46,952 nucleotides of DNA from Kiritimatiellia bacterium. GTDB lineage: Bacteria > Verrucomicrobiota > Kiritimatiellia > CAIQIC01 > Lenti-01. The first letter of the stretch is position 1; each line of letters begins with the position of its first letter. This document shows positions 1 to 46,952 of the stretch, in pieces. A program made the translations under genes and the position numbers. The notes under the pieces are model-generated. The model worked only from the letters and a program-made list of their open reading frames with translations. It had not been told where the DNA came from and made no database searches. The DNA lies in assembly GCA_017458625.1 (NCBI GenBank), contig JAFTAH010000135.1:1-46952 (forward strand), written 5' to 3'.

Positions 1-1667
1 GGGATGCCGCCAAAGTAATAGAATACAGGGGCGTCCGGGGCAAAGCCGGCAAGCGTCCAGTTTTGTCCGGAGGAGGCAAGAGCAAGGCGCAGGGCGGAGC
101 GCTTGGAGAGGTCGCAGGTGACCCAGTGGGAGGGTGTGTAGCGGTTGACGGCGGCATGGAGGGCATCGAGGGTGGAAGCGGTGACGAGCCAGGCGGAGTC
201 GATGAGAAAAAGCACAAAGACGACCGGGGCGATCTTGCGGAGGCGGGGGGCGTAGGCAGACGAGGTGGGATGAAGGAGAAGGGGAAGGCATAGAACCGCG
301 GCAGGGAGAAGGGCTGCACCGAACTGGGTCATCCAGCGTCGCTGCCAGAAGGAGAGGAGGAAGAAGGTGGCAAGAAGGACAGCATGGGGACGAGCGGTGC
401 GGGAGGCTCGGCGGCAGGCAAGAGGTAGGAGGCAGGGGACGACGAGGAGAATGCGGAGCTCTGAGAGGAAAAAGAGGGGATGCTCACGGAAGGATTCGAG
501 AAGCGAACGAAATTCGACGATATAAGCGGCATGGAGGCGCTGGAGAAAGGGGTCATGCATGGAGTGCCAGTGGGCAGGGCCAAAGAGAAGTGCCAGGGGA
601 AGGGGCAGGGCGAGCAGGACGGCTAGGGGAACGAGGACTCGGTTGCGGGAAGCTCGGTTGAGGGGAAGGAGCGCAAGGAAGAGGAATGAACCGGCGGCAA
701 AGAGCCAGTAGAGCGGATGGTTGACCTCAAGGCGCATGCCGGGGAGGGCGGGGACGTATTCAAGACAGTAGAAGAGGACGGCGGCGGGCAGGAAGGCAAT
801 GGCAAAAACCAGCCAAGGAGAATCACGAAGCGGGGGGAAAACAGCGGAAGAGGCATGGCGCCGCCAGACCGGCGTGATGGACAGGGCAGCCAGGCAGAAG
901 GCTACATGGATGAACAGCCAAACGGAAGCGCCAATCCAAAGGAGTGCGGCATGAAGGAAGCCGGCAATGAAGAATAATCGCCGGGTGTCTCGGCGCGTCG
1001 GAACGGGAGGCAGGCGGAGCCAGAAGGAATGAGAGAGCGCGGGAGATGATGCATAAGAGGAGGTCGCATTTTGCAAACCCCATCCCGCGAAGGAGAGGCA
1101 GAGGATGGTGGCAATCGGAAAGAGATATTGGAAGATGTGGTGGTCAGGCTGAAGCGGGGTGGCAAGAATGCTGAAAAAGGGGAAGACGACGGAGAGAAGA
1201 AGAAAAAGAGCTGCTGGGAGGAAGCCCGTGCGGCGAAGAATCAGGAGGTAGAGAGGGGGCAGGAAGAGAAGATAAAAGAAGGGCATGGCGCAACGGCCGG
1301 CGATTTCGAGGGCGGGGGAAAGGAGCATGCCGGGGCGGAGGCGCTGGAGGAGGCGGGCGTGGGCGGCGAGTTCCCAGATGAGGAGATGGGACCAGTGCAT
1401 GGGACGGCCGTAGGGGGCGTTGTCCATGTGGGTGTGGCGGATGCGCCAGTCGCCGGCGAGGAGCATGTCGCGGGTGTGGGATAGCCAGGCGTAGGCGTCG
1501 GGGTCGGTGAAGAAGCGGGGTTCGGGGAGGCCCACGAGGGTGTCGCGGGGAGAGGCGGAGCGGGTGAAGGCGACGGTGGCGCGGTCAAGGAGCCAGCAGT
1601 TGGCGATGAAAAAAGCGAGGACGGCGAGGAGAAAGAGGGGGGGGAGAAGGCGGTGGACGAGTTTCAT
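1..1667 (-). CDS. STT3/AglB-like GT-C membrane protein (3' end off window)
   Basis: I translated this strand by hand. An open frame runs without a stop from ATG at 1667 to the window edge, giving 555 codons with the C-terminus missing. The N-terminus MKLVHRLLPPLFLLAVLAF is a membrane segment. It is followed by an acidic loop with FFTDPDAYAWLSHTRDML and then DNAPYGRPMHWS. Many hydrophobic helices follow, with QPDHHIFQ in a later loop. Acidic residues in the first periplasmic loop and a DHH-type motif are features of STT3/AglB-type oligosaccharyltransferases, which move lipid-linked sugars. That family call is inference; other GT-C families remain possible. A soluble C-terminal part begins near the window edge. 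The gene lies downstream of the ATPase gene on the same strand, 67 bp away. Confidence 0.7.
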   Translation of the reverse strand, partial: MKLVHRLLPPLFLLAVLAFFIANCWLLDRATVAFTRSASPRDTLVGLPEPRFFTDPDAYAWLSHTRDMLLAGDWRIRHTHMDNAPYGRPMHWSHLLIWELAAHARLLQRLRPGMLLSPALEIAGRCAMPFFYLLFLPPLYLLILRRTGFLPAALFLLLSVVFPFFSILATPLQPDHHIFQYLFPIATILCLSFAGWGLQNATSSYASSPALSHSFWLRLPPVPTRRDTRRLFFIAGFLHAALLWIGASVWLFIHVAFCLAALSITPVWRRHASSAVFPPLRDSPWLVFAIAFLPAAVLFYCLEYVPALPGMRLEVNHPLYWLFAAGSFLFLALLPLNRASRNRVLVPLAVLLALPLPLALLFGPAHWHSMHDPFLQRLHAAYIVEFRSLLESFREHPLFFLSELRILLVVPCLLPLACRRASRTARPHAVLLATFFLLSFWQRRWMTQFGAALLPAAVLCLPLLLHPTSSAYAPRLRKIAPVVFVLFLIDSAWLVTASTLDALHAAVNRYTPSHWVTCDLSKRSALRLALASSGQNWTLAGFAPDAPVFYYFGGI

Positions 1668-1734
1668 GGCGGGTCAGAGGGGGTAGAGGAAGAAGGGGAA
1701 GTCGGTGACGCGGGAGGCGGCGGAGCGCATGGGG

Positions 1735-3159
1735 TCAGAGGTTTGAGTCAAAGAGGTTGTCGAGGGTGACGGTGGATTGGACGATGGAGGAATGGGCGTT
1801 GGGGGTGAGGCCGAAGGGGGTGACGAGAGTGAGGTGAATGGCTCGGCGGGGGGAGGCAACGGCGCGGAAGGTCTCGAGTTTTGATAGGAGGGCGGATTCG
1901 GTTGCCTTGTCGATGACGAAAGGAGCTGCAGACCACTTCATTTCGCAGACATTGATGACGCGGTCGGCGCGGTCGAGGAGGAGATCGATTTGCGCGCCTT
2001 GCGGATGGATGTCGTCGGGGATGTGTCGCCAGGATGCGACGTTGACGAGAATGCCGGCGATTTGAAGGGCACGCTTGATTTGGGGGATATGGGCGAGGCA
2101 GACGCGCTCGAAGGCAAGGCCCATCCATGCGTTTTGGGTGCCGGAGCCGAGGGAGTGAGTCCAGAAGTGGTCGTCACGCGGGGGAGCGGAAAGGAATTTC
2201 CGGTGGAAGAGGGTGAGGGGGTCGAGGAGTTGCCAGAGTGCGCCTTTTTTTGTCTTGCCGAAAGGCGTGTACTGGCGGATGAATCCGCATTGCTCGAGCT
2301 CGAGGAGGGTTCGGGTGAGGGCCCCGCCGTCGGGGAGACCGGTTCGGGCGAGGAGGGTGGCTCGGTCCGCGCCGATGCCGACGGCGGCAAGGGCATCGGT
2401 GACTTTGCGGTGGAGGTCGGAGTGGCGGAAGAGCGAGGCGTAAAGGGCGTCGTGCTCGGAGGCGAGAGGGGCAGAGTCGGCGAAAAAGAGGGCATCGAGG
2501 TTTTGGGGGACGGAGAGGCCTTTTTCGAGGAGACTCCAGTACCAGGGAACGCCGCCGAGGACCATGTAGGCGGCACAGACGTCGCGGCGGGAGAGTGAGA
2601 GGCCTCGGGATGCGGCATAGTCGGCGCACTCTCGGAGGGTGAAGGGGGCGAGGGGAATCTGGCGGGTCAGGCGGTTGTGGAGGCCACCACGGTTGCGGAC
2701 GATGTTGGAGACAATCCAAGAGGAGGCGGAACCGCAGACGACGAGGGCGAGATGTTTGCGATGGGCGGCCCATCCGTTCCAGAAATGTTCCAATTCGGGG
2801 ACGAAGCGGGAACGCGGCGTGTCCAACCAGGGGAGCTCGTCGAGGAAGATGATGGGGCGAGAGGGCGGGGTTCGGTCAAGGAGGCGTTCGAGGGCAAGGA
2901 AGGCTTCGCGCCAAGATGTGAGGGGGGGGCAGTCGGAGAGGCCGTTGCGGAGAAGGGAATCGCGGAAATGAAGCAACTGGTCGCGCAGGGAGCTATTGGC
3001 AAGACCAACATGTTCAAAGGCGAATGCGTGGGAGAGGGTTTTGCGGACGAGATAGGTTTTTCCTACACGGCGGCGACCGTAGACGGCGACGAATTGAGGT
3101 TCCTCGGCGTGGAGGGTGTCGAGGAGGAGGCGTTGTTCGTGAGTGCGACCTATGAGCAT
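1735..3159 (-). CDS. DUF234-type AAA+ ATPase with nuclease-like C-terminus
   Basis: 474 residues. The N-terminus MLIGRTHEQRLLLDTL is followed by a Walker A motif VYGRRRVGKTYL (about residues 27-38) and a Walker B-like IIFLDELPWLD near residue 105. This is the pattern of the archaeal/bacterial STAND-like ATPases (PF01637). The middle carries a winged-helix-like region that selects DNA. The C-terminal part has QIDLLLDRADRVINVCEMKWS, a D...ExK arrangement typical of the PD-(D/E)xK-like DUF234 domain. The role of this family is poorly known; genes of this kind are scattered singletons and are often linked to mobile or toxin-like functions. The ATG at 3159 is the first start in the frame. No strong Shine-Dalgarno is seen. 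Confidence 0.82.
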   Translation of the reverse strand: MLIGRTHEQRLLLDTLHAEEPQFVAVYGRRRVGKTYLVRKTLSHAFAFEHVGLANSSLRDQLLHFRDSLLRNGLSDCPPLTSWREAFLALERLLDRTPPSRPIIFLDELPWLDTPRSRFVPELEHFWNGWAAHRKHLALVVCGSASSWIVSNIVRNRGGLHNRLTRQIPLAPFTLRECADYAASRGLSLSRRDVCAAYMVLGGVPWYWSLLEKGLSVPQNLDALFFADSAPLASEHDALYASLFRHSDLHRKVTDALAAVGIGADRATLLARTGLPDGGALTRTLLELEQCGFIRQYTPFGKTKKGALWQLLDPLTLFHRKFLSAPPRDDHFWTHSLGSGTQNAWMGLAFERVCLAHIPQIKRALQIAGILVNVASWRHIPDDIHPQGAQIDLLLDRADRVINVCEMKWSAAPFVIDKATESALLSKLETFRAVASPRRAIHLTLVTPFGLTPNAHSSIVQSTVTLDNLFDSNL

Positions 3160-3195
3160 GTGAAATGCCTGTTTGTTGTTTGGCGAAATCCTTGC

Positions 3196-3266
3196 ATTTT
3201 ATCACGATTCCGTCAAGATGAAATTTTAAATTGTCGGAAACTTCGCATTTTGATTAGATTCCGACA
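3196..3266 (-). promoter_or_regulatory. possible promoter/operator of the ATPase gene
   Basis: A TAAAAT box (minus strand, 3196-3201) lies 37 bp before the ATPase start. Upstream are three related sites: ATTCCGTCA at 3207-3215, its inverted relative TTGTCGGAA at 3231-3239, and ATTCCGACA at 3258-3266. The repeated TTCCGACA core next to a -10 box suggests a regulator site. No good -35 is visible at normal spacing, so the call is tentative. Confidence 0.3.
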
Positions 3267-3528
3267 GGTTGTTTTTTGTTGTGTGGGCAAGGGGGGGCGG
3301 ATTGATGAGCGTTTGAAAAAATGTGATAAGAGGGATTTGGGGACCCATTTTGCGGTGGGGAGGAGGATTATGGGGAGGTCGCCGCGGCAGGCGCGAACAG
3401 GAGCCAGAGGCAGGAAGCAGGGCGGCACGGGGACCGTCTGGCAAGGCGAGGATGAGGCGGGCGGGGTGATGGGAGAAGGGATTAATCCTAAAATCCTCAC
3501 TTCAAATACTCTATCCTTCGGTATAAAT

Positions 3529-3705
3529 TCACACAGAGACACAGAGAACGCAGAGTATTCAGGGAGTTCCATGATCCCAAGCAGCATTCATCGTTTCGCC
3601 AAATGGGTGTGGTGAAGGCTTCATCTTTGACCTGCCATCCATTTTCACCATCCACGGTTTTCCAAGTTTTCTCTGTGTCCTCCGCCTCTCTGCGGCTCTG
3701 TGTGA
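3529..3705. repeat. inverted-repeat element of the CACAGAG type
   Basis: The left arm at 3529-3555 reads TCACACAGAGACACAGAG and continues AACGCAGAG. The right arm at 3671-3705 is its imperfect reverse complement with an insertion (CTCTGTGTCCTCCGCCTCTC then TGCGGCTCTGTGTGA). The arms flank 115 bp with no ORF. Similar CACAGAG/CTCTGTG blocks are, to my knowledge, widespread dispersed non-coding repeats in environmental bacteria, so a MITE-like origin is inferred. Confidence 0.6.
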
Positions 3706-3719
3706 GACATTCAAACGAG

Positions 3720-3910
3720 GTTTTTAGGTTAATGGGAGGGGGGAGATGGAGGGGCGGACTTGAGGCGGAGGGGGGCAAGGGGTGCCAGCGGACGTGGGGG
3801 AGGAGGGCGGCACGGTCGGGGGGCTCGGTGGGGAGGTTCATGAAGTCGGCGATGGGTTCGCCGGGGAAGAAGGATTCGCAGTAGCGGGGGATGCTGGCGA
3901 CGGGGACGAG
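3720..3910 (-). pseudogene. possible C-terminal gene remnant
   Basis: The minus frame reads VSYLVPVASIPRYCESFFPG, then EPIADFMNLPTEPP and on to VRWHPLP. This looks like ordinary protein rather than shadow translation. It has no start of its own and runs on into the neighbouring repeat without a native stop. It abuts and slightly overlaps the decapitated plus-strand GT-C frame, which suggests a recombination joint near 3890-3910. No family recognised. Confidence 0.22.
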
Positions 3911-5003
3911 GTATGAGACGCTGTTTCTCGTGGCCCCGCTTTGCGTGGCGCTGGCGGTGGAGGGACGGTGGCGGATGGGGGTGGCACTGGGAGCCCTCGC
4001 GTGGGTGCCGGTGGTCGCCTATGGATGGATTTCCGTTGCCCATGGCGCGCATTTTCTTCCAAATTCGCTCCTGCTGAAAGGGGCCATGCCGCCGACAGGC
4101 GGGTCGGCGAGGGCGTGGGGGAACTTCCTGACTCTCGGGTGGAAGGCATGGATGTTGCAGACACCGCAGCTGTTTTCGCTTTCCATGCTTGTGCTTGTAT
4201 TATGCGCGTGGAGCATGCGAAAAGGAGCTTGGGGGAGGGCGGAGGAGCATGCCGAAAGAGAGTCGGGGAGACGCTGGACGGTGCTGGCGGGGGGCATCTG
4301 GCTGGTGGCGACATGGGCGCATCTGCAGTTTGCGGCAACAGGATGGTTTTATCGATATGAGGCTTATCTGGTCGGACTGGGAGTCGCGGGATGCGGGTTC
4401 GGGGCCTGGGCTTGGTGGCGAAGCGAGGAGGAGCGGGGTATCGGAACGAGGACGGTTGGATGCCTGCTTGTGCTTTTCCTTGTGGGGCCGCTAGGCATCC
4501 GGGCACGGGCTGCCCAGCAGGATTTTCTTCCGGCCGGGCATCATATCTATCGCCAGCAATACCAACTGGGACGGTTTCTGGCCGAGGCTTATGGTGAGGA
4601 GGTACGCGTGGCGCTCAACGATTTGGGAGCCGTGAGCTTCTTCACGGATGGAAAAATCCTGGACCTGTATGGGCTGGGAACCAAGGAAGTGCTGGATGCA
4701 AAAAGGGCGGGGCATCTGGATTCGCAGGAGATTTCGAGACTTTTGCTGAACAAGGGCATTACGGTGGTTGTGGTATATGATGTGTGGGCGGCACCGCTGC
4801 TTCCGGGATGGCTGGAGCCCGTGTGCAAGTGGACAGTGCCGGACGGGTATTGGAAGAAGACGGTGACGTTCTATGGCGCTGGGCCGTCAAGGGCCGCCGA
4901 CCTTCAGAAAAAGTTGCGTGCCTTCGCGCCCAAGCTACCTCCCGGGGTGGAGGTGGTATATGTGAATGAAGCTGGTTTCCAAAGGAATGCAGATTTGGAG
5001 TGA
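3891..5003 (+). CDS. GT-C family membrane glycosyltransferase, N-terminally truncated
   Basis: 370 residues. The sequence begins inside what is normally the middle of such proteins (MLATGTRYETLFLVAPLCV). An in-frame TAG lies at 3882-3884, only two codons upstream, so no longer start is possible. Several membrane helices follow to about residue 205. A soluble C-terminal domain then contains IYRQQYQLGRFLAEAYGEE, VALNDLGAVSFFTDGKILDL and GITVVVVYDVW. That pattern is familiar from large GT-C (ArnT/PMT-like) proteins of about 500-600 residues. The catalytic first periplasmic loop is missing, so the product is probably inactive and the gene a 5'-truncated pseudogene. There is no clear Shine-Dalgarno. 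Confidence 0.6.
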   Translation: MLATGTRYETLFLVAPLCVALAVEGRWRMGVALGALAWVPVVAYGWISVAHGAHFLPNSLLLKGAMPPTGGSARAWGNFLTLGWKAWMLQTPQLFSLSMLVLVLCAWSMRKGAWGRAEEHAERESGRRWTVLAGGIWLVATWAHLQFAATGWFYRYEAYLVGLGVAGCGFGAWAWWRSEEERGIGTRTVGCLLVLFLVGPLGIRARAAQQDFLPAGHHIYRQQYQLGRFLAEAYGEEVRVALNDLGAVSFFTDGKILDLYGLGTKEVLDAKRAGHLDSQEISRLLLNKGITVVVVYDVWAAPLLPGWLEPVCKWTVPDGYWKKTVTFYGAGPSRAADLQKKLRAFAPKLPPGVEVVYVNEAGFQRNADLE

Positions 5004-5035
5004 GGAAGGGAGACGACCGGGGGGGCGGTGGAGGG

Positions 5036-5160
5036 TCAGGGCGAACGCGCAATGAAGGCATCGATGTCTTCTTCGACGGCACGTTCGCTCATGGTGTGGA
5101 GGGCAGGGAAATGGCGGCGGACATAGACATAGACGCCATGGCGGGGGGGGGAGGATAAGC
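5036..5160 (-). pseudogene. possible C-terminal gene remnant
   Basis: The minus frame reads GVYVYVRRHFPALHTMSERA then VEEDIDAFIARSP and stops at TGA (5036-5038). It looks like a real C-terminus but has no long upstream frame. A partial echo of its last residues (TFIARSRRP) occurs at about 5165-5195. A short ORF from ATG 5092 (MSERAVEEDIDAFIARSP) is an alternative. No family recognised. Confidence 0.22.
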
Positions 5161-5223
5161 GTTCATGGGGCGGCGGGAACGCGCGATGAAAGTATGGGAA
5201 CCGTCACCGTTTTCAAAACTGCG

Positions 5224-5802
5224 CTAGGTATTCCCTTCCGCCTGGAGCTGAAGCGGAAGGCCAGGGCGGGAGAGGGCGGCAGCGGCAAAGGCGGGGTCGC
5301 GAAGCCACGGCAACAATTCGGACAGTCGTAGGACGATGGGCATGCGGGCATGAACAGCCGCAACTGGCGGCTCCGCCGGCACCGTCAGGATGACGAATTG
5401 GTCGCTGGCGTCGCGGATGGCCGCCAGGCAGAACTCGTCGGCGTCGCACAGGCGGAAGAGCACCTTGCGGTGCTCGGGGGCAGGACTCCACTCGTAGAAG
5501 CCGGTGGCCAGCAGCGCACAGCGGCGGTGGTGGAAGGCGTCGCGGAAAAGCGGCCGGGAGGCCACCGTTTCGGCGCGGGCGTTGATGACCAGCCGCTTGC
5601 CCATCTGCATGCCCCAGCGCAGCCGCCGCAGCGTGGCCTTCGGGCCGCCGTCATCCGCCAGCGCCGCCACCTCTTCGCCAGGGCCGATCTCCCGCTTGCC
5701 GGCGACGGGCACGAGGTCGGGCCAGGCCACACGCACCTTCTCCAGCAGCTTTCTGACGGCTGGAGAACCGCTTTCGGGGTCGAATTCGTAGCGTCCGCAC
5801 AT
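5224..5802 (-). CDS. SRAP/HMCES family abasic-site DNA-protein crosslink protein
   Basis: 192 residues starting MCGRYEF. In the SRAP family (YedK, HMCES) the initiator Met is removed and Cys2 forms a thiazolidine crosslink with abasic sites in single-stranded DNA. The start at 5802 is therefore fixed by this Cys, although the frame is open to 5964. Other family marks are RRLRWGM, VINARAETV (the conserved Asn and Glu), CALLATGFYEW and the catalytic His in VHARMPIVL. It is divergent from the HD-domain gene with 135 bp between the starts. Expected role: shielding abasic sites at stalled forks; often linked to the SOS response, but no LexA box is obvious here. Confidence 0.93.
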   Translation of the reverse strand: MCGRYEFDPESGSPAVRKLLEKVRVAWPDLVPVAGKREIGPGEEVAALADDGGPKATLRRLRWGMQMGKRLVINARAETVASRPLFRDAFHHRRCALLATGFYEWSPAPEHRKVLFRLCDADEFCLAAIRDASDQFVILTVPAEPPVAAVHARMPIVLRLSELLPWLRDPAFAAAALSRPGLPLQLQAEGNT

Positions 5803-5879
5803 GGTTTTGCCTGTGGCCCCCACTCTAGCGCAGGCCCGCCGGGGGCACAACCCGGAAAGCGCGAACCGCGTTTTGCCTT

Positions 5880-5909
5880 TTGACAAGGCCGTGGGGGCGG
5901 GCCTAGGAT
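5880..5909 (+). promoter_or_regulatory. sigma-70-type promoter of the HD-domain gene
   Basis: TTGACA at 5880-5885, an 18-bp spacer, and TAGGAT at 5904-5909. The expected start of transcription near 5916 leaves a leader of about 22 nt before ATG 5938, with an AAAGG ribosome site. Confidence 0.6.
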
Positions 5910-5937
5910 AGGCGCACGGAAAGACAAAGGTGGCATC

Positions 5938-6555
5938 ATGGCTGAAATGCAGCGCAAAAGACAATCGGCAATCCGCTTCTTCGACCCCGACAAGGCCGGC
6001 GACATCGTGCGGGTGCTGCTGGAATACCAGCAGCTGAAGACCCTTTTCCGGCAGGGCTGGCTACGGACCCGCGTGCCCAAGGAGCAGTGCGAAACGGTCG
6101 CCGAGCATTCGCTGGGCGTGGCCTTGCTGGCGCTACTGGTGGCGGACGGCATGCGGCAAGACCTCGACCGCGAGAAGATGGTGACCATGGCCATGCTACA
6201 CGACTTCGGCGAGATCTATGCCGGCGACCTGGTGCCCGGCGCCGCCAGCGCGGCCGACAAGCACGCCCGCGAAAAGGCCTCCGTCGAAAAGGTGTTCGGC
6301 GGGCTCCCGGAGGCGGCACGCTATCTGGCGCTCTGGGAGGAGTTCGAGGCCCAGGAAACCGAAGAGGCACGCGTGGTGAAGGCCCTGGACCGGCTGGAAA
6401 TGGGCGTCCAGGCCATGGTCTACGAGCGCGAAGGCTGGGGGCCCCTCGAGGACTTCATGGAGACGACGCGGAAAGCCGTTGGCGGGGGGGCGCTGGGCGA
6501 GCTCGTCCAGCAGCTGGATGCGCTCCGTCGCCCGGCGGTTCCGTCCAATTCCTAA
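5938..6555 (+). CDS. HD-domain phosphohydrolase (YfbR/HDDC2-like 5'-deoxynucleotidase)
   Basis: 205 residues. The metal-binding HD signature is complete: His in ETVAEHSLGVALLAL, the HD pair in TMAMLHDFGEIYAGD, and the distal Asp in VVKALDRLEMGVQAM. Size and motif order fit the HD_3/HDDC2-YfbR group, which dephosphorylates deoxynucleoside monophosphates. The exact substrate cannot be read from sequence. It is transcribed alone from the promoter at 5880. No Rho-independent terminator with a U-run follows, although a GC-rich hairpin (GGGGGCTGG..CCAGCCC) lies near 6585-6602. Confidence 0.85.
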   Translation: MAEMQRKRQSAIRFFDPDKAGDIVRVLLEYQQLKTLFRQGWLRTRVPKEQCETVAEHSLGVALLALLVADGMRQDLDREKMVTMAMLHDFGEIYAGDLVPGAASAADKHAREKASVEKVFGGLPEAARYLALWEEFEAQETEEARVVKALDRLEMGVQAMVYEREGWGPLEDFMETTRKAVGGGALGELVQQLDALRRPAVPSNS

Positions 6556-6842
6556 GCGCCGCCGCGTGTCCCGCCAGCGGGGGCTGGCACCAGCCCATGC
6601 CTCGGCCGGGGTGACGGCCTGGTTGCAATTCCGGTGTTCCTGCATGCTGCGGGGATCCTCCGCAACGGCGGCCCGCTCCTGCCTGTGGCCTTCGCGGTCT
6701 CCCCAAGTTATGCGTTTTTCCCTTGGTTCTTCCGTAATCTCACATGAAAACGGAACTCGATTGGACGCGGGTAAGGGTTTTTGCATGACGCCCCGTCAGC
6801 AGGACGGAATGGACGAACATGGCACTTCCTTGCGCTTTTGAC
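6556..6842. other. intergenic stretch, no gene seen
   Basis: Contains a short hairpin near 6585 and GC-rich sequence grading into more A+T-rich DNA toward the next promoter. No ORF on either strand has a plausible start or recognisable product. Confidence 0.5.
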
Positions 6843-6871
6843 TTGCACCGCAGGGGACTGCCGCCTATTCT
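6843..6871 (+). promoter_or_regulatory. promoter of the outer-membrane protein gene
   Basis: TTGCAC at 6843-6848, a 17-bp spacer and TATTCT at 6866-6871, followed by about 35 nt of A-rich leader with AAGGAAC before ATG 6912. Confidence 0.5.
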
Positions 6872-6911
6872 TCGCGCGTCAAACGTGACAACCAAACCAA
6901 GGAACAGTATC

Positions 6912-7739
6912 ATGAAGAAACTCTCCCTCCTCATCGCCGCCGTCATGGCCTTTGCCGCCACGGCCGCCATCGCCGACGACGCCGCTGCCGAAGCCGCCGC
7001 CGACGAGCAGTCCTCCATCGAGGCCTCGCTCTCCGCCGACATCCTCTCGGCCTACGTCTCCCGTGGCCAGGTCTGGAACGACGAGTTCGTCTTCCAGCCC
7101 AACTTCTGGGTCGGTCTGCCGTACGGTCTCGAGTTCAACCTGTGGGGCACCATGGACCTGACGGACTCCGATGGCTCCTGCTATCCCGACTCGGGCATGA
7201 AGTGGTCCGAATTCGACCTCGAGCCGATCATCAACCTCCCGATTCCGGGCGTCAATGTCGCGCTGGGCGCGATCTACTTCGCCTATCCGCTGGACGTCGA
7301 CAACGACCACGACGTGTACGTCACGGTCTCGAAGGAGGTCGCCGTGAACGACGACTTCACCGTCAAGCCCTCGCTCAAGTTCGAGCACCGTTGCGCGCAT
7401 TCCGACGACTGGTTCATCATCGCCAAGGTCTCGCCCAAGTACGCGCTGACCGAGAAGCTGAGCCTCGGCGCCGATGTCGAGGTGGGCTATGCGGGCGCGG
7501 ACTACGTCGGTGGCTCCTACGGCTCCAAGAACAAGGCTGCGTTCTCCCACGCGCAGGCTGTCGCCAGCCTCTCCTACGCCCTCACGGACAAGCTTTCCGC
7601 GGGGATCAAGGGCGGCTACTCCACGATTCTCGACAGCGACATGCGCGATGACATGCGCGCCCGCGACGAGGAAGGCAACAAGCCCTATCCGCAGATCGAC
7701 ATCGGCTTCGGCGGCCTCTTCTTCAACTACGACTTCTAG
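6912..7739 (+). CDS. outer-membrane beta-barrel protein
   Basis: 275 residues. The signal peptide MKKLSLLIAAVMAFAATAAIADD ends at an AIA-type cleavage site near residue 20. This fixes the start at 6912, after an AAGGA site, rather than the longer open frame from 6819. The mature part alternates hydrophobic and polar residues in beta-strand fashion. It opens with SADILSAYVSRGQVWNDEFVFQPNF, a first-strand pattern seen in porin-like proteins of the TIGR02001/Gcw_chp kind. The last residues are FGGLFFNYDF, a terminal Phe suited to recognition by the BAM machinery. Solute specificity is unknown. Monocistronic, with its own promoter and a strong terminator; codon use is strongly biased (GTC, CTC, AAG), consistent with high expression. 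Confidence 0.8.
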   Translation: MKKLSLLIAAVMAFAATAAIADDAAAEAAADEQSSIEASLSADILSAYVSRGQVWNDEFVFQPNFWVGLPYGLEFNLWGTMDLTDSDGSCYPDSGMKWSEFDLEPIINLPIPGVNVALGAIYFAYPLDVDNDHDVYVTVSKEVAVNDDFTVKPSLKFEHRCAHSDDWFIIAKVSPKYALTEKLSLGADVEVGYAGADYVGGSYGSKNKAAFSHAQAVASLSYALTDKLSAGIKGGYSTILDSDMRDDMRARDEEGNKPYPQIDIGFGGLFFNYDF

Positions 7740-7778
7740 TCTCCCCTCCCAGTGGCCCGGTTAGCGGGCCCTCTGACA

Positions 7779-7807
7779 ACGGCGTCCTTTTCGGACGCCG
7801 TTTTTTG
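7779..7807 (+). terminator. Rho-independent terminator of the outer-membrane protein gene
   Basis: The stem ACGGCGTCC / GGACGCCGT closes a TTTTC loop and is followed by TTTTTT at 7801-7806. It lies 40 bp after the stop codon. Confidence 0.9.
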
Positions 7808-7979
7808 TGCCCAGGCGTTTACGGGTATCGGACGCAGGCCCCTTCGTCGGTCTGCGGGGAGTCCTGCACACGACCATTCTTCCGGGGGCCATGCTCCTCC
7901 CTCCCCTCTCCACCAATTTCAGAGCGGGGCACAACAATCTGCAGCCGTTTCGGCGGGCCATACCTTTCATGGAACCGCT
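7808..7979. other. intergenic stretch between terminator and CTAG cluster
   Basis: No start-containing gene recognised. Its right end (GGAACCGCTCTAG, ending 7983) matches the right end of the MITE-like repeat, so this may be the relic of another, longer copy. Confidence 0.35.
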
Positions 7980-8015
7980 CTAGAATTCTAGAGATTTCTA
8001 GTTTTTCGAGGCTAG
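7980..8015. repeat. cluster of four CTAG sites (cluster 1)
   Basis: CTAG at 7980, 7988, 7998 and 8012; CTCTAGAATTCTAGAG (7978-7993) is a perfect 16-bp palindrome. The last CTAG is the left end of the 140-bp MITE-like element. Confidence 0.75.
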
Positions 8016-8147
8016 AGCATTTTGCGAAAATGCGTGGCCGCAAGGTTCGAAGGTGCGACATCCTGTCGCGCCCAAATTTATTGCGCGGCTGGAAGCCGCA
8101 CCTCCGGAAGCCGCCCGCCAAATGGCTACAGTTATTTGAAAACCGCT

Positions 8148-8151
<4 letters not shown>
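8012..8151 (+). repeat. MITE-like repeat, copy 1 (140 bp)
   Basis: Bounded by CTAG at both ends. The left end is CTAGAGCATTTTGCGAAAA and the right end TTTGAAAACCGCTCTAG, imperfect terminal inverted repeats. Inside are strong hairpins: GCGACATCCTGTCGC and GCGGCTGGAAGCCGC. Copy 2 at 13035-13173 is nearly identical along its whole length. The right-end CTAG forms the TAG stop of ettA. Confidence 0.88.
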
Positions 8152-9815
<1,664 letters not shown>

Positions 9816-9855
9816 GGGGGTTCCTTTCTGCAAAGGGCTGCTTGCGGTGCCTGCG

Positions 9856-9884
9856 AAACAACCACACCGCCGAACGGAAGTCAA
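9856..9884 (-). promoter_or_regulatory. possible ettA promoter
   Basis: On the minus strand, TTGACT (9879-9884), a 17-bp spacer and TTGTTT (9856-9861). The -10 is weak. Confidence 0.35.
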
Positions 9885-9903
9885 GGGAAAGGTCAGGAAG
9901 CAG

Positions 9904-9932
9904 CTAGGATTCTAGAAGAGCTAGACATCTAG
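9904..9932. repeat. cluster of four CTAG sites (cluster 2)
   Basis: CTAG at 9904, 9912, 9921 and 9929 (spacing 8, 9, 8), in the divergent ettA/amrS promoter region, about 90 bp from each start. Confidence 0.75.
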
Positions 9933-9966
9933 ATTTCCAGGGGAGGGCGCGAGGAGGGCGTTGTGG

Positions 9967-9995
9967 TTGAGGTTTGGGGAACGAGGGGGTATGCT
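9967..9995 (+). promoter_or_regulatory. promoter of the amr genes
   Basis: TTGAGG at 9967-9972, a 17-bp spacer, TATGCT at 9990-9995; leader of about 20 nt to ATG 10023. Confidence 0.45.
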
Positions 9996-10022
9996 TGGGG
10001 GCGCGAGGACGAGGCGAGAAGG

Positions 10023-10985
10023 ATGACAGCGAAGTGCGAGATTTGTCCGCGGGGATGTCGGCTGGGCGAAGGGGAGGTCGGAGCTTGCCGGGCGAGGCAG
10101 GGGCGGGAGGACCGCGTGGTGGCGATGGCGTATGGGCGGCCATGCGCGGTGGCGGTCGATCCGATGGAGAAAAAGCCGCTGTATCACTTCTTGCCGGGAC
10201 GTCCGGTGCTTTCGCTGGGGATGGCGGGGTGCAACTTGCGGTGCAGGAATTGCCAGAACGCAGACATTTCGCAGCGCTCGCCGGAAGAGATTCCGGCCTA
10301 TCGGCTGTCGCCGGACGAGGTGGTCGCGCTGGCCGTGAAAGAGCACCTGCCCGCCATCGCGTACACCTACACCGAACCGCTGGTGGCGTTTGAATACGTG
10401 CTGGACTGCGCAAAGGCGGCACGGGCGGCCGGGGTGGCCAACGTCCTGGTCAGCGCGGGGTATGTGAATCCGGGGCCGCTGGAGGAACTGCTGCCGTTTG
10501 TGGATGCGGCGAACATCGACTTGAAGACCATGGACCCCGGGGGGTATCGGGAGAATTGCGGGGTGGAACTGGCACCGGTGCTGGCGACCTTGAAGGCGAT
10601 GGCCCGGACGAGCACCGTCCTGGAGGTCACGAACCTCGTCATTCCGGGCTTCAACGACTCGGACGCGCTGCTGGAGGCGTGGTGCGGCTTCGTGGCGGAG
10701 GAGCTGGGGGTGGACATTCCGGTGCATTTCTCGCGCTTTTTCCCGTGCCATCGGCTGACGGACCGGCAGGCGACGCCCGTCGGGACGCTGGCGCGCGCGA
10801 AAGCCATTGCCCGGAAGCATGGGTTGCGGTATGTTTACGCAGGAAATGTCCAGGAAGAAGAAACAACGGCTTGCCCTGCTTGCGGGGCTGTTCTGGTGGA
10901 GCGTCGCGGGTTCGACGTGGGGGCCAACCGCCTTCGCGACGGCCGCTGCTTCGCCTGCGGACAAGCCATCTACGGGAGGTTTTGA
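10023..10985 (+). CDS. amrS: AmrS, AmmeMemoRadiSam system radical SAM enzyme
   Basis: 320 residues from MTAKCEICPRGC. The N-terminal zinc-type Cys set (CEICPRGC...CRAR) is followed by the radical SAM motif GCNLRCRNCQN (CxxxCxxC) near residue 70, which holds the 4Fe-4S cluster. A second zinc ribbon, CPACG...CFACG, lies near the C-terminus. This is the standard architecture of AmrS, the radical SAM member of the three-part AmmeMemoRadiSam system, whose chemistry is not settled. The frame is open to 9963, but the Cys-rich N-terminus and position relative to the promoter favour 10023. The next gene starts one base after its TGA, so the two are co-transcribed and probably translationally coupled. 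Confidence 0.93.
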   Translation: MTAKCEICPRGCRLGEGEVGACRARQGREDRVVAMAYGRPCAVAVDPMEKKPLYHFLPGRPVLSLGMAGCNLRCRNCQNADISQRSPEEIPAYRLSPDEVVALAVKEHLPAIAYTYTEPLVAFEYVLDCAKAARAAGVANVLVSAGYVNPGPLEELLPFVDAANIDLKTMDPGGYRENCGVELAPVLATLKAMARTSTVLEVTNLVIPGFNDSDALLEAWCGFVAEELGVDIPVHFSRFFPCHRLTDRQATPVGTLARAKAIARKHGLRYVYAGNVQEEETTACPACGAVLVERRGFDVGANRLRDGRCFACGQAIYGRF

Positions 10986-10986
10986 G

Positions 10987-12453
10987 ATGAAGACGCGCAC
11001 GCCACGGATTGCGGGCAGCTGGTATCCGGACTCGGCCGAGGAAATCATGACGTTGATTGGGGACGGGGTGGCGGCGGCGAAAAAGCTGGAGCATCCGGCG
11101 GCGATTGTCGTTCCCCATGCGGGCTATGCGTATTCGGGAAGCATTGCGGCGCAGGCGTTCGCGGGGCTGGAGGCGGAGGACTACGACCGGGTGATCGTCC
11201 TGGCGCCGAGCCACCGCGTGGCGATGCGGCGGTCGTTCAGCGTGGAGCCGGCGGCAGGGGTGAAAACGCCGTTCGGGGTGGTGGAGCTGTCGCCGGGGCT
11301 GCACGACGAGCTGGCGGCGTTGCCGGGGTCGCGTTATGTGCCGGAAGCGCATCCGTGGGAGCATGCCATCGACATCGAATTGCCGCTGATCAAGCGCTTT
11401 TTGCCGAATTGCCAGGTGGGAGCGGCCATCGTGGGGGTCTGGGACGCGAGGAATCCGGCGGACGCAAAGCTGCTGCAGGCGTTCGGGGCGGCGTTCGGGC
11501 GGATGCTCAACCGGCGGACGCTGGTGGTCATCAGCACCGATTTCACGCATTACGGGGAGGATTTCGGGTATGTGCCGTTCCGGGAGGACGTGGCGGAGCG
11601 GTTGCGGGCGCTGGATGCGGAGATGTTTGCGGAGCTGGCCAAAAACAACGGACTGGCATGGTCGGAGGCGCTGGCACGGACGGGAGCGACGATTTGCGGG
11701 GCGTCCGCGCTACAGCTGCTGCTGGCGGGGTTGCCGGAATCGGCGCGGTTCGAGCGGCTGGCGTATGGGAGTTCGGGGGACATGACAGGGGATTGGTCGC
11801 ATGTGGTGGGGTATACGGCGGCGGCGGTGTATGCGGATTGGGGGGAGCGGGCGGAACCCGCGCCGGAGGCGAAGAAGAAGACGGAGGCGGAGACGGGGAC
11901 GGCCTTGTCGGACGAGGCCGGAGCGGTGCTGGTGGGCATTGCGCGGCAGCGTCTGGAGCAGGCGGTCGGGGGCGCGGAGGAGAAAGCGCCCGTCGAGATG
12001 ACGGCGGCGGTGCGCCAGGAGTTGCAGCGGCGATGCGGGGCATTTGTGACGCTGACGGAACAGGGCGAGTTGCGGGGATGCATCGGAATGATCGTTTCGG
12101 AAGAGCCCGTGGAAGAGGTCGTTCGGGAGATGGCGGTGGCGGCGGCGCTGGAGGATCCGCGTTTCCCGGCGGTGCGGGCGGAAGAGCTGCCAGGCATCGA
12201 AATCGAGGTCTCGGTGCTGAGCGAACCGCAGGCGATTGCGGGGCCGGAGGAGATTGTCATCGGACGGGACGGGGTGATCTTGAGCAAGCGCGGGCGGCGG
12301 GCGGTCTTCCTCCCCCAGGTGGCGCCGGAGCAGGGGTGGAATGTGCCGACCATGCTGACGCATCTGGCCCTCAAGGCCGGCTTGCGACCGAACGATTGGC
12401 AGGAGGGGGCGCAGTTCGAGACCTTCCGGGCACAGATTTTCCACGAAAAGTGA
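10987..12453 (+). CDS. amrB: AmrB-AmrA fusion, AmmeMemoRadiSam system
   Basis: 488 residues from MKTRTPRIAGSWYP. The N-terminal ~270 residues are a MEMO1-like (AmrB) domain: VVPHAGYAYSG, APSHRVAMRRSF, HPWEHAIDIELPLIKRFLP and ISTDFTHYGEDFGY, with the conserved histidines of this extradiol-dioxygenase-like fold. After an acidic, Lys-rich linker (about 285-305) comes an AMMECR1 (AmrA) domain with LRGCIGMI (the conserved LRGCIG), LEDPRFPAV and a C-terminal VFLPQVAPEQGW. The start at 10987 is set by GGGAGG (10975-10980), inside the end of amrS. An upstream ATG (10846) in this frame would add a signal-like peptide but lies over the conserved AmrS zinc ribbon, so it is rejected. Confidence 0.92.
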   Translation: MKTRTPRIAGSWYPDSAEEIMTLIGDGVAAAKKLEHPAAIVVPHAGYAYSGSIAAQAFAGLEAEDYDRVIVLAPSHRVAMRRSFSVEPAAGVKTPFGVVELSPGLHDELAALPGSRYVPEAHPWEHAIDIELPLIKRFLPNCQVGAAIVGVWDARNPADAKLLQAFGAAFGRMLNRRTLVVISTDFTHYGEDFGYVPFREDVAERLRALDAEMFAELAKNNGLAWSEALARTGATICGASALQLLLAGLPESARFERLAYGSSGDMTGDWSHVVGYTAAAVYADWGERAEPAPEAKKKTEAETGTALSDEAGAVLVGIARQRLEQAVGGAEEKAPVEMTAAVRQELQRRCGAFVTLTEQGELRGCIGMIVSEEPVEEVVREMAVAAALEDPRFPAVRAEELPGIEIEVSVLSEPQAIAGPEEIVIGRDGVILSKRGRRAVFLPQVAPEQGWNVPTMLTHLALKAGLRPNDWQEGAQFETFRAQIFHEK

Positions 12454-12483
12454 CGGGGCGATGGAAAAAGTTTAGGCGGGGGG

Positions 12484-12512
12484 TTGCGGGAAGGGATGGG
12501 GCGGGGTAAAAT
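12484..12512 (+). promoter_or_regulatory. promoter of the tmRNA gene
   Basis: TTGCGG (12484-12489), exactly 17 bp, TAAAAT (12507-12512). Transcription would begin near 12519; RNase P would remove about 15 nt to give the mature 5' end at 12535. Confidence 0.6.
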
Positions 12513-12534
12513 ATGGATAACCTCATGAATTTGA

Positions 12535-12891
12535 GGGGGCGACTGGTTTCGACGTGCCTGTTGAAGACCGGATTGCGCGCCGAGGTCCCCGGTTGGCCTC
12601 GTTAATCCACCGGGAAAAACACAAAAGCCAACGAAGAATTGGCCCTCGCGGCGTAGAAAACGCGCCCCGACGTCGACCTCTTCACGCCTGCGGGAGAGAG
12701 TCGGCGACATTAGCAGGCTGGCGACCGTCGCCGGGCGACCGGGCGGAGGCGCGAGAACCAACAGGGCGCTGGCGATGCGTCAGGACTGTCCGCGGTCACG
12801 ATGCATGGCGAGACTCAAAACACGGAACACACGCGTAGACATTCGGGGGCCACGGGTGCGGACGGGAGTTCGATTCTCCCCGCCTCCACCA
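12535..12891 (+). ncRNA. ssrA: tmRNA (transfer-messenger RNA)
   Basis: The 5' end GGGGGCGACTGGTTTCGAC and 3' end GGGAGTTCGATTCTCCCCGCC then TCCACCA form the tRNA-like domain. The acceptor stem is GGGGGCG/CGCCTCC (one G-U pair) with an encoded CCA. The tag reading frame at 12612-12656 is GGG AAA AAC ACA AAA GCC AAC GAA GAA TTG GCC CTC GCG GCG TAG, giving GKNTKANEELALAA after the alanine carried by the tRNA part. The ALAA end is the normal signal for ClpXP-type proteolysis. GC-rich pseudoknots follow the tag. The RNA rescues stalled ribosomes together with SmpB (not in the window). Confidence 0.96.
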
Positions 12892-12896
12892 TCCCA

Positions 12897-12932
12897 ACCC
12901 GCCCGGGAAAGTTCCCGGGCGGGGTTTTTTTG
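12897..12932 (+). terminator. Rho-independent terminator of tmRNA
   Basis: The stem CCCGCCCGGGAA / TTCCCGGGCGGG with a short AG loop is followed by TTTTTTT at 12925-12931. Confidence 0.95.
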
Positions 12933-13034
12933 CGCCACAGGGCACCCTCTCGCGCCCCCCGGAGGAGGCACTTTGCAGAGAGTTCGCCCTTGGCCGCGGC
13001 CAAATGCCCCGTGCTCCCCGGGAGGGGGGAAGGA

Positions 13035-13173
13035 CTAGAGCAGTTTGCGAAAAAGTGTGGCCACAAGGTTCGGAGGTGCGACATCCTGTCGCGCCCAAAT
13101 AATTACGCGGCTGGAAGCCGCACCTCCGGAAGCCGCCCGCCAAATGGCTACAGTAATTTGAAAACCGCTCTAG
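13035..13173 (+). repeat. MITE-like repeat, copy 2 (139 bp)
   Basis: Starts CTAGAGCAGTTTGCGAAAA and ends TTTGAAAACCGCTCTAG. Collinear with copy 1 at 8012-8151 with a handful of substitutions; shares the hairpins GCGACATCCTGTCGC and GCGGCTGGAAGCCGC. Its right-end CTAG is shared with copy 3. Confidence 0.88.
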
Positions 13174-13257
13174 CCGCGCCTTCAGACTTGTATTTGTGGC
13201 GCGACAGGATGTCGCACCCCCCATTCTTGCGGCTACATTTTTCTGAAAATGCTCTAG
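13170..13257 (-). repeat. MITE-like repeat, copy 3 (88 bp, truncated, inverted)
   Basis: Read on the minus strand it starts CTAGAGCATTTTCAGAAAA, keeps GGTGCGACATCCTGTCGC and breaks off at GCGGCT, where it meets the right end of copy 2 at a shared CTAG. Its intact CTAG end at 13254-13257 provides the TAG stop of thrC. Confidence 0.8.
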
Positions 13258-14522
13258 AGCTCGGTGGCGCGCATGGCGGCGTCGGTGGAGTTGTCGATGA
13301 CGAGGGGCTCACCAGCGGCCTTGCGGGCGGAGGCGATGTCCTTGAGGCCGTTGCCGGTGGAGAGGATGACGGCGAGGGCGTCGGAGGGGAGTATGGCGGA
13401 CTTGGCGGCGGCCAGAAGTCCGGCGGCAGCCGTGGCGGCGGCAGGTTCGGGGAAGACGCCGGTGGCACGGGCGACGAGGGGGATGGTGGCGAGAATGTCG
13501 GCATCGGGGACAACGATGGCGGCACCCTCGGACTCGATGACGGCGCGGACGGCGGCCAGACCGTCGCGGGGGATGTCGACGGAGATGGAGTCGGCGACGG
13601 TGGTGGCGGCGACGGCGGGAACGGCGAGCTTCTGCCAGTCGGCGGAGGCGGAGGTGGCGGAGAGGCCGAGGGCACGGGCGGCAGCAACGCCGCGGGTAAT
13701 GGCGTCGGAGGCCTCGGACTGACAGCAGAGGAGGTGGGGCAGGCGGTCGGAAATGCCGGCGTCGAAGAGGTCGCGGAAGCCCTTCCAGATGCCGGAAATG
13801 ATGTTGCCGTCGCCAACGGGCACGGCAACCCAGTCGGGAATGCGGCCAAGCTGCTCGAAGAGCTCGAAAGCGGCGGTCTTCTTGCCTTCGCGGGTGTAGG
13901 GGTTGTAGCCGGTGTTGCGGTTGAACCAGCCACGCTGGGCGCAGACGTGCATGCAGAGGTCGAAGGCATCGTCGTAGGTGCCGCGGACGGCGATGACGCG
14001 GGCCCCGAAGGTCAGGAGCTGCGCAATCTTGGCCGCCGGGGCCGCCTGGGGAACGAAAATGACGCAGGGAAAGCCGACGGAAGCCGCCAGGCAGGCCATG
14101 GAGGAACCGGCGTTGCCGGTGGAAGCCCCGCAGATGACGGAGGCCCCGGTCTCGCGGGCGCGGACGAGGGCGATGGCTCCGGCGCGGTCCTTGAAGGAGG
14201 CGGAGGGGTTCTGGCCGTCGTCCTTGATGTAGAGGGAGGACAAGCCGGCGGCGGCGGCAAGGCGGGGGGCGGAGTAGAGAGGGGTGTTGCCGACGCGGAG
14301 GGGCGAGGCCAGGGAAAGGTCCGAGACGGGCAGGAGGGAAAGGTAGCGGAAGATGTCGCGGCGGGTGGTGTCGCGCCACCAGGAGCGGTCAGGATGGTTG
14401 GCGGGCCAGTCATAGTGGACTTCGAGGTTGCCGCCGCAGGCAGGGCAGACGTAGTCGGGCGCACCCGCAGGCAGTTCATGGCCGCAGGCAAAGCAGCGGA
14501 GGGAGGAGAAGAACGATTTCAT
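13254..14522 (-). CDS. thrC: threonine synthase
   Basis: 422 residues. An N-terminal zinc ribbon (CFACG...CPACGG, residues 10-30) precedes the PLP fold, as in the plant/archaeal-type enzymes. The PLP lysine is in NPSASFKDRAGAIAL. The substrate/cofactor loops are GASTGNAGSSMA, WVAVPVGDGNIISGIWKGF and ILSTGNGLKD. The enzyme turns O-phosphohomoserine into threonine. ATG 14522 overlaps the stop of the upstream methyltransferase gene by four bases (ATGA), so the pair is coupled. The stop TAG lies in the CTAG end of MITE-like copy 3. Confidence 0.95.
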   Translation of the reverse strand: MKSFFSSLRCFACGHELPAGAPDYVCPACGGNLEVHYDWPANHPDRSWWRDTTRRDIFRYLSLLPVSDLSLASPLRVGNTPLYSAPRLAAAAGLSSLYIKDDGQNPSASFKDRAGAIALVRARETGASVICGASTGNAGSSMACLAASVGFPCVIFVPQAAPAAKIAQLLTFGARVIAVRGTYDDAFDLCMHVCAQRGWFNRNTGYNPYTREGKKTAAFELFEQLGRIPDWVAVPVGDGNIISGIWKGFRDLFDAGISDRLPHLLCCQSEASDAITRGVAAARALGLSATSASADWQKLAVPAVAATTVADSISVDIPRDGLAAVRAVIESEGAAIVVPDADILATIPLVARATGVFPEPAAATAAAGLLAAAKSAILPSDALAVILSTGNGLKDIASARKAAGEPLVIDNSTDAAMRATEL

Positions 14523-15865
14523 GGGAGGGAGCCTTTCGTGGGGACAACCGGGGAGGTGGAGAGATGGGCACGGCGGAGGGGCGGCGTGCCGAGAGGGGTG
14601 GCATCGGCCAGTAGAAGGCGCTGGCCGCGTTCAAGGGTGCGGAGGGACTTGCGGACGGCCGCAGGGAGGTCGCGGTGGAGGAGCTGGAGGCGGGCAAAGG
14701 ATCCGTCGGGGAGGCACGCGGGGCAGAGGGTCTGGCCCTTGGCAAAGGTGGGCGAGGCGACCAGGCGGGCGGCAAGGGGGGCGGTGTCGCTCGTCGGAGC
14801 GGCAGCGGGGGCGGGTGTAAGGGCGAGGAAGGTGAAAGCGAGGTGGCGGAGATCGCGGTGGAGGGCAGTGGCAAGAATCTGGAGGGTGCGCGGGAGAGGG
14901 AAGGTGCGGACGGCGTGGCAGGGCTCGCGCAGCGGGCATGCCAGTTCGTGAGGACAAGGGGCCAGGAGGTGGAGGTGCAGGGTGTCCATGGCGTAGTCAC
15001 GCCAGGCGCGGAGACGGTCGCCTACGGCGCGGACAAGGGGTTCGCAGAGGAGCAGGATGCCGTCCGGGGCGAGAAAGCGCGCGGCGTGCTCGAGGAGGGC
15101 AAGCTGTTCGTCCGGGGGAAGCTCGTTGAGGACGTAGTGGAGGATGACGAGGTCGTAGGCGTGTGGAGGGAGGTCAAGATCGCGAGCGGACGTGAGATGG
15201 GTCCGGAGGAGGGCGGTGGGGAAAGCGGAGGGACGGAGAGCGAGGAAGGTTTCGTGAAGGGCTCGAAGGGCGGCACGAGAGGTGTCGCAGACGTCGAGGG
15301 AGAGGGCGGCATGGCCGACGGCGGCGGCGCGGGCCAGCGCGGGCCAGGCGGCGGCGCCGGTGCCAGCGCCCAGGTCGAGGATACGGTAGGGACGGCGGGG
15401 CTCGGGAGCACGGAGAGGCAGCTCGGGGAGCACGAGGTTCATGCGGGCGTGCGTCAGCGGCGCGAAGTAGAGAGAGTAGGCAATGGCGTGGCGGGCAGTA
15501 CGGAGGTAGATGGGATCGGAGGAGGCGGCGGGCGCAGGCGCTGCGGCAGGGGCAGCAGGGACGGCGGCCGACGCGGCATCGGCGGGAGGTCGGGGTTGGG
15601 GGCTGGCGGCCGGGGCAGATGGCACCGAAGCGGGCGGAGTCCCCTCCCCCGGGGTCTTGGCGGGCGGCGGCAAGGACGGGCGGGCCGTGGTAAAGCGGTC
15701 GGCCAGGCGGCGGATGTCGGGAAGCAGGCGCTGGATGGCATCGCGGTCGGAGAGAGCCCGGGTTTCGCGCTGGGCCTGTCGGAGCCAATAGGCTTCGAGG
15801 GCGGGGGGATAGGCGGGCGTCAGGAGGGAGGCGGTGGCAGTAGCGAGAGGTGAAGTGTAGGACAT
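14519..15865 (-). CDS. Rsm22-like SAM-dependent methyltransferase
   Basis: 448 residues from ATG 15865 (MSYTSPLATATASLL); the frame is open to a TTG at 15898. The SAM motif I is YRILDLGAGTGAAAWPAL. Family marks of the Rsm22/METTL17 group (PF09243) are YVLNELPPDEQLALLEHAARFL, LLCEPL, and the Cys motifs APCPHELACPLREPCH and GQTLCPACLPDG. Members are thought to modify or help assemble the small ribosomal subunit. A Pro/Ala-rich low-complexity linker lies at about residues 75-130. Translationally coupled to thrC through an ATGA overlap, though no functional link between the two is known. Confidence 0.85.
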   Translation of the reverse strand: MSYTSPLATATASLLTPAYPPALEAYWLRQAQRETRALSDRDAIQRLLPDIRRLADRFTTARPSLPPPAKTPGEGTPPASVPSAPAASPQPRPPADAASAAVPAAPAAAPAPAASSDPIYLRTARHAIAYSLYFAPLTHARMNLVLPELPLRAPEPRRPYRILDLGAGTGAAAWPALARAAAVGHAALSLDVCDTSRAALRALHETFLALRPSAFPTALLRTHLTSARDLDLPPHAYDLVILHYVLNELPPDEQLALLEHAARFLAPDGILLLCEPLVRAVGDRLRAWRDYAMDTLHLHLLAPCPHELACPLREPCHAVRTFPLPRTLQILATALHRDLRHLAFTFLALTPAPAAAPTSDTAPLAARLVASPTFAKGQTLCPACLPDGSFARLQLLHRDLPAAVRKSLRTLERGQRLLLADATPLGTPPLRRAHLSTSPVVPTKGSLP

Positions 15866-15921
15866 GGACAACGTTGGGGAAAGAACGGCGCGAGGCAAGA
15901 GACGACGACGGAGCGACAGCG

Positions 15922-16635
15922 TCAGATGCGGTTGGGATCGTGAAGGAAAGCGGTGGCCGTGGCGAGGTCGGCGGCGGACCGGATGCGGACGCCAACATGG
16001 CAGGCAGGTGGAGCTGGCACCAGGTGGGGCACCAGTTTTGAGGAGAGGGAGAGGACGGTCTCCAGGTCGTCGCCAGCCACTTTCCGCTTTTTGTCGTAGG
16101 CGTCCATCAGGAGCTGGCGAGGAAAGACCTGGGGCGGGAGAAGGGTCCAGACGTGGCCGGCATCGGCAGGAAGGCGCGACTGGAAGGCATTGCGCTTGAC
16201 GAGGGCAATCGGGTCGAGCACCTCCTCCGCCGCCGTGGCGACGCCCCCGGAGACACGCCAGGCGGCACGAATGGTTTCAGAGACGAGCGAGGCGTTCAGA
16301 AGCGGGCGACAGGCATCCAGGACACAGATGAAGTCGGCTTCAGGATCGATGTAGGCAAAGGCGGCGCTCATGGAGGCTTGGCGACGAGCCCCCGCGCCGA
16401 CCACCTTGCGGATTTTGCTAAAGCGATAGGTCTTCATGAGCGCGGCCAACTCGGCGGCATTGTCGCGGTCGATGACCACGATGACGCCCGCCAGTTCGGG
16501 GGTCTGCTCGATGACGGTGAGGACATAGGTAATGACAGGCCTGTCGTTGAGGAACAGAAACGGGGTGGAGACGGAAGCGGCGAGGCGGTCGTCGCGTCCG
16601 GAGGCGATGAGGATGGCCCAGGTCAGATTCTTCAT
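15922..16635 (-). CDS. IspD-family cytidylyltransferase-like protein, degenerate active site
   Basis: 237 residues. Overall pattern of IspD (2-C-methyl-D-erythritol 4-phosphate cytidylyltransferase): an N-terminal nucleotide loop, a PVITYVLTVIEQTPEL helix, GAGARRQASMSAAFAYI, VLDACRPLLNASLV (IspD: HDAARPLV), VATAAEEVLDPIALV and a C-terminal DDLETVLS. The loop that normally reads AAGxGxRM...PKQ is ASGRDDRLAASVSTPFLFL. The glycine-rich pattern is broken and the CTP-binding Lys of PKQ is absent. It may be a paralogue with another substrate, or inactive; I would not assume it supplies the MEP pathway. Own promoter upstream; a 56-bp gap to the Rsm22-like gene. Confidence 0.65.
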   Translation of the reverse strand: MKNLTWAILIASGRDDRLAASVSTPFLFLNDRPVITYVLTVIEQTPELAGVIVVIDRDNAAELAALMKTYRFSKIRKVVGAGARRQASMSAAFAYIDPEADFICVLDACRPLLNASLVSETIRAAWRVSGGVATAAEEVLDPIALVKRNAFQSRLPADAGHVWTLLPPQVFPRQLLMDAYDKKRKVAGDDLETVLSLSSKLVPHLVPAPPACHVGVRIRSAADLATATAFLHDPNRI

Positions 16636-16691
16636 GGTGGCTCGTTTCGTGCAAAGTGCAAGGGCAAGACGTAGCGATGGCCTCCCTTGCG

Positions 16692-16726
16692 AATCATATC
16701 TTTGCCGAATAGAGGAGAATTGTCAA
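16692..16726 (-). promoter_or_regulatory. promoter of the IspD-like gene
   Basis: Minus strand: a perfect TTGACA at 16721-16726, then AAGATATGAT within 16692-16705 as -10 region (spacing 18 to AAGATA). Confidence 0.5.
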
Positions 16727-16914
16727 GTGTGGAGCGAACGAGGGTGTGCGATTTTACTTTGTTGCACCATCATGGTCAGGCGGCGGCGAGAAATTGGGCA
16801 AAAAGGCCAATGATTGACGAAAAACCACACGCGATGGCGGTGACTGGGGTGCGGGCAGCAGAGGGCCAAGGCGGACGACCTGAAGGTCAACGCAAGGGCG
16901 AGGTGACGGGGGGC

Positions 16915-18492
16915 CTATTCCCAGTACTGGCGGTCGAGGGCACGGTACTGGACGGCCTCGGCGATGTGGTCTTCGAGGATGTCGGGGGAAGCCGCCATGT
17001 CGGCGATGGTGCGGGCGACCTTGAGGATGCGGTCGTAGGCGCGGGCGGAAAGGTGGTATTCGGCCATGGCCGTCTTGAGCAGGAGCTGGGCGGAAGGGCC
17101 CAGGACGCAATGCTCGCGGACGTCGCGGCTAGTCATGAGGGCGTTGCAGTGGACGGCGGGAGCGGGGGCGGCGTTCGGCGCGGCGGGATCCGCAGGGGCG
17201 GCGGTGAAGCGCTCGCGCTGGATGGCGCGGGCGGCCTGGACGCGGTCGCGGATGGCAGCGGACGATTCACCCTTCTCGACGGAGGCGAGCTGCTGGTATT
17301 CGACGGCGGGGACTTCGACGTGGATGTCGATGCGGTCGAGGAGGGGGCCGGAGATGCGGTTGCGGTAGCGCTGCATCTGCATGGGGGTGCAGCGGCATTC
17401 CTTGCGGGGGTCGCCGAAGTGGCCGCACGGGCAGGGATTCATCGCGGCAACCAGCATGAACCGACAGGGGAAGGAGACCGTTCCGGAGGCTCTGGAGATG
17501 GTGACGACGCCGTCTTCGAGGGGCTGGCGCATGACCTCGAGGACGTTGCGATGGAACTCGGGGAGCTCGTCGAGGAAGAGCACGCCATTGTGGGCCAGGG
17601 AAACCTCGCCGGGCATGGGATGGGTGCCGCCGCCCAAAAGGCCGGCATCGGAAATGGTGTGGTGGGGCGCGCGGAAGGGACGGGAGGAGACGACGGCCTG
17701 GTGGGGCGGAAGGACGCCGGCGATGGAGTGGATTTTCGTGGTCTCGAGGGCTTCTTCGAGGGTGAGCGGCGGGAGGATAGTGGGGACGCGCTTGGCCAGC
17801 ATCGACTTGCCGGTTCCGGGCGGTCCGACAAGAAGGATGTTGTGGCCGCCGGCGACGGCAACCTCCAGGGCGCGGCGCGCGGATTCCTGGCCGCGAACGT
17901 CGGCATAGTCGACGGCGTAGGCGGTGCCGCCGGCAAAGGCGGCCTGAGCGTCGACGACAAAGGGGGGAATGTCCTCGTCGCCGGAGAGGAAGCGGGCCGC
18001 CTGGGCAAGGGAGGCAACGGGAATGGTATCGATGCCGGAAACAACGGCGGCTTCCTCGGCGTTTTCAGGCGGGACGAGGATGCCCTGGCGGCCCTCGGCA
18101 CGGGCGCGGAGGGCAATAGGCAGAACACCCCGGACGCGGCGGACTTCGCCGCCCAGGGCGAGTTCGCCCACAACGGCGTAGCGGGCGAGGCGGTTGGTTT
18201 CGAGCTGGCGGTCGGCGACAAGTGCGCCAAGAGCGATGGGGAGGTCGAAGGAGGGACCTTCCTTCTTGATGTCGGCGGGAGCGAGATTGACGGTCACGCG
18301 GCCAAGCGGAGGACAAAAGCCGGAATTGGCCAGGGCGGTCCAGACGCGGTCGGTGGATTCCTTGACGGCGGCATCGGGAAGGCCGACGACGACAAAGCGG
18401 GGGTCGCCGTTGCCCACGTTGACCTCAATCTCGACTTCGTAGGCGTCGACGCCGTAGACGGCCCCGGAATAGACTTTGGCGAGGCCGCTCAT
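16915..18492 (-). CDS. comM: YifB/ComM family Mg-chelatase-like AAA ATPase
   Basis: 525 residues. An N-terminal LonC-like domain ([60 protein letters not shown]) is followed by an AAA core with Walker [48 protein letters not shown], Walker [12 protein letters not shown] and the zinc-type Cys set [17 protein letters not shown]. The C-terminal lid ends [13 protein letters not shown]. ComM-type hexameric helicases drive branch migration in natural transformation. The start ATG 18492 overlaps the stop of rfbC (ATGA); the frame is open further upstream, but that part is a shadow of rfbC. Confidence 0.94.
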
Positions 18493-19118
18493 GGGGCGGC
18501 GGGGGAAGCGGGGGCGAGAAAGGCCTCGACGGCGGCGAGGTCGACGGCGGGACCGGTGTAGGCGGGAAGGCGGTCGGGGGGAACGTCGGCGAGGAAGGGC
18601 TGGCGGGTGTCCTTGTCGGAAACAACGGCGTCGGCAGGGTCGATGTCCCAAGGAATGGCGAGAGCGGGGTCGTTCCAGCGGACGCCGTATTCGTCGCCAG
18701 GGGTGTAGAGGTCGGCGCACTTGTAGGTGAAGTCGGCGCTATCGCTCAGAACGCGGAAGCCATGGGCGAAGCCTTCGGGAACGAAGAGCTGGTAGCGGTT
18801 TTCTTCGGAAAGCAGGGCCGCCGCGAAGCGACCGAAGGTCGGGGAGCCGCGCCGGATGTCCACGACGACATCCAGCACGGCGCCGCACACGACGCTGACG
18901 AGCTTGGCCTGCGGGTGCTTGAGCTGGTAGTGGAGGCCGCGGACAGTGCCGATGCGGGAACGGGAAAGGTTGTCCTGCACCCAGTTGCGGGAGATGCCGG
19001 CGGCGGCGTATTCGGCGGTCTGGAAGGTCTGGAGGAAGAAGCCGCGCGCGTCACCGAAGAGGTGGGGAATCAGGAGCAGAACGTCGGGGATGGCGGTGCG
19101 GGAGAGGCGGAGTTTCAT
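18489..19118 (-). CDS. rfbC: dTDP-4-dehydrorhamnose 3,5-epimerase family protein
   Basis: 209 residues, a cupin of the RmlC family: [48 protein letters not shown] (catalytic His in RGLHYQ), [23 protein letters not shown] and the active-site Tyr region [20 protein letters not shown]. It acts in dTDP-rhamnose synthesis. About 25 residues longer at the C-terminus than most family members. The rest of the rml pathway is not in this window. A CTAG cluster lies 36 bp before the start, where a promoter would be expected. Coupled to comM by a 4-bp overlap. Confidence 0.9.
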
Positions 19119-19153
19119 GGGCGAGGCGCGAAAAAGGAAAAAGGCACCGTTTT

Positions 19154-19185
19154 CTAGAGATTTCTAGAATTCTAGAAATATCTAG
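19154..19185. repeat. cluster of four CTAG sites (cluster 3)
   Basis: CTAG at 19154, 19164, 19172 and 19182 (spacing 10, 8, 10); contains the perfect palindrome TTTCTAGAATTCTAGAAA at 19161-19178. Between ugd and rfbC, directly upstream of rfbC. Confidence 0.8.
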
Positions 19186-19222
19186 GATTCTGGAAAGCCG
19201 GCGCCTGGGGCGGCGGTGCGAC

Positions 19223-20533
19223 TTAGGCGCGGCCGACGGAGTGGTAGGTGAAGCCGGCGGCGCGGACAGTGGCAGGGTCGAAGGCGTTGCGGCCGTCGAT
19301 CATCACCGGGGTCGTCATGACGCTCTTGAGCTTGGCGAGGTCGATGTTCTTGACGGCATCCCACTCGGTGAGGACGAGCACCAGGTCGGCGCCGGTAGCG
19401 CACTCGTAGAGGTCCTGGGAGGTCTCGAGGGGAACGTCGGGAAGGGCTTCGCGGAACTTGCCTTCGGCAATCGGATCCCACGCCACGACCTTCGCCTTCA
19501 TCTCCTGGAGGGCAGGAACGAAGTAGAGGCTGGGGGCCTCGCGGACGTCGTCGGTCTCGGGCTTGAACGCAAGGCCGAAGATGGCAATCTTCTTGTCCTG
19601 GACGACCCAGAGCTCGCGCTTGATCTTCTGCATGACGAACTCGCGCTGGGACTTGTTGATCTGCTGAACCTCCTTGAGGAGCTTGAAGTCGTAGCCCACC
19701 GCGTCGGAAAGGCGGACGAAGGCATCGACATCCTTGGGGAAGCAGGAGCCGCCGTAGCCCACGCCGGCGTGCAGGAAGCGGGGGCCGATGCGGGGGTCGA
19801 GGCCCATGCCCTTGGCAACCTGCTCGACATCGGCGCCAGCCATCTCGCAGATGCGGGCGACGGCGTTGATGTAGGAGATCTTGAGGGCGAGGAAAGAGTT
19901 GGAGGCGTGCTTGGTAAGCTCGGCGCTGGTGACGTTCATGCGCAGGAACTGGCCGCCGCCGGCCGCCAGGATGGGCTTGTAGATTTCCTCAAGGAGGTCG
20001 CCGGCGCGCGCGGACTCGACGCCGACCACGATGCGGTCCGGATGCGTCGCGTCGACAATGGCCGTGCCTTCGCGCAGGAACTCGGGATTCGAGGCGACGT
20101 CGAAGTCGACGTCCGCCTTCAGGTACTTGCGCATGGTGCGCTTGAGGTGCTCGCTGGTCTTGGCGGGGACGGTGCTCTTCTCGACCAGCAGGTGGTAGTC
20201 CGTCATGTTCTCGGCGACCTCGCGGCCGACCTGCTCGACGTAGGTGAGATTGGCCTCGCCGCCGACGCCCGGAGGCGTGCCGACCGCGATGAAGATGACC
20301 TTGGCGAACTTCGTGCCCTCGGCGATGGAGGTGGAGAACTTCAGGCGGCCCGCCTTGACGTTGCGCTCAACGATTTCGTCCAGCCCTGGCTCGTAGATGG
20401 GCATCTCGCCCTTGAGGAGCATCTCGATCTTCTTCTCATTGTTGTCCACGCACATGACCTCGTGTCCGGCATCTGAGAAGCAAGCGCCCGTCACCAGTCC
20501 CACATAGCCCGTCCCGACAATCGTAATCTTCAT
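19223..20533 (-). CDS. ugd: UDP-glucose 6-dehydrogenase
   Basis: 436 residues. NAD-binding GTGYVGLVTGACFSDAGH at the N-terminus; TVPAKTSE and NPEFLREGTAI in the middle; catalytic cysteine in GYGGSCFPKDVDAF (about residue 260); GLAFKPETDDVREAPS in the C-terminal domain. It oxidises UDP-glucose to UDP-glucuronate for surface polysaccharide. The start follows a strong GGAGG site. Own promoter; rfbC downstream suggests a cell-envelope sugar cluster. Confidence 0.95.
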   Translation of the reverse strand: MKITIVGTGYVGLVTGACFSDAGHEVMCVDNNEKKIEMLLKGEMPIYEPGLDEIVERNVKAGRLKFSTSIAEGTKFAKVIFIAVGTPPGVGGEANLTYVEQVGREVAENMTDYHLLVEKSTVPAKTSEHLKRTMRKYLKADVDFDVASNPEFLREGTAIVDATHPDRIVVGVESARAGDLLEEIYKPILAAGGGQFLRMNVTSAELTKHASNSFLALKISYINAVARICEMAGADVEQVAKGMGLDPRIGPRFLHAGVGYGGSCFPKDVDAFVRLSDAVGYDFKLLKEVQQINKSQREFVMQKIKRELWVVQDKKIAIFGLAFKPETDDVREAPSLYFVPALQEMKAKVVAWDPIAEGKFREALPDVPLETSQDLYECATGADLVLVLTEWDAVKNIDLAKLKSVMTTPVMIDGRNAFDPATVRAAGFTYHSVGRA

Positions 20534-20549
20534 GTGTAAACCTCCAAAC

Positions 20550-20577
20550 AGTATACTACGCTACGCGCACGCGCAAC
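20550..20577 (-). promoter_or_regulatory. promoter of ugd
   Basis: Minus strand: TATACT at 20550-20555, with GTTGCG at 20572-20577 as a weak -35 (16-bp spacing). Transcription would start only about 10 nt before ATG 20533, leaving just the GGAGG site in the leader. Confidence 0.45.
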
Positions 20578-20672
20578 TCCTCTAGTCTACGCGCGAAAAA
20601 CGCGGGCGACAAGGGAAAAACGTTCACGTTCGAGGTCATTTCCGGAGGGGAAAGGATGCACGTCGAGGGGGC

Positions 20673-21452
20673 TTATGGCGCCCCGCGGACGGCGGCGGAC
20701 ATGCGGCGGACGTAGTCGGCGACGACGGGGGGGGCGTCGCGACCGTGCTGGGCGATGAGCTTGACGATGGCGGAGCCGACGATGGCACCGTCGGAGAGGG
20801 CGGCCATGCGGGCGGCCTGTTCGGGGGTGGAGATGCCGAAGCCCACGGCGCAGGGCACGTTGGACGCCGCCCGCACCTGCCGCACGATAGCCCCGATGTC
20901 GGTGGTGATGGTTCCTCTCGTGCCGGTGACGCCCAGCGAGGAGACGACGTAGAGGAAGCCCTCCGCTTCGCGCGCGATTTGCGCGATGCGTCCGGCGGAA
21001 GTCGGGGCGACGAGCGAGATGAAGTCGATGCCGCGCTTGCGGAAGGCGGGGACGAACTCCTCCTTTTCCTCGAAGGGAACGTCGGGCAGGATGAGGCCGT
21101 CGATGCCGGCCCGGGCGCAGCGTTCGGCGAAGCCCTCGACGGTGCGCGAGAACACCACGTTGGCGTAGGTCATGAAGACGAGCGACACGTCGGTTTCGCG
21201 GCGCAGGGCGGCGGCCATTTCGAGGATGCGGTCGGTGGTGGTGCCGCCGGCGAGGGCGCGCATGTTGGCGCCCTGGATGACGGGTCCTTCGGCGGTGGGG
21301 TCGGAGAACGGGATGCCCAGTTCGACGATGCCCGCCCCGGCGTCGGCCATGGCCTTGACGACGGCGGCGGTCGTTTCGAGGTCCGGGTCTCCGCAGGTGA
21401 CGAACGGGATGAACACCTTACCCTTGGCGAACGCTTGCTTGATCCTACTCAT
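20673..21452 (-). CDS. trpA: tryptophan synthase alpha subunit
   Basis: 259 residues. [15 protein letters not shown] with the family start pattern; [20 protein letters not shown] carries the catalytic Glu and the DPTADGP-type loop; LPDVPFEE contains the second catalytic Asp; [11 protein letters not shown] and [11 protein letters not shown] bind phosphate. It splits indole-3-glycerol phosphate and passes indole to TrpB. Its ATG overlaps the trpB TAG (8 bp). Last gene of the trp cluster. Confidence 0.97.
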
Positions 21453-22629
21453 GGAGGTCCTCCCCCCTGTAGCGGGCGATGGCGGCCACGTCCTTGTCGC
21501 CGCGGCCCGACAGCGTGACGGCGAGGATCGAGTCCTTGGGCATGCCCGGCGCGATGGCGATCGCGTGGGCGACGGCGTGGGCGGACTCGATGGCGGGAAT
21601 GATGCCCTCGACGCGCGCGAGGGTCTCGAAGGCGGCGACGGCCTCGTCGTCGGTGACGGCCACGTATTCGGCGCGGCCGGTGTCGTGCAGCCACGCGTGC
21701 TCGGGGCCGATGCCGGGGTAGTCGAGGCCGGCGGAAATTGAATAGACGGGCGCGATTTGCCCGAACTCGTCCTGGCAGAAGTAGGACTTCATGCCGTGGA
21801 AGATGCCGAGCTTGCCGGTGGCGATGGTGGCGGCGGTTTCGGGGGTGCCGACGCCGCGCCCGGCCGCCTCGCAGCCGATGAGCCGCACGCCGGGGTCGCC
21901 GATGAAGTGGTAGAACGAGCCGATGGCGTTGGAGCCGCCGCCGACGCACGCGAGCACGGCGTCGGGGAGCCGCCCCTCGCGTTCGAGAAACTGCGCGCGC
22001 ATTTCGCGGGAGATGACCGCCTGGAAGTCGCGGACGATGGTCGGGAACGGGTGGGGGCCCATGACGGATCCGAGGCAGTAGTGGGTGTCGTCGATGCGGC
22101 TGGTCCACTCGCGCATGGCTTCGGAGACGGCGTCCTTGAGCGTGGCGGTGCCGCTGTCGACGGGCACGACCTTCGCGCCGAGGAGGCGCATCCGGTAGAC
22201 GTTCAGCGCCTGCCGTTCGGTGTCCTCGCGGCCCATGAACACGACGCATTCCATGTCCATGAGCGCGGCGGCCGTGGCGGTGGCGACGCCGTGCTGGCCG
22301 GCGCCCGTCTCGGCGATGAGGCGGGTCTTGCCCATCTTCTTGGCGAGGAGCGCCTGGCCGAGCACGTTGTTGATCTTGTGGGCGCCGGTGTGGTTGAGGT
22401 CTTCGCGCTTGAGGTAGATTTTCGCGCCGCCGAGCCGCCGGGTGAGCCGCTCCGCGAAATACAGCCGCGAGGGCCGTCCCGCGTATTCGTCGAGCAGCCG
22501 CCCGAGCTCGGCGTTGAAGTCGGGGTCGTCCTTGAAGCGGTTGTAGGCCTCTTCGAGTTCGAGCACCGCGTTCATGAGGGTCTCGGGAATATATTGCCCC
22601 CCGTGGATTCCGAATCGTCCGCGCGTCAT
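21445..22629 (-). CDS. trpB: tryptophan synthase beta subunit
   Basis: 394 residues from [25 protein letters not shown] lysine in [33 protein letters not shown], catalytic-site [15 protein letters not shown], and [20 protein letters not shown] near the C-terminus. The frame stays open far upstream of 22629, but that part is a shadow of trpF. The start is fixed by the ATGA overlap with the trpF stop and by homology. Confidence 0.97.
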
Positions 22630-23237
22630 TTTCTCGCCTCCGCGATGAATTGTTGCATTTTTGCGAAATCCTTGAAGCCGCCGGTTTCGACGCCGCTGCT
22701 GGCGTCGACCCCGCGAGGCCGCGCGAACCGTACGGCCTCCGCGACGTTTTCCGGGGTCAGGCCGCCGGCAAGCCAAAAGGGGCGACTGAACGGATGTCCA
22801 GCCAAAATCCGCCAGTCGAACGGCACGCCGCCGCCGGCGCCGGCGTCCAGCAGGACGAGGTCCGCGGACGACGCCTCCGCCGTCGCGAGGTCGTCCGCCG
22901 TGCGCACCTTCACCGCGCGAACCAGCGGAACGCCCGGAACGAGCGCGCGGAGCGCCGCGATGCGCTCCTCGTCGCCGTCGGCGGAGTGCAATTGCACCGC
23001 GTCGATGGCGCCGGAGGCGACGACGGCGGCGATGGCCTCCGGCGAGTCGCCCGCGAAAACGCCCGCCGCCACGATGCCGGGGGCCAGGCACCGCTTCAGG
23101 GCCAGCGCCTCGGTTGGCGTGACCCGCCGGCGGCTCCCGGCGGCGAAGACGAACCCGACGGCGTCGGGTCGCAGGCGGTTGGCAAAATCGACGTCCTCGG
23201 GCCGCCGCAGACCGCAGATTTTGACCTTGACCGTCAT
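22626..23237 (-). CDS. trpF: phosphoribosylanthranilate isomerase
   Basis: 203 residues. [16 protein letters not shown] is the family N-terminus (Cys general base in KICG); [46 protein letters not shown] and [14 protein letters not shown] follow, and [13 protein letters not shown] is the classic C-terminal phosphate loop. It acts between TrpD and TrpC. ATGA overlaps at both ends link it to trpC and trpB. Confidence 0.96.
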
Positions 23238-24025
23238 GCCAGCCCCCGCAATTCGGCCAGCTTGGCGCGTTTGTCGGGGGCGCGCATCATGGCCTCGCCC
23301 ACGAGGATGGCATCAACGCCCGCCTCCCGCAGCACCCGCGCGCCGTCGCCGTCATGCACCCCGCTTTCGGCCACGAACACGGCCTCCGGTGGCACGAGCG
23401 GACGCAGCCCCGCGGCTTTGCCGCCGTCCACCGTGAAGTCGGCGAGGTTGCGGTTGTTCACGCCCACGATGCGTGCCCCGCAGGCGAGCGCCGTCTCGAT
23501 TTGCGTCGCGTCGCGCGTCTCGACCAGCGCCGAGAGGCCCAGCTCCCGGCAGAGCGCGAGACCGTCGCGGAGCTGTGCGGCGTCGAGGAGCGAGACGATC
23601 AGCAGCACCGCCTCCGCCCCCAGCGCGGCGGCCTCCCAAATCATCCAGGGATCCACGGTGAAGTCCTTGCGGAGGCACGGCACCGCCACGGCGGCCGCGA
23701 TGTCGCGCAGGTGCGCGTCGCTTCCCAGGAACCACCTCGGCTCGGTCAGCACGGAAATCGCGTCCGCCCCGGCCTCCGCATAGCTCCGGGCGATGTCGAC
23801 CGGCGCGTAGTCCTCCGCGATGACGCCCTTCGACGGCGACGCCTTCTTGCACTCGCAGATGAAGGAGAGTCCCGGCGCTCGCAACGCCCGGTAGAAGGCG
23901 TCCGGCGCGGCCCCGGCGCGGCGTTCCCGCGCCAGCGCCTCCAGCTCGCGCTGCGGCAACTTTGCCTTTGCCGCCGCCACGCGCTCCCGCGCATGTTCGG
24001 CAATGGTTTCGAGAATGGTGGTCAT
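23234..24025 (-). CDS. trpC: indole-3-glycerol phosphate synthase
   Basis: 263 residues. [15 protein letters not shown] carries the conserved [63 protein letters not shown] and [11 protein letters not shown] are the other IGPS motifs. The first codons (MTTILE) and the two bases before ATG belong to a 20-bp sequence that is repeated at 30490-30509. The gene is intact here and has its own AGGGGAG ribosome site, but is separated from trpD by about 7.6 kb of inserted DNA. Confidence 0.96.
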
Positions 24026-24027
24026 GG
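24008..24027. repeat. 20-bp direct repeat, left copy (att-like, 5' end of trpC)
   Basis: TTCGAGAATGGTGGTCATGG, identical to 30490-30509. On the minus strand it contains the trpC start codon and codons 2-6. Flanking bases of the two copies differ, so the match is sharply limited to 20 bp. Confidence 0.85.
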
Positions 24028-24092
24028 CAACTCCCCTGTTATTGTGCGGTTGGGTGCTATTTCCCGTCTTTTCACGACAGAATCCAGTTGAA

Positions 24093-27000
24093 TCATTTCT
24101 CTTTGGTCATTTGAACGTCCACGGCGTATTCGCCGAAGCGGACCTCATAGCGTTTTACGGGTCGGTCGTAGACATTGACATCCATGTGGCCGGTAATGAA
24201 CGTGTTGTCTGCCAGCCACTGCGTGTTGTCGGTTCCGAACATCTCGCATTCCATTTCGTTGGACTTGAACGACATGGCGCCGGAACCGGACGCAGCGCAT
24301 TCTTCCAACCTCTTCATCCACTCCAGCTGTTCCAGTCCAGGGGTGTTCTTGGCGGGAACCAGGAGGAAAAGATAGTCGGATGCACGACTCACGGCGACGT
24401 TGAGCAGAGATTCCCTATTCACGAGACTTCTTCCTGACCCATGTCCCGGAGGATTCAGACAGACAATCATGATAGTGCACTGGTCGCCTTGGAACCTATG
24501 GACGGTTCCGACGACAATCTTGCATCGTCCGGGGCGTTCGGCTAGCCGGTGTTCGACAATGCGGGCAATCATGTCGGCCTGAACCTTGTAGGGAGAGACG
24601 ATGCCAATCGAAGGTGTTTCTTCCCCCTCTTTCACGGACACAATTCCGTCGAGGAACAAGGCGAATTCGGCGGCAAAAAGGGCGGAATAGACGTGGAACG
24701 CGCTGCCACCGACGGTCCGAGGATGGTAGATGTTTTCGTGTTTTGCGTCGAACGGGAATCGGATGATATTGACAGGCCCGGCCGCCATTCGCAATTCCAA
24801 TCCGATCGGGCGGATGGAGTTGGGTGTTCTTGCGTGCTGGAGGCGTCCATTGTAGGCAAATCGGCTGAAAACGTCGCCAATTGCCGGAACACTCCGATGT
24901 TGTATGTCCAGGCGCTGGATTTCGTAATCCCCGATGGGAGTCCGGTCCAACTCAAATGAGTCGATGCCGAAGAAGGTATAAACATTCTTGTCTTCGAGAT
25001 ATTCATTTTGCGTGACCGGAGGAAGTTGCTTGGGGTCGCCGGCCACGACAAACGACGCTTCCGGTCGTTGCAACAAGAGATAGACCGCATAGGGCAGTTC
25101 GATCATGGACGCTTCGTCCAAAAACACCTCGGTCCATTCCTCTTCTCTCAACGGACGGCCTGTTCCCTTGTTCGGGCGGGTCGTGTCGTAAGGATAGCGG
25201 GCCACCGTCGTGACAAGCACCAGCTTGCCGAAAGCGGAAACGTCCACGTTTTTCTCGCAATAGACTCTTTCGTCGCGCTGCAAGGTCTCGTCCATCGTTC
25301 CGCCGAAACGCACAAGCCAATCCGTAGGCGGCGTGGACGGGTTCCTGCGCGCCAGTTCCAATATCCGAAGCGTCAAGACGTCGGCCGCTTTGTTCGTGGG
25401 GGCCAAGACGAGTATTTTCTCCGCGGTCCCGCTGCTCATTCGGGTAAGCAGCATTTTCGCGAGCTGTTCCGTCTTCCCGGTCCCGGGAGGCCCGAACACG
25501 AATGTCACGCGGTCATTGGGCGGCAGAAATTGCGTAATTTCATCGTCAGGTAGGAAAAGAGCCCCATCTGCCTTGTGAAGTTCCTTGAATCGCTCTTCGA
25601 GTCGTTGAAGCAGGAAGTCGGGTTCGGAGACGGAAATGGTCGCAAGGCCGACGCGGGAAAAGTCGTATCCTTCGAGTTGCTCTTCGCGGCTCAACAGGAC
25701 GACAAGCCGGTCCGAATCAATGGACGTGCCGACTGCGCGGAACGTCCGGCTCAAGTCACCCTGTTTCATGTCAATGAGAATGACATCCTTGTCAGCCAGC
25801 TGGGCGGGGATGTCGCGGCTGGGCATGGACAGAACAATCGTCCGCTTTGCACTTTCGTCGCGCTCGACCCGTCCGAATGCGATGGAAAACGACGCCTTGG
25901 GGCCGCTGCGGTTTTTGTTGCCGCGATTTCCGTATTCAAGAGCTTTCACAAACCATCCGAACGATGTGGGAGGAAGGTCGTGCAAAGAAGTCTGGAGTTC
26001 TTGTTCGGCAACAATCGCTTGTCTGGCTTTTTCCGTTTCCCTCTCCAGTTCTTCCAGCTTTTCGTCGATGGTTTTCTCTTCAACCGGAGACTTCACCGAA
26101 GGAGCAGGACGTGAAATTGTGGATGTATCGACGGTTTCGAGGGAACCTTTCAAGAATTTTGGCGTGCGCAGCGGAGGCGGTGGCATGGCAGACGTATTCT
26201 CTCCGGGGCTGGCCCCCAATTCCGTGCTGGCGGGATGTTGGGAAAACGGACTGAATGTCGCAATGTCTGGCGTCTCCTGGGGCACACTTGTTGAGTTTTC
26301 AGGCACCGCAAGAGATGCCTTCGCATGCCGAATCCGTGCCCGTTCCTTCAACTCGGCTTTCAGTTCTTCTTTCGACACACCGGCTTCGGCTGCAAGGCTT
26401 GTCAATTCGTCAGCTTCCCGGACTTTCTCTTCCTGTTCGGGCGTCATCCCGGGAGCAGCGGTGGAAATGCCGAGCCCTTCCATGAGCACCTTGGAGGCGA
26501 TGCTGTTGACCTCGTATTGGTCATGAAGGTCTCGAACATGCGTATGACAAGGGGCCGTCCAGTTTCCATCACGGGAGAGAAGCCATTCCGTGTTTTTAAG
26601 CCGGTCGAGAATCGGGGAAGGAAACTGTCTTGTTTTTTGGGTGTAGCGATACCACTCATAATGTGCTTCAAACAGTGAAGCAAGGGATGTCGCCGAACGA
26701 TTTTCAAAATTTCGTTGCAGTGTATTCCAAAGCAAAACGGAAAGTCCGGGTCCCCTTGACTGTATCGTTCGCCGAAGAACCCCTTCCAACCCCTCGATTG
26801 ACTTGATTAACCAACGGCGGCCAAAACCGGACGACGGCGAGGAAGGTGGAAACCTTTCGTAATCTTTTTCGAGAATCGCGCGCTCTTGTTCCGTTTCCCG
26901 GCGCACGATTTTCCTCGGAGAGGAACTAACACCGAGTCTTTCAAAGAAATCCAGGAGACCTTGAAAGTCAGATTCGGCAACGGCTTCCCGATATTTGTCC

Positions 27001-29009
27001 TTCGCGAGGAAGTGAACATCGAATCCTTCAAACCATAAATGCAAGTCCTCCGATGGAAGGTATAACGACGAGGGGTAGCGCAACCATTCTCCGTCGTCCG
27101 CCAGCAAACATGGCGTGTTTTTCATGGCATTTTCGATTTCTTCCCGATCCTGTCCGGAACCTTCCCGCCACGCCCGGAACATCAACTTCATGTCCTCAAC
27201 GGGATGTTCAACGGGTGTTTCGGATTGATATTTGGGAAGAATGACGTTGAATACTTCGTCTCGAATGGACGGTTCCTGCAGATGCAGCGTTTCTTTGAAG
27301 AACTTCACCAGCTCAGGTTTCTCAAGCAGGGACGGTTCAAGAATCGTCGCACTCTCAAAAGCCGCTTCTTTTGACGGCAGGAATAGGCTCGGTTGGGGTT
27401 TTCCAGCCGCGTCGAGAGCCGTCGCGGGATGGAACGCCCCGTCTTTTCCGAGAAAAATGGCTTTTGATTGGACGGCCTTGAGTTGTTTGGTCGAAGAGTA
27501 GTTGTCCTGGATGAACAGATACAGCCGGTCCAGCCATTCTCGCGGTCGGGCGGAGAGAAAACCGGGAGACAGTGACAGTTTGTCGAGTATATCTTCGATG
27601 GAGAAGTGTTTTGCAATCAAATCATCCTTGTAGTCACGCGGAGAATACGAGCCTGGATACGAATTGGCGACAGGACGCCCTGACGTCGTGAACACCCATT
27701 TTGCACCCGGCGCACCAATCAGTTCCGCAAGAAGCGAGTTGTCGAAAAGTTGGAGAATTTCAGCAGATTCAGCCCAATAAGCGTTCGTGCCGACCACGTA
27801 TCGGCTTGCCAGCGGTTCCGATTCTGTCGATGACAGTAATCTCCGTTCTTTCAGATACGATTGAACATGGATAAAAATCGGTGCAAACCTGTACGGATGT
27901 GTCCAACACTTGAGCCACCTGTCAAAGCCAAAGAACCGGGATTTGTCCGTAGGAACGACATTGAACACGTTATCATCGATGATTGGAATGTCTCGTTCAA
28001 TTCCCCAGTCCCGGAGAAAGACGAGAGAATCCGCGGCCAACAGTCCGAGCTTGTCAATCAAATCGTCATTATAGCTCGTTTCCTGCACGCCTTCGCGACT
28101 GTCCGTGAGCAGGAACGGTGCATGGACGAGGAATTTCAGCTCCCTGCGGAGTTGCGTCGGAAAAAAGCAATAGACGGGACCATGGCATTCTTGCAATTTC
28201 TCGAAATTTCCGTCCGTTCCGAACACGACGCTATACGGATGCTGGCTGCTCCCATTTCTGGAAAACTTCACATAGTGTTCGCTGATGGTTGTCCCACCGT
28301 TTCCGGTGACATGGCGGCTGCAAACAGTTTCAACACGAAGGGATGCATCTTGGGTTGGAACGGTCGAGAATTCGATTTCATGCACACCGCTTTCCGAAGT
28401 TGACTTGTAGTCAATCTTCCTGAGGGAATGCAGAAACAGCAAGGGTCTGTCCAACGATGCCAGCTTCTGGACAATATCGGAACACGCTTGTTCATGCATG
28501 CCGTCCTTGAAGGGAAAAACAAAAACGGTCCAACCTTCGGCGCGAAGCATTTCAATGTCGTCTGGGACTTCCTCCAAAAGAACGGGGACAATGTAATCAT
28601 CGATGCGGAAGCAGAAATCCTGATCGTAAATCCGGGGCGCATCCGTATACTGGAATACGGCTTTGAATCCGACACCGAATTTTCCGATGGATGCTTCCTG
28701 TTTATTGGAGGCGGCGACGGCCGTAATGGCGTTTACGTCTCCATTTTCCAAAGCGATGGAAGAAATTGTGAAATGACGAGTTCCATTGTGGGCGAAAATA
28801 AGTTCGCTCTGCCGGACTTCAAATTGGGCTTCGGTTGCATGGGAATCATCCGCGTTTTGGAGCAACTCGTAGATGAAATGCGCTTTGTCGGAATATTTCT
28901 CGACGATTCCCCGCCAAATGCCACCAATGGATTTTTTCCTGAATACCCGAAGGGAGTCGAGCCGATCCGCAACGAGTTCATCAAACAATTGTCGCTGTTC
29001 TGGTGTCAT
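24093..29009 (-). CDS. GHKL (sacsin-type) ATPase - SF1 UPF1-like helicase fusion
   Basis: 1638 residues. N-terminus: a Bergerat-fold ATPase of the sacsin/NO VEIN type, with N-box HFIYELLQNADDSHA (about 44-58), the G1-region HNGTRHF and G2 loop ASIGKFGVGFKAVFQYTD (about 103-120). A long middle part (about 250-930) has no motif I know. A Pro/Ser-rich, charged linker with a likely coiled coil (KLEELERETEKARQAIVAEQ) lies around 940-1000. C-terminus: SF1B helicase with Walker A FVFGPPGTGKTEQ (~1175), Walker B VFLDEASMIE (~1298), motif III VVAGDPKQLPPV, IQHRSVPAIGD, VVGTVHRFQGDQ and motif VI NVAVSRASDYLFLL (~1535). Paired GHKL and UPF1-like helicase parts suggest an ATP-driven nucleic-acid machine, probably anti-phage defence; that role is inference. 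Starts after AGGAG, 12 bp behind the AlbA_2 gene. Confidence 0.85.
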   Translation of the reverse strand: MTPEQRQLFDELVADRLDSLRVFRKKSIGGIWRGIVEKYSDKAHFIYELLQNADDSHATEAQFEVRQSELIFAHNGTRHFTISSIALENGDVNAITAVAASNKQEASIGKFGVGFKAVFQYTDAPRIYDQDFCFRIDDYIVPVLLEEVPDDIEMLRAEGWTVFVFPFKDGMHEQACSDIVQKLASLDRPLLFLHSLRKIDYKSTSESGVHEIEFSTVPTQDASLRVETVCSRHVTGNGGTTISEHYVKFSRNGSSQHPYSVVFGTDGNFEKLQECHGPVYCFFPTQLRRELKFLVHAPFLLTDSREGVQETSYNDDLIDKLGLLAADSLVFLRDWGIERDIPIIDDNVFNVVPTDKSRFFGFDRWLKCWTHPYRFAPIFIHVQSYLKERRLLSSTESEPLASRYVVGTNAYWAESAEILQLFDNSLLAELIGAPGAKWVFTTSGRPVANSYPGSYSPRDYKDDLIAKHFSIEDILDKLSLSPGFLSARPREWLDRLYLFIQDNYSSTKQLKAVQSKAIFLGKDGAFHPATALDAAGKPQPSLFLPSKEAAFESATILEPSLLEKPELVKFFKETLHLQEPSIRDEVFNVILPKYQSETPVEHPVEDMKLMFRAWREGSGQDREEIENAMKNTPCLLADDGEWLRYPSSLYLPSEDLHLWFEGFDVHFLAKDKYREAVAESDFQGLLDFFERLGVSSSPRKIVRRETEQERAILEKDYERFPPSSPSSGFGRRWLIKSIEGLEGVLRRTIQSRGPGLSVLLWNTLQRNFENRSATSLASLFEAHYEWYRYTQKTRQFPSPILDRLKNTEWLLSRDGNWTAPCHTHVRDLHDQYEVNSIASKVLMEGLGISTAAPGMTPEQEEKVREADELTSLAAEAGVSKEELKAELKERARIRHAKASLAVPENSTSVPQETPDIATFSPFSQHPASTELGASPGENTSAMPPPPLRTPKFLKGSLETVDTSTISRPAPSVKSPVEEKTIDEKLEELERETEKARQAIVAEQELQTSLHDLPPTSFGWFVKALEYGNRGNKNRSGPKASFSIAFGRVERDESAKRTIVLSMPSRDIPAQLADKDVILIDMKQGDLSRTFRAVGTSIDSDRLVVLLSREEQLEGYDFSRVGLATISVSEPDFLLQRLEERFKELHKADGALFLPDDEITQFLPPNDRVTFVFGPPGTGKTEQLAKMLLTRMSSGTAEKILVLAPTNKAADVLTLRILELARRNPSTPPTDWLVRFGGTMDETLQRDERVYCEKNVDVSAFGKLVLVTTVARYPYDTTRPNKGTGRPLREEEWTEVFLDEASMIELPYAVYLLLQRPEASFVVAGDPKQLPPVTQNEYLEDKNVYTFFGIDSFELDRTPIGDYEIQRLDIQHRSVPAIGDVFSRFAYNGRLQHARTPNSIRPIGLELRMAAGPVNIIRFPFDAKHENIYHPRTVGGSAFHVYSALFAAEFALFLDGIVSVKEGEETPSIGIVSPYKVQADMIARIVEHRLAERPGRCKIVVGTVHRFQGDQCTIMIVCLNPPGHGSGRSLVNRESLLNVAVSRASDYLFLLVPAKNTPGLEQLEWMKRLEECAASGSGAMSFKSNEMECEMFGTDNTQWLADNTFITGHMDVNVYDRPVKRYEVRFGEYAVDVQMTKEK

Positions 29010-29021
29010 GGGGACTCCTGT

Positions 29022-30344
29022 TTATTTCTCGCATTTCCTGTAAATGGTTCTTGGGCCGGAGCCCTCCTTGACGATTTTCCCTGCGGCAACCAACTTGCGC
29101 AAATCCCGGACGGCGGTTGCCGCCGAGATGCCGAAGCGGGTCTGGACGTCTTCGCGGGTGAGGGTCCCTTTTCCGGCGAGGAGGGCGAGAATCGCCTCGG
29201 CGCGGCTTGACGCCGCCGGGGGCGGCGCGGATGCCGCGGCGTCTCCGGCCGTAGCCGCGGCGTTCCGGTTGAAGAGCGTGATTTTGAACACGTGCGGCGC
29301 GTGGTCGATGCGCGGGGGCTTGGCAAAATCCCGGTAGCTGGCGTTGATCTTGAGGAGGCCGGTCCCGTAGGCCTCGATCAGGCCGAGGCGGTAGAAGACG
29401 TTGGCCAGCTTCCGGTTCCGCAGGGCGGAAACGCCGAGCGCAAAATCGTTCGCGTCGAACCAGGGGACGAGGCCGCCGATGGACAGAATCTCCAGGCGGT
29501 CGGAAAAGACGCTCGCGAGATTGGAATCCGGGAGCGAATAGTCGCGGTGGACGAAGGCGTTGAGGAGGGCTTCGCGCACCGCCTCTTCCGGATAGTCGCG
29601 CCGGTCGATGCGGCGGATTCCGCGGTATTCGGAGCTTTCGGCGTTCCACCGGCCCAGAAACGCCATGGCGGAGTCCACCTGCCCCAGAATCGACCCCGTC
29701 GTTTCGAGACGGTCCCGGAAGGCCATTTTCGCGTCGTCGCCCCAGACCGCGATTTTGGTGGTGAACGGGCACTGGTCGGAGAGCAGCAGCGCCAGGTTCG
29801 TGTAGGTTCCGTCGTCGGCGACAAGCCCGAGCGTCTTGCGCTGGGCCGGGCCGAAGGCGACGCGGGCCGCCTTGAACGCCGCATCGGCGGAGCGGAACGA
29901 AAGGTTCTGTTCGAGCGAGCGCGACGACTCGAAAACGTCGCCGTAGTTTTCCCGGATCAGCTCCCGGATGCGTGCGTCGGAAGCCGGGACGGAGGAGGCG
30001 CCTTGCCGGACGTAGACGCCGGACGGTCGCAAGCCTTTCTTCGCGATGTAATACGGGCGGCCGCTCCCGCGCTCGACCCGGACGCGCAGGATGGTTTTCC
30101 CGTCGCGCTCGATGGACTCGCAACGGGTGAACAGCGTCACGTCCGGCCGGATGGAGTGCCGCATCATGTTGGTGATGCGCAACCCCGTGCCGTCCACGTC
30201 CTTGAGGCCCACCGTGGTCCCGTCGTCGTCGACCCCGACGAGAATCGTCCCGCCGGTACCGTTCGCGAAGGCCACGACGGTGTTGCGGATGGTTTCCGAA
30301 TATTCGCGCTTGAATTCAAGATGTTCCGATTCGACCGGCTTCAC
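29022..30344 (-). CDS. Schlafen/AlbA_2-domain ATP-binding protein with C-terminal winged helix
   Basis: 440 residues. N-terminal AlbA_2 domain: ESEHLEFKREYSETIRNTVVAFANGTGGTILVGVDDDGTTVGL (the E-x-EFK and GG.I..GV.D.G pattern). Middle: a RecG-C-terminus-like GHKL ATPase, with PEEAVREALLNAFVHRDYS as N-box and LEILSIGGLVPWF plus YGTGLLKI as the following loops. C-terminus (about 365-435): a winged-helix DNA-binding region (EDVQTRFGISAATAVRDLRKLVAAGKI). Such proteins occur as regulators and as parts of defence loci. The start is GTG 30344, set by AAGGAG seven bases upstream; the nearby ATG is followed by a stop after one codon. First gene of the inserted module; probably regulates it or works with the helicase. 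Confidence 0.85.
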   Translation of the reverse strand: MKPVESEHLEFKREYSETIRNTVVAFANGTGGTILVGVDDDGTTVGLKDVDGTGLRITNMMRHSIRPDVTLFTRCESIERDGKTILRVRVERGSGRPYYIAKKGLRPSGVYVRQGASSVPASDARIRELIRENYGDVFESSRSLEQNLSFRSADAAFKAARVAFGPAQRKTLGLVADDGTYTNLALLLSDQCPFTTKIAVWGDDAKMAFRDRLETTGSILGQVDSAMAFLGRWNAESSEYRGIRRIDRRDYPEEAVREALLNAFVHRDYSLPDSNLASVFSDRLEILSIGGLVPWFDANDFALGVSALRNRKLANVFYRLGLIEAYGTGLLKINASYRDFAKPPRIDHAPHVFKITLFNRNAAATAGDAAASAPPPAASSRAEAILALLAGKGTLTREDVQTRFGISAATAVRDLRKLVAAGKIVKEGSGPRTIYRKCEK

Positions 30345-30387
30345 GTCATGGCTCCTTCCAATCTTGCATTGTGCTTTGGCAGGGGCA

Positions 30388-30437
30388 ATCCTATCACGTC
30401 AAATCAATCGCGTCAATCAAATCATCGAATCACGTCA
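30388..30437 (-). promoter_or_regulatory. promoter with iterated sites for the AlbA_2-helicase module
   Basis: Minus strand: TTGACG (30411-30416), 17 bp, TAGGAT (30388-30393). Three copies of TGAC-G-[TC]-GAT (ATCACGTCA at 30393-30401 and 30429-30437, ATCGCGTCA at 30407-30415 on the plus strand) overlap and surround it, a typical autoregulator arrangement. The AlbA_2 protein's winged helix is a candidate binder. Confidence 0.6.
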
Positions 30438-30507
30438 TTGCTCGCAAGATGCGATGCTGGACGGCAAGTCGAGGCCGAAGGGTTGGCGATTCGAGAATGG
30501 TGGTCAT
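30430..30507 (-). pseudogene. trpC 5' remnant
   Basis: ATG at 30507 preceded by AGGAAG; reads MTTILESPTLRPRLAVQHRI then LRAMT and stops. The first six codons are identical at DNA level to those of trpC, then identity ends abruptly. It is the leftover of an older trpC start cut off by the insertion. Confidence 0.6.
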
Positions 30508-30509
30508 GG
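30490..30509. repeat. 20-bp direct repeat, right copy
   Basis: TTCGAGAATGGTGGTCATGG, identical to the copy spanning the trpC start at 24008-24027. Confidence 0.85.
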
Positions 30510-30529
30510 TTGCTTCCTGGGGTGGGGGA

Positions 30530-30550
30530 GGCGGCCCGGGGACCGCCCGG
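30530..30550. repeat. REP-like palindrome next to the RAYT gene
   Basis: GGCGGCCCGGGGACCGCCC plus GG, followed by AGACTCTGATGG. A second copy with the same tail (AGACTCGGATGG) lies inside the RAYT gene at 31140-31160. Confidence 0.75.
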
Positions 30551-30574
30551 GAAGACTCTGATGGAAAGGAGAGG

Positions 30575-31582
30575 TCATTTTCGGGAGGAGAGGAGGAGGT
30601 CGCCCATTTCGTGGCAGCGGCGGTGGAGGGTGGGGTTGTCGAGGCGGGTTGTTTGAGGAGGCCAGAGGGAGAGGAAGAGCATGCGGCCTTCGGCGCAGAG
30701 CTTTTCCTTGGCGCGGGAGGGATGCCAGCGTTCGGGAAAGCCCTCGGGCGCGAGGACGACGTGCGAGCCGCCGGCCTTGTAAATGGCGTTTCCGCAGGCT
30801 TTTTCGCAGGGGCTGAGGAAGGTGCCCACGCCGGCGCCGCCGGGGCCGATGCGTTCCGCGCGGGCGAAGGCGTCGCGCCACTCGGGGCTGTCTTCGGTCC
30901 ACGAGCGGGAGCAACGGAAGGGCTCCAGCACGGGCAGCTCCAGCAGGGCCGAGTTGCCGTAGGCGAACCAGTCGCGGTTGGCGAAAGCGAGCTTGCCGAG
31001 GCGCGTGAAAAACTGCCAGTTTTCGCGGCGAAGCCACGCGCGGCGCGGGTTCTCGCGGATGTAGCGCGTAAAGGCGGCGAGCTGGCCGCGTTTCATGACA
31101 ATCCAGTCGTGCCAGTCGGTTTCGAAAACGGAGGGCGGGGGCGGCCCGGGGACCGCCCGGCCAGACTCGGATGGAGTGGGGGAATCTGCGTTTTGCGGGG
31201 CGGTCACCGGGCCGCCCGCCCACCCCACTGTCTGCCAAAGAGCCGACCCCAGTGCCCGGACCAAGTGCACCACATAGCTTCCCAGCGGGAAGCGGTCGGG
31301 CGTGTCCTCGATTTTCAGCAACAGGTGTAGGTGGTCGGGCATGACAATGAAGCACTCGATGGGGGCGATGCCGCGCCATTTTTGCGCAAAGCCGCGAATC
31401 ACCTTGGCAAAAGCGCGGGTCACGCCGTTGGCAAGCAACCAGCACTCGCGTCCCGCGGCGTCGCGCGGCGGGGGTGTCCCGGGTGGTGCAAGGGCGGAGA
31501 ACTCCGGCACGCCGGGGCGCTTTTTCAGCGTCACCATGTAGAACAGGGGGCGCCGGTAGTCGAAGCCGTCGAGGCGGGGCAC
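30575..31582 (-). CDS. REP-associated tyrosine transposase (RAYT, Y1/HUH family)
   Basis: 335 residues. The HUH metal motif is in IECFIVMPDHLHLLLKI (about residue 80). The catalytic Tyr is probably in FTRYIRENPRRAWLRRENW. RAYT proteins nick single-stranded REP palindromes and are thought to spread them. The REP sequence at 31140-31160 lies inside the gene and is translated as SESGRAVPGPPPPSV, so the element has entered its own transposase gene in frame. A further palindrome half (CACCGGGCCGCCCG) lies at 31205-31218. The start is GTG 31582, ten bases after the trpD stop. It lies downstream of trpD inside the trp operon. Confidence 0.88.
   Translation of the reverse strand: MPRLDGFDYRRPLFYMVTLKKRPGVPEFSALAPPGTPPPRDAAGRECWLLANGVTRAFAKVIRGFAQKWRGIAPIECFIVMPDHLHLLLKIEDTPDRFPLGSYVVHLVRALGSALWQTVGWAGGPVTAPQNADSPTPSESGRAVPGPPPPSVFETDWHDWIVMKRGQLAAFTRYIRENPRRAWLRRENWQFFTRLGKLAFANRDWFAYGNSALLELPVLEPFRCSRSWTEDSPEWRDAFARAERIGPGGAGVGTFLSPCEKACGNAIYKAGGSHVVLAPEGFPERWHPSRAKEKLCAEGRMLFLSLWPPQTTRLDNPTLHRRCHEMGDLLLSSRK
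31140..31160. repeat. REP-like palindrome inside the RAYT gene
   Basis: Same 21-bp palindrome as at 30530-30550 with the conserved AGACTC.GATGG tail; in frame, adding a Pro/Gly-rich loop to the protein. Confidence 0.75.
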
Positions 31583-31592
31583 TGGGGGCCTT

Positions 31593-32612
31593 TCAGTGGC
31601 TGGCCTTGGCGAAGGCTTCGAGGGTGGCGAGGGCCTTGCCGGAGTCGATGAGGTCGGCGGCGAGGGCGATGCCGTCGCGCATGGTCGGGGCCTTGTCGCC
31701 GAGGTAGAGCGCGGCGCCGGCGTTAAGCAGCACCGCGTCGCGCTTGGCGCCGCGCTCTTCGCCGCGAAGGATGGCGCGCGTGATTTCGGCGTTTTCGGCG
31801 GGGGTGCCGCCGACGAGTTCCTCCTTGCGGTGGCGCGTCAGGCCGAAATCCTCGGGCGCAATCGCGTATTTCTTGTACCACCCGTCGCGGAACTCGCAGA
31901 TCGACGTCTCGGCGCTCGCGGAAATCTCGTCGAGGCAGTCCATGCCGTAGACCACCATGCCGCGCCGCACGCCCAGCCCGATCAGCACCCGCGCCAGCGG
32001 GTCGGTAAGGTATTCGTCGTAGACGCCCAGCAGCTGCACCTTCGGCGACGCGGGGTTCGTCAGCGGGCCCAAAATGTTGAACACGGTGCGGATGCCGAGT
32101 TCCTTGCGGATGGGGCCGACGTATTTCATCGACGTGTGGTATTTCTGTGCGAACAGGAAGCAGATGCCGACCTCCTCCAGCAGCTGCCGGCACTTCTCCG
32201 GCGCGAGGTCGATGTTCACGCCCAGCGCTTCGAGGCAGTCGGCGGTGCCGCATTTCGACGACGCGGCGCGGTTTCCGTGCTTGGCCACCTTCATACCGCC
32301 CGCAGCCGCCACCAGCGCCGACGTGGTGGAAATGTTGAAACTGTGGGCGTGGTCGCCGCCCGTCCCGACGATTTCGAAGACGTCCATCCCGCCGGTGTCC
32401 ACCTTCTGCGCGCGCTCCCGCATGGCCGCGGCGCAACCCGCGATTTCGTCGGCGGTTTCGGCGCGCGCGCTTTTCGTGGACAGCGCCGCGAGAAAGGCCG
32501 CGTTCTGGGTGGGGGTGGTCTGGCCGTCCATGATTTCGCCCATGACGGCGAAGGCCTCGTCGTAGGCGAGGTCGCCCTTGGACACGATTTTGACGATGGC
32601 TTCCTTGATCAT
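31593..32612 (-). CDS. trpD: anthranilate phosphoribosyltransferase
   Basis: 339 residues. [21 protein letters not shown] carries the GTGGD PRPP-binding motif; [22 protein letters not shown] and the metal-site [13 protein letters not shown] (usual DE) are typical; [11 protein letters not shown] is conserved. It joins anthranilate and PRPP. ATG overlaps the trpG stop by four bases. Downstream it is followed directly by the RAYT gene instead of trpC. Confidence 0.96.
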
Positions 32613-33190
32613 TTTCCGTTTCCTCCGATGAAGTTTTCCATGATGCGGCGCCCGTCGGGCGTCAGAATCGACTCGGGGTGGAACTGCACCCCGTAAATCG
32701 GGAATTTTACGTGCTCCACGGCCATGATTTCGCCATCGTCGGCCACCGCCGTCACCCGCAGGCAGGCAGGAATCGTCGCCGGATCCGCCGCCAGCGAGTG
32801 GTAGCGCGCGACGCGGATGGCGTCCGGGAGCCCCGCGAAAATCCGCGACTCCCCGCGCAGCGTAGCGACCGACTGCTTGCCGTGCATGAGCGTCTTCGCG
32901 TGGACGATGCTCGCCCCGTACGCCGCGCAGATAGCCTGGTGGCCGAGGCAGACTCCGAGCGTCGGGATGCCCAGCAGCGCGCCGGCTTCGCGAGCGGCGG
33001 CGGGCGTGATACCGGCGTCTTCCGGCCGCCCCGGCCCCGGCGAGAGAATCACGTGCGACGGCCGCCTGCGGGCGATGTCCGCCAGCGTGAGCGCGTCGTT
33101 GCGCACCACCTCCACTTCCATCCCCAGCGAGCCGACCAGCTGGTAGAGGTTGTAGGAAAAACTGTCGTAGTTGTCGATCAGCAGGATCAT
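32609..33190 (-). CDS. trpG: anthranilate synthase component II (glutamine amidotransferase)
   Basis: 193 residues. Class I amidotransferase: [13 protein letters not shown], nucleophile Cys in GVCLGHQAI, and the His-Glu pair in [14 protein letters not shown]. It releases ammonia from glutamine for TrpE. One base separates its ATG from the trpE stop; the ATGA overlap with trpD follows. It could also serve PabB, since this subunit is often shared. Confidence 0.95.
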
Positions 33191-33191
33191 C

Positions 33192-34658
33192 TCACGCCTC
33201 CTCTGCGGCGGTTTCGAGCGCCTTGAGCGACGCCCTCGCCTTGTTCAGGCATTCCTGGTATTCCTTTTCCGGATCCGAATCCGCTACGATGCCCGCGCCG
33301 CTCCGCACGAACACCCGACCGTTCTTCTTGTAGGCGATGCGGATGGCGATGCACGTGTCCATGTTGCCCGCGAAATCCACGTAGCCGATCGCCCCGCCGT
33401 AGATGCCGCGCTTGTTGCGCTCCAACTCGCCGATCAGCTGGCAGGCGCGGATTTTCGGTGCCCCGGAAAGCGTCCCTGCCGGCAGCACCGCCCCGATGGC
33501 GTCCAGGGCGTCGCGGTCGGGACGGATTTCGCCGCGCACCGTCGAGCCGATGTGCATCACGTGGGAGTAGCGCTGCACGTCGTGGAACTTTTCCACTTGC
33601 ACCGTGCCGAACTTCGAGATGCGGCCCAGGTCGTTCCGCCCGAGGTCTACGAGCATGTCGTGCTCCGCCAGCTCCTTGGGGTCGGCGAGAAGCTCCGCCT
33701 CCAGCGCCTTGTCCTCGGCCTCGTCGCGGCCGCGCGGCCTCGTCCCCGCCAGCGGGAACGTGTGCAACACGCCGTTTTCGAGCTTCACGAGCGTCTCCGG
33801 CGACGCCCCGGCGACCTCCACGTCGGTGCCGGAGAAGTAGAACATGTAGGGCGAGGGGTTGATCGTGCGCAGCACCCGGTAGGTGTCGAACAGACTCCCC
33901 TCGAACGGCGCGGAAAGGCGGTTGGAAAGCACAATCTGAAAAATGTCGCCGTCGCGAATGTACTGCTTCGCGCGCTCGACCATCGCACAGAACTCCTCCT
34001 CGCCGAACAGCGGCTCCACCGGCCCCGCGAGACGCCCCGGCTCCTCCCGGCGCTTCGCCCCGCCGCGCAGCAGCGCCGCCATCCGCTCGATTTCCAGCGC
34101 CGCCCGGTTGTACTCCGCTTCCAGGTCGCCGCCCAGCCGCACGTTCGCGATCAGCACGATCTTCTGCCGCACGTTGTCGAAGGCGATCACCTTGTCGAAC
34201 AGCATCAGGTCCAGGTCCTGGAACTTTTCGGAGTCGTCCACGTCGCGGCGGATGCTCGGCTCAGCGTAGCCCAGGTAATCGAACGCAAAATACCCCACCA
34301 GCCCTCCCGTGAACGGCGGAAGCCCCTCCAACCGCGGCGACCGGTGCACCGCCAGCAGCTTGCGCAGCTCCGCCGACGGGTCGTCCGTCGCGATCTCCAA
34401 GTCGCCGATCCGCATCCTCCCGTCCAGGCACGTGATGTCCAGCTTCGGGTCGTACCCCAGGAACGTGTAGCGCCCCCACGACTCGTTCGCCTGCGCCGAT
34501 TCCAGCATGTACGCGTGCGTCGAAATGTTCTTCAGCACCCGCAGCGCCTCGATCGGCGTCGTCACGTCCGAGAGGATTTCCGCCGACAGCGGCACCACGT
34601 CCCATTTCCCTTCCGAGGCCAGGGCCCGCGTTGCTTCCAGGCTTGGTGTTGTCTTCAT
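33192..34658 (-). CDS. trpE: anthranilate synthase component I
   Basis: 488 residues. HAYMLESAQANESWGRYTFLG holds the LLES-type tryptophan feedback site (MLESA); the chorismate-binding domain has GDIFQIVLSNRLS, SPYMFYF, GTRPRGRDEAEDKALEAELLADPKELAEHDMLVDLGRNDLGR, AGTLSGAPKIRACQLI, GGAIGYVDFAGNMDTCIAIR and GAGIVADSDPEKEYQECLNKA. First gene of the operon E-G-D-(insert)-C-F-B-A. ATG 34658 follows GGAG. The leader is too short (about 25 nt) for a tryptophan attenuator. Confidence 0.97.
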   Translation of the reverse strand: MKTTPSLEATRALASEGKWDVVPLSAEILSDVTTPIEALRVLKNISTHAYMLESAQANESWGRYTFLGYDPKLDITCLDGRMRIGDLEIATDDPSAELRKLLAVHRSPRLEGLPPFTGGLVGYFAFDYLGYAEPSIRRDVDDSEKFQDLDLMLFDKVIAFDNVRQKIVLIANVRLGGDLEAEYNRAALEIERMAALLRGGAKRREEPGRLAGPVEPLFGEEEFCAMVERAKQYIRDGDIFQIVLSNRLSAPFEGSLFDTYRVLRTINPSPYMFYFSGTDVEVAGASPETLVKLENGVLHTFPLAGTRPRGRDEAEDKALEAELLADPKELAEHDMLVDLGRNDLGRISKFGTVQVEKFHDVQRYSHVMHIGSTVRGEIRPDRDALDAIGAVLPAGTLSGAPKIRACQLIGELERNKRGIYGGAIGYVDFAGNMDTCIAIRIAYKKNGRVFVRSGAGIVADSDPEKEYQECLNKARASLKALETAAEEA

Positions 34659-34679
34659 GTTCGTGTTACTCCGCTTGTT

Positions 34680-34719
34680 GTTTCTACGAATAGAAACACA
34701 CGGCCCCGGTCCCTGTCAA
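34680..34719 (-). promoter_or_regulatory. trpE promoter with operator-like palindrome
   Basis: Minus strand: perfect TTGACA (34714-34719), 18-bp spacer, TTCTAT (34690-34695). The -10 lies inside a perfect inverted repeat GTTTCTA-CGAA-TAGAAAC (34680-34697). A repressor site over the -10 is the simplest reading. Upstream, GGCTGGAAAA is repeated in tandem (about 34730-34750). Confidence 0.65.
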
Positions 34720-34805
34720 TTCTTTTTCTGCTTTTCCAGCCTTTTCCAGCCCTGGGACACCGGAGATGGTTGCCGTGCGGCCGCCATTCCGGGCGGTTGG
34801 CAGCG

Positions 34806-36326
34806 TCAGCCGCCGATGCCGAGGCGCTTGAGGCGGTAGGTCATCATGCGGGGGGTGACGCCGAGTTCGCGGCCGGCGGCGGAGCGGTTGCCGTTGTGGC
34901 GGCGGAGGGCCACTTCGAGGATGCGGCGTTCGTGGGCCGCCAGTTGCTCGGCCAGCGTAAGGGACGCGCCGGGGGGCGCGGGGTCTTCGGCGGGGGCGGT
35001 GTCGCGCAGGGCCGGCGGGAGGTTGTAGGTGTGGATGCAGTCGTCCTGCGCGGTCAGCACCGCCCGCTCCATGCAGTTCTCGAGTTCGCGGACGTTCCCC
35101 GGCCAAGGGTGCGCCAGGAGCATGTCGATGGCCGACGGGGTGATGCGGTCGATTTTTTTCCCGTATTTGGCCGACAGCCGCTGAAGGAAGTGCCGGGCCA
35201 GCAGGACAACGTCGTCGCCGCGCTCGGCCAGCGGCGGCAGGGCGATGGGGAAAATGTTGATGCGGTAGTACAGGTCTTCGCGGAAGAGGCCGCGGGCCAT
35301 CATGTCTTCGAGGTCGCGGCTGGTGGCCGCCAGGAAGCGGACGTTGCTGCGGCGTTCTTCGCTGGAGCCAACGCGCGAGAAGGTGCGGTCCTGCAGGAAG
35401 CGGAGGAGTTTGACCTGCAAGGGGAGCGGGAGGTCGCCGATTTCGTCGAGGAAGAGGGTTCCGCCGTCGGCGGCTTCGGCGCGGCCGATGCGGCGGTCGC
35501 GGGCGTCGGTGAAGGCGCCGCGTTCGTGGCCGAAGAGTTCGCTCTCGACGAGGGCCTCGGGGAGGGCGGCGCAGTTGAGGACGACAAAGGGTTTGTCTTT
35601 GCGGGGCGAGAGGGTCTGGATGGCGCGGGCGACGAGTTCCTTGCCGGTGCCGGAGGGTCCGCGGACGAGTACGGTGGCGTCGCTGGGGGCGACGAGGCGG
35701 ATCTGCTCGTACACTTGCTTCATGGCGGGGCAGTTGCCGACGAGGTTGCCGGGGTTGTCGCCGAGGAGGGCGCGGAGGCGGCGGTTTTCGCCTTCGAGGG
35801 CCTCGCGTTCGGCGCGCAGCTCGCGGTAGGCGGCGGCGGCTTCGGCGGCAGCGTTAGCGACGATTTCGACGAGCGCGACGTCGCTGGCCAGCGGGCGCAT
35901 TCCGGGGCGGATGGCGCGGTCGGCGGAGAGCGTGCCCACCACCTGCCCCAGGTGTACGAGCGGGACACAGACGAACGAGACCGCTTCGGTCTTGCGCCGC
36001 GCCTTCGTGCGGTTGAGAAAGCGCGGGTCCTTCCGCACATCCGGCACGACGACGGTGTGGCCGGTCTTGGCGACGAGGCCGGTGATGCCCTCGCCGATGC
36101 GGTAGCGGCCCAGCGCGCGCTCTTCGGCGTTGAGGATGCGGGCGGACGCCGCGATGTGCAGTTCGTCGCCTTCGAGGAGGGTCACGGTGCCGCGCAGCAT
36201 GCCGAGGCGCTTTTCGAGGATGCCGATGACGTCGTCGAGAAGTTTGGCGACGTCGCGGCCGCGGGCGACAGCGGTGGTCACTTCGCGTAAAAGAGCGATT
36301 TCGGGGGATTCAGCGGTTTTTTTCAT
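34806..36326 (-). CDS. NifA-like sigma-54 activator (GAF-AAA-Fis)
   Basis: 506 residues. N-terminal GAF domain (about 20-160: LLDDVIGILEKRLGM, RYRIGEGITGLVAKTG, SFVCVPLVHLGQVVGTLS), a coiled linker, then the AAA+ core (about 195-430) with Walker A VRGPSGTGKELVARAI, ESELFGHERGAFTDA, Walker B GGTLFLDEIGDLP and the sensor/arginine-finger region FREDLYYRINIFPIALPPL, then HPWPGNVRELENCMERAV. The Fis-type helix-turn-helix is HERRILEVALRRHNGNRSAAGRELGVTPRMMTYRLKRLGI. The sigma-54 contact loop, normally GAFTGA, is GAFTDA here. Divergent from the glutamine synthetase gene, whose promoter is sigma-54 type, so this protein is the likely activator. Confidence 0.92.
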   Translation of the reverse strand: MKKTAESPEIALLREVTTAVARGRDVAKLLDDVIGILEKRLGMLRGTVTLLEGDELHIAASARILNAEERALGRYRIGEGITGLVAKTGHTVVVPDVRKDPRFLNRTKARRKTEAVSFVCVPLVHLGQVVGTLSADRAIRPGMRPLASDVALVEIVANAAAEAAAAYRELRAEREALEGENRRLRALLGDNPGNLVGNCPAMKQVYEQIRLVAPSDATVLVRGPSGTGKELVARAIQTLSPRKDKPFVVLNCAALPEALVESELFGHERGAFTDARDRRIGRAEAADGGTLFLDEIGDLPLPLQVKLLRFLQDRTFSRVGSSEERRSNVRFLAATSRDLEDMMARGLFREDLYYRINIFPIALPPLAERGDDVVLLARHFLQRLSAKYGKKIDRITPSAIDMLLAHPWPGNVRELENCMERAVLTAQDDCIHTYNLPPALRDTAPAEDPAPPGASLTLAEQLAAHERRILEVALRRHNGNRSAAGRELGVTPRMMTYRLKRLGIGG

Positions 36327-36390
36327 GGAGACCTCTTTCTGCGGAAAGGGGACAGGGGGGGCGGAGCGGGGGCTCGCGGGGTTTGGGTTG

Positions 36391-36421
36391 CTAGAACTCC
36401 TAGAGGCTCTAGACGCTCTAG
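36391..36421. repeat. cluster of four CTAG sites (cluster 4)
   Basis: CTAG at 36391, 36400, 36409 and 36418, an exact 9-bp period. It lies 65 bp upstream of the sigma-54 activator gene. Confidence 0.8.
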
Positions 36422-36570
36422 TTTAGGCGGGAGTGTAGCGCGGGGAGGGAGCGGGAGGCAAGGGATTTTTTCGTTTTTTGAAAGGTGGTTTCAAAAAATG
36501 GTGGTTGTTTTGGGCATTGTTTTCGTTTTTTGTAAATTCGGCGGCTGCGCGTGAGGCGGCGCGGGATTCG

Positions 36571-36610
36571 ATTGCAGTTGATTGCAGTCGGCTGCAATCG
36601 CTTGCAGTCG
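36571..36610 (+). promoter_or_regulatory. upstream activator sites for the glutamine synthetase promoter
   Basis: Four 10-bp units in phase: ATTGCAGTTG, ATTGCAGTCG, GCTGCAATCG, CTTGCAGTCG. The second and third form the perfect inverted repeat ATTGCAG-TCGG-CTGCAAT (36581-36598). They end about 50 bp before the sigma-54 promoter, a normal place for an enhancer-binding protein. Confidence 0.65.
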
Positions 36611-36660
36611 AATCGGTTGCGCCTCCAAAGCCCGTCCAATCGCGCGGCTCTCCGCGCGAC

Positions 36661-36677
36661 TTGGCACGCATCCTGCT
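36661..36677 (+). promoter_or_regulatory. sigma-54 (-24/-12) promoter of glutamine synthetase
   Basis: TTGGCACGCATCCTGCT matches YTGGCACGRNNNTTGCW at nearly every position. The invariant GG (36663-36664) and GC (36675-36676) are 10 bases apart. It lies about 60 bp before the start codon. Confidence 0.85.
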
Positions 36678-36738
36678 AACAAGTCTCCAAAACCACCGCG
36701 CCCCGCCCCCCGGGGCGCACAACAGAAGGACAATGACC

Positions 36739-38877
36739 ATGAGCAACTGCAACCGCAACCACGCCATCCACGCCATCGCCGCGCGCCCCACCGCGGCGCC
36801 AGCCCCCGCCGCGCCCGCCTCCCCCGCCGGCTACGGCGCCGACGTCTTCGGCGAGCCCGCCATGCGCAAGTACCTCCCCAAGGACATCGCGGAAAAGCTG
36901 CTGGCGACGGTCAATGCGGGCGCGCCGCTGGATCCCTCCATCGCGGGCGCCGTCGCCCACGGGATGAAGGAGTGGGCGATCGACCGCGGCGCGACCCACT
37001 ACACCCACTGGTTCATGCCCCTCACCGGCGGCACCGCCGAAAAGCACGACGCCTTCCTCGACCCCTCCAAGCACGGTGGCGCAGTCTTCCAGTTCTCCGG
37101 CAAGAACCTCGTCATGGGCGAGCCCGATGCCTCGTCCTTTCCGTCCGGCGGCATCCGCAGCACGTTCGAGGCGCGCGGCTACACGGCGTGGGATCCAACC
37201 TCCCCGGCGTTCATCAAGCGGCACGCGAACGGGGCGACACTGTGCATCCCGACAGCGTTCTGCTCGTACACGGGCGAGGCGCTCGACCGCAAGACGCCGC
37301 TGCTGCGCTCGATCCAGGTGCTCAAGAAGGCGACCGTCCGACTGATGGGGGTCTTCGGCCAGCCGGAAGCGGCGGTGAAGGTGACGCTCGGCCCGGAGCA
37401 GGAGTACTTCCTGATCGATCGCCAGTTCTACCTCCAGCGCCCCGACCTCGTGCAGACCGGCCGCACGCTCTTCGGCGCGCCCCCGCCGAAGCACCAGCAG
37501 CTGGAGGACCACTACTTCGGCGCCATCCGCCCGCGCATCCTCAAGTTCATGCAGGAGGTCGAGGACGAGCTCTGGAGCCTCGGCATCCCCGCCAAGACGC
37601 GCCACAACGAGGTCGCGCCCGCGCAGTTCGAGCTCGCACCGGTGTTCGAGGAGCTGAACCTGGCGGTGGATCACAACATGCTGGTGATGGAGGTCCTGCG
37701 CCAGGCGGCGGCGCGCAACGGCCTGGTGTGCCTGTTGCACGAGAAACCCTTCGCGGGCGTCAACGGCTCCGGCAAGCACAACAACTGGTCAATCGCCTAC
37801 GGCGGCAAGAACCTGCTTGACCCCGGCAGCGATCCGGCGCAAAACGCGATTTTCCTGACGGTCCTGTGCGCGATCGTGCGCGCCGTCGACAAGCACGCCG
37901 ACCTCCTGCGCACGACCACGTGCGGCGCCGGCAACGACCATCGCCTCGGCGCGAACGAGGCCCCGCCGGCCATCATCTCGATCTTCCTGGGCGAACAGCT
38001 CGCCGACGTCCTGGCGACGCTGCAAGGCGGCGGGGAAGGGCACGCCGCAGCGCCGGACACCCTGCGCGTGGGTGTCGACACCCTTCCCACGCTGCCGCGC
38101 GACGCGACGGACCGCAACCGCACCTCCCCCTTCGCCTTCACCGGCAACAAGTTCGAGTTCCGCGCGCCCGGCTCCTCGCAGAGCTGCGCGGCGGCGAACA
38201 TGTTCCTGAACACCATCGTCGCCGACTCCTTCGACTGGATCTCCGACCGGCTCGAAGGCGTCGCCCCGGCCGACTTCAACGCCGTCCTCCAGGATCTCCT
38301 CCGCGAAATCCTTCGCAAGCACTCCCGGGTGATCTTCAACGGCAACGGCTACGCCCCCGAATGGGCCGAGGAAGCCGCCCGCCGTGGCCTGCCCAACCTC
38401 GTTGCGACCCCCGACGCCCTGGTGCCGCTGCTCTCCCCCGCCAACCAGGCGCTGGTCGAAAAGTACGGTGTCTTCTCCGCCGCCGAAATGGCCTCCCGCC
38501 ACGAGATCGCCCTCGAAGAGTACGCCAAGAAGATTGCCATCGAAGGCGGCATCGCCCTCGAAATCGCCAAATCCATGATCCTCCCTGCCGCCGCCGAAGC
38601 CTACTCCGCCGCCGCCGACGCCCTCGGCCGCGCCGCCACCGCCGGTCTTGGCTCCGGCTCCGGTGCCCTCCGCCGCCGCGCCGACGCCCTCGGCCGCGGC
38701 CTCGACGCCCTCTCCGACGGCTGCTCCGACCTCGAAGCCGCGCTCGCCGACGGCACCACCTCCGGCATCCTCGCCGCGATGGCCGCCGTCCGCTCCGCCG
38801 CCGACTCCCTCGAACACGAAGTCGACGACGCCCTCTGGCCCCTCCCCAAATACCGCGAAATGCTCTTCGTCTACTAG
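36739..38877 (+). CDS. glnN: glutamine synthetase type III (GlnN)
   Basis: 712 residues, the length of the large GSIII class rather than the ~450-residue GSI. GSIII marks: [51 protein letters not shown] (metal ligand Glu), [37 protein letters not shown] (ATP/ammonia site), [22 protein letters not shown] and [20 protein letters not shown]. An Ala/Pro-rich stretch lies at the N-terminus and an alanine-rich one near the end. ATG 36733 is also possible, but AGAAGGA is only two bases from it and eight from 36739. It makes glutamine from glutamate, ammonia and ATP; driven by the sigma-54 promoter at 36661. Confidence 0.95.
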
Positions 38878-38890
38878 GTCGCCGCCTGGC

Positions 38891-38916
38891 GGGGCGGCCG
38901 CCGGGCCGCCCCTTTT
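38891..38916 (+). terminator. hairpin terminator after glutamine synthetase
   Basis: GGGGCGGC-CGCCGG-GCCGCCCC followed by TTTT, 14 bp after the stop codon. It may be a REP-type palindrome working as a terminator. Confidence 0.6.
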
Positions 38917-38935
38917 CCCCCGTCAGCGTCCCGCA

Positions 38936-38955
38936 GGGCGGCCCCCGTGCCGCCC
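38936..38955. repeat. REP-like palindrome, GGGCGGC type
   Basis: GGGCGGC-CCCCGT-GCCGCCC; near-identical copies at 41934-41953 and 44467-44486. Confidence 0.7.
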
Positions 38956-38993
38956 TTTTCCCCCCTGCTCTGGGAGTCGTCGCTTTTCAAATC

Positions 38994-39061
38994 TTCCACG
39001 CCATGGAACCCACTTTCGCCGTTTTTCCACGCCATGGAACCCACTTTTCCACGCCGTGGAA
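38994..39061. repeat. three TTCCACGCC(A/G)TGGAA palindromes
   Basis: TTCCACGCCATGGAA at 38994-39008 and 39025-39039, TTCCACGCCGTGGAA at 39047-39061. The first two are followed by CCCAC. They lie between convergent genes, so they could help end transcription from both sides. Confidence 0.75.
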
Positions 39062-39103
39062 ACTTCTCCCTCCCGCTTTTCAAAAGCCCCCCATCCAAAC
39101 ACC

Positions 39104-39523
39104 TCAGCTTTTCCCGTCCGTACTGCCCCAGTTCCGCGCAACGCCCCGCTTCGCCCAGAGCAACCCCGCCCCGGAAAAACCCAACCCCAGCGCAACGTCA
39201 AACCATGGCATGGAACGGGCAAATCCCCAAATGAGGTTTGCAGTCACGACGCAGAGGCTTATCGCGACCGCTGCCAGCAGGCCAATATTCTTGATGGCAG
39301 GGCGAAGTGCTTTCGCTTGGTAAAAAACACCGAAAAGGATTCCGCCCCCTATCATTCCAAGAAGAAAAGCCCCAGGCCCCATGACTGCAATCTCAATGAA
39401 CTTGGCATCGCTTGACATCCGCGACCAATCCGATGACGTCAACATTGTGGCGAAAAACACAATGAACAACACGCACCAGAGGACAAAAGCCGCAAACAGA
39501 ATCTTGGAAGTGTGCTTCACCAT
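39104..39523 (-). CDS. small membrane protein, unknown function
   Basis: 139 residues with four predicted membrane helices (about 8-28, 47-68, 78-98 and 105-123) and short loops; Lys/Arg at both ends. ATG 39523 follows a strong AAAGGAGA site, which selects it over the longer frame from 39577. No family recognised. The codons are less G+C-rich than those of the flanking nitrogen genes, and the gene runs against them, so it may have been acquired. Confidence 0.7.
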   Translation of the reverse strand: MVKHTSKILFAAFVLWCVLFIVFFATMLTSSDWSRMSSDAKFIEIAVMGPGAFLLGMIGGGILFGVFYQAKALRPAIKNIGLLAAVAISLCVVTANLIWGFARSMPWFDVALGLGFSGAGLLWAKRGVARNWGSTDGKS

Positions 39524-39624
39524 GTTGGAATCTCCTTTCGCCCCCCTCATTCTGCCCGCCGGCTTGCCCCCGTTCAAGCGAAAACTTTCACCACGCCCGC
39601 GCCCCTCTTGTCAACCCGCCCGCC

Positions 39625-39645
39625 AACCACTAACCACTAACCACT
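39625..39645 (+). repeat. AACCACT x3 before glnB
   Basis: Three exact 7-bp units, three bases before the ATG. No Shine-Dalgarno sequence is present in the leader. Confidence 0.85.
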
Positions 39646-39648
39646 AAA

Positions 39649-39990
39649 ATGAAACTCATCATCGCCTACATCCAGCCCGACCGCCTCAACGCCGTCAAAC
39701 AGGCGCTTTTCACCCGCGAAATCTACAAAATGTCCGTGACCAACGCCCTCGGCTGCGGCCAGCAGGGCGGCTACGTCCACATGTACCGCGGCGCCACCGA
39801 GGAAGTCACCCTCCACAAGAAAATGCGCCTCGCCATCGCCGTCAACGACAACTTCGTCGAACCCACCATCCAGGCCATCGTCGAAGGCGCCCGCACCGGC
39901 GACATCGGCGACGGCAAAATCTTCGTCCTCCCCATGGACGAATGCGTCCGCATCCGCACCGGCGAACGCGGCTCCCTCGCCATCGGCTAG
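39649..39990 (+). CDS. glnB: P-II nitrogen regulatory protein
   Basis: 113 residues. Starts [21 protein letters not shown]-loop [24 protein letters not shown]-loop and C-terminal signature [26 protein letters not shown], which binds ATP/ADP. Tyr51, the uridylylation site of the enterobacterial proteins, is replaced by Glu in YRGATEE; only the neighbouring Tyr46 remains. Control by GlnD-type uridylylation is therefore unlikely, and direct sensing of 2-oxoglutarate and ATP/ADP is expected. Followed by amtB 82 bp downstream, the usual GlnK-AmtB pairing, in which P-II plugs the ammonium channel. Confidence 0.94.
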
Positions 39991-39998
39991 GCCGCAGC

Positions 39999-40072
39999 CC
40001 CGGGACCCCGGGACTCCGGGACCCCGGGACCGCGCCCCCCCCCAACCCTTCAACCTTTCAACTTTTCAACCC
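39999..40072 (+). repeat. tandem 8-mers between glnB and amtB
   Basis: CCCGGGAC is repeated four times (39999-40030, one unit TCCGGGAC). After a C-run, units of the CAACCTTT kind follow at 40043-40072, right up to the amtB ATG. No Shine-Dalgarno. Confidence 0.8.
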
Positions 40073-41356
40073 ATGACCCCCGAAATCGTCCAACAAAACC
40101 TGAACACCGTCTGGACCCTCCTCGCCGCCATCCTCGTCTTCATGATGCAGGCCGGCTTCGCCCTCGTCGAAACCGGCTTCACCCGCGCCAAGAACGCGGC
40201 GAACATCATGATGAAGAACCTGATGGACTTCGCCGCCGGCTCCCTCGCCTTCTACCTCCTCGGCGCCGCCCTCATGTTCGGGGCCTCCGGCGCCGCCGGC
40301 TGGTTCGGCTGGGGCGGACTCGGCATGCCCACCCTCGCCTCGGGCGAAGGCGCGTGGGACTGGACCTTCCTCTTCTTCCAGACCATGTTCGCCGCCACCG
40401 CCGCCACCATCGTCTCCGGCGCCGTCGCCGAACGCATCGAATTCAAGAGCTACCTCATCTACTCCGTCCTCGTCTCCGCCCTTGTCTACCCCGTCAGCGG
40501 ACACTGGATGTGGGGCGGCCTCGCCGGCGAAGCCTCCGCGGGCTGGCTCGAAGCCCTCGGCTTCCACGACTTCGCGGGCTCCACCGTCGTCCACTCCGTC
40601 GGCGGCTGGATTGCCCTCGCCGGCGCCATCGCCCTCGGCCCCCGCCTCGGAAAGTACCGCCCCGACGGCAAGGCCAACCCCATCCCCGGCCACTCCCTCG
40701 TCCTCGGCACCCTCGGCGTCTTCCTCCTGTGGATCGGCTGGTTCGGCTTCAACCCCGGCAGCTACACTGCGGGCGTCCCCTCCATCGGACGCGTCGCCAT
40801 GACCACCAACCTCGCCGCCTGCGCCGGGACCTGCGCGGCCCTCGTCACCGCCTGGGCCATCATGGGCAAGCCCGATCTCACCATGGCCCTCAACGGCTCC
40901 CTCGCCGGACTCGTCGCCATCACCGCCCCCTGCGACCTCGTCACCGCCAACGCCGCCATCGCCATCGGCGCCATCGCGGGCGTCCTCGTCGTCCTCTCCG
41001 TCTTCGCCCTCGACCGCCTCCACATCGACGACCCCGTGGGCGCCGTCTCCGTCCACTGCGTCAACGGCGTGTGGGGAACATTGGCGGTGGGCCTTTTCGC
41101 CGCACCCGTCGCGGCGGGCTACGGCAACGAAACCGCCGGCCTCTTCTACGGCGGCTCCCTCCACACCCTCGGCGTCCAGGCCCTCGGCGTAGCCTCCACC
41201 GCCCTCTGGGCCTTCGGCACCGGCGCCGCCATCTTCGCCGCCCTCAAGCGACTCCACATTCTCCGCGTCTCCCCCACCACCGAACTCAAAGGACTGGACA
41301 TCGTCGAACACGGCGAAGATGCCTACGCCTCCTTCCAGTTCTTCTCCAACACCTGA
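40073..41356 (+). CDS. amtB: ammonium transporter
   Basis: 427 residues, 11 membrane helices without a cleaved signal peptide. The pore histidines are in FAGSTVVHSVGGWIALAGA and GAVSVHCVNGVWGTLAVGLFA; the Phe gate region is LFFQTMFAATAATIVSGAVAER; the signature is SALVYPVSGHWMWGG. The C-terminal tail TTELKGLDIVEHGEDAY is the conserved P-II contact segment. Imports ammonium/ammonia; paired with the upstream P-II gene. Confidence 0.96.
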   Translation: MTPEIVQQNLNTVWTLLAAILVFMMQAGFALVETGFTRAKNAANIMMKNLMDFAAGSLAFYLLGAALMFGASGAAGWFGWGGLGMPTLASGEGAWDWTFLFFQTMFAATAATIVSGAVAERIEFKSYLIYSVLVSALVYPVSGHWMWGGLAGEASAGWLEALGFHDFAGSTVVHSVGGWIALAGAIALGPRLGKYRPDGKANPIPGHSLVLGTLGVFLLWIGWFGFNPGSYTAGVPSIGRVAMTTNLAACAGTCAALVTAWAIMGKPDLTMALNGSLAGLVAITAPCDLVTANAAIAIGAIAGVLVVLSVFALDRLHIDDPVGAVSVHCVNGVWGTLAVGLFAAPVAAGYGNETAGLFYGGSLHTLGVQALGVASTALWAFGTGAAIFAALKRLHILRVSPTTELKGLDIVEHGEDAYASFQFFSNT

Positions 41357-41397
41357 TGCCCCGTCCCCTCTCCAGCCCCCCTGGATTCCCCGGAATT

Positions 41398-41796
41398 CTA
41401 GTCCCCGCTCCTGTGCACCAGCTCGATCCGCACCAACCGCCCCGCTCCCCTCAACACGAACGCGTCGCGGGTTTGCCTGAACAATCCTTTCACCGTTCCG
41501 GCATTTTCCAGCCGCTCCCACGGAATCCGCACCGGCCCGAAAAGCAGCGAGAACGGGAAAATCGCCCTCAACGACAAATGCCCCGGCAGCCGCCCCACGA
41601 GGAACATGTTGCTCGTCATGTCGTTGATCCAGATTCTCTCCCAGCGTTCCGGCTTCCGCTCCGTAGCGTCTCCCGGGCCTTCCTTTTCCGAAACCGCCTC
41701 CAGCTCCTTCCAGCCCATGTCGTCCCGGATGCCGAAAGCGACTAACAGCACCCAAAACACGGCCACCAGCACCAAAATGACACCCGGAAACACCAT
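41398..41796 (-). CDS. membrane-anchored protein of unknown function
   Basis: 132 residues with one N-terminal membrane helix (MVFPGVILVLVAVFWVLLVAF) and a soluble part of about 110 residues (WERIWINDMTSNMFLVGRLPGHLSL, GPVRIPWERLENAG, RQTRDAFVLRGAGRLVRIEL), which looks like a PH-like or small beta domain. ATG follows GGGAGAATTGCGAG. No family named with confidence. It runs against the flanking nitrogen genes. Confidence 0.65.
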   Translation of the reverse strand: MVFPGVILVLVAVFWVLLVAFGIRDDMGWKELEAVSEKEGPGDATERKPERWERIWINDMTSNMFLVGRLPGHLSLRAIFPFSLLFGPVRIPWERLENAGTVKGLFRQTRDAFVLRGAGRLVRIELVHRSGD

Positions 41797-41933
41797 CTCG
41801 CAATTCTCCCGTCACTTGCTCTCGTGTCCCGTCCTATACTGTGCCCGAGACTCATTTGTCAAGAACACCTGAAAAAAACTTGCCCTCCCGCCCTCCATCC
41901 TCCACACTCCCGCCCTCCCGTCCCCATTTTGCC

Positions 41934-41953
41934 GGGCGGCCTCCGTGTCGCCC
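41934..41953. repeat. REP-like palindrome, GGGCGGC type
   Basis: GGGCGGC-CTCCGT-GTCGCCC, preceded by TTTTGCC as at 44460; lies just before the tandem repeats upstream of gltD. Confidence 0.65.
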
Positions 41954-41961
41954 CTCCCCCT

Positions 41962-42025
41962 AACCATTCCACCTTTCAACCATTCAACCTTTCAACCATT
42001 CAACCTTTCAACCTTTTAACCTTTC
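41962..42025 (+). repeat. eight 8-bp units (AACCATTC/AACCTTTC) before gltD
   Basis: The units alternate AACCATTC and AACCTTTC (one CACCTTTC, one AACCTTTT) over 64 bp and end 16 bp before the gltD ATG. No Shine-Dalgarno in the leader. Confidence 0.9.
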
Positions 42026-42041
42026 AACCGAAACACCACCC

Positions 42042-43397
42042 ATGCCCCGCATCCACGACCTCTACCGCCCCCTCGACGAGCGCATCCGCGACTGGCGCGA
42101 AGTCGAGCGCCCCCTCGAGGACGCCGAACTCCGCGACCAGACCGCCCGTTGCCTCGACTGCGGACTCCCCTTCTGCCACGGCCTCGGCTGTCCCCTCGGC
42201 AACCTCGTCCCCGACCAGAACCGCGCCGTCGCCCAGGGCGACTGGCGCCGCGCGTGGGACCTCCTCTCCGCCAACTCCGACTTCCCGGAGTTCACCTCCC
42301 GCATCTGCCCCGCCCTCTGCGAAGGCTCCTGCGTCCACCAGCTCGACGACGAATCCGTCATGATCCGCCAGTCCGAAAAGCGCATCACCGACCACGCCTT
42401 CGCCGCCGGCTGGGTCGTCCCCCGCCCCCCCGCGCGCGAAAACGGCAAAAAGGCCGCCATCGTCGGCGCGGGCCCCGCCGGACTCTCCGCCGCCGTCACC
42501 CTCCGCCGCCGCGGGTGGGCGGTCACCGTCTACGAGCGCCGCGCCGACATCGGCGGACTCCTCCGCTACGGCATCCCCTTCTTCAAGCTCGACAAGGCCC
42601 TCGTCACCCGCCGCCGCGCCCTCCTCGAAGCCGAAGGCATCCGCTTCGTCACCGGCGTCGAAGTCGGCCGCGACGTCTCCGCCGAGTGGCTCCTCCGCAG
42701 CCACGACGCCCTCATCCTCGCCGTCGGCACCCCCGCCGCCCGCGACCTCCCCGTCCCCGGCCGCGACCTCCCCGGCGTCCACCTCGCCCTCGACCTCCTC
42801 GAAGGCCAGAACCGCTACCTCTCCGGCGAACTCCCCGCCCCGCCCGTCAATGCCGAAGGCAAGCGCGTCCTCGTCATCGGCGGCGGCGACACTGGCTCCG
42901 ACTGCGTCGGAACCGCCCACCGCCACGGCGCCGCCTCCGTCACCCAAATCGAAATCATGCCCAAGCCCCCCGCCGACCGCGCCGAAAACAACCCCTGGCC
43001 CCTCTGGCCGCAGATTCTCCGCACCTCCTCCAGCCACCTCAAAGGCTGCACCCGCCGCTGGTCCCTCAACACCCTCCGCTTCCTCGGCGAAACCCATGTC
43101 GAAGCCGTCGAAGTCGAAACCGTCGACTGGTCCTTCACCCCCGAAGGACGCCCCCTCAAGCCCACCCCCGTCCCCAACACCCGCGAAATCATCCCCGCCG
43201 ACCTCGTCCTCCTCGCCCTCGGCTTCACCGGCCTCCCCCCCGACTTCCCCCTCGCCGCCCAGCTCGGCCTCTCCCTCACCCCCCGCCACCTCCTCCCCTC
43301 CGACCCCTCCCGCCACATCTACGCCGTCGGCGACTGCGCCTCCGGCCCCTCCCTCGTCGTCCGCGCCCTCGCCTCCGGCAAATCCCTCCCCTTATGA
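42042..43397 (+). CDS. gltD: glutamate synthase small subunit
   Basis: 451 residues. N-terminal 4Fe-4S cysteines in RCLDCGLPFCHGLGCPLGN and CPALCEGSCV; FAD site AAIVGAGPAGLSAAVTLRRRG; NADPH site VLVIGGGDTGSDCVGTAHRHG; C-terminal FAD contact IYAVGDCASGPSLVVRA. It passes electrons from NAD(P)H to GltB. It ends soon after the GDC motif (SGKSLPL), shorter than usual by about 20-30 residues. Unusually, gltB does not follow directly: a minus-strand toxin-antitoxin operon lies between. Confidence 0.94.
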   Translation: MPRIHDLYRPLDERIRDWREVERPLEDAELRDQTARCLDCGLPFCHGLGCPLGNLVPDQNRAVAQGDWRRAWDLLSANSDFPEFTSRICPALCEGSCVHQLDDESVMIRQSEKRITDHAFAAGWVVPRPPARENGKKAAIVGAGPAGLSAAVTLRRRGWAVTVYERRADIGGLLRYGIPFFKLDKALVTRRRALLEAEGIRFVTGVEVGRDVSAEWLLRSHDALILAVGTPAARDLPVPGRDLPGVHLALDLLEGQNRYLSGELPAPPVNAEGKRVLVIGGGDTGSDCVGTAHRHGAASVTQIEIMPKPPADRAENNPWPLWPQILRTSSSHLKGCTRRWSLNTLRFLGETHVEAVEVETVDWSFTPEGRPLKPTPVPNTREIIPADLVLLALGFTGLPPDFPLAAQLGLSLTPRHLLPSDPSRHIYAVGDCASGPSLVVRALASGKSLPL

Positions 43398-43509
43398 CCC
43401 GCCGCACCGCCAGCTTCCGCCTCCCATCCTACGCGTCCTCCCCGTCCTGCGCGTCCTTTCCCCTCCCGTCCCGCGCCCGCGCGGAAACGCGAGGGTTCTC
43501 CCCTCCCGC

Positions 43510-43794
43510 TCACCCCGCCCGCCACTCCTCCGGCACCTCCCCGCGCCCCACGAAAACAATCTCGTCCAAGTCCCCCTGCGCCACCAACCCAAACGGCGGC
43601 CCTTCCACCAACACTCCGCCTTTCGGGCACGCCCAATCATACTCCCCAATCTCTTTCGCCCCCGGACGGATCACCTTCACCACCACCGCCACCCCTTCCT
43701 CGTCCCGAAACCGCACCCTGTCCCCCGCCCGCACCTCCTCCCCGCTGTCGTATCGCAACGAAAACTCCCTCTCCTCTCCCGTCCTCTCTGTCAT
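43510..43794 (-). CDS. small acidic protein, third gene of the toxin-antitoxin operon
   Basis: 94 residues (MTERTGEEREFSLRYDSGEEV...). No signal peptide; a likely small beta-barrel (GDRVRFRDEEGVAVVVKVI, GEYDWACPKGGVLVEG). ATG 43794 overlaps the toxin stop (ATGA), so it is translated after the toxin. Resembles small immunity-type proteins in character, but no family is assigned. Confidence 0.6.
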   Translation of the reverse strand: MTERTGEEREFSLRYDSGEEVRAGDRVRFRDEEGVAVVVKVIRPGAKEIGEYDWACPKGGVLVEGPPFGLVAQGDLDEIVFVGRGEVPEEWRAG

Positions 43795-44126
43795 GGCCTT
43801 CTCCATTGGGCTTGCCCTTCCTCTTCCCTTCCTCTGACCCCTCGCCGGTACACCTCGTCATGCCCCCCGATGTCCAGCAACACGATGTCCCGCTCCCGCC
43901 GCTCGACCCGCAGCACGATGCGGTCCGAATAGCTCAGCCGCACCGCCTGCTTGCCCTCCAGCGCGCCGTGCAGCGGGTGCAACCGCAGCGACGGGTCGTC
44001 AGGATTCCGCTCCAGCGTGTGCAAAACCTCCGACAGCGTCGCCCGCATCCACGGACGCGCCTTCAACCACTTCTTGGCCGTCCGCCGGAACGTCTCCGTC
44101 CAAACGAGCCGGTAGAGTTTTTCCAC
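43791..44126 (-). CDS. RelE/ParE-superfamily toxin
   Basis: 111 residues. LVWTETFRRTAKKWLKARPWMRATLSEVLHTLERNPDDPSLRLHPLHGALEGKQAVRLSYSDRIVLRV and IVLLDIGGHDEVYR follow the RelE/YafQ/StbE pattern (basic helix pair, then beta strands ending LLDIGxHDEVY). Probably cleaves mRNA on the ribosome. The start is GTG, three bases after the antitoxin stop. The last ~18 residues past DEVYR look like an extension. Confidence 0.85.
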   Translation of the reverse strand: MEKLYRLVWTETFRRTAKKWLKARPWMRATLSEVLHTLERNPDDPSLRLHPLHGALEGKQAVRLSYSDRIVLRVERRERDIVLLDIGGHDEVYRRGVRGREEEGQAQWRRP

Positions 44127-44129
44127 GGC

Positions 44130-44381
44130 TCACTCCCCGTCCAGCTCGGCCATCAACTCGTCCGCCGTCCCCGACATGATGCGCCCCGCGCGGAGATCCT
44201 CCTCCGACGCCTCCACCCGCGCCACCGTGGCCGCTTCCTCCATCTCCCGGTAGGCGTCGCACGTCAGCACCACGTACTCCGGCCGGTTCTTCCGGATGAC
44301 CCACACCGGCCCCTCCGCCAGCGCCTTGTCCAGCACGCCAATCCCCTTCCGCTTGATGTCCGCCGCCGCCGCCGTGTTCAT
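44130..44381 (-). CDS. Phd/YefM-family antitoxin
   Basis: 83 residues. NTAAAADIKRKGIGVLDKALAEGPVWVIRKNRPEYVVLTCDAYREM is the Phd/YefM DNA-binding half; the acidic tail EASEEDLRAGRIMSGTADELMAELDGE would neutralise the toxin. Preceded by GGAG and by two 12-bp direct repeats that are likely its operator. Confidence 0.87.
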   Translation of the reverse strand: MNTAAAADIKRKGIGVLDKALAEGPVWVIRKNRPEYVVLTCDAYREMEEAATVARVEASEEDLRAGRIMSGTADELMAELDGE

Positions 44382-44411
44382 GATGTCATCTCCAAGTTTT
44401 CCTTCGCTCCA

Positions 44412-44449
44412 ATTTTAGTCCGAAATCAAGTCCGAAATCAAGTCCAATT
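44412..44449 (-). promoter_or_regulatory. promoter/operator of the toxin-antitoxin operon
   Basis: Minus strand: TTGATT (44436-44441), 18 bp, TAAAAT (44412-44417). AGTCCGAAATCA is repeated exactly at 44417-44428 and 44429-44440, then degenerates at 44441-44449, overlapping the promoter as expected for autoregulation. Confidence 0.6.
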
Positions 44450-44466
44450 TCCATCTGAGTTTTGCC

Positions 44467-44486
44467 GGGCGGCCCCCGTGCCGCCC
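44467..44486. repeat. REP-like palindrome, GGGCGGC type
   Basis: GGGCGGC-CCCCGT-GCCGCCC, identical to 38936-38955. Confidence 0.7.
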
Positions 44487-44512
44487 ATCCCGTCCATCCC
44501 GTCCATCCCGTG
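44486..44512 (+). repeat. CATCCCGTC x3 before gltB
   Basis: Three 9-bp units (the last CATCCCGTG), ending six bases before the gltB ATG; no Shine-Dalgarno. Confidence 0.85.
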
Positions 44513-44518
44513 CTTGCC

Positions 44519-46952
44519 ATGAAAAATACCCTCTACTCCCCCGCCTACGAACACGACGCCTGCGGCGTCGGCCTCGTCGCCCGCCTCGACGGCGTCCCCA
44601 CCCACGACATCGTCACTTCGGGCCTGACCGTCCTCAAGCGCCTCATGCACCGCGGCGCCACCGGCAACGACCCCGACACCGGCGATGGCGCGGGGCTCCT
44701 CCTCCGCATCCCCGACGCCTTTTTCCGCGCCGCCATCCCGTCCCTCCCGCCCGCCGGCACCTACGGCGTCGCCATGCTCTTCGGCGGAGTCGGCGACGAA
44801 TCCGCCCTCGAAGCCGCCGCCGCCGCCGAGGGCTTCGACGTCCTCGCCTGGCGCGACGTCCCCGTGAACCCCTCCGCCATCGGCCCCGTCGCCCGCGCCG
44901 CCCTCCCCCGCATCCGCCAGCTCTTCCTCGCCCCCGATCCCGCCGCTCCTGCTGGCCGGCCGTCGGTCGGCCAGGAAACAGCCGCCCCCTTCTCCCCCGC
45001 CCTCGAGCGCCGCCTCCTCGTCCTCCGCCGCCAGCTCGAACGCGCCGCCCCCTCGGCCTACATCTGCTCCTGCTCCGCGCGCACCGTCGTCTACAAGGGC
45101 CTCCTCCTCGCCACCCAGATCGACCACTTCTACCCCGACCTCGCCGACCCCGCCTTCGCCTCCCCCTTCGCCATCGTCCACCAGCGCTACTCCACCAACA
45201 CCTTCCCCTCCTGGCCCCTGGCGCACCCCTTCCGGGCCTTGGCGCACAACGGCGAAATCAACGCCCTGCGCGGCAACCTCGCCGCCCTCTCCGCGCGCGA
45301 ACCCTCCCTCGCGTCCCCCCTCTTCGGCGACGACCTCCAAAAACTCCTCCCCGTCGTCCTTCCCGAACAATCCGACTCCGCGTCTCTCGACAACATCTTC
45401 GAGCTCCTCGTCGCGGCCGGCCGCGACGCCCCCCATGCCATGCTCATGCTCATCCCGCAGGCGTGGGGCGCCAAATACCACATGCCGCACGACGTCCGCG
45501 CCTTCTGCGAATACCACTCCGCGCTCATGGAACCCTGGGACGGCCCGGCGGCCATCGCCTTCACCGACGGCCTCTCCCTGGGCGCCGCCCTCGACCGCAA
45601 CGGCCTCCGCCCCGCCCGCTGGACCCTGACCCGCGACGGCCTCTTCGTCCTCGCCTCCGAAGCCGGCGTCCTCGACATCCCGCCCGCCGACGTCGCGCGC
45701 CACGGACGCCTCGCGCCCGGCTCCATCCTCTGGATCGACCTTGCCGCCCACCGCCTGCGCGAAGACGCCGAACTCAAGGCCCACTACGCCCGCCGCCGCC
45801 CCTACCGCCGCTGGATCGCCCAGAACCACATCCCCGTCACCGGCCTCTTCACCGAAGTCGTCCCCTCCCCCGTCCCCACCGACCTCCCCGCCCTCCAGCA
45901 CAACTTCGGCTGGACCCTCGAAGACACCGAAACCATCCTCCGCCCCATGCTCGAGACCGGCACCGAACCCGTCGGCGCCATGGGCAACGACGCCGCCCTT
46001 GCCTGCCTCGACCCCTCCCCCCGCACCCTTTTCGACCACTTCCACCAACTCTTCGCGCAAGTCACCAATCCCCCCATCGACCCCATCCGCGAAGAACTCG
46101 TCATGTCCATCATGACCTACATCGGCAACCTGCCCAACATCCTCGCCGAGACCCCCGCCCACGCCCGCCTCCTCAAACTCACCCGTCCCGTCCTGACCGA
46201 CGACGAACTCCGCCGCCTCCGCTCCGTCCCCGAGTACCCCGCCGCGACCCTCTCCCTCCACTTCGACGGCCCCCTCCGCCCCGCCCTCGACGCCCGCGCC
46301 GCCGCCGCCCTCTCCGCCGTCCGTGCCGGCAAAAAAATCCTCATCCTCTCCGACCGCCCCGCCCCCGACGCCCCCCCCCGACGCCTCCCCTCCCTCCTTG
46401 CCGTCGCCGCCGTCCACAAAACCCTCTCCGACGCCGGCCTGCGCCCCTCCATCGGCCTCATCGTCGACTCCGGCGAAATCCGCGAAGTCCACCACCTCTC
46501 CGTCCTTCTCGGCTTCGGCGCCACCGCCGCCTGCCCCTGGCTGGCCCTCTCCACCGTCACCGCCCTTGCCCCCGACGCCCCCCACCGCGCCGCGGCCAAC
46601 TACGTCGCCGCCCTCTGTCGCGGCCTCATGAAAACCATGTCCAAGATGGGCATCTCCACCCTCCGCTCCTACCGCAACGCCCGCATCTACCAAGCCATCG
46701 GCCTCGGCCCCACCCTTCTCCGCGACTACTTCGGCTCCATCCCCTCCCCCGTCTCCGGCCTCGAACTCCCCGACCTCGACCGCCGCCTTCCCCGCTCCCC
46801 CGGGGGCGCGGGCGACCCGCCCGCGTCGGGAGGGTCGCGCTCCTGCGCGACCGCCGGGGGCGCGGGGGCGGAGCCCCCGTCCCTTGCCCCCACCTCCCTC
46901 CCCCCCGGCTCCCTCTACCCCTTCCGTCAAAACGCCACCCCCCACCTCTGGA
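44519..46952 (+). CDS. gltB: glutamate synthase large subunit (3' end off window)
   Basis: 811 codons visible. MKNTLYSPAYEHDACGVGLVARLDG: Cys15 is the Ntn amidotransferase nucleophile, freed by propeptide removal. Further amidotransferase marks: HRGATGNDPDTGDGAGLL, HQRYSTNTFPSWPLAHPFRALAHNGEINALRGN and DRNGLRPARW. The central domain starts around FGWTLEDTETILRPMLETG, with PPIDPIREELVMSIMTYIG and LMKTMSKMGISTLRSYRNARIYQAIGL; the FMN and 3Fe-4S parts are only beginning. Two palindromic inserts sit in frame: near codon 146 (AAPAGRPSVGQETAA) and at codons about 760-793 (PGGAGDPPASGGSRSCATAG...), between DLDRRLP and the conserved Y.FR...HLW. ATG follows tandem repeats, not a Shine-Dalgarno. Confidence 0.95.
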   Translation, partial: MKNTLYSPAYEHDACGVGLVARLDGVPTHDIVTSGLTVLKRLMHRGATGNDPDTGDGAGLLLRIPDAFFRAAIPSLPPAGTYGVAMLFGGVGDESALEAAAAAEGFDVLAWRDVPVNPSAIGPVARAALPRIRQLFLAPDPAAPAGRPSVGQETAAPFSPALERRLLVLRRQLERAAPSAYICSCSARTVVYKGLLLATQIDHFYPDLADPAFASPFAIVHQRYSTNTFPSWPLAHPFRALAHNGEINALRGNLAALSAREPSLASPLFGDDLQKLLPVVLPEQSDSASLDNIFELLVAAGRDAPHAMLMLIPQAWGAKYHMPHDVRAFCEYHSALMEPWDGPAAIAFTDGLSLGAALDRNGLRPARWTLTRDGLFVLASEAGVLDIPPADVARHGRLAPGSILWIDLAAHRLREDAELKAHYARRRPYRRWIAQNHIPVTGLFTEVVPSPVPTDLPALQHNFGWTLEDTETILRPMLETGTEPVGAMGNDAALACLDPSPRTLFDHFHQLFAQVTNPPIDPIREELVMSIMTYIGNLPNILAETPAHARLLKLTRPVLTDDELRRLRSVPEYPAATLSLHFDGPLRPALDARAAAALSAVRAGKKILILSDRPAPDAPPRRLPSLLAVAAVHKTLSDAGLRPSIGLIVDSGEIREVHHLSVLLGFGATAACPWLALSTVTALAPDAPHRAAANYVAALCRGLMKTMSKMGISTLRSYRNARIYQAIGLGPTLLRDYFGSIPSPVSGLELPDLDRRLPRSPGGAGDPPASGGSRSCATAGGAGAEPPSLAPTSLPPGSLYPFRQNATPHLW
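44952..44974. repeat. palindrome inside gltB, copy a
   Basis: CTGGCCG...CGGCCAG stem with a 9-base loop, translated in frame in a loop of the amidotransferase domain. Confidence 0.55.
46833..46878. repeat. two hairpins inside gltB, copy b
   Basis: GGTCGCG-CTCCTG-CGCGACC (46833-46852) and GGGGGC-GGA-GCCCCC (46864-46878), within a Gly/Pro/Ala-rich in-frame insertion that runs from about 46796 to 46910. Confidence 0.6.

What the first reader, a model, noticed from the sequence alone, without database searches (positions are those of the whole stretch)
24093..30344. Two-gene GHKL-helicase / AlbA_2 module, candidate undescribed defence system
A 1638-residue protein joins an N-terminal sacsin-type GHKL ATPase (NADD box, GKFGVGFK loop) to a complete C-terminal UPF1-like SF1 helicase, with about 700 residues between that I cannot assign. 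It is preceded, 12 bp away, by a Schlafen/AlbA_2 protein that has its own GHKL ATPase and a winged helix. Two GHKL ATPases plus a helicase and a DNA binder, on more A+T-rich DNA dropped into a housekeeping operon, is the genomic signature of defence or conflict modules. Single-gene GHKL/helicase fusions are known as families; whether this exact pair is a described system I cannot tell.
Basis: partly seen in the sequence, partly recalled or inferred. Interest (0 to 1): 0.8.

Follow-up and report, generated by a model that had tools for sequence, protein, structure and literature searches.

The report
Mobile GHKL-helicase and Schlafen defence cassette
Two probable anti-virus genes, a large ATPase-helicase and a Schlafen-type RNase, sit as one 6.5-kb insert at the start of a tryptophan-synthesis gene; the big gene belongs to a widespread family that has no name in the libraries searched, but its usual partner elsewhere is a different gene.

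Summary
A 1638-aa sacsin/Hsp90-type GHKL ATPase fused to a complete Upf1-like SF1 helicase lies 12 bp downstream of a Schlafen(AlbA_2)-GHKL-winged-helix gene, inside a trp operon that is uninterrupted in relatives. New here: both genes lie between exact 20-bp direct repeats (the start of trpC, found nowhere else in the genome), so they look like one inserted cassette with its own promoter.

'Exact pair as a new system' is only partly supported. I collected 73 full-length homologues of the helicase protein from at least eight phyla. They are sporadic and sit among type III R-M, Argonaute, DISARM-like and other defence genes. Only 2 of 81 homologous loci have a Schlafen neighbour (not significant). 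The recurrent neighbour is the candidate nuclease-helicase PDC-S68 (20 loci, p=2e-13).

The Schlafen-HK-wHTH protein is a known auxiliary effector type with all three SLFN13 RNase carboxylates, so more likely an RNase effector/regulator than a mere DNA binder. The helicase protein shares Tiamat TmtA's N-terminal ~800 residues but not its C-terminus, and fits neither Tiamat nor Mokosh. Verdict: an uncatalogued family of a known kind (defence core gene with exchangeable partners). Anti-phage activity is inferred, not shown.

The parts
24093..29009 (-). GHKL(sacsin/Hsp90-type)-SF1 (Upf1-like) helicase protein, 1638 aa: GHKL ATPase ~1-200 with transducer-like region to ~340; TmtA-like middle ~340-850; low-conservation linker ~880-1000; helicase ~1000-1560; conserved C-terminal ~40 aa
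   Evidence: Pfam/PADLOC/NCBIfam, 73-row alignment, AF2 models pLDDT 88 and 89.6, Foldseek
29022..30344 (-). Schlafen(AlbA_2)-HATPase_c_4-wHTH protein, 440 aa, GTG start; putative RNase effector/regulator, catalytic-triad equivalents E5, E10, D40
   Evidence: Pfam; profile matches rSLFN13 5yd0 and 3lmm; E205/E210/D248 from PMC5862951
24008..24027 (.). Copy 1 of exact 20-bp direct repeat TTCGAGAATGGTGGTCATGG = 5' end of trpC
30490..30509 (.). Copy 2 of the 20-bp direct repeat, upstream of the AlbA_2 gene; with copy 1 it bounds a 6482-bp repeat-plus-insert unit
30388..30416 (-). Sigma70-like promoter TTGACG-17-TAGGAT with TG before the second hexamer, inside the insert just upstream of AlbA_2 (consensus match only)
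30393..30437 (-). Three copies of TGACGYGAT overlapping/adjoining the promoter, the only three in the window: possible operator
30575..31582 (-). REP-associated tyrosine-transposase-like ORF (335 aa) between trpD and the cassette; outside the direct repeats, so probably an older neighbour
   Evidence: NF047646, 23.9 bits, below cut-off
23234..24025 (-). trpC (IGPS), whose start codon is the insertion point
31593..32612 (-). trpD, upstream border of the interrupted trp operon

Best explanation
A mobile anti-phage (counter-invader) cassette inserted at the trpC start codon. SHOWN by sequence: both genes between unique 20-bp direct repeats, intact GHKL and SF1 helicase motifs, intact Schlafen triad, sporadic distribution, defence-rich neighbourhoods of homologues. 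INFERRED: the GHKL module binds ATP and closes (Hsp90/MutL-like dimer clamp), and its helical-beta middle region recognises an invader-derived complex or nucleic-acid end. That licenses the C-terminal Upf1/Dna2-like helicase to translocate 5'-3' and strip or unwind the invading nucleic acid. No nuclease was detected in this protein, so destruction depends on a partner. In many genomes that partner is the adjacent PDC-S68 helicase with a PD-(D/E)XK-like end; here it would be host nucleases and/or the Schlafen protein, which when activated through its own small GHKL/wHTH part would cleave tRNA/rRNA and stop translation (abortive infection). The wHTH may also repress the shared promoter through the TGACGYGAT repeats.
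For: Direct repeats exactly at trpC's ATG and upstream of AlbA_2, only two exact copies in the 2.69-Mb genome; trp operon uninterrupted in relatives. Joining the flanks gives trpD-Tnp-AGGAAG-5nt-ATG trpC. Own promoter-like site. 73 full-length homologues, absent from the 8 family relatives searched. Neighbours include type III REase (3), ResIII-type helicases (12 of 107), Piwi/pAgo (2), DrmD/DrmA, HmaA, GmrSD, Fic, and PDC-S68 in 20 loci; plasmid homologue L007 in a type III R-M operon. TmtA and MkoA model hits. Fold matches sacsin/Hsp90 and Upf1/Ighmbp2/Sen1/Dna2. SLFN13 triad conserved; Schlafen-HK-wHTH RNases are published backup effectors of BREX. Single-gene insertion between 191-bp repeats in L064.
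Against: No phage-protection experiment for this family was found. AlbA_2 next to the helicase is rare (2/81 other loci) and the two genes differ in composition, so functional coupling may be nil. Polarity (5'-3'), substrate (DNA or RNA), GHKL dimerisation and RNase activity are by analogy. The window genome shows no PDC-S68 (80% complete MAG), so a dedicated DNA nuclease partner is missing here. 20-bp exact repeats are not unique in this G+C-rich window (nine of at least 20 bp), though this one lies at the insertion borders.
Confidence: 0.6

Rival explanations
1. The GHKL-helicase is a self-sufficient (or PDC-S68-assisted) defence gene, and the Schlafen gene is an independent second defence gene that merely shares the insertion (passenger; defence-island stacking).
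For: Partner varies between loci: PDC-S68 in 20, type III R-M in a few, Schlafen in 2, none visible in many. Single-gene insertion in L064. Composition of the two genes differs sharply. Schlafen-HK-wHTH genes occur beside many unrelated systems.
Against: 12-bp spacing, one direction, one promoter and one pair of direct repeats here; co-directional Schlafen neighbours within about 50 bp in L033 and L065 as well.
Confidence: 0.55
2. A true two-gene system: Schlafen RNase (toxin/effector) held inactive and triggered by the GHKL-helicase sensor.
For: Shared insert and probable operon in the window; two further adjacent pairs (L033 Spirochaetaceae, L065 Porphyromonadaceae) with the same Schlafen-HATPase_c_4 domains.
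Against: Enrichment of Schlafen beside the helicase is not significant (2/128 against 1/599, p=0.08); gene order reversed in the other two; the Schlafen proteins are only 21-24% identical; compositions differ.
Confidence: 0.2
3. Not defence: a mobile-element maintenance or DNA/RNA repair/quality-control helicase-chaperone (sacsin-like chaperone plus Upf1-like remodeller).
For: Hsp90/sacsin and Upf1 resemblances; two homologues on plasmids.
Against: Sporadic distribution, consistent defence neighbours, Tiamat-related N-terminus.
Confidence: 0.12

Closest known systems
Tiamat (TmtA), single-gene defence system
   Same: Same N-terminal ~800 residues by profile: GHKL plus middle region (PDLC03972, E 1e-48, residues 39-821 to model 38-802)
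   Different: The model's C-terminal ~500 residues are not matched; a full SF1 helicase stands there instead
Mokosh (MkoA/MkoC)
   Same: COG1112/Upf1-like SF1 helicase part (MkoA E 8e-28)
   Different: Only the helicase part matches; the other parts of the models are not matched; a GHKL module is present instead
PADLOC PDC-S68 (candidate)
   Same: Recurrent adjacent partner of this helicase family (20 of 81 loci); RecD-like SF1 helicase, probable PD-(D/E)XK C-terminus
   Different: A different protein; absent from the window genome as far as assembled
MORC/paraMORC GHKL proteins of R-M systems; GHKL-Shedu (VcSduA)
   Same: GHKL ATPase as regulator/clamp coupled to helicases or nucleases in defence (PMC2292703, PMC12137116)
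   Different: Those use SF2 helicases in separate genes or a DUF4263 nuclease; here a sacsin-type GHKL is fused to an SF1 helicase
Schlafen RNase-minimal histidine kinase-wHTH auxiliary effectors (BREX and other loci; PMC12839542)
   Same: Identical three-domain order in the 440-aa protein; SLFN13 triad present
   Different: No BREX core gene was found beside it; the partner here is the GHKL-helicase

Membership tests
Tiamat (TmtA) | Single protein matching a TmtA model over its length | tested here: not met
   Best model PDLC03972 covers 38-802 of 1302 only; homologue L080 38-925
Tiamat (TmtA) | N-terminal GHKL/HATPase module with TmtA-type middle | tested here: met
   AF2 model and Foldseek
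Mokosh | SF1 helicase of MkoA/MkoC type | tested here: met
   MkoA 7.5e-28, MkoC 5e-18, helicase part only
Mokosh | Full-length match to MkoA or MkoC (their non-helicase parts included) | tested here: not met
   Best stretches lie within residues ~1320-1550 only; no kinase or phospholipase-D domain in Pfam
Sacsin-type GHKL ATPase family | SACS / P_loop_sacsin domain above curated cut-off | tested here: met
   PF25794 53 bits (cut-off 32.8), NF047352 75 bits (cut-off 50)
UPF1-like SF1 helicases | Motifs I, Ia, II, III, IV, V, VI and Upf1 fold | tested here: met
   Invariant GPPGTGKT, PTNK, DE..M, GDP.Q..P, Q.R, H.FQGD, N...SRA; Upf1 top hit E 8e-26
Schlafen RNase-HK-wHTH auxiliary effector | AlbA_2/Schlafen + minimal GHKL + wHTH order | tested here: met
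Schlafen RNase-HK-wHTH auxiliary effector | SLFN13 active-site carboxylates E205, E210, D248 | tested here: met
   E5, E10, D40 by profile alignment to 5yd0 (residues)
Schlafen RNase-HK-wHTH auxiliary effector | tRNA/rRNA cleavage on phage infection | not testable with these tools
   needs biochemistry
New two-gene system GHKL-helicase + AlbA_2 | Recurrent adjacency beyond chance | tested here: inconclusive
   2 of 128 adjacent slots against 1 of 599 others, p=0.08
GHKL-helicase + PDC-S68 module | Recurrent adjacency beyond chance | tested here: met
   19 of 128 against 2 of 599, p=2e-13, related loci not corrected for; but each also occurs alone

The most novel reading that the evidence does not exclude
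The GHKL(sacsin)-Upf1-helicase proteins form a defence family not yet named in the libraries searched, whose recurrent form is a two-gene module with the RecD-like nuclease-helicase PDC-S68. In the window lineage a Schlafen tRNase has replaced that DNA-targeting partner, so one sensor chassis drives either genome destruction or translation shutdown.
Probability: 0.2. Interest if true: 0.75.

Novelty: new variant of a known kind. Interest (0 to 1): 0.55.

Why it matters
It delimits a widespread (at least eight phyla), deeply diverged family of ~1600-residue GHKL-SF1-helicase proteins that NCBIfam (June 2026) and PADLOC (2023) match only as fragments of other families. It names the statistically recurrent partner (PDC-S68), which makes a testable two-gene hypothesis out of two orphan candidates. 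The clean direct-repeat-bounded insertion at a start codon shows how such defence cassettes can enter an operon while giving the displaced gene a new ribosome-binding site.

Tried and rejected
Viral-contig scan with the helicase protein: no relatives. Terminal inverted repeats at the insert ends: none seen by eye in the sequences. A recombinase inside the insert: none seen; the transposase-like ORF lies outside the repeats. Similar repeats around other homologues: clear flanking repeats only in L064; repeats in L028 and L048 look like multi-copy families. Literature: no paper found on this architecture; [quoted passage not shown] C-terminal tails of longer homologues (L012, L040): no Pfam domain. 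Co-occurrence of PDC-S68 with the helicase in 299 genomes of one family: 3 and 2 genomes, no overlap, only two candidates per genome scored.

Full report
WHAT IS THERE. The window is one contig of a 2.69-Mb, ~80%-complete genome; a same-class relative holding a homologue (G313, same 5254-bp contig as L036) is Candidatus Spyradenecus, of the PVC group. On the minus strand lies a trp operon: trpE 33192-34658, trpG, trpD 31593-32612, then trpC 23234-24025, trpF, trpB. Between trpD and trpC are three extra genes: a REP-transposase-like ORF (30575-31582), the AlbA_2 gene (29022-30344) and the GHKL-helicase gene (24093-29009). In eight genomes of the same family trpD is followed directly by trpC (about 40 bp apart in the closest, trpD 67% identical), so among the genomes seen the interruption is particular to this one.

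THE INSERT. An exact 20-bp direct repeat, TTCGAGAATGGTGGTCATGG, lies at 24008-24027 (the first codons of trpC) and at 30490-30509, just upstream of AlbA_2. It has no other copy with fewer than three mismatches in the genome. Joining the outer flanks gives a plausible ancestral junction...CCCCAGGAAGCAACC-ATG-ACC..., with a ribosome-binding site for trpC; the insert supplies a replacement (CAGGGGAGTTGCC-ATG). The window has nine exact direct repeats of 20 bp or more, so repeat length alone is not proof; its position at both borders is what argues for one insertion. Inside it, upstream of AlbA_2, are a promoter-like TTGACG-17-TAGGAT and three TGACGYGAT copies, the only ones in the window; the promoter scan as a whole found no more sites than shuffles do. 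The helicase gene is compositionally foreign (GC3 0.59 against 0.85-0.93 in the trp genes); the AlbA_2 gene is not (0.85). The two may therefore have had different histories before they were joined. No recombinase or terminal inverted repeat was recognised, so how the segment moved is open.

THE LARGE PROTEIN. Residues 33-131 match the sacsin GHKL domain (Pfam SACS; NCBIfam P_loop_sacsin above cut-off) and 1160-1550 the SF1 helicase core. PADLOC's TmtA (Tiamat) model matches 39-821 continuously and MkoA the helicase, so the 'unassigned' middle is Tiamat-like. I collected 73 full-length sequences (window included) from Bacillota, Bacteroidota, Pseudomonadota, Spirochaetota, Acidobacteriota, Myxococcota, Planctomycetota, Thermodesulfobacteriota and the PVC relative; 315 stretches passed the tblastn filter. 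AlphaFold models from these alignments are good (pLDDT 88 for 1-900, 89.6 for 990-1638). Foldseek gives Hsp90, sacsin SR1 and ParE for the N-terminus, with nothing convincing listed that is specific to ~340-850. For the C-terminus it gives Upf1 (E 8e-26), Ighmbp2, Sen1 and Dna2. By eye the middle repeats a motif like WLLxxDGxWxxPxxL at ~438, 518, 635 and 809. No nuclease domain was recognised. The family is sporadic: in 388 genomes of the phylum only the window's, G313 and (cut by a contig end) G237 carry it; in 299 genomes of one bacterial family, two.

THE SMALL PROTEIN. AlbA_2 + HATPase_c_4 + DeoR-like wHTH. A profile of it and relatives matches rSLFN13 (5yd0), SLFN11/12/14 and 3lmm. The three catalytic carboxylates of SLFN13 (E205, E210, D248; PMC5862951) align with E5, E10 and D40; the residue numbering of the 5yd0 chain was matched to the paper's by the spacing of the three residues. 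[quoted passage not shown]

ARE THEY A SYSTEM? Among 81 homologous loci with called neighbours, Schlafen/AlbA_2 is adjacent in two (L033, L065), downstream rather than upstream, against one among 599 non-adjacent genes (p=0.08). By contrast a ~1220-aa RecD-like protein, PADLOC candidate PDC-S68, occurs in 20 loci. It is adjacent in 19 of 128 slots against 2 of 599 (p=2e-13), in 13 loci immediately upstream and co-directional, mostly within about 35 bp. Relatedness of the loci is not corrected for in these p-values; on the tree the trait changes 14 times among 50 loci. The link is facultative: PDC-S68 was not found in the window genome or in ten of eleven further helicase-bearing genomes without it nearby, and in one bacterial family the two never coincided. 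Other neighbours are type III R-M genes (L007, and by homology L035, L046, L047), a Piwi protein in L046, pAgo, DrmD/DrmA, HmaA, GmrSD and Fic matches. In L064 the helicase gene alone sits between 191-bp direct repeats of 95% identity. The best reading is a defence core gene that travels alone or with exchangeable partners.

MECHANISM. Shown: intact ATPase, helicase and RNase motifs; joint insertion; sporadic distribution; defence company. Inferred: ATP-driven closure of the GHKL module on an invader-derived complex licenses the Upf1-like helicase; destruction is delegated to a partner nuclease (PDC-S68 elsewhere; its PD-(D/E)XK end is my reading of its C-terminal motif and weak profile matches) or to a Schlafen tRNase here; the wHTH may autoregulate. 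I put 0.6 on the overall defence-cassette reading. Within it, I put about 0.2 on true functional coupling of this exact pair and 0.55 on two independently useful genes; these overlap with the best explanation and do not sum to one.

NOVELTY. Tested against libraries: no NCBIfam (June 2026) equivalog and no full-length PADLOC (2023) model; it fails full-length Tiamat and Mokosh tests while sharing a half with each. I found no paper on it, but the library lacks most subscription papers and preprints. New variant of a known kind.

Noticed in passing
window 30530-30550 and 31140-31160: REP-like palindrome GGCGGCCCGGGGACCGCCCGG twice (42-bp extended match, 88%), one copy inside the reading frame of the REP-transposase-like ORF 30575-31582; five copies in the genome at up to one mismatch.
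   Followed up: partly
L012, L025, L032, L033, L038, L066, L070, L074, L078, L080, L083 and others: PDC-S68 (RecD-like, probable PD-(D/E)XK end) adjoins the GHKL-helicase in about 20 of 81 loci: a candidate two-gene system better supported than the pair in the finding.
   Followed up: yes
L046:7204-16911 and L047:7203-16969: Type III R-M-like gene(s), GHKL-helicase and a ~695-aa protein in one line of co-directional genes; the ~695-aa protein of L046 matches Piwi.
   Followed up: no
L064:9629-9819 and 14920-15106: 191-bp, 95% identical direct repeats flank the GHKL-helicase gene alone, overlapping the 3' end of a neighbouring ORF.
   Followed up: partly
L068:6268-9969: PDC-S68 is split into two ORFs beside an intact GHKL-helicase: possible decay of the partner.
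   Followed up: no
window 40058-41815 and 44438-46945 (-): Long ORFs of lower GC3 (0.58, 0.72) without any Pfam match at E 0.01.
   Followed up: no
window 8051-8151 and 13074-13173: Near-identical ~100-bp direct repeat with 49-bp and 27-bp exact blocks, about 5022 bp apart.
   Followed up: no
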